A program made the translations under genes and the position numbers. Positions 1 through 15,660 of a DNA stretch of 15,660 nt are shown piece after piece. The stretch is from Microcaldota archaeon. Its GTDB lineage: Archaea > Micrarchaeota > Micrarchaeia > Norongarragalinales > UBA8480. The stretch lies in assembly GCA_023246885.1 (NCBI GenBank), contig JAHFHN010000003.1, forward strand, positions 1-15,660, read 5' to 3'. Numbering within the stretch: position 1 is the first letter of the stretch; each line of letters begins with the position of its first letter. The notes under the pieces were generated by a model. The model searched no databases, was not told the DNA's origin, and worked only from the letters and a program-made list of their open reading frames with translations.

Positions 1-1
1 T

Positions 2-1366
2 GTTCTACTAACCGCCGCATCTCCGTCAAGTGAATTAGCAAACAACGCAATTAAATTATGCCGAAGAAAAGGAAAGTTGATTATAGTAGGTGACGTTGGA
101 CTTAATTTAGACCGAGATGCACTTTACAAGCGTGAATTGGATGTGCTTATTTCAACTTCTTATGGCCCTGGCCGTTATGATCAACAATATGAAGAAAAAG
201 GAGTTGACTATCCATATGCTTATGTGCGTTGGACTGAACAACGTAACTTACAAGCATTTGTAGAACTCCTTGGCAAGGGGCTTCAAGTCGAATCTCTAGT
301 TGATAAAATTTGTGAGCCAAAAGACGTATTGAAAAGTTTTGGCGAATTACAACATGGAAAAATAAATGTTTTAGTAATCAAATATCCAGTTGTAGAAAGA
401 ACACATTATCTTGAACTTAAGCCAGCGTCTCATTCTAGCCAGGCTTCGCTTTGTTTAATTGGGCCAGGCAATTTTGCAAAAAGCACTTTGATTCCAGCAA
501 TTGCAAAATCAGGAATTTCAATCGCAAGCGTTGCCTCCATGACGCCATCTAATGCACGTTACGTTGCAGAATTATGTAAATCAAACAAATGCTATTCAAA
601 TTACGACGATGCACTAGCGGATAAGTCTACAAATGCAGTTGCAATAACAACTCGCCACTCCACTCACTCGGATTTAGTTGTAAAAGCATTAGAACACGGT
701 AAACACGTATTTGTAGAAAAGCCATTGGCCGTTAATGAAATTGAACTCAGCCGTATTGAGAAAACACTTTCAAAACATAAACAAGTTTTAGTAGTTGGGC
801 ACAATCGTAGATATTCCCCTGCTTTGAAAGCAGTCAAAGAATTCCTTTTACCAGTTTCGTATCCATTTATTATTAATTATCGCATTAAAGCAGACCAGCT
901 TCCAGTTGAACATTTCTTAAATGATCCAAGTGAAGGCGGACGCATAATTGGAGAAATGGTGCATTTCTTTGATGTTTTTACTTATCTTTGTGGAAGAGAC
1001 GTAACTGCGATTCGTGTTAGCTCAAGCGGCTATGATAATATAGTTGTAACCATTGAATTTGCAAATGGCAGTTTATGTAACTTATTCTATACTACCGCGG
1101 GATCACCTAAAACCGATAAGGAACGAATTGAAATTTTTGCAGCAGATTCAACCGTTACCATTAATGATTTTAGTTCTGCGCATGTAGTTTCTAAAAATGT
1201 AACTAAAAATCTCTTTTCGGGTAAACAAGATAAAGGACACTGGAATGAAATGAAATTTTTTGCTGATGCAATTATAGGTAAACAAGCTGTAAGCGAAAAC
1301 CTAGCAGACGCAATTACTGCAACTAAAATTGCGTTTAAAGTGCTTAATATTTTGCACGGAGTTTAG
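2..1366 (+). CDS. Bi-domain oxidoreductase (Zn-ADH-like/Gfo-Idh-MocA fusion), 5' partial
   Basis: The reading frame is open from base 2, so the gene begins upstream of the window; a TTG at 77 is only an internal codon. 454 residues are visible. Residues about 1-130 resemble the C-terminal half of a medium-chain (zinc alcohol dehydrogenase-like) reductase, with the segment GDVGLNLDRD and a YGPGRYD stretch. A short linker at about 135-145 leads into a Gfo/Idh/MocA domain with a nucleotide-binding GPGNFA (about 154-159) and the family's EKP motif (about 239-241). Fusions of these two domains occur in polysaccharide biosynthesis clusters, where they are thought to oxidise or reduce nucleotide sugars; the substrate is unknown. 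The next gene starts 12 bases downstream on the same strand and the two are probably cotranscribed. Domain assignment is fairly secure; exact reaction is not. Confidence 0.88.
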   Translation, partial: VLLTAASPSSELANNAIKLCRRKGKLIIVGDVGLNLDRDALYKRELDVLISTSYGPGRYDQQYEEKGVDYPYAYVRWTEQRNLQAFVELLGKGLQVESLVDKICEPKDVLKSFGELQHGKINVLVIKYPVVERTHYLELKPASHSSQASLCLIGPGNFAKSTLIPAIAKSGISIASVASMTPSNARYVAELCKSNKCYSNYDDALADKSTNAVAITTRHSTHSDLVVKALEHGKHVFVEKPLAVNEIELSRIEKTLSKHKQVLVVGHNRRYSPALKAVKEFLLPVSYPFIINYRIKADQLPVEHFLNDPSEGGRIIGEMVHFFDVFTYLCGRDVTAIRVSSSGYDNIVVTIEFANGSLCNLFYTTAGSPKTDKERIEIFAADSTVTINDFSSAHVVSKNVTKNLFSGKQDKGHWNEMKFFADAIIGKQAVSENLADAITATKIAFKVLNILHGV

Positions 1367-1378
1367 ATATTTTGGAAC

Positions 1379-2239
1379 ATGGTAAAGATTCTAATTACTG
1401 GCGCTTCAGGTTTTGTTGGAACTCGTTTAATGACTTTACTCGGAAAAACTAATGAAGTTATCGGCACTTGCAATACAGATATTGTTCCGGGATTGTACCA
1501 ACTTGATATTACAAATAAACGAGCAGTGCATCTATTTATAAAAAAACATAAGCCTGATGTAGTTATCCACACGGCGGCTATTACAAACGTTGGCGTGTGT
1601 GAAAAAAATAAAAAGCTAGCCGAACAAGTTAATCACTTAGGTACGCGTAATGTTGTTGAAGCTTGTCGTGAAACTGGAAGTAAGCTGGTATACACTTCAT
1701 CTGATTACATATTTGACGGAACACGCGGGAATTATTCTGAACAACATCGGCCTAATCCATTAAATGTTTATGGCGTGACAAAATTGCGCGGAGAACGAGC
1801 TGTGCGTTCGCTTCGTAATCACATCATTTTGCGTTTTAGTATGTTATATGGATATAATGGAAAATCAAAACGCAATGGTTTTTTTTCACTTTTACTTCAA
1901 AACAAACCAATTACTGTACGCGCAGATCAATTACGCCATCCATTGCATGTGGATGATCTTGCGTATAGTATTACTAAACTTTTAGAAGCTAATCGCCGAG
2001 GAACTTTTCACTTAGCTGGATCGCAAGTTACAACCGTGCATGAACTTGCTTTGGGATTATCGCGTTTAGTTCGACTCGGTCAAAACGTGAGATTAACCCC
2101 CGTACACGGTTCAAGTGATGACATTGCACGGCCACACGATGCTTCATTGGATACGACAAAAGCTCAGCGGGTTGGTTTACAATTTAGTTCGCTTGAACAG
2201 GGGTTACATAAAATGAGAAACCAATTGAGAGAAGAATAA
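1379..2239 (+). CDS. RmlD-like NAD(P)-dependent sugar reductase/epimerase
   Basis: A 286-aa extended short-chain dehydrogenase/reductase. The N-terminal Rossmann motif GASGFVG lies at residues 8-14, the family segment TSSDYIFDG at 106-114, and the catalytic YxxxK is Y131-K135. Length and the TSSDYIFDG signature match the RmlD_sub_bind family (dTDP-4-dehydrorhamnose reductase), which reduces a 4-keto nucleotide sugar in the cytoplasm. No RmlA, RmlB or RmlC is visible here, so a dTDP-rhamnose role is not shown; the protein could act on another 4-keto sugar. It follows the bi-domain oxidoreductase by 12 bases and converges with the DUF354 gene, whose stop lies 12 bases beyond. No strong ribosome binding site precedes the ATG. 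Confidence 0.87.
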   Translation: MVKILITGASGFVGTRLMTLLGKTNEVIGTCNTDIVPGLYQLDITNKRAVHLFIKKHKPDVVIHTAAITNVGVCEKNKKLAEQVNHLGTRNVVEACRETGSKLVYTSSDYIFDGTRGNYSEQHRPNPLNVYGVTKLRGERAVRSLRNHIILRFSMLYGYNGKSKRNGFFSLLLQNKPITVRADQLRHPLHVDDLAYSITKLLEANRRGTFHLAGSQVTTVHELALGLSRLVRLGQNVRLTPVHGSSDDIARPHDASLDTTKAQRVGLQFSSLEQGLHKMRNQLREE

Positions 2240-2251
2240 AGCGCATATTGG

Positions 2252-3265
2252 TTATTGAATCATTTCTTCTATTTCTTTTACAACGGTTCTAAATCCTTGG
2301 TCTGTGCTTTTGTACTTGTTGAGCTTAGATGCGATAAATGCTGTGATGTCTTTTGATGACGGGTTAGTGTTATGTTGCATATAGTTTTCTCTTATCAGCC
2401 ATTCGTCTACACCAAGTGATTCACCAGAATAAGTTGAAAGTACTTTTGTTCCAAGTGCAACCGCTTCACGGTTCATGCTCCCGCCTGCGCCTATTAATAT
2501 TTCTGAATTAGCTAACAGGTTTTGTCCATCAACTGCTTTTTCAGGCACAAACACGCTTGGAAATTCTTTTCTTATATTTGCCTCTTCTTCTTTTGTACGC
2601 GGCAAATACACCAGGTTATAGCCTTTATCTAATAAAGTTTGTATTATTTGACCCTCTGGGCCTTTTTCTCCTTTGAAATAAACCGCATGAGAAGGTTCAG
2701 AACGCATAACCGCTACTCTTCCGTTTACCCCGATTTTTTTCAAATATTCCGGATCTGCTTTAAAATTATTTAAATAAAAATCTTCTTTAAGTCCCTTGAA
2801 AAGAACTATTTTTTCTTTTTTAACCCCGTGTTTTGTATAGAAATCAACATGGCTTTCTTCTGGTAAAAATACTTTTGATGCATATGCCGCTCCGTAGCGA
2901 GTCATGTGCGTGCTTATGTCATTATCGGTTATCCATGCGCTTGGAATACCCAAAAGTTTAGAAGTAACCATTGCATAAGGTGAACCAGCAGCTATGCATG
3001 CTCGTGGCTTTAATTTTTTAATTTTCAGCGTAAGCGCAGCAACCCGATGAGCCATACCGAATGCTTTAGCTGCTATATTTTTTCCAAAGTGACCGCCAAC
3101 CATCTGATACTTTATTTTTTTAGCATCGAGAAGCTGGTCAAGCCTATAGAAATCCCTTGCAGTAACATAAATTTCAAACCCTTTTTTTTCAAAGTGTTTC
3201 ATGAATGGCTCTAGAAAAAACACGTGGGGTGAATTAGTTATATCAAACCAAATTACATCTTTCAT
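2252..3265 (-). CDS. DUF354 family protein (glycosyltransferase-like, GT-B fold)
   Basis: A 337-aa protein opening with the signature of DUF354, WFDITNSPHV at residues 6-15. A glycine-rich nucleotide-binding-like segment GGSMNREA is at 261-268, and an RSEPSH stretch at 188-193. DUF354 is common in archaea and is related to the UDP-GlcNAc 2-epimerase/MurG (GT-B) superfamily, so a role in transferring or converting UDP-sugars is likely, but the reaction is not established. It is read alone on the minus strand, diverging from the WecC/WecB pair and converging with the RmlD-like gene. A TATA-like box about 28 bp upstream of the ATG suggests an almost leaderless transcript. Confidence 0.85.
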   Translation of the reverse strand: MKDVIWFDITNSPHVFFLEPFMKHFEKKGFEIYVTARDFYRLDQLLDAKKIKYQMVGGHFGKNIAAKAFGMAHRVAALTLKIKKLKPRACIAAGSPYAMVTSKLLGIPSAWITDNDISTHMTRYGAAYASKVFLPEESHVDFYTKHGVKKEKIVLFKGLKEDFYLNNFKADPEYLKKIGVNGRVAVMRSEPSHAVYFKGEKGPEGQIIQTLLDKGYNLVYLPRTKEEEANIRKEFPSVFVPEKAVDGQNLLANSEILIGAGGSMNREAVALGTKVLSTYSGESLGVDEWLIRENYMQHNTNPSSKDITAFIASKLNKYKSTDQGFRTVVKEIEEMIQ

Positions 3266-3287
3266 ATAGCTTTTAAATCACTTCAAC

Positions 3288-3297
3288 TCTTTTAATT
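3288..3297 (-). promoter_or_regulatory. TATA-like promoter of the DUF354 gene
   Basis: On the minus strand the stretch reads TAATTAAAAG. Its centre (about 3293) is some 28 bp from the ATG at 3265, which would place transcription start within a few bases of the start codon, as in leaderless archaeal genes. It lies back to back with the promoter of the plus-strand gene at 3331. Confidence 0.5.
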
Positions 3298-3300
3298 AGA

Positions 3301-3309
3301 ACTTATACA
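3301..3309 (+). promoter_or_regulatory. TATA-like promoter of the wecC-wecB pair
   Basis: ACTTATACA centred near 3305 is 26 bp upstream of the ATG at 3331, the classic archaeal TATA-to-start distance, so the message is predicted to be leaderless. No Shine-Dalgarno sequence precedes the ATG, which agrees with this. Confidence 0.5.
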
Positions 3310-3330
3310 TTAACAAACTAGGTTATTTAT

Positions 3331-4587
3331 ATGAAACTATGCGTAGTGGGCTTAGGATACATTGGACTTCCGACTGCATGTCTTTTTGCAAAAGCAAACC
3401 TAGATGTAACTGGCGTTGACCTTGACAAGCAAAAAGTTGAAAAAGTTTCTAAAGGCGTTTGTCCATTTTCTGAAACAGGCTTGCCAGAACTCTTAAAACA
3501 AGTGGTTGAAAGCAAAAGATTCACTGCAACTACTGATGTTTCAATTTGTAAAAATGCAGATGTGATTATAGTAGCGGTGCCTACTCCGCTTAAAGATAAG
3601 CGAATGGATGGAACCGCATTGAAAAACGCGGTAAATTCAATTGCTCCACATCTAAAAAAAGGGGCGCTTATTGTAATTGAATCAACTATTTCTCCAAACA
3701 CTACAAGTATCATGGTCAAAAAGTTGCTTGAAAAAGTAAGTAAATTAAAAGCCACAACTGATTTTTACCTTGCTCATTGTCCTGAACGTGCATTTCCTGG
3801 AAAGACACTGCACGAAATTGTAAATAATGACCGCGTTATTGGCGGAATAGATGAAAAAAGCACTGAAAAAGCAGTTGAAGTGTATTCAAAAATTGTAAAG
3901 GGAACAATTTACCCAACTAACTCAACAGTTGCAGAAATTGCAAAGCTTTCAGAGAATACGTATCGCGATGTAAATATTGCTTTTGCAAATGACTTAGCAA
4001 TGCTATGCGAAAAATTTGGAGTAAACGTCTTCAAGGTCATTGAGCTAGCCAATAAACATCCGCGCGTAAACATCCATTTACCTGGCCCTGGCGTTGGAGG
4101 TCACTGTATTCCGCTTGATCCGTGGTTCTTAACTGAAGAATTTGAATCTAAAATTATTCCTTTATCTCGAAATCTAAATGACTCAATGCCGCATCACGTC
4201 GTAGAACTTTTGGAAAAATCTCTCAAAGGAGAAAAAGGAAAAATTGCATTACTTGGTTTAGCATACAAACCAGATGTTGATGATATGCGCGAATCACCTG
4301 CTTTTGAAGTAGCACATCTATTAACACAAAAAGGCTTCTTGATAACCGCATTTGATCCACACATAGAATCGGCAAGTAATATAACTCTAGCAAGAAGTGC
4401 GGTTGACGCTTCGAAAGACGCGCTTGCAATTGTGATAGTTACAAAACATAGCAAGTTTAAAGATATGAATTGGGGTGAAGTTAAGAAAGTGATTAAAAAC
4501 CCGCTCATTATAGATTGTGTTAATTTACTTGAAAAGCCACCAGCAGGTTTCAGAATGCTTGGGATTGGAAGAGGCGATTTAAAATGA
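3331..4587 (+). CDS. wecC: UDP-N-acetyl-D-mannosamine dehydrogenase (WecC-like)
   Basis: A 418-aa member of the UDP-glucose/GDP-mannose dehydrogenase family, which performs a two-step NAD-dependent oxidation of a UDP-sugar to the uronic acid. The N-terminal Rossmann motif is GLGYIG (residues 7-12). The central helix segment AEIAKLSENTYRD (201-213) carries the conserved lysine K205. The catalytic cysteine is C259 in GVGGHCIPLDP, and the C-terminal UDP-binding domain has GLAYKPDVDDMRESPA (309-324). Its last codon overlaps the start of a UDP-GlcNAc 2-epimerase gene, which supplies UDP-ManNAc, so UDP-ManNAc is the likely substrate and UDP-ManNAcA the product. UDP-GlcNAc or UDP-glucose dehydrogenase activity cannot be excluded from sequence alone. 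Predicted to be read from a leaderless promoter. Confidence 0.92.
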   Translation: MKLCVVGLGYIGLPTACLFAKANLDVTGVDLDKQKVEKVSKGVCPFSETGLPELLKQVVESKRFTATTDVSICKNADVIIVAVPTPLKDKRMDGTALKNAVNSIAPHLKKGALIVIESTISPNTTSIMVKKLLEKVSKLKATTDFYLAHCPERAFPGKTLHEIVNNDRVIGGIDEKSTEKAVEVYSKIVKGTIYPTNSTVAEIAKLSENTYRDVNIAFANDLAMLCEKFGVNVFKVIELANKHPRVNIHLPGPGVGGHCIPLDPWFLTEEFESKIIPLSRNLNDSMPHHVVELLEKSLKGEKGKIALLGLAYKPDVDDMRESPAFEVAHLLTQKGFLITAFDPHIESASNITLARSAVDASKDALAIVIVTKHSKFKDMNWGEVKKVIKNPLIIDCVNLLEKPPAGFRMLGIGRGDLK

Positions 4588-5708
4588 AATTACTAAGCGT
4601 TATCTCAACACGGCCTGAACTCATTAAAATGGCGCCGATAATAAAAGAAACATTAAAACGCAAAATTGACCATGTTTTCATAACCACCGGCCAACACTAT
4701 GACTACCAGTTATTTCAAGGATTTGTTCACACGCTTGGCTTACCTGCGCCAAATGAAGATCTAGAAGTTGGATCCGGCTCCCAAGCATTCCAAACTTCCA
4801 TTTCCCTACTAAAGCTTGAAGAGGTTATCAAACGCCACAATCCCGATGCAGTTATGGCTGAAGGCGACACAAACTCTGTGCTTTCTGCAGCGCTAGCTGC
4901 GCAAAAACTACTTATCCCATTTGTACATATAGAAGCTGGGTTGCGTAGTTTTGATCGCACTATGCCTGAAGAAGTTAATCGAGTTTTATCTGACCACTGT
5001 TCTGAATTACTTGCAGCGCCAAGTGCCGCGTCAAAGAAAAATTTACTACTTGAAAGAATACCCGAAGAAAAAATTGCCATAACTGGAAATCCAATTGTTG
5101 ACGTCTTTTTCGAACACATTAAAAAAGCCGATTCTTCTGAAGTGGTTCAAAACATTAAATTCAAAGACTTTTGTCTACTAACGCTACACCGAAAAGAAAA
5201 CGTCGACGATGTAGAAAAACTTAAGATAATGATTTCAATACTTGGAAAAATTAAGTATAACATTGTTTTTCCAATTCACCCTCGAACAAAAACAATTGCA
5301 ATTCAAAACAATTTACTAGCTAAGTTAACTGCTTTAAAAAACGTGCAAATAATTGAACCACAACAATACTTTGACTTCTTGAAACTAGAAAAAGAGTCAA
5401 AATGCATTTTAACAGACTCTGGCGGAATTACAGAAGAAGCACTTATGCTCGGAAAACCATGTTTAGTACTGCGAAATAATACCGAACGTCCCGAAGTGCT
5501 TTCAAATATTTGTCATTTAACTGGAATAAATGAACAGCGTATATTATCTTCAATTGAAAAAGTTATGACGGAAAAACCACCAAAGTATGAAAACCAAATC
5601 GGTAGCCCGGGTGTTTCAAAAAGAACACTTGACTTTATTTCAGCTGCTTACGATGCTGGAAACCTCAAAATAAAACCATCAAACTTTTTTGAAAAACCAT
5701 ATTACTAG
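4584..5708 (+). CDS. wecB: UDP-N-acetylglucosamine 2-epimerase (non-hydrolysing)
   Basis: A 374-aa protein with the hallmarks of non-hydrolysing UDP-GlcNAc 2-epimerase, which interconverts UDP-GlcNAc and UDP-ManNAc in the cytoplasm. Visible motifs are TRPELIKMAP (9-18), EGDTN (93-97), HIEAGLRSFDRTMPEEVNR (115-133), HRKEN (202-206), HPRTK (232-236), TDSGG (277-281) and RNNTERPE (297-304). Length matches the family. The start overlaps the wecC stop as ATGA (4584-4587), which implies translational coupling. Together the pair provides UDP-ManNAc and UDP-ManNAcA for a surface glycan. The gene converges with the GT2 gene, leaving 6 bases between stop codons. Confidence 0.93.
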   Translation: MKLLSVISTRPELIKMAPIIKETLKRKIDHVFITTGQHYDYQLFQGFVHTLGLPAPNEDLEVGSGSQAFQTSISLLKLEEVIKRHNPDAVMAEGDTNSVLSAALAAQKLLIPFVHIEAGLRSFDRTMPEEVNRVLSDHCSELLAAPSAASKKNLLLERIPEEKIAITGNPIVDVFFEHIKKADSSEVVQNIKFKDFCLLTLHRKENVDDVEKLKIMISILGKIKYNIVFPIHPRTKTIAIQNNLLAKLTALKNVQIIEPQQYFDFLKLEKESKCILTDSGGITEEALMLGKPCLVLRNNTERPEVLSNICHLTGINEQRILSSIEKVMTEKPPKYENQIGSPGVSKRTLDFISAAYDAGNLKIKPSNFFEKPYY

Positions 5709-5714
5709 CAAAAA

Positions 5715-6389
5715 TTAGAAACGGTTTGCTACTAGTTTTTTCAAGATGAAGAAAACATCCCGCGTATGTAGTTTGCTTTCTCCCTTGCGTTTTAAATAAG
5801 AAACTGGAACTGTTTTATGATGTAAGCCAAGTTTAGCCGTATTTGAAAACAAGTCTACTTCTAATTCAAATCGCTCTGCTGTCAAAGCTTTTTTTAGTTT
5901 TTTTAATGCACTGCCACGAAATGCCCAGTATCCCGTGCATATATCTGGGTTCCAGTGCAAGTAAACTAATGATCCTAGCATAGAGACAAAAAAATTGCCA
6001 ATTACATGCACTGTGCTTTTCAAATCATGTATTAGTAATTGTCGTTTACCTGTAACCACGTCAAATTTTTGAATATCTTTAAGTAACTTTTTCACTTCGC
6101 CACTTTGGTAACTTGCGTCTCCATCAATCATAACGTAAATTGAATCATTTTGAATTTTTATTTGATGTAACGTTGCCCTAAAGCCATTTCCTTTTCCTCG
6201 AGGAACTTTTAACACTTTTGCACCATTTTTAGCCGCTATTTGCCGCGTACGATCAGTTGATCCACCGTCAGCTACTATTATTTGCTTTACCCCTTCTTGT
6301 TTGAAACCATTAATTACATCTGCAACGCCTTGTTCTTCATTAAGCGTGGGAATAATTGCAATAACTTTCATTGAATTCACTTGAATCAT
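5715..6389 (-). CDS. Dpm1-like family 2 glycosyltransferase
   Basis: A 224-aa GT-A fold protein. Motifs are PTLNEE (14-19), DGGSTDRT (41-48), RGKGNGFR (64-71) and the metal-binding DGD (89-91). It has no C-terminal membrane domain and is closest in form to dolichyl-phosphate mannose/glucose synthases, which load a nucleotide sugar onto a polyprenyl phosphate. The start at 6389 overlaps the upstream GT-C gene stop as ATGA; an alternative ATG at 6371 gives the shorter MKVIAIIPT start, but the overlap favours 6389. Last gene of the four-gene minus-strand operon. The pairing suggests that it makes the lipid-linked sugar donor which the GT-C enzyme uses. Sugar identity unknown. Confidence 0.9.
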   Translation of the reverse strand: MIQVNSMKVIAIIPTLNEEQGVADVINGFKQEGVKQIIVADGGSTDRTRQIAAKNGAKVLKVPRGKGNGFRATLHQIKIQNDSIYVMIDGDASYQSGEVKKLLKDIQKFDVVTGKRQLLIHDLKSTVHVIGNFFVSMLGSLVYLHWNPDICTGYWAFRGSALKKLKKALTAERFELEVDLFSNTAKLGLHHKTVPVSYLKRKGESKLHTRDVFFILKKLVANRF

Positions 6390-7744
6390 CGTTTGTACAC
6401 CGTTACTTTTCCATATTGATAAACCGACGCGTATCCACTTTCACTAGGTGGCTTATCTGTTAACCCATCGTAATTATTTAAAACAAAGCATTCTGGCTTA
6501 CTTTCAACACTATTCTTCTGTCCGGTATAGTAAAGAAGCACATAGTCAATATTGCTTTGAAAACTATTGCAATTGTCTTTAGTGTACAGCGCTGCTTCCC
6601 TGAAAGCAACGTGCTTTTCGTAACTTCCAAAATATCCGACAACTGCAAATCCGACGACTAAGTTAAGCATAATCAGTGCATACATAATTTTCCTTGCTAG
6701 TTTTTCTGTATCTATACTTGTAAATTTCGTGACAATCATAGCGAATAAAATTGCTAGAAACGGGATTACAACCGCAGCATAACGCAGTAACCGCGGTGCT
6801 ATGAAGCCATGTAGTTCCATAATTATTGCAATTAAAACTATGCTTATTGCACTTAGTAAAAATAAATCAGAAGAAAAAGCGGTTTTTATTGCTTGGATTA
6901 ATTTTTTACGATCTTTAAATGCAAACCAAACCAGCACTAAAAGCGGCGCACCGAGGAGAAACGGAGTAACTAATAGATATGATGATATTTTGTCTGGTAA
7001 ACCTAGTCCGATTGTATTTCCGCTTGCAAGTGCTAAGTTGCCAGAAATTTGGTCTTGGATAAATGTTGCAAAATTATTTGACGCATTTGGAATTTGTAAA
7101 ACAAGCAAAAATGCGAATAAAGCGCCTGCTGCAATTCCAGCATAGAGCCATTTTCGCTGCACTATTTGAACAATTTGTCGTTTGATCACAAAAAACGCCA
7201 CTGCAATAACTGCAAAGTAAAGCCCAACAAACCTTGTAAGAATAAGTGAAACAAGTAAAACTCCCAGCACTACAAACCATTTTTCATTTTTCAATGCAAG
7301 TAACAATGCCCATGCACAAAGAACTAATAGTAAAATAAAGAGCGGTTCTGAAAAGGTTCTACTTGCGAGAAACAATAATGCGGGATTAGCTGCAGTAAGG
7401 CTAGCTGCTATAAATGCTACTTCTTTGTTTTTTTGGTTCCAGTAAACCATGAACAGCACTGCAAGCGCAGTGCAAAACCCGATAAAAACATTTAACGCCC
7501 TTCCAGTTGCTTCTGCGTCACCTAGGATTTTATACGCAATGCTAAGTACAAATGAAAACATTGGAAAGCGGCCTAAGTCGCTTGCTTTGTCAAGTTCTCC
7601 ACTTGCAAATGCCTTGGCATTGTTCATGTAAGTATATTCGTCAGCTGCAAATGCGTGAAATTGAAGCGAATATGCGCCAAAAATTGCAAACAAAACCACT
7701 AGCATTAATATTTGCATTTTCAATGGAGCAAAGTAATTTTGCAT
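6386..7744 (-). CDS. GT-C membrane glycosyltransferase (ArnT/PMT-like)
   Basis: A 452-aa, very hydrophobic protein with roughly ten or more predicted membrane helices. After the first helix comes an extracytoplasmic segment ADEYTYMNNAKAF (about 34-46), which places an acidic pair where GT-39/ArnT-type enzymes carry their catalytic acidic residue, followed by the GRFPMFSFVLS stretch common in this superfamily. The soluble C-terminal end is short (about 60 residues). Such enzymes use polyprenyl-phosphate sugars on the outer face of the membrane to glycosylate lipids, glycans or proteins. It starts 17 bases after the ABC permease and overlaps the Dpm1-like gene by 4 bases. Acceptor unknown. Confidence 0.82.
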   Translation of the reverse strand: MQNYFAPLKMQILMLVVLFAIFGAYSLQFHAFAADEYTYMNNAKAFASGELDKASDLGRFPMFSFVLSIAYKILGDAEATGRALNVFIGFCTALAVLFMVYWNQKNKEVAFIAASLTAANPALLFLASRTFSEPLFILLLVLCAWALLLALKNEKWFVVLGVLLVSLILTRFVGLYFAVIAVAFFVIKRQIVQIVQRKWLYAGIAAGALFAFLLVLQIPNASNNFATFIQDQISGNLALASGNTIGLGLPDKISSYLLVTPFLLGAPLLVLVWFAFKDRKKLIQAIKTAFSSDLFLLSAISIVLIAIIMELHGFIAPRLLRYAAVVIPFLAILFAMIVTKFTSIDTEKLARKIMYALIMLNLVVGFAVVGYFGSYEKHVAFREAALYTKDNCNSFQSNIDYVLLYYTGQKNSVESKPECFVLNNYDGLTDKPPSESGYASVYQYGKVTVYKR

Positions 7745-7761
7745 TATATTTCTGTAAATAT

Positions 7762-8541
7762 TTACAACCTCAGTATTGTACCATTTTGTTTACTTCTAGT
7801 TAATGACTTACTAAACACAAAACTTGCAACTAACAAATACGCTACTCCTAGAACAACTGCGTTTATTCCTGGTGCAATTGGATTTCCGCCTAAAATTGCT
7901 TGTCTAATGGATTCAATTGCATGAGTTGTTGGTAGTATTGATGCAGCTGTACGAATTGGTTCTGGTAAAATTGATAGTGGATAATAAACTGCAGAAGTTA
8001 CCATTACGATTCCAGTTATAATCCAGGTTATTGACATGTATTCTGGGCCTTTTAGTAACATGATGGCATTAACAATTAACCCTTCTGCCATGCCGTATAG
8101 CCATAATCCAATTAAGCCCAGTACAATTACTGGCCCGCCTGCAAATATATCAAATGCAAAGAAAATCTTTGCACATAAGTACATCAATAGCCATGCCATT
8201 AATCCACTTAACAAACTATACGCACCATTACCAATTATAAAATCTATAATTCCGGCCGGCGCAGTTGCTAAGTGTTTAACGCTATCTGACCAGATTTCAT
8301 GTAAAATGCCGTATGTAATTCCTTTTTGTGCTAGCACATAAAAATTCCATGAAAATGCGCCAACGAACATATAAGTAAGTGCAACACGCGCGCTGTCTTC
8401 TCCGCCGACGAATGCGCTTAAGAAACCCATTGAAAATAAATGCACTAGTGGATAAACTAAGATGAATTCCCATTCTCCGGCTGCTTTGAATAATTTTAAG
8501 TATTGTTTGTAAAAATGTCCTTTAGCTTGTGTTAATGTCAT
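7762..8541 (-). CDS. ABC-2 type transporter permease
   Basis: A 259-aa membrane protein with about six predicted helices, of the ABC-2 family (NodJ/DrrB-like size). The N-terminal amphipathic segment with FKAAGEWEFILVYPLVHL leads into the first helix, and a SAVYYPLSILPEP motif (about 182-194) precedes the last helices; this proline-bearing motif is typical of ABC-2 permeases. Its ATG overlaps the ATPase stop (ATGA, 8538-8541), so the two form one exporter. Since the following two genes are glycosyltransferases, the cargo may be a glycolipid or glycan, but the family also includes drug exporters. Confidence 0.88.
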   Translation of the reverse strand: MTLTQAKGHFYKQYLKLFKAAGEWEFILVYPLVHLFSMGFLSAFVGGEDSARVALTYMFVGAFSWNFYVLAQKGITYGILHEIWSDSVKHLATAPAGIIDFIIGNGAYSLLSGLMAWLLMYLCAKIFFAFDIFAGGPVIVLGLIGLWLYGMAEGLIVNAIMLLKGPEYMSITWIITGIVMVTSAVYYPLSILPEPIRTAASILPTTHAIESIRQAILGGNPIAPGINAVVLGVAYLLVASFVFSKSLTRSKQNGTILRL

Positions 8542-9482
8542 TTTGAACTTGACCCGCCTTTGATTAGTTTAAGAAAAGCATCTTCAAGTGAAGCGCGCTT
8601 TATCTCTAAATCGTAAATTTTAACGTTTTTATTTTCTAAGCCATTTATAAGTTTGCCAATTAATTTTTGTGGTGATCTGGCTCTAACTAACACGCGTGTT
8701 TCGTCAACGCGCATATATTCAAAACCATCTATTTTCTTTATGAATTCTAATTGAGTTGCATCACTTTGTTTTGCAAGTGTAAAGTGAATTGTATCAAAAA
8801 AGTTAAGCCCTTCTTTTACTTGTTTAATACTTCCAACTACAACTAATTCCCCTTTGTTAATTAATGCAATTCGTTTAGATAGCTCTTCAACTTCACTCAA
8901 ATGATGAGAAGTTAACAATACAGTCGTATTTTCTTCTTTTACAGTATCTCTAATAACTTTGCGTACTGTTTTTGAAACCTCTAAGTCAAGTCCATTTGTG
9001 GGTTCGTCAAGAAACCAAACTTTTGGTTTATTAATTAAAGATTTTGCTAAAGCAATTTTTTGCTTCATGCCAGTTGACAATTCTGCAAATTTTTTGTTTT
9101 GAAATTCAGTTATTTCAAATCGTTCAATTAAAGAAGCTATTCTGCGTTTTCTTGCACCAGAGTCAAGATCGTAGAGCATTGCATAATAATTCAAAATTTC
9201 GATTGCATTGAAATCCCAAAAAAACTTTGTACTTGAAGTACATAATCCAATTATTTCTTGTACTTTTTTCGTATCTTTTTTTATGTCAAAACCATTTATA
9301 ATGGCGGTTCCGCCTGTTGGTTCAATTAACGTTGCAAGCATATTTAAAGTCGTAGATTTACCTGCGCCATTTGGCCCTAAAACACCAAAAATTTCGCCTT
9401 TTTCTACTTCAAAAGAAATTTCATTAACTGCTTTAAAGTCGCCAAAACTTTTTTTCAATTTTAAAACTTGCACAATTGACAT
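8538..9482 (-). CDS. ABC transporter ATP-binding protein (CcmA/DrrA-like)
   Basis: ATPase partner of the adjacent permease. Numbering from the ATG at 9482 (314 aa): Walker A GPNGAGKST (36-44), signature LSTGMKQ (135-141), Walker B VWFLDEPTNGLD (155-166) and H-loop H193. A further ~90-residue C-terminal domain resembles the tail found in DrrA-type exporters. The Q-loop position reads GLCTSSTKFF, with no obvious glutamine. A longer frame starts at 9503, but that ATG lies inside a TATA-like element (TTTATATG on this strand, centre about 9510), while the ATG at 9482 sits about 28 bp downstream of it, so I prefer 9482 with a leaderless message. First gene of the operon to GT2. Confidence 0.92.
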   Translation of the reverse strand: MSIVQVLKLKKSFGDFKAVNEISFEVEKGEIFGVLGPNGAGKSTTLNMLATLIEPTGGTAIINGFDIKKDTKKVQEIIGLCTSSTKFFWDFNAIEILNYYAMLYDLDSGARKRRIASLIERFEITEFQNKKFAELSTGMKQKIALAKSLINKPKVWFLDEPTNGLDLEVSKTVRKVIRDTVKEENTTVLLTSHHLSEVEELSKRIALINKGELVVVGSIKQVKEGLNFFDTIHFTLAKQSDATQLEFIKKIDGFEYMRVDETRVLVRARSPQKLIGKLINGLENKNVKIYDLEIKRASLEDAFLKLIKGGSSSK

Positions 9483-9483
9483 G

Positions 9484-9513
9484 TATAATTTAAAACACCG
9501 CATTCATATAAAT
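9484..9513. promoter_or_regulatory. Divergent promoter between ABC operon and small plus-strand ORF
   Basis: Two TATA-like elements lie here: GTATAATTTAAAA (about 9483-9495) and CATATAAAT (9505-9513). The second is nearly symmetrical, and in minus orientation it is correctly placed for the ABC ATPase ATG at 9482. In plus orientation the first would give a start near 9515, shortly before the ATG at 9530. Confidence 0.4.
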
Positions 9514-9529
9514 CTGGGCGTTAGTTTTA

Positions 9530-9607
9530 ATGGAACGCTTAAAGCAATATTTGGGACAATCAGTAAGAGATCCAGATAAGATTTTAAGAGGAAAAACAAA
9601 AAAATAG
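9530..9607 (+). CDS. Possible 25-aa basic peptide
   Basis: A short frame encoding MERLKQYLGQSVRDPDKILR followed by a basic GKTKK end. The composition is protein-like (basic, helical, no low-complexity run except at the end), and TATA-like elements lie 20-40 bp upstream. It fills the gap between two minus-strand units. No family recognised, and at 25 residues the frame could be chance. Confidence 0.35.
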   Translation: MERLKQYLGQSVRDPDKILRGKTKK

Positions 9608-9626
9608 AAAAAAAAGAAAAAAACTT
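9593..9626 (-). terminator. T-rich terminator after the SEC-C gene
   Basis: Read on the minus strand, the bases directly after the stop codon at 9627 are almost all T in several runs of five to eight. Archaeal RNA polymerase terminates on such oligo-T tracts without a hairpin. The tract overlaps the end of the possible small plus-strand ORF. Confidence 0.55.
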
Positions 9627-9755
9627 TTAACAACAGCCACTACACGAGCCGCTATTTGTTGTACAACATGCTTCAGACTTTTTGCCTGAACCACAATCGC
9701 AAGTCATTTTCTTTGTTTTTGTGCTTTTAGCTTTTGTCTTCGTTGTTTTTTTCAT
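9627..9755 (-). CDS. Small SEC-C motif, cysteine-rich protein (42 aa)
   Basis: Starts at ATG 9755 after the ribosome binding site GGTGGGAT and ends in TAA. The first 16 residues are Lys/Thr-rich. Residues 18-31 read TCDCGSGKKSEACC, an exact CxC-x8-CC spacing as in the zinc-binding SEC-C motif at the SecA C-terminus and in many small proteins. A second cluster, SCSGCC, forms the C-terminus, giving eight cysteines in all, so two metal sites are possible. A SEC-C motif often mediates contact with other proteins or ribosomes; here its role is unknown. The basic head may bind nucleic acid or acidic surfaces (inference). Too short for routine gene calling. Confidence 0.75.
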   Translation of the reverse strand: MKKTTKTKAKSTKTKKMTCDCGSGKKSEACCTTNSGSCSGCC

Positions 9756-9770
9756 TTGTTATATCCCACC

Positions 9771-9887
9771 TTATGGCAATGAAACTAGTATTGCTGCCAT
9801 TACAAGCGCATTGAGTAAGAAGCGCGCGTTGTTGAACAAGTATAGTTTCACTGGTTTGTTTTCAGAGAGTACTTCACTTACCTTCAA
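9771..9887 (-). CDS. Doubtful 38-aa ORF with hydrophobic C-terminus
   Basis: A minus-strand frame open from just after a TAA at about 9906 to a TAA at 9771. The only plausible start is TTG at 9887. The product would begin KVSEVLSENKPVKLYLFNN and end in a hydrophobic stretch (ALVMAAILVSLP), like a small tail-anchored protein. GTTTAAAATAC (9904-9914, minus strand) could be a TATA box about 22-24 bp upstream. It would lie 15 bases ahead of the SEC-C gene in one transcript. The opposite strand is also open here, so the coding strand is uncertain. Confidence 0.25.
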   Translation of the reverse strand: MKVSEVLSENKPVKLYLFNNARFLLNALVMAAILVSLP

Positions 9888-9937
9888 GGAGTATTTAGCC
9901 GGAGTATTTTAAACTATCAGCTCATCTTCTTTTAACT

Positions 9938-10870
9938 CTATTTCGGGTTTAGTTCTCCTGAAAATAACTTTTGGCATAGCGGATTTTCTCTATGTGTTTC
10001 ACAGTATTGATTGCATAGCCCGCGGTTATTACCACAAAATACTCGGCAACCGTCTTCACCAGTACAAATCTCTCCTAAGCCGCCTGCAATCGCCGGATCG
10101 ATCTCAACAAGTTTTTTATTATAACACTTTAGCACTTTGGGTATAACGACTTTCATCAATGGATTATGATCATAGTTTGAGTAGAAAAATTCTTTACTTC
10201 CTTCAATATTGTTGTTTTGAATCTGAACCGCATTACAGAGAAACGTCACGCCATTACAATAGTGGTCAACCAATATAGTGTCAGTAACGGGCTTGTGATG
10301 ATAGACCCTTACGTTGGCTAGTGGTTTTTGAAAACGGGCTAATCCGCGCGCTATGTCTAGTAAATAACCTTGCCTATTACCAAGAACCGCATCTGGAAAA
10401 CCATAACCTTTAAGCGGTGAAGATAAAGTATGAAGCGCAACTGGTCCTGAAAAATTAAGTTTAGCAATAGAATACGCAGCAGTTACGCCACCTGCGCTTG
10501 CGCCAAAAATAACTAATTCGTCAACTGGTTTTTGTTTTAACAACGAGTGCATGTCAGCCAGAAATTTTTCGCTGATTTCGGGTAAATGTTTTGTCTCATC
10601 TTGGTCGTAAATGAGCACAAATTCAGTTTCAGGGTCTTGTTCCATATACTTTTTCTCAGTGTACCAACCATCCTTGCCATGGTCACCTAACCCCATAAGT
10701 AGTACATAGCCACGTTTTGCAATACTATTATTATTCTCACAAGAAAAGCTAGCTTCTTTTTGTTCAATCTTGACTTCTGATGGTTGTAAGTTGTCTATGC
10801 AGCCTAGTAAAAAAAACGTTGTAAAGATAATAAGTATAAAACTTAAATTGCGCAATAACAAAATATTCAT
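9938..10870 (-). CDS. Lipoprotein, alpha/beta hydrolase-like, with Cys-rich tail
   Basis: A 310-aa secreted protein. Residues 1-23 are a hydrophobic signal ending in the lipobox FLLGC with C24 as the predicted lipid-modified cysteine. The middle has the look of an alpha/beta hydrolase: a VIFGASAGG nucleophile elbow with S125 follows a strand-helix pattern, and NYDHNP (about 233-238) could give the histidine. The last 45 residues hold six cysteines (269, 275, 279, 286, 290, 299) including CNQYCETHRENPLC, a disulfide- or metal-binding module of a kind often seen at the ends of exported archaeal proteins. Substrate unknown. Transcribed alone, with a good TATA box upstream. Confidence 0.75.
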   Translation of the reverse strand: MNILLLRNLSFILIIFTTFFLLGCIDNLQPSEVKIEQKEASFSCENNNSIAKRGYVLLMGLGDHGKDGWYTEKKYMEQDPETEFVLIYDQDETKHLPEISEKFLADMHSLLKQKPVDELVIFGASAGGVTAAYSIAKLNFSGPVALHTLSSPLKGYGFPDAVLGNRQGYLLDIARGLARFQKPLANVRVYHHKPVTDTILVDHYCNGVTFLCNAVQIQNNNIEGSKEFFYSNYDHNPLMKVVIPKVLKCYNKKLVEIDPAIAGGLGEICTGEDGCRVFCGNNRGLCNQYCETHRENPLCQKLFSGELNPK

Positions 10871-10896
10871 AAGTGTATAACTAATTCTCGCAGTGT

Positions 10897-10904
10897 TTTT
10901 TATA
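10897..10904 (-). promoter_or_regulatory. TATA box of the lipoprotein gene
   Basis: Minus-strand TATAAAAA, preceded by the purine-containing GCAAC. Its centre is about 30 bp from the ATG at 10870, so the leader would be only a few bases long. Confidence 0.6.
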
Positions 10905-11002
10905 GTTGCTTTTCATTAAGTTTTCAATATCATCAATAATTAGCGCAATACCAAAGATTTATCTGCTACGGCATATTCTTTAATAACGAGTGAAATAAAT
11001 TC

Positions 11003-11152
11003 ATGGTTCTTGAAGGAGTAATGGCAAGTGGAGCAATTCTTTTAGCAGTTGTAATTGCTTTGACAACGTTTTTAAAATGGCCAACTTGGCTAAACTACAT
11101 TTGGGCTGCACTTGCGCTCATTTGGGGAATCGCAGTATTTGGAATTGTTTAA
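11003..11152 (+). CDS. Small two-helix membrane protein (49 aa)
   Basis: ATG at 11003 to TAA at 11152. The product has two hydrophobic helices (about residues 9-24 and 32-49) joined by the short polar turn KWPTWLNY, with an almost complete absence of charge after the turn. A second ATG at 11021 follows AAGGAG by only two bases, so the true start may be either. TATA-like elements (GATTTATC about 10957, CATATTC about 10971) lie upstream. It is the only plus-strand gene between two minus-strand genes, and its stop is one base from that of the HAD gene. No family recognised. Confidence 0.6.
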   Translation: MVLEGVMASGAILLAVVIALTTFLKWPTWLNYIWAALALIWGIAVFGIV

Positions 11153-11153
11153 C

Positions 11154-11738
11154 TTAAGCGATTTTGATTCCAAATCTTTTTAATTCACTTTTAAATTGCG
11201 ATTCGCTTTCGAACAGAATTACGTTCATTCCTAGTTTCTTAGCCGCTTTTACATTTTTTACATTGTTATCAATAAACAAACATTGCTGCGGTTTACGCTT
11301 TATTTTCTTTAATACATACAAAAAAGCGCCTTTTTCTGGCTTTACAAAACCAATTTCGCTTGAAAAGAACAAGCGGTCAAAAAATGATAAGTCATTATGC
11401 TTTTTGATGTAAAGTGTACGGAAATGCATTTGGTCAGAAAGCAAATAAAGCGGCCAACCTAGACGTTTTAACTTCTTTGCAACTTGAAGCATATGTGTTG
11501 CATGCGCGGCGTTTAATGCTGTTTCGATTTCTTTTCTTGGAATACCATAAGTTTCACACACGCGACTAAAATAACCTCGGTAGTTTTTCGAAGCTTCAAA
11601 TTGCCGTTCAAAGTTAGCAAGTCCTTTTGCTAATTCTTTTTCATTTATGCCGTATTTCTTTGCTAGTTTCTTCGCCGCTAGTGCATTATCTGCCAACGCT
11701 AGCACGCCGCCCCAGTCAAAAATAATTGTTGAAATCAT
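11154..11738 (-). CDS. HAD superfamily hydrolase (subfamily IA-like)
   Basis: A 194-aa protein with all four HAD motifs: motif I FDWGGV with nucleophile D8, motif II LLSD with S101, motif III lysine K133 in GFVKPEKGAF, and motif IV FIDNN with D157. The helical cap between residues about 15 and 85 is of the IA type. The second aspartate of motif I is replaced by glycine (DxG), as in several HAD-IA phosphatases. Likely a small-metabolite phosphatase; substrate unknown. The minus-strand sequence AATTAAAC at 11758-11765 could serve as a TATA box for a near-leaderless message. Confidence 0.85.
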   Translation of the reverse strand: MISTIIFDWGGVLALADNALAAKKLAKKYGINEKELAKGLANFERQFEASKNYRGYFSRVCETYGIPRKEIETALNAAHATHMLQVAKKLKRLGWPLYLLSDQMHFRTLYIKKHNDLSFFDRLFFSSEIGFVKPEKGAFLYVLKKIKRKPQQCLFIDNNVKNVKAAKKLGMNVILFESESQFKSELKRFGIKIA

Positions 11739-11801
11739 TGAATAGTTTCTCTTACGGTTTAATTGGTTTTATTAGTTTTGATTCAATATTCCAAAGAAAA
11801 C

Positions 11802-11858
11802 ATTTAAATATCCCGTAAGCTTTCGCCTACTTATAAGAATTGTAAGCAAGGGCTTACG
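11802..11858 (+). promoter_or_regulatory. Promoter and likely operator of the AbrB-type gene
   Basis: CTTATAAGAA (11829-11838) is a TATA box placing transcription start near 11860, just before GAAGTTGAT (11863-11871), a Shine-Dalgarno-like site five bases ahead of the ATG at 11877. Directly between TATA and start lies the inverted repeat GTAAGC-AAGG-GCTTAC (11842-11857). A third half-site CGTAAGC is at 11814-11820 on the other side of the TATA box. TTTAAATA at 11803-11810 is a second possible TATA box. AbrB-type proteins often repress their own promoters at such repeats, so autoregulation is inferred. Confidence 0.6.
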
Positions 11859-11876
11859 TTTTGAAGTTGATTTGTC

Positions 11877-12152
11877 ATGGTACATAGCGTTGTGTTAAGC
11901 GAAAAAGGACAATTAGTAATTCCAAAGCACATTAGAAAGAAATACGGCTTTGGCAAGGGAACTAAATTGCTAATTTTCGAAGAAAAAGGCAAACTTATTC
12001 TCGAGGGATCTGACTCAGTTGTTGAACGATTAAAGTTTTTGAACGATATGCCGGAAAGCGCATTGCAGTCAACTGTTTCAGAAGAAGTAACTCCTTTACA
12101 AAATAATGTAGAGTTGCCAGCTAAAAAAAGAGACGCACGAGAAATAACATGA
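11877..12152 (+). CDS. AbrB/SpoVT-type swapped-hairpin transcription regulator
   Basis: A 91-aa protein whose first 45 residues are the swapped-hairpin DNA-binding domain: VVLSEKGQLVIPKHIRKKYG, then GTKLLIFEEKGKLIL. The remaining 45 residues are polar and of unknown fold. Such domains bind DNA as dimers and act as regulators or as VapB-type antitoxins. No PIN-domain toxin follows, so an antitoxin role is not supported. It heads the left arm of the small-gene array, 35 bases before the next gene, has its own promoter, and carries no 20-bp box after its stop codon. Inverted GTAAGC repeats in its promoter suggest self-repression. Confidence 0.88.
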   Translation: MVHSVVLSEKGQLVIPKHIRKKYGFGKGTKLLIFEEKGKLILEGSDSVVERLKFLNDMPESALQSTVSEEVTPLQNNVELPAKKRDAREIT

Positions 12153-12187
12153 TTAAGCGAGATATGTAACGAGGCAGGCGAAATGTT

Positions 12188-12580
12188 ATGCAAGAATTAC
12201 TACAGCAAATTAGTACGCTTGAACATATAGATTCAGCTCACCGCGCCGTGAACACAAGAGGCAAACCAACTGGAGTTATTAGGGTTAGCAGTAAAGTAAG
12301 CACAAGCAACGCGACTATTCACTTGATTGCGCGGCAACTTGGGTTAAAAGTGAAAAAAGCACATTCAGATCCAGAGGGAACAGCTTTTAATTTATTTATA
12401 TCTCACTCAACTAAGACAGGCGGCGCATTTCGCATAATGCTTGAAAATGCACATGATGAACAAAGCCTGGAAAAGCCAAGGTTTCGAATAAGTGGAAGTA
12501 AATTATCACATCCAGTTCGAGAATTAGCATTAAGTTTTTTTGAAGCACTTGCAAAGCCAAAGTTAACCTTAGTAAAATAA
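12188..12580 (+). CDS. Small array protein, alpha/beta type (130 aa), unknown function
   Basis: Not recognised. 130 aa, basic, with an N-terminal helix (ELLQQISTLEHI), two predicted strands, a helix around NATIHLIARQLGLKV, two more strands (AFNLFISH, GAFRIMLEN) and a C-terminal helix (PVRELALSFFEALAK). This alpha-beta-beta-alpha-beta-beta-alpha order is shared with three other genes of the array (12610, 14748, 15247), although sequence identity to them is weak. First gene of the left arm to carry a 20-bp box, which starts one base after its TAA. Only 35 bases separate it from the AbrB-type gene, so the two may be cotranscribed. Confidence 0.75.
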   Translation: MQELLQQISTLEHIDSAHRAVNTRGKPTGVIRVSSKVSTSNATIHLIARQLGLKVKKAHSDPEGTAFNLFISHSTKTGGAFRIMLENAHDEQSLEKPRFRISGSKLSHPVRELALSFFEALAKPKLTLVK

Positions 12581-12581
12581 T

Positions 12582-12601
12582 AGTTCATACATATAAGAAG
12601 T
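12582..12601 (+). repeat. Stop-codon box A (AGTTCAT-N6-AWGAACT family)
   Basis: AGTTCATACATATAAGAAGT. It begins one base after the TAA of the gene ending at 12580. The left arm is perfect; the right arm has one change (GAAGT for GAACT). It matches box F at 18 of 20 positions when both are read in gene direction. Its 3' end merges with the Shine-Dalgarno site of the next gene (GAAGTGAT). Confidence 0.8.
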
Positions 12602-12609
12602 GATTTTAG

Positions 12610-12957
12610 ATGTGGGAATTAACTGAAAGATTACGCAAATTAGGAGCAGTTTACTCCGTATCGCAGGGGGCTAGGCCAAATCTCATGCATGTTAGTGTTT
12701 TTTTAAAATCTGATAGAACTAGGGAGCAAATAGCCGCTGCAGCTAAAGCAGTTGAGTTAGACGCGGTACCCGGCGAATTGCCGGCTCCAGGCATACATAG
12801 CGTTGAGTTTCCAAATCTAAAAATCAACTGGGCAGAAAATAATCCAAATGTTTTGACTATGCACGCGTCTACAGAAGATTTAGATAAAGAAGAACGAAAT
12901 AGAATCGTGCAGTTTTTCCGCAGACTAAATCCACTAAAATTAACTAACAGGAAATAA
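12610..12957 (+). CDS. Small array protein, alpha/beta type (115 aa), unknown function
   Basis: Not recognised. ATG at 12610 is supported by GAAGTGAT (12597-12604), five bases upstream, matching the archaeal 16S tail complement. An N-terminal helix (ELTERLRKLGAV) is followed by two strands (YSVSQG, MHVSVFLKS), a helix (REQIAAAAKAVEL), two strands and a C-terminal helix (KEERNRIVQFFRRLNP). The order resembles the 130-aa neighbours, but alignable identity is low, so relatedness is an inference. Box B begins on the last base of its TAA. Confidence 0.75.
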   Translation: MWELTERLRKLGAVYSVSQGARPNLMHVSVFLKSDRTREQIAAAAKAVELDAVPGELPAPGIHSVEFPNLKINWAENNPNVLTMHASTEDLDKEERNRIVQFFRRLNPLKLTNRK

Positions 12958-12976
12958 GTTCATATTCAGATGAACA
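12957..12976 (+). repeat. Stop-codon box B
   Basis: AGTTCATATTCAGATGAACA. Its first base is the final A of the TAA stop of the preceding gene. The arms pair at six of seven positions. It ends 12 bases before the TATA box of the next gene. Confidence 0.85.
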
Positions 12977-12988
12977 TTTCCAATTGGT

Positions 12989-13024
12989 TTTTAAATAATG
13001 CGTACGTTTGATTTTACTGGTGAT
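12989..13024 (+). promoter_or_regulatory. TATA box and Shine-Dalgarno site of the gene at 13031
   Basis: TTTTTAAATAA (12988-12998) is TATA-like and would start transcription near 13018-13020. GGTGAT (13019-13024) matches the archaeal Shine-Dalgarno consensus, six bases before ATG 13031. This decides for 13031 over the earlier in-frame ATG at 12998, which lies inside the TATA box. Confidence 0.6.
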
Positions 13025-13030
13025 ATAAGA

Positions 13031-13360
13031 ATGCCGCTAAGTGCCTACTATGAACACGGAGGATTACAAGCAAGCAGAGTGCGATTACACAGTGCTATTT
13101 TTTCAAAGCTCCTAAAAGAAGGTAAGCCAATGAACATAAAAAAACTAGTGCACGAAGTAAATTGTGAAGTTAATCCAGTGCAAGGTAGATCGCCACTTCC
13201 AGAATTAAAAAAAGAGCACAATCTACGCGCGGCCATTGGAAATGAAATTAATCAACTTAGAGAACTTGGTTTCCTTGAACGTGCCAGATTGGGCAAAATA
13301 AGAATTGCACCAGCTATTGCAAGTCAACCCGAATTACATAAATTTGTTCGCAAAATATGA
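13031..13360 (+). CDS. Small winged-helix-like array protein (109 aa)
   Basis: Start at 13031 is chosen because GGTGAT lies six bases upstream and because its paralogue at 15580 also begins MPL. The two share MPLxxxYxHGxL (residues 1-12), H20, and a C-terminal block: GNEINQLRELGFLE (70-83) here against GEVDRLIHHGVIEP there, then a short wing ending RIAP versus RVNP. The predicted three helices plus wing suggest a winged helix-turn-helix DNA-binding protein; no named family is recognised. Last gene of the left arm. Box C begins eight bases after its TGA. Confidence 0.78.
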   Translation: MPLSAYYEHGGLQASRVRLHSAIFSKLLKEGKPMNIKKLVHEVNCEVNPVQGRSPLPELKKEHNLRAAIGNEINQLRELGFLERARLGKIRIAPAIASQPELHKFVRKI

Positions 13361-13368
13361 TTCGACAA

Positions 13369-13388
13369 AGTTCATACGCAGATGAACT
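13369..13388 (+). repeat. Stop-codon box C
   Basis: AGTTCATACGCAGATGAACT, the only copy with perfect seven-base arms (AGTTCAT/ATGAACT) around a six-base centre. It lies eight bases after the TGA of the preceding gene. No T-run follows it directly, so it is not an intrinsic terminator. Confidence 0.88.
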
Positions 13389-13506
13389 GCACATTTAGTG
13401 GTTCATTATAACAAAATGACCAATAAATTTTACTTTACAACATCCGTTTCAAATAATGAAAAACAAATTATTTTGTCAAAAACAATTTAATATCCACCGC
13501 TATTAG

Positions 13507-13540
13507 CTATTTTTATTCTTTTTTATCTTTTTTTCGTTCT
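13507..13540 (+). terminator. T-rich terminator of the left arm
   Basis: Four T-runs of four to seven bases within 34 bases, downstream of the last left-arm gene and box C. This is the archaeal type of terminator for plus-strand transcripts. Confidence 0.5.
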
Positions 13541-13719
13541 TAATACCACTACAGTGTACCAAATTACCCACACGCTAAGGCATTTTACTATTTGAGTTTA
13601 CTTCTTAGATGTTAAACTGCAAAAGTGTCCTGCTTTCCCTTGCCTAAACACAAACTTTATGCCAAAAGAATCGAAAATGTGCTATTTACAAAAAACAGAA
13701 TACCTACAAACGGTGGGAA

Positions 13720-13742
13720 CTGAAAAAGAAAAAAAGAAGAGA
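13720..13742 (-). terminator. T-rich terminator of the right arm
   Basis: Read on the minus strand this is a pyrimidine tract with T-runs of five and seven, starting about 16 bases after the stop of the 35-aa gene. It mirrors the left-arm T-tract. Confidence 0.45.
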
Positions 13743-13758
13743 GTTTACTTAATTGAGG

Positions 13759-13866
13759 TTAATTGAAAAAATTTACAACTAAATTATGATAATTTGAATA
13801 CGCTACTCCAGCCACCACCAGTACGCCTACAATAATTAGAATGATTATTGCTAATTTAAAACCCAT
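13759..13866 (-). CDS. Single-helix membrane peptide (35 aa)
   Basis: ATG at 13866 to TAA at 13759. The product is MGFK followed by one hydrophobic helix (about residues 5-22, LAIIILIIVGVLVVAGVA), then a short polar tail ending in VVNFFN. A purine-rich GTGGGAGAT sits six bases before the ATG, and TATAAATT is about 30 bp upstream. It follows box D and is the innermost gene of the right arm. The left arm has no counterpart. No family recognised; single-helix peptides of this type can be membrane regulators or small toxins, but nothing here decides. Confidence 0.6.
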   Translation of the reverse strand: MGFKLAIIILIIVGVLVVAGVAYSNYHNLVVNFFN

Positions 13867-13892
13867 AAAGAATCTCCCACATCCTAAACTAC

Positions 13893-13900
13893 AAATTTAT
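13893..13900 (-). promoter_or_regulatory. TATA box of the 35-aa membrane peptide gene
   Basis: Minus-strand GAATATAAATTTG contains TATAAATT, about 30 bp before the ATG at 13866. The centre of box D lies about 58 bp further upstream, similar to the box E to TATA distance for the gene at 14253. Confidence 0.5.
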
Positions 13901-13945
13901 ATTCGCCACTACAGCTGCTTTTTCGTTTAAACGATCCCACAAAGT

Positions 13946-13965
13946 AGTTCTTTTCCATATGAACT
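13946..13965 (-). repeat. Stop-codon box D
   Basis: Read in gene direction: AGTTCATATGGAAAAGAACT. It starts three bases after the TAA of the minus-strand gene ending at 13969. The right arm is AAGAACT, as in boxes E and F. Confidence 0.85.
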
Positions 13966-13968
13966 AAA

Positions 13969-14253
13969 TTATTTTCCGTCCCTTGGTAATCTTACAACTG
14001 TTTCCTTACCTAAACTAGGCGTTAATCGAATTTTTCGAATTGCTTCTGATCCTGCGCCTTTGTCTCGCAGAGGTTGCTCGTGTACTTTCAAAGCACCCCA
14101 TTTAACCAACAAAGTTAGTGCTCGATGAACATCTTTTTCGTCACCATTTAATTTAACTGCAACTTGCCCTACAATTTCCCCAACTGGCGCAGCTAAACTG
14201 GGCCGGCGGTTTAAATGTTCAAAAATATGCCCGTAAAGTCGCTCATGCTCCAT
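13969..14253 (-). CDS. Small winged-helix-like array protein (94 aa)
   Basis: ATG 14253 is preferred over a TTG at 14277, because AGGTGAT (14263-14269, minus strand) lies nine bases before it. Predicted helices are LYGHIFEHLNRR, VGEIVGQVAVKL and DEKDVHRALTLLVKWGAL, followed by a basic hairpin (KVHEQPLRDKG...IRKIRLTP) that would be the wing: a winged helix-turn-helix layout. Similarity to the other two winged-helix-like proteins is at the level of pattern only. Innermost box-bearing gene of the right arm, the mirror of the gene at 13031. Family and target unknown. Confidence 0.75.
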   Translation of the reverse strand: MEHERLYGHIFEHLNRRPSLAAPVGEIVGQVAVKLNGDEKDVHRALTLLVKWGALKVHEQPLRDKGAGSEAIRKIRLTPSLGKETVVRLPRDGK

Positions 14254-14262
14254 AACTATGAA

Positions 14263-14302
14263 ATCACCTATAAGCAAAACAACGTTACTTTTCTTTAAAA
14301 TA
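14263..14302 (-). promoter_or_regulatory. TATA box and Shine-Dalgarno site of the gene at 14253
   Basis: TATTTTAAA on the minus strand (14294-14302) predicts a transcript start near 14272, immediately ahead of AGGTGAT (14269 down to 14263). This is the same TATA, start, Shine-Dalgarno order as at 12989-13024. Confidence 0.5.
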
Positions 14303-14333
14303 CTTGTGCCACTAAATACACGCCGTCAATTCA

Positions 14334-14343
14334 GTTCTAGAAC
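14334..14343. repeat. Perfect 10-bp palindrome GTTCTAGAAC beside box E
   Basis: GTTCTAGAAC reuses the GTTC/GAAC half-sites of the boxes without a spacer, two bases from box E. Together they put four GTTC/GAAC half-sites within 32 bp. Confidence 0.6.
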
Positions 14344-14345
14344 AT

Positions 14346-14365
14346 AGTTCTTCTAAATATGAACT
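14346..14365 (-). repeat. Stop-codon box E
   Basis: Read in gene direction: AGTTCATATTTAGAAGAACT. Its first base is the last A of the TAA of the gene ending at 14365, the same overlap as box B. It matches box B at 17 of 20 positions. Confidence 0.87.
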
Positions 14366-14748
14366 TAAATTCTGAATAGTTTTCTTGCGGCGGCTTTTAT
14401 TTTTGCTTCTTCTGTGCTTTTTATTTTTACTGGTTCGTTCGTTGTTCCTGGCTTTCTCTCATAAATTTCTATTTCCGATACAGACGGATGAGTAAAACGA
14501 ACTACCCATTCGCGACCTGCTTTACAGGTAAAAAGGTGCTCTCGGCCAGATGTCATTGTGTTAAAACCAGCAGTTTGAAGTTTTTCACCAAGATGCGACA
14601 TAAATGCACGTTGATTAACTTGACGCTTCAATGACATGCGCACTAAATGCAGCGTATCTTCTCCTTTTCCATGAACTTTGTGAGTTTTTCTAATTGTAAC
14701 TGACTCAATCGGCGACACTGCATGAATTTCAGAAATAATTCTATACAT
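14365..14748 (-). CDS. Small array protein, alpha/beta type (127 aa), paralogue of gene at 15247
   Basis: Start taken at ATG 14748 (a TTG at 14757 would add three residues). It shares with the protein encoded at 15247 an N-terminal pattern MxxIIxxIHxxSxI and the block QRxFxxxLGxKLxxxGFxxxT with a following arginine (here Q46, R47, L53-L57, G61-F62, T66, R69). The order is helix, strands, helix (QRAFMSHLGEKLQTAG), strands (LFTCKAG, WVVRFTH, EIEIYERK) and a C-terminal helix (EAKIKAAARKLF). It is basic and without membrane segments, so nucleic-acid binding is possible but unproven. Family not recognised. Confidence 0.78.
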   Translation of the reverse strand: MYRIISEIHAVSPIESVTIRKTHKVHGKGEDTLHLVRMSLKRQVNQRAFMSHLGEKLQTAGFNTMTSGREHLFTCKAGREWVVRFTHPSVSEIEIYERKPGTTNEPVKIKSTEEAKIKAAARKLFRI

Positions 14749-14782
14749 TTTATTCAAAAAACACCAAAGTATGCAACGTTAA

Positions 14783-14798
14783 ATTTTGTTTTAAAGGT
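14783..14798 (-). promoter_or_regulatory. Possible TATA box of the gene at 14748
   Basis: On the minus strand CCTTTAAAACAAAATT contains TTTAAAA centred near 14793, which would start transcription near 14766, about 18 bases before the ATG and next to a TTTGGTG sequence. Box F lies about 54 bp upstream, centre to centre. Confidence 0.35.
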
Positions 14799-14836
14799 TT
14801 TCATTTGCTTTTTGTCTTTGTTTTTATCAAGAATTA

Positions 14837-14856
14837 AGTTCTTATATGGATGAACT
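14837..14856 (-). repeat. Stop-codon box F
   Basis: Read in gene direction: AGTTCATCCATATAAGAACT. It overlaps the TAG stop of the gene ending at 14855 by two bases (the AG). The closest relative is box A, 18 of 20 identical, in the mirror position on the other arm. Confidence 0.87.
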
Positions 14857-15247
14857 AGTGCTTTTTTCTAAGTTCTCGAAATAATCTATCATAAGCTCTG
14901 CGTTTTTGCGGCGTTAAATGATCCCACGTTGCCAGCCAAAGAGTATCCGGATAGTCACATTCATGAAAAGCAATTACTGCACTTTTTCTTCCTTTCTCAA
15001 CTACTTTTCTTACTCCCCTTATGGGAGCTCCGGCTTCTACTAAATAATTTGAACGTACTGCAGTTCTCCCAATGAACCCTTGTGCCCTAAGTTTTCGACC
15101 AAGTAAAGCCAAAAACGTCCGCTGCTTTGTCCTTCCCCTAACTTGAATAGGGAGAGTTACCTTGACGTAATGGCCGTATGCGCTTGTTTTTACCTCTGCA
15201 CGCCCAATTCCAGATTGCTCATGAATTGCGCAAATAATCTCTTCCAT
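14855..15247 (-). CDS. Small array protein, alpha/beta type (130 aa), paralogue of gene at 14748
   Basis: Exactly 130 aa like the gene at 12188. It begins MEEIICAIHEQSGI and carries the shared block QRTFLALLGRKLRAQGF at 42-58, then T62 and R65, in line with its paralogue at 14748. The C-terminal part has a distinctive aromatic segment (ECDYPDTLWLATWDHL) and ends in a basic helix (PQKRRAYDRLFRELRKK). Strongly basic overall, so it may bind nucleic acid (inference). It starts 12 bases after the upstream winged-helix-like gene, so the two are probably cotranscribed. Family not recognised. Confidence 0.78.
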   Translation of the reverse strand: MEEIICAIHEQSGIGRAEVKTSAYGHYVKVTLPIQVRGRTKQRTFLALLGRKLRAQGFIGRTAVRSNYLVEAGAPIRGVRKVVEKGRKSAVIAFHECDYPDTLWLATWDHLTPQKRRAYDRLFRELRKKH

Positions 15248-15259
15248 ATTTTGCCTTTT

Positions 15260-15580
15260 TTATCGTTTAGTTGCCTTAGTACTTTTTAGGCTTAATTCGG
15301 CGTCAATAAATTTGCTTGCAGCTTTTAAGAAAATTGGATTTACACGAAGGGCAGGCTTGGTATTTGGCGATGGCTCTATAACTCCGTGGTGAATTAGGCG
15401 ATCAACTTCTCCGGCAACTAGCCGTTTAGCCTTTACTGGATCGGTTCCACCCATACCAGCCAATGCATCAATCATAGTTTCGCGTGAAGCGCCCTTGAAA
15501 GCTAGTTCAAGACACATAGCGTGAGTTTTTCTCTGAGTTATGGGAAGTGCTCCATGTCTATATAAAACTTCCAACGGCAT
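15260..15580 (-). CDS. Small winged-helix-like array protein (106 aa), paralogue of gene at 13031
   Basis: ATG 15580 follows AGGTGA by eight bases. It shares with the left-arm protein at 13031 the opening MPLxxxYxHGxL, H20, and GEVDRLIHHGVIEP (57-70) followed by a wing-like RVNP (79-82). The predicted helices and wing suggest DNA binding. It is the outermost visible gene of the right arm and, unlike the genes downstream, has no 20-bp box after its stop; the next ATG comes 12 bases later. This parallels the AbrB-type gene at the head of the left arm. The C-terminus is a Lys/Ser-rich tail. Family not recognised. Confidence 0.78.
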   Translation of the reverse strand: MPLEVLYRHGALPITQRKTHAMCLELAFKGASRETMIDALAGMGGTDPVKAKRLVAGEVDRLIHHGVIEPSPNTKPALRVNPIFLKAASKFIDAELSLKSTKATKR

Positions 15581-15591
15581 TTTTCATTTCA

Positions 15592-15640
15592 CCTTTGATC
15601 GCTAAGTAGTGTTTTGTTTTAGATCTTTTCATTAAATTTG
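15592..15640 (-). promoter_or_regulatory. Promoter and Shine-Dalgarno site of the right arm
   Basis: On the minus strand AAATTTAATG (about 15628-15638) is a TATA-like box, and AAAGGTGA (about 15590-15597) is the Shine-Dalgarno site ahead of ATG 15580. The predicted transcript start is near 15606. Confidence 0.45.
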
Positions 15641-15660
15641 TAGAAATTATGGCGGTATTT

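Follow-up and report, generated by a model that had tools for sequence, protein, structure and literature searches.

A 20-bp palindrome, AGTTCATAYnnRTATGAACT, is conserved in one order of Candidatus Micrarchaeota, where its copies (boxes) are clustered at a single chromosomal locus per genome and often lie directly at the stop codons of small genes. Sequence comparison establishes that the site exists, is conserved, keeps to one locus and is linked to stop codons, and that a gene for a predicted ribbon-helix-helix (RHH) protein is present at the locus in 11 genomes. Palindromes placed at stop codons at one locus, often beside the gene of a small predicted DNA-binding protein, suggest an unrecognised form of gene control exerted from the downstream ends of genes.

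The boxes and genes of the window

The window is a stretch of 15,660 nt from Microcaldota archaeon GCA_023246885.1 (contig JAHFHN010000003.1, positions 1-15,660, forward strand), whose genome assembly (G000) comprises 771,436 bases and is 63% complete. An earlier note, made from the sequence by eye, had described six copies of a near-uniform interrupted palindrome, each at the stop of a small gene. A pattern search of the window recovered all six at the positions that it gave (Table 1). Boxes C, D, E and F read exactly AGTTCATNNNNNNAWGAACT in gene direction, whereas boxes A (AAGAAGT) and B (ATGAACA) carry a single right-arm mismatch each. The left arm AGTTCAT, A12, A14 and GAA at 16-18 are invariant in the six boxes, as had been noted, and the stop-to-box gaps (+1, -1, +8, +3, -1 and -2 bp for boxes A to F) fall within the range of -2 to +8 bp claimed for them.

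Table 1. Boxes and array genes of the window (positions of the window; G002 is a genome of the same genus)
Feature	Position	Strand	Remarks
AbrB/MazE-type DNA-binding protein	11877..12152	+	PF04014, 8.4e-08; heads left gene train
Array gene, 130 aa	12188..12580	+	No Pfam match
Box A	12582..12601	+	AGTTCATACATATAAGAAGT; 1 bp past stop of gene 12188-12580; G002 counterpart L030:9536
Array gene, 115 aa	12610..12957	+	No significant Pfam match
Box B	12957..12976	+	AGTTCATATTCAGATGAACA; overlaps last stop-codon base of gene 12610-12957; G002 counterpart L030:9162
Array gene	13031..13360	+	Winged-helix-like by eye only
Box C	13369..13388	+	AGTTCATACGCAGATGAACT; 7-bp arms perfectly palindromic; 8 bp past stop at 13360; G002 counterpart L030:8756
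Stretch between boxes C and D, 557 bp	13389..13945		Without convincing ORF
Box D	13946..13965	-	AGTTCATATGGAAAAGAACT; 3 bp past stop of gene 13969-14277
Array gene, 102 aa	13969..14277	-	Winged-helix-like by eye; Pfam matches sub-threshold only
Box E	14346..14365	-	AGTTCATATTTAGAAGAACT; 1-base overlap with stop of gene 14365-14757
Array gene, 130 aa	14365..14757	-	Paralogue of 14855-15247, E 2.7e-04
Box F	14837..14856	-	AGTTCATCCATATAAGAACT; first two bases complete TAG stop of gene 14855-15247
Array gene, 130 aa	14855..15247	-	Paralogue of 14365-14757, E 2.7e-04
106-aa gene	15260..15580	-	Heads right train; stop without box

The statement that the window holds no further copy also stands, the remaining matches of the pattern search carrying 3 mismatches. 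At that tolerance 15 strand-hits are found against 4.6 expected, a number reached in 1 of 200 shuffles. A weight-matrix scan of the window at score 9.5 returned exactly the six boxes and nothing in five shuffles, the matrix having been built partly from these boxes. Exact matches to AGTTCATNNNNNNAWGAA in the whole assembly are only these six. When one mismatch is allowed, the assembly yields 26 strand-hits against 22 with the reversed pattern, so that the enrichment is confined to exact sites. The two outcomes that would have spoken against the motif, random scatter over the genome and loss beside orthologous genes, were thus not observed: exact sites occur at one locus, and boxes A-C are kept beside orthologous genes in G002.

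Among the genes, the AbrB/MazE-type gene has homologues in the corresponding position in G001 and in G002 (fam9 members at L029 and L030; the G001 copy). The gene listed as 12998-13360 probably begins at 13031 (MPLSAYYEH...), because its G002 orthologue starts there. Downstream of box A the next ATG follows after 8 nt, and a GTGAT-type ribosome-binding site, recognised by eye, overlaps the box end. RNA-family, tRNA and folding signals were sought in 13389-13945 and none was found.

Distribution across the order and linkage to stop codons

A search of the 29 genomes of the order returned 49 sites, distributed over 18 of them, the reversed-pattern control giving 2. The palindrome is extended on each side by a weaker outer TT/AA, giving a box of 20-24 bp. 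The weight matrix was derived from consensus-selected sites at 18 loci, and its scores at those loci are therefore not independent. The set of 83 sites leaves out loci without a score-17 site (L045, L046 and most of a further fetched set), as well as a further, unlinked G012 site, L137:9135 on contig C1, 27 bp away from the stop. Box centres are more alike within a genome than between genomes (2.32 versus 2.01 of 4), a real but small difference which may be partly compositional. Viruses were considered as carriers of the array and rejected: in each of 14 viral contig stretches a single exact site occurs, with no other reaching a score of 13.

Linkage to stop codons was assessed with an ORF list of our own (at least 60 aa, longest first), to which RHH genes were added by hand, rather than with a gene caller. 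Among boxes outside ORFs in 20 genomes, 36 of 73 touch a stop codon, compared with 5.4% of shifted positions; without the hand-added genes the count is 31 of 73. An earlier version of the test, which used random intergenic positions for comparison, gave 27/64 (42%) versus 9.9%. Boxes often donate part of the stop codon itself. The orientation of the box with its gene is less general than had been proposed: it holds for six of six boxes in the window and within the genus, but several G015 boxes match better in the opposite arm.

Candidate binding proteins and control at gene ends

The arms of the boxes do not vary as those of a paired RNA would. Over 8 arm pairs in 83 sites, 143 changes are one-sided, 3 are complementary double changes and 15 are non-complementary double changes, so compensatory pairing is not kept. 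This pattern argues strongly for boxes that are binding sites in double-stranded DNA. The candidate binder in many relatives, put forward with moderate confidence, is a small protein of about 60-100 aa with a predicted RHH-like fold. It is encoded in 14 of the 29 genomes of the order, and boxes lie at its gene in 11. Foldseek comparison of the candidate with the PDB gave nothing below E 0.001, and a search of 246 genomes of the class found four weak matches outside the order (E 3e-8 to 5e-4). The RHH protein was undetected in 9 of 20 box genomes, that of the window among them; in the window's genus an AbrB-type protein heads the array and RHH was likewise undetected. The winged-helix neighbour fam1 was rejected as binder, being undetected in 8/20 box genomes (G003, G005, G007, G008, G011, G013, G016 and G019). 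Among the three roles envisaged in the earlier note, a binding site for an array protein is the best supported, given half-sites conserved without pair covariation and the recurrent RHH gene, but the window's own genome has yielded no such binder.

The explanation that we favour, tentatively and with somewhat less than even confidence, is that the boxes are small-repressor binding sites at gene ends which control transcription read-through, in the manner of phage stoperators. The 20-bp palindromes, which lie where genes or short gene units end, would be occupied by a dimer of a small DNA-binding protein; in many relatives this would be the RHH protein encoded at the locus. Bound there, it might pause or block RNA polymerase, and each accessory unit would thereby be insulated or silenced. 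That the bound protein affects transcription by blocking elongation is the weakest link of this scheme.

In cluster A mycobacteriophages (L5 and relatives), stoperators are many copies of a repressor site, most of which lie outside promoters, in short gaps between genes, and are oriented with transcription; the repressor gene lies in the same element (PMC9283540, PMC6550527). The boxes likewise lie in intergenic gaps and not only at promoters, and would be the sites of a putative repressor. Stoperators differ in being asymmetric 13-14-bp sites, bound by a monomer and spread over the phage genome, whereas the boxes are 20-bp palindromes at stop codons of one archaeal locus with a putative RHH binder.

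Alternative readings

An unlikely reading, which nevertheless fits the layout and follows the cassette boundary of the earlier note, is that each box closes an exchangeable gene unit at its 3' end, in an integron-like capture array with a short non-attC site and a putative enzyme. As in integron attC arrays, including archaeal ones, a palindromic site follows accessory genes of variable content. Boxes stand at the end of many units, and in G015 one box follows a pair read as HicB-HicA instead of each gene (HicA/HicB-type families were tallied, the member being unnamed). The array genes are of mixed accessory types (NUDIX, PIN, HicA, GNAT, DUF3800, ankyrin), with few common to several genomes. 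Between G000 and G002, of the same genus, genes and boxes A-C are shared with 86% identity across 2.85 kb while the right half of the array is not, which hints at exchange; G015 has one duplicated box-plus-leader pair and G012 three identical box centres.

The three families of recombination enzyme searched for, however, are poorly represented, all genomes concerned being incomplete. Tyrosine recombinase (PF00589) is present in 9 of the 20 box genomes and was undetected in the other 11, so that the Xer-type recombinase which an Xer/dif module requires is likewise undetected in those 11. Serine recombinase (PF00239) is above cut-off in 0/20, with one weak match in G025. Y1 transposase (PF01797) occurs in 5/20 (G003, G004, G008, G013 and G016) and in 7/29 genomes of the order. 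All three families are undetected in 9/20. REP palindromes, associated with RAYT transposases, are likewise short and placed at gene ends, but they are dispersed genome-wide, unlike boxes at one locus per genome. Integron attC sites have the layout RYYYAAC...GTTRRRY, and integron arrays without a local integrase exist; the boxes listed, 20-24 bp long, read GTTCATA...TATGAAC on inspection and do not have this layout. Flanking sequence is not clearly common to most sites; the exceptions are sites that are orthologous, neighbours that overlap, and a single pair in G015. With the box removed, the 30th best flank pair reaches a score of 40, where shuffling gave at most 38. G000 box F and G002 box 7257 had seemed to share a flank (BLAST, 75% over 89 bp), but the pair is outside these 30 best and the shared flank was rejected. 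In the G010, G026 and G023 loci, two boxes enclose no conserved ORF. In a survey of archaeal integrons, the word "Micrarchaeota" is absent from the main text (PMC9668308).

A centromere-like or chromosome-organising site, that is, an RHH-bound palindrome cluster at one locus per chromosome, is rather improbable. MatP/matS and ParG-type centromeres combine an RHH protein with multiple palindromic sites. The single cluster lies in a neighbourhood where Lhr helicase, E2-like, thioredoxin reductase and fam1 genes recur from family to family, and the predicted RHH-like fold of the candidate, the extra boxes in non-coding stretches of G011 and G019 and the location of the G012 array within a broad AT-skew minimum are all consistent with it. 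However, such a site would not predict linkage to stop codons, and the G010 skew has no inflection at the array. Sulfolobales SegB, an RHH protein with multiple palindromic sites, goes with SegA and has scattered, mostly intragenic sites (PMC12284271), whereas the boxes are clustered and stop-linked. A replication origin or terminus was rejected, the nearest Orc1/Cdc6 matches over cut-off being ~44 kb (G010) and ~54 kb (G012) from the array; the rejection is weak because cumulative skew continues in a straight line across the array in G010 but the G012 array sits in the AT-skew minimum.

Quite improbable, too, is a gene-capture platform inherited across the order, in which the small RHH protein and the palindromes at gene ends would organise the exchange of accessory units, with recombination machinery of a kind other than that of integrons, Xer and transposons, and would silence the units as well.

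An RNA hairpin or an element like an intrinsic terminator at the 3' end of the mRNA, one form of the mRNA 3' element proposed in the earlier note, would suit palindromes directly after stops with somewhat T-rich downstream flanks, but is very improbable given the arm changes above, the retention of exact box sequence, boxes such as A squeezed between closely spaced genes and the single locus per genome. Non-coding RNA between boxes was rejected, the sole Rfam match in 16 loci being a tRNA (L043 14562-14708) away from the boxes; ARAGORN found no tRNA in 17 loci, and folding z-scores disagree between species (G010 plus strand -2.9, G026 plus strand -0.7).

A search of the literature by title and abstract start, with subscription papers and bioRxiv preprints largely outside its coverage, found no description of such a site. 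It is unusual for a sequence-specific palindrome to be tied to the stops of unrelated genes that are small and change fast, and for this to be preserved at a single locus throughout an order of archaea. Two questions become testable through it: whether proteins bound at gene ends act as roadblocks in archaeal gene regulation, and by what means accessory genes are turned over in Micrarchaeota, in which few recombinases are detectable.

Occurrence of the boxes in the genome and across the order

The earlier note had described six copies (boxes A-F) of a 20-bp palindrome in the window, each at the stop codon of a small array gene. All six are found by pattern search at the positions that it had assigned to them, and their closeness to stop codons is borne out, the distance between each box and the stop of the gene preceding it being -2 to +8 bp. 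No exact match to AGTTCATNNNNNNAWGAA besides these six occurs in the window's genome (771,436 bases in 121 contigs, 63% complete), and when one mismatch is allowed this whole genome gives 26 strand-hits as compared with 22 for the reversed pattern. Downstream of box A the ATG of the next gene is 8 nt away, and the right arm of the box enters the ribosome-binding site presumed for this gene; this overlap argues against a terminator at box A.

The sample for the pattern search consisted of 98 genomes, the window's own included. Genomes from the window's order have their matches clustered at a single place; in other orders the matches are apparently scattered. With up to one mismatch, GTTCATANNNNTATGAAC gives 49 sites in 18 of the 29 order genomes, against 2 sites for the reversed control pattern. 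The loci were retrieved in two rounds (18 and afterwards 14), and the 73 consensus-selected sites of 18 loci served as the source of a weight matrix which, at a score of 17 or more, yields 83 sites in 20 genomes. These box genomes include three that were missed by the pattern (G013, G023, and G025), while G024 stays outside, its sole pattern hit scoring 13.5 with the cut-off at 17. The consensus of the box is AGTTCATAYnnRTATGAACT, and outer TT and AA are present in roughly half of the sites.

Linkage to stop codons

Ten of the 83 sites lie inside ORFs and 73 outside them. A stop codon is located within -5 to +10 of 36 of these 73 sites, as against 5.4% of shifted positions (2834 positions, likewise outside ORFs). 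Every one of the 36 stop-linked sites falls within -2 to +8; in ten sites at -2 and a further nine at -1, part of the stop codon comes from the box itself. Linkage of non-ORF boxes to start codons is 15%, versus 6.6% of shifted positions. Stop-linked sites are contributed by 17 of the 20 genomes, the exceptions being G007, G009, and G025. Their number becomes 31 of 73, from 13 genomes, when hand-added genes for RHH (a small ribbon-helix-helix-type protein) are omitted, and 33 of 68 once orthologous duplicates are removed. The 37 sites without stop linkage include the non-coding clusters of G011 and G019. In G015, a single box ends what we read as a HicB-HicA pair.

Gene content of the locus and recombination enzymes

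Genes for Lhr helicase, E2-like, YukD-like, and thioredoxin reductase proteins and for the winged-helix protein fam1 recur as neighbours across families, and by this recurrence the locus seems to occupy an inherited place; the distance of fam1 from the locus is about 30 kb in family f7. Pfam matches of 65 hand-picked array proteins belong, among the 25 of 41 families listed, to unrelated families with one or two members each. When array proteins are compared with one another, in a set that leaves aside the orthologues that the three genes of the window have in G002, no more than three pairs between different genomes reach E 1e-3 or better. The window's genome and G002, which share a genus, have in common a HAD gene, the AbrB-type gene, and the three genes with boxes A-C, and are divergent beyond these.

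The turnover of genes would be accounted for if the boxes were recombination sites, but for this role an enzyme is lacking, as are flanks clearly shared between sites. The tyrosine recombinase family PF00589 is present in 14 of the 29 order genomes, the Y1 transposase family PF01797 in 7, and the serine recombinase family PF00239 in 2, one of them over the cut-off. All three are undetected in 9 of the 20 box genomes, among which are G002 and G010 (about 90% complete); some enzymes may be missed in this count where genomes are incomplete or sequences divergent. A Phage_integrase-family (XerA-type) gene is undetected in 15 of the 29 order genomes (G001-G006, G010, G011, G019-G023, G026, and G028), some of them about 90% complete, and here chromosome dimers may be resolved via something else. 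G003 has eight Y1-transposase matches on several contigs, several being fragments at contig ends.

Other features of the loci are collected in the table. Near the locus, an E2-like (UQ_con) gene adjoins a small gene with a weak match to YukD, which is ubiquitin-like (Pfam on the copies of locus L034 only), and the two are possibly a ubiquitin-like conjugation pair. A gene for a GAF-GGDEF protein, whose GGDEF domain is of a kind rare among archaea, adjoins the locus of G026. Three species of two genera have two boxes with an interval of about 670 bp that contains no conserved ORF, and in all three the distance between the second box and the RHH stop is 687-697 bp. Two identical boxes in L039 are each followed by a similar leader (alignment score 44, shuffled maximum 38), making this a local duplication of the box together with its leader.

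Coordinates of features in the window and in the fetched loci (L numbers)
Feature	Locus	Position	Strand
E2-like/YukD-like neighbour genes	L034	14012-14762	
E2-like/YukD-like neighbour genes	L040	9948-10676	
E2-like/YukD-like neighbour genes	L043	319-1113	
GAF-GGDEF protein gene (G026)	L044	474-2159	
Stretch between two boxes with no conserved ORF	L035	8378-9055	
Stretch between two boxes with no conserved ORF	L044	2744-3416	
Stretch between two boxes with no conserved ORF	L129	8314-8981	
Identical boxes with similar leaders	L039	10061 and 10601	
Cysteine-rich 42-aa ORF (CDCGSGKKSEACC), SEC-C-like by eye	Window	9627-9755	-

Half-sites and the proposed role of the boxes

The eight arm pairs of the 83 sites comprise 503 consensus cells. 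One-sided changes number 143 (18 of the G-U type) against 3 complementary double changes, and from this disproportion each half-site appears to be under selection of its own, on DNA and not on RNA, as in the target of a protein dimer; another 15 double changes are non-complementary. Centromere-type sites would fit with an RHH protein and with clustered sites, but not with the stop linkage.

That the boxes are protein-binding palindromes at gene ends is well supported on sequence grounds, and the identity of the binder in relatives, namely RHH, is moderately supported. As regards stoperators, the repressor sites of cluster A mycobacteriophages (PMC9283540, PMC6550527), the box is palindromic and falls outside the asymmetry by which this family is defined; the limit on read-through proposed at the box would nevertheless work as it does there. 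The simplest reading of the effect of the boxes is that a protein bound at the end of each unit would limit read-through.
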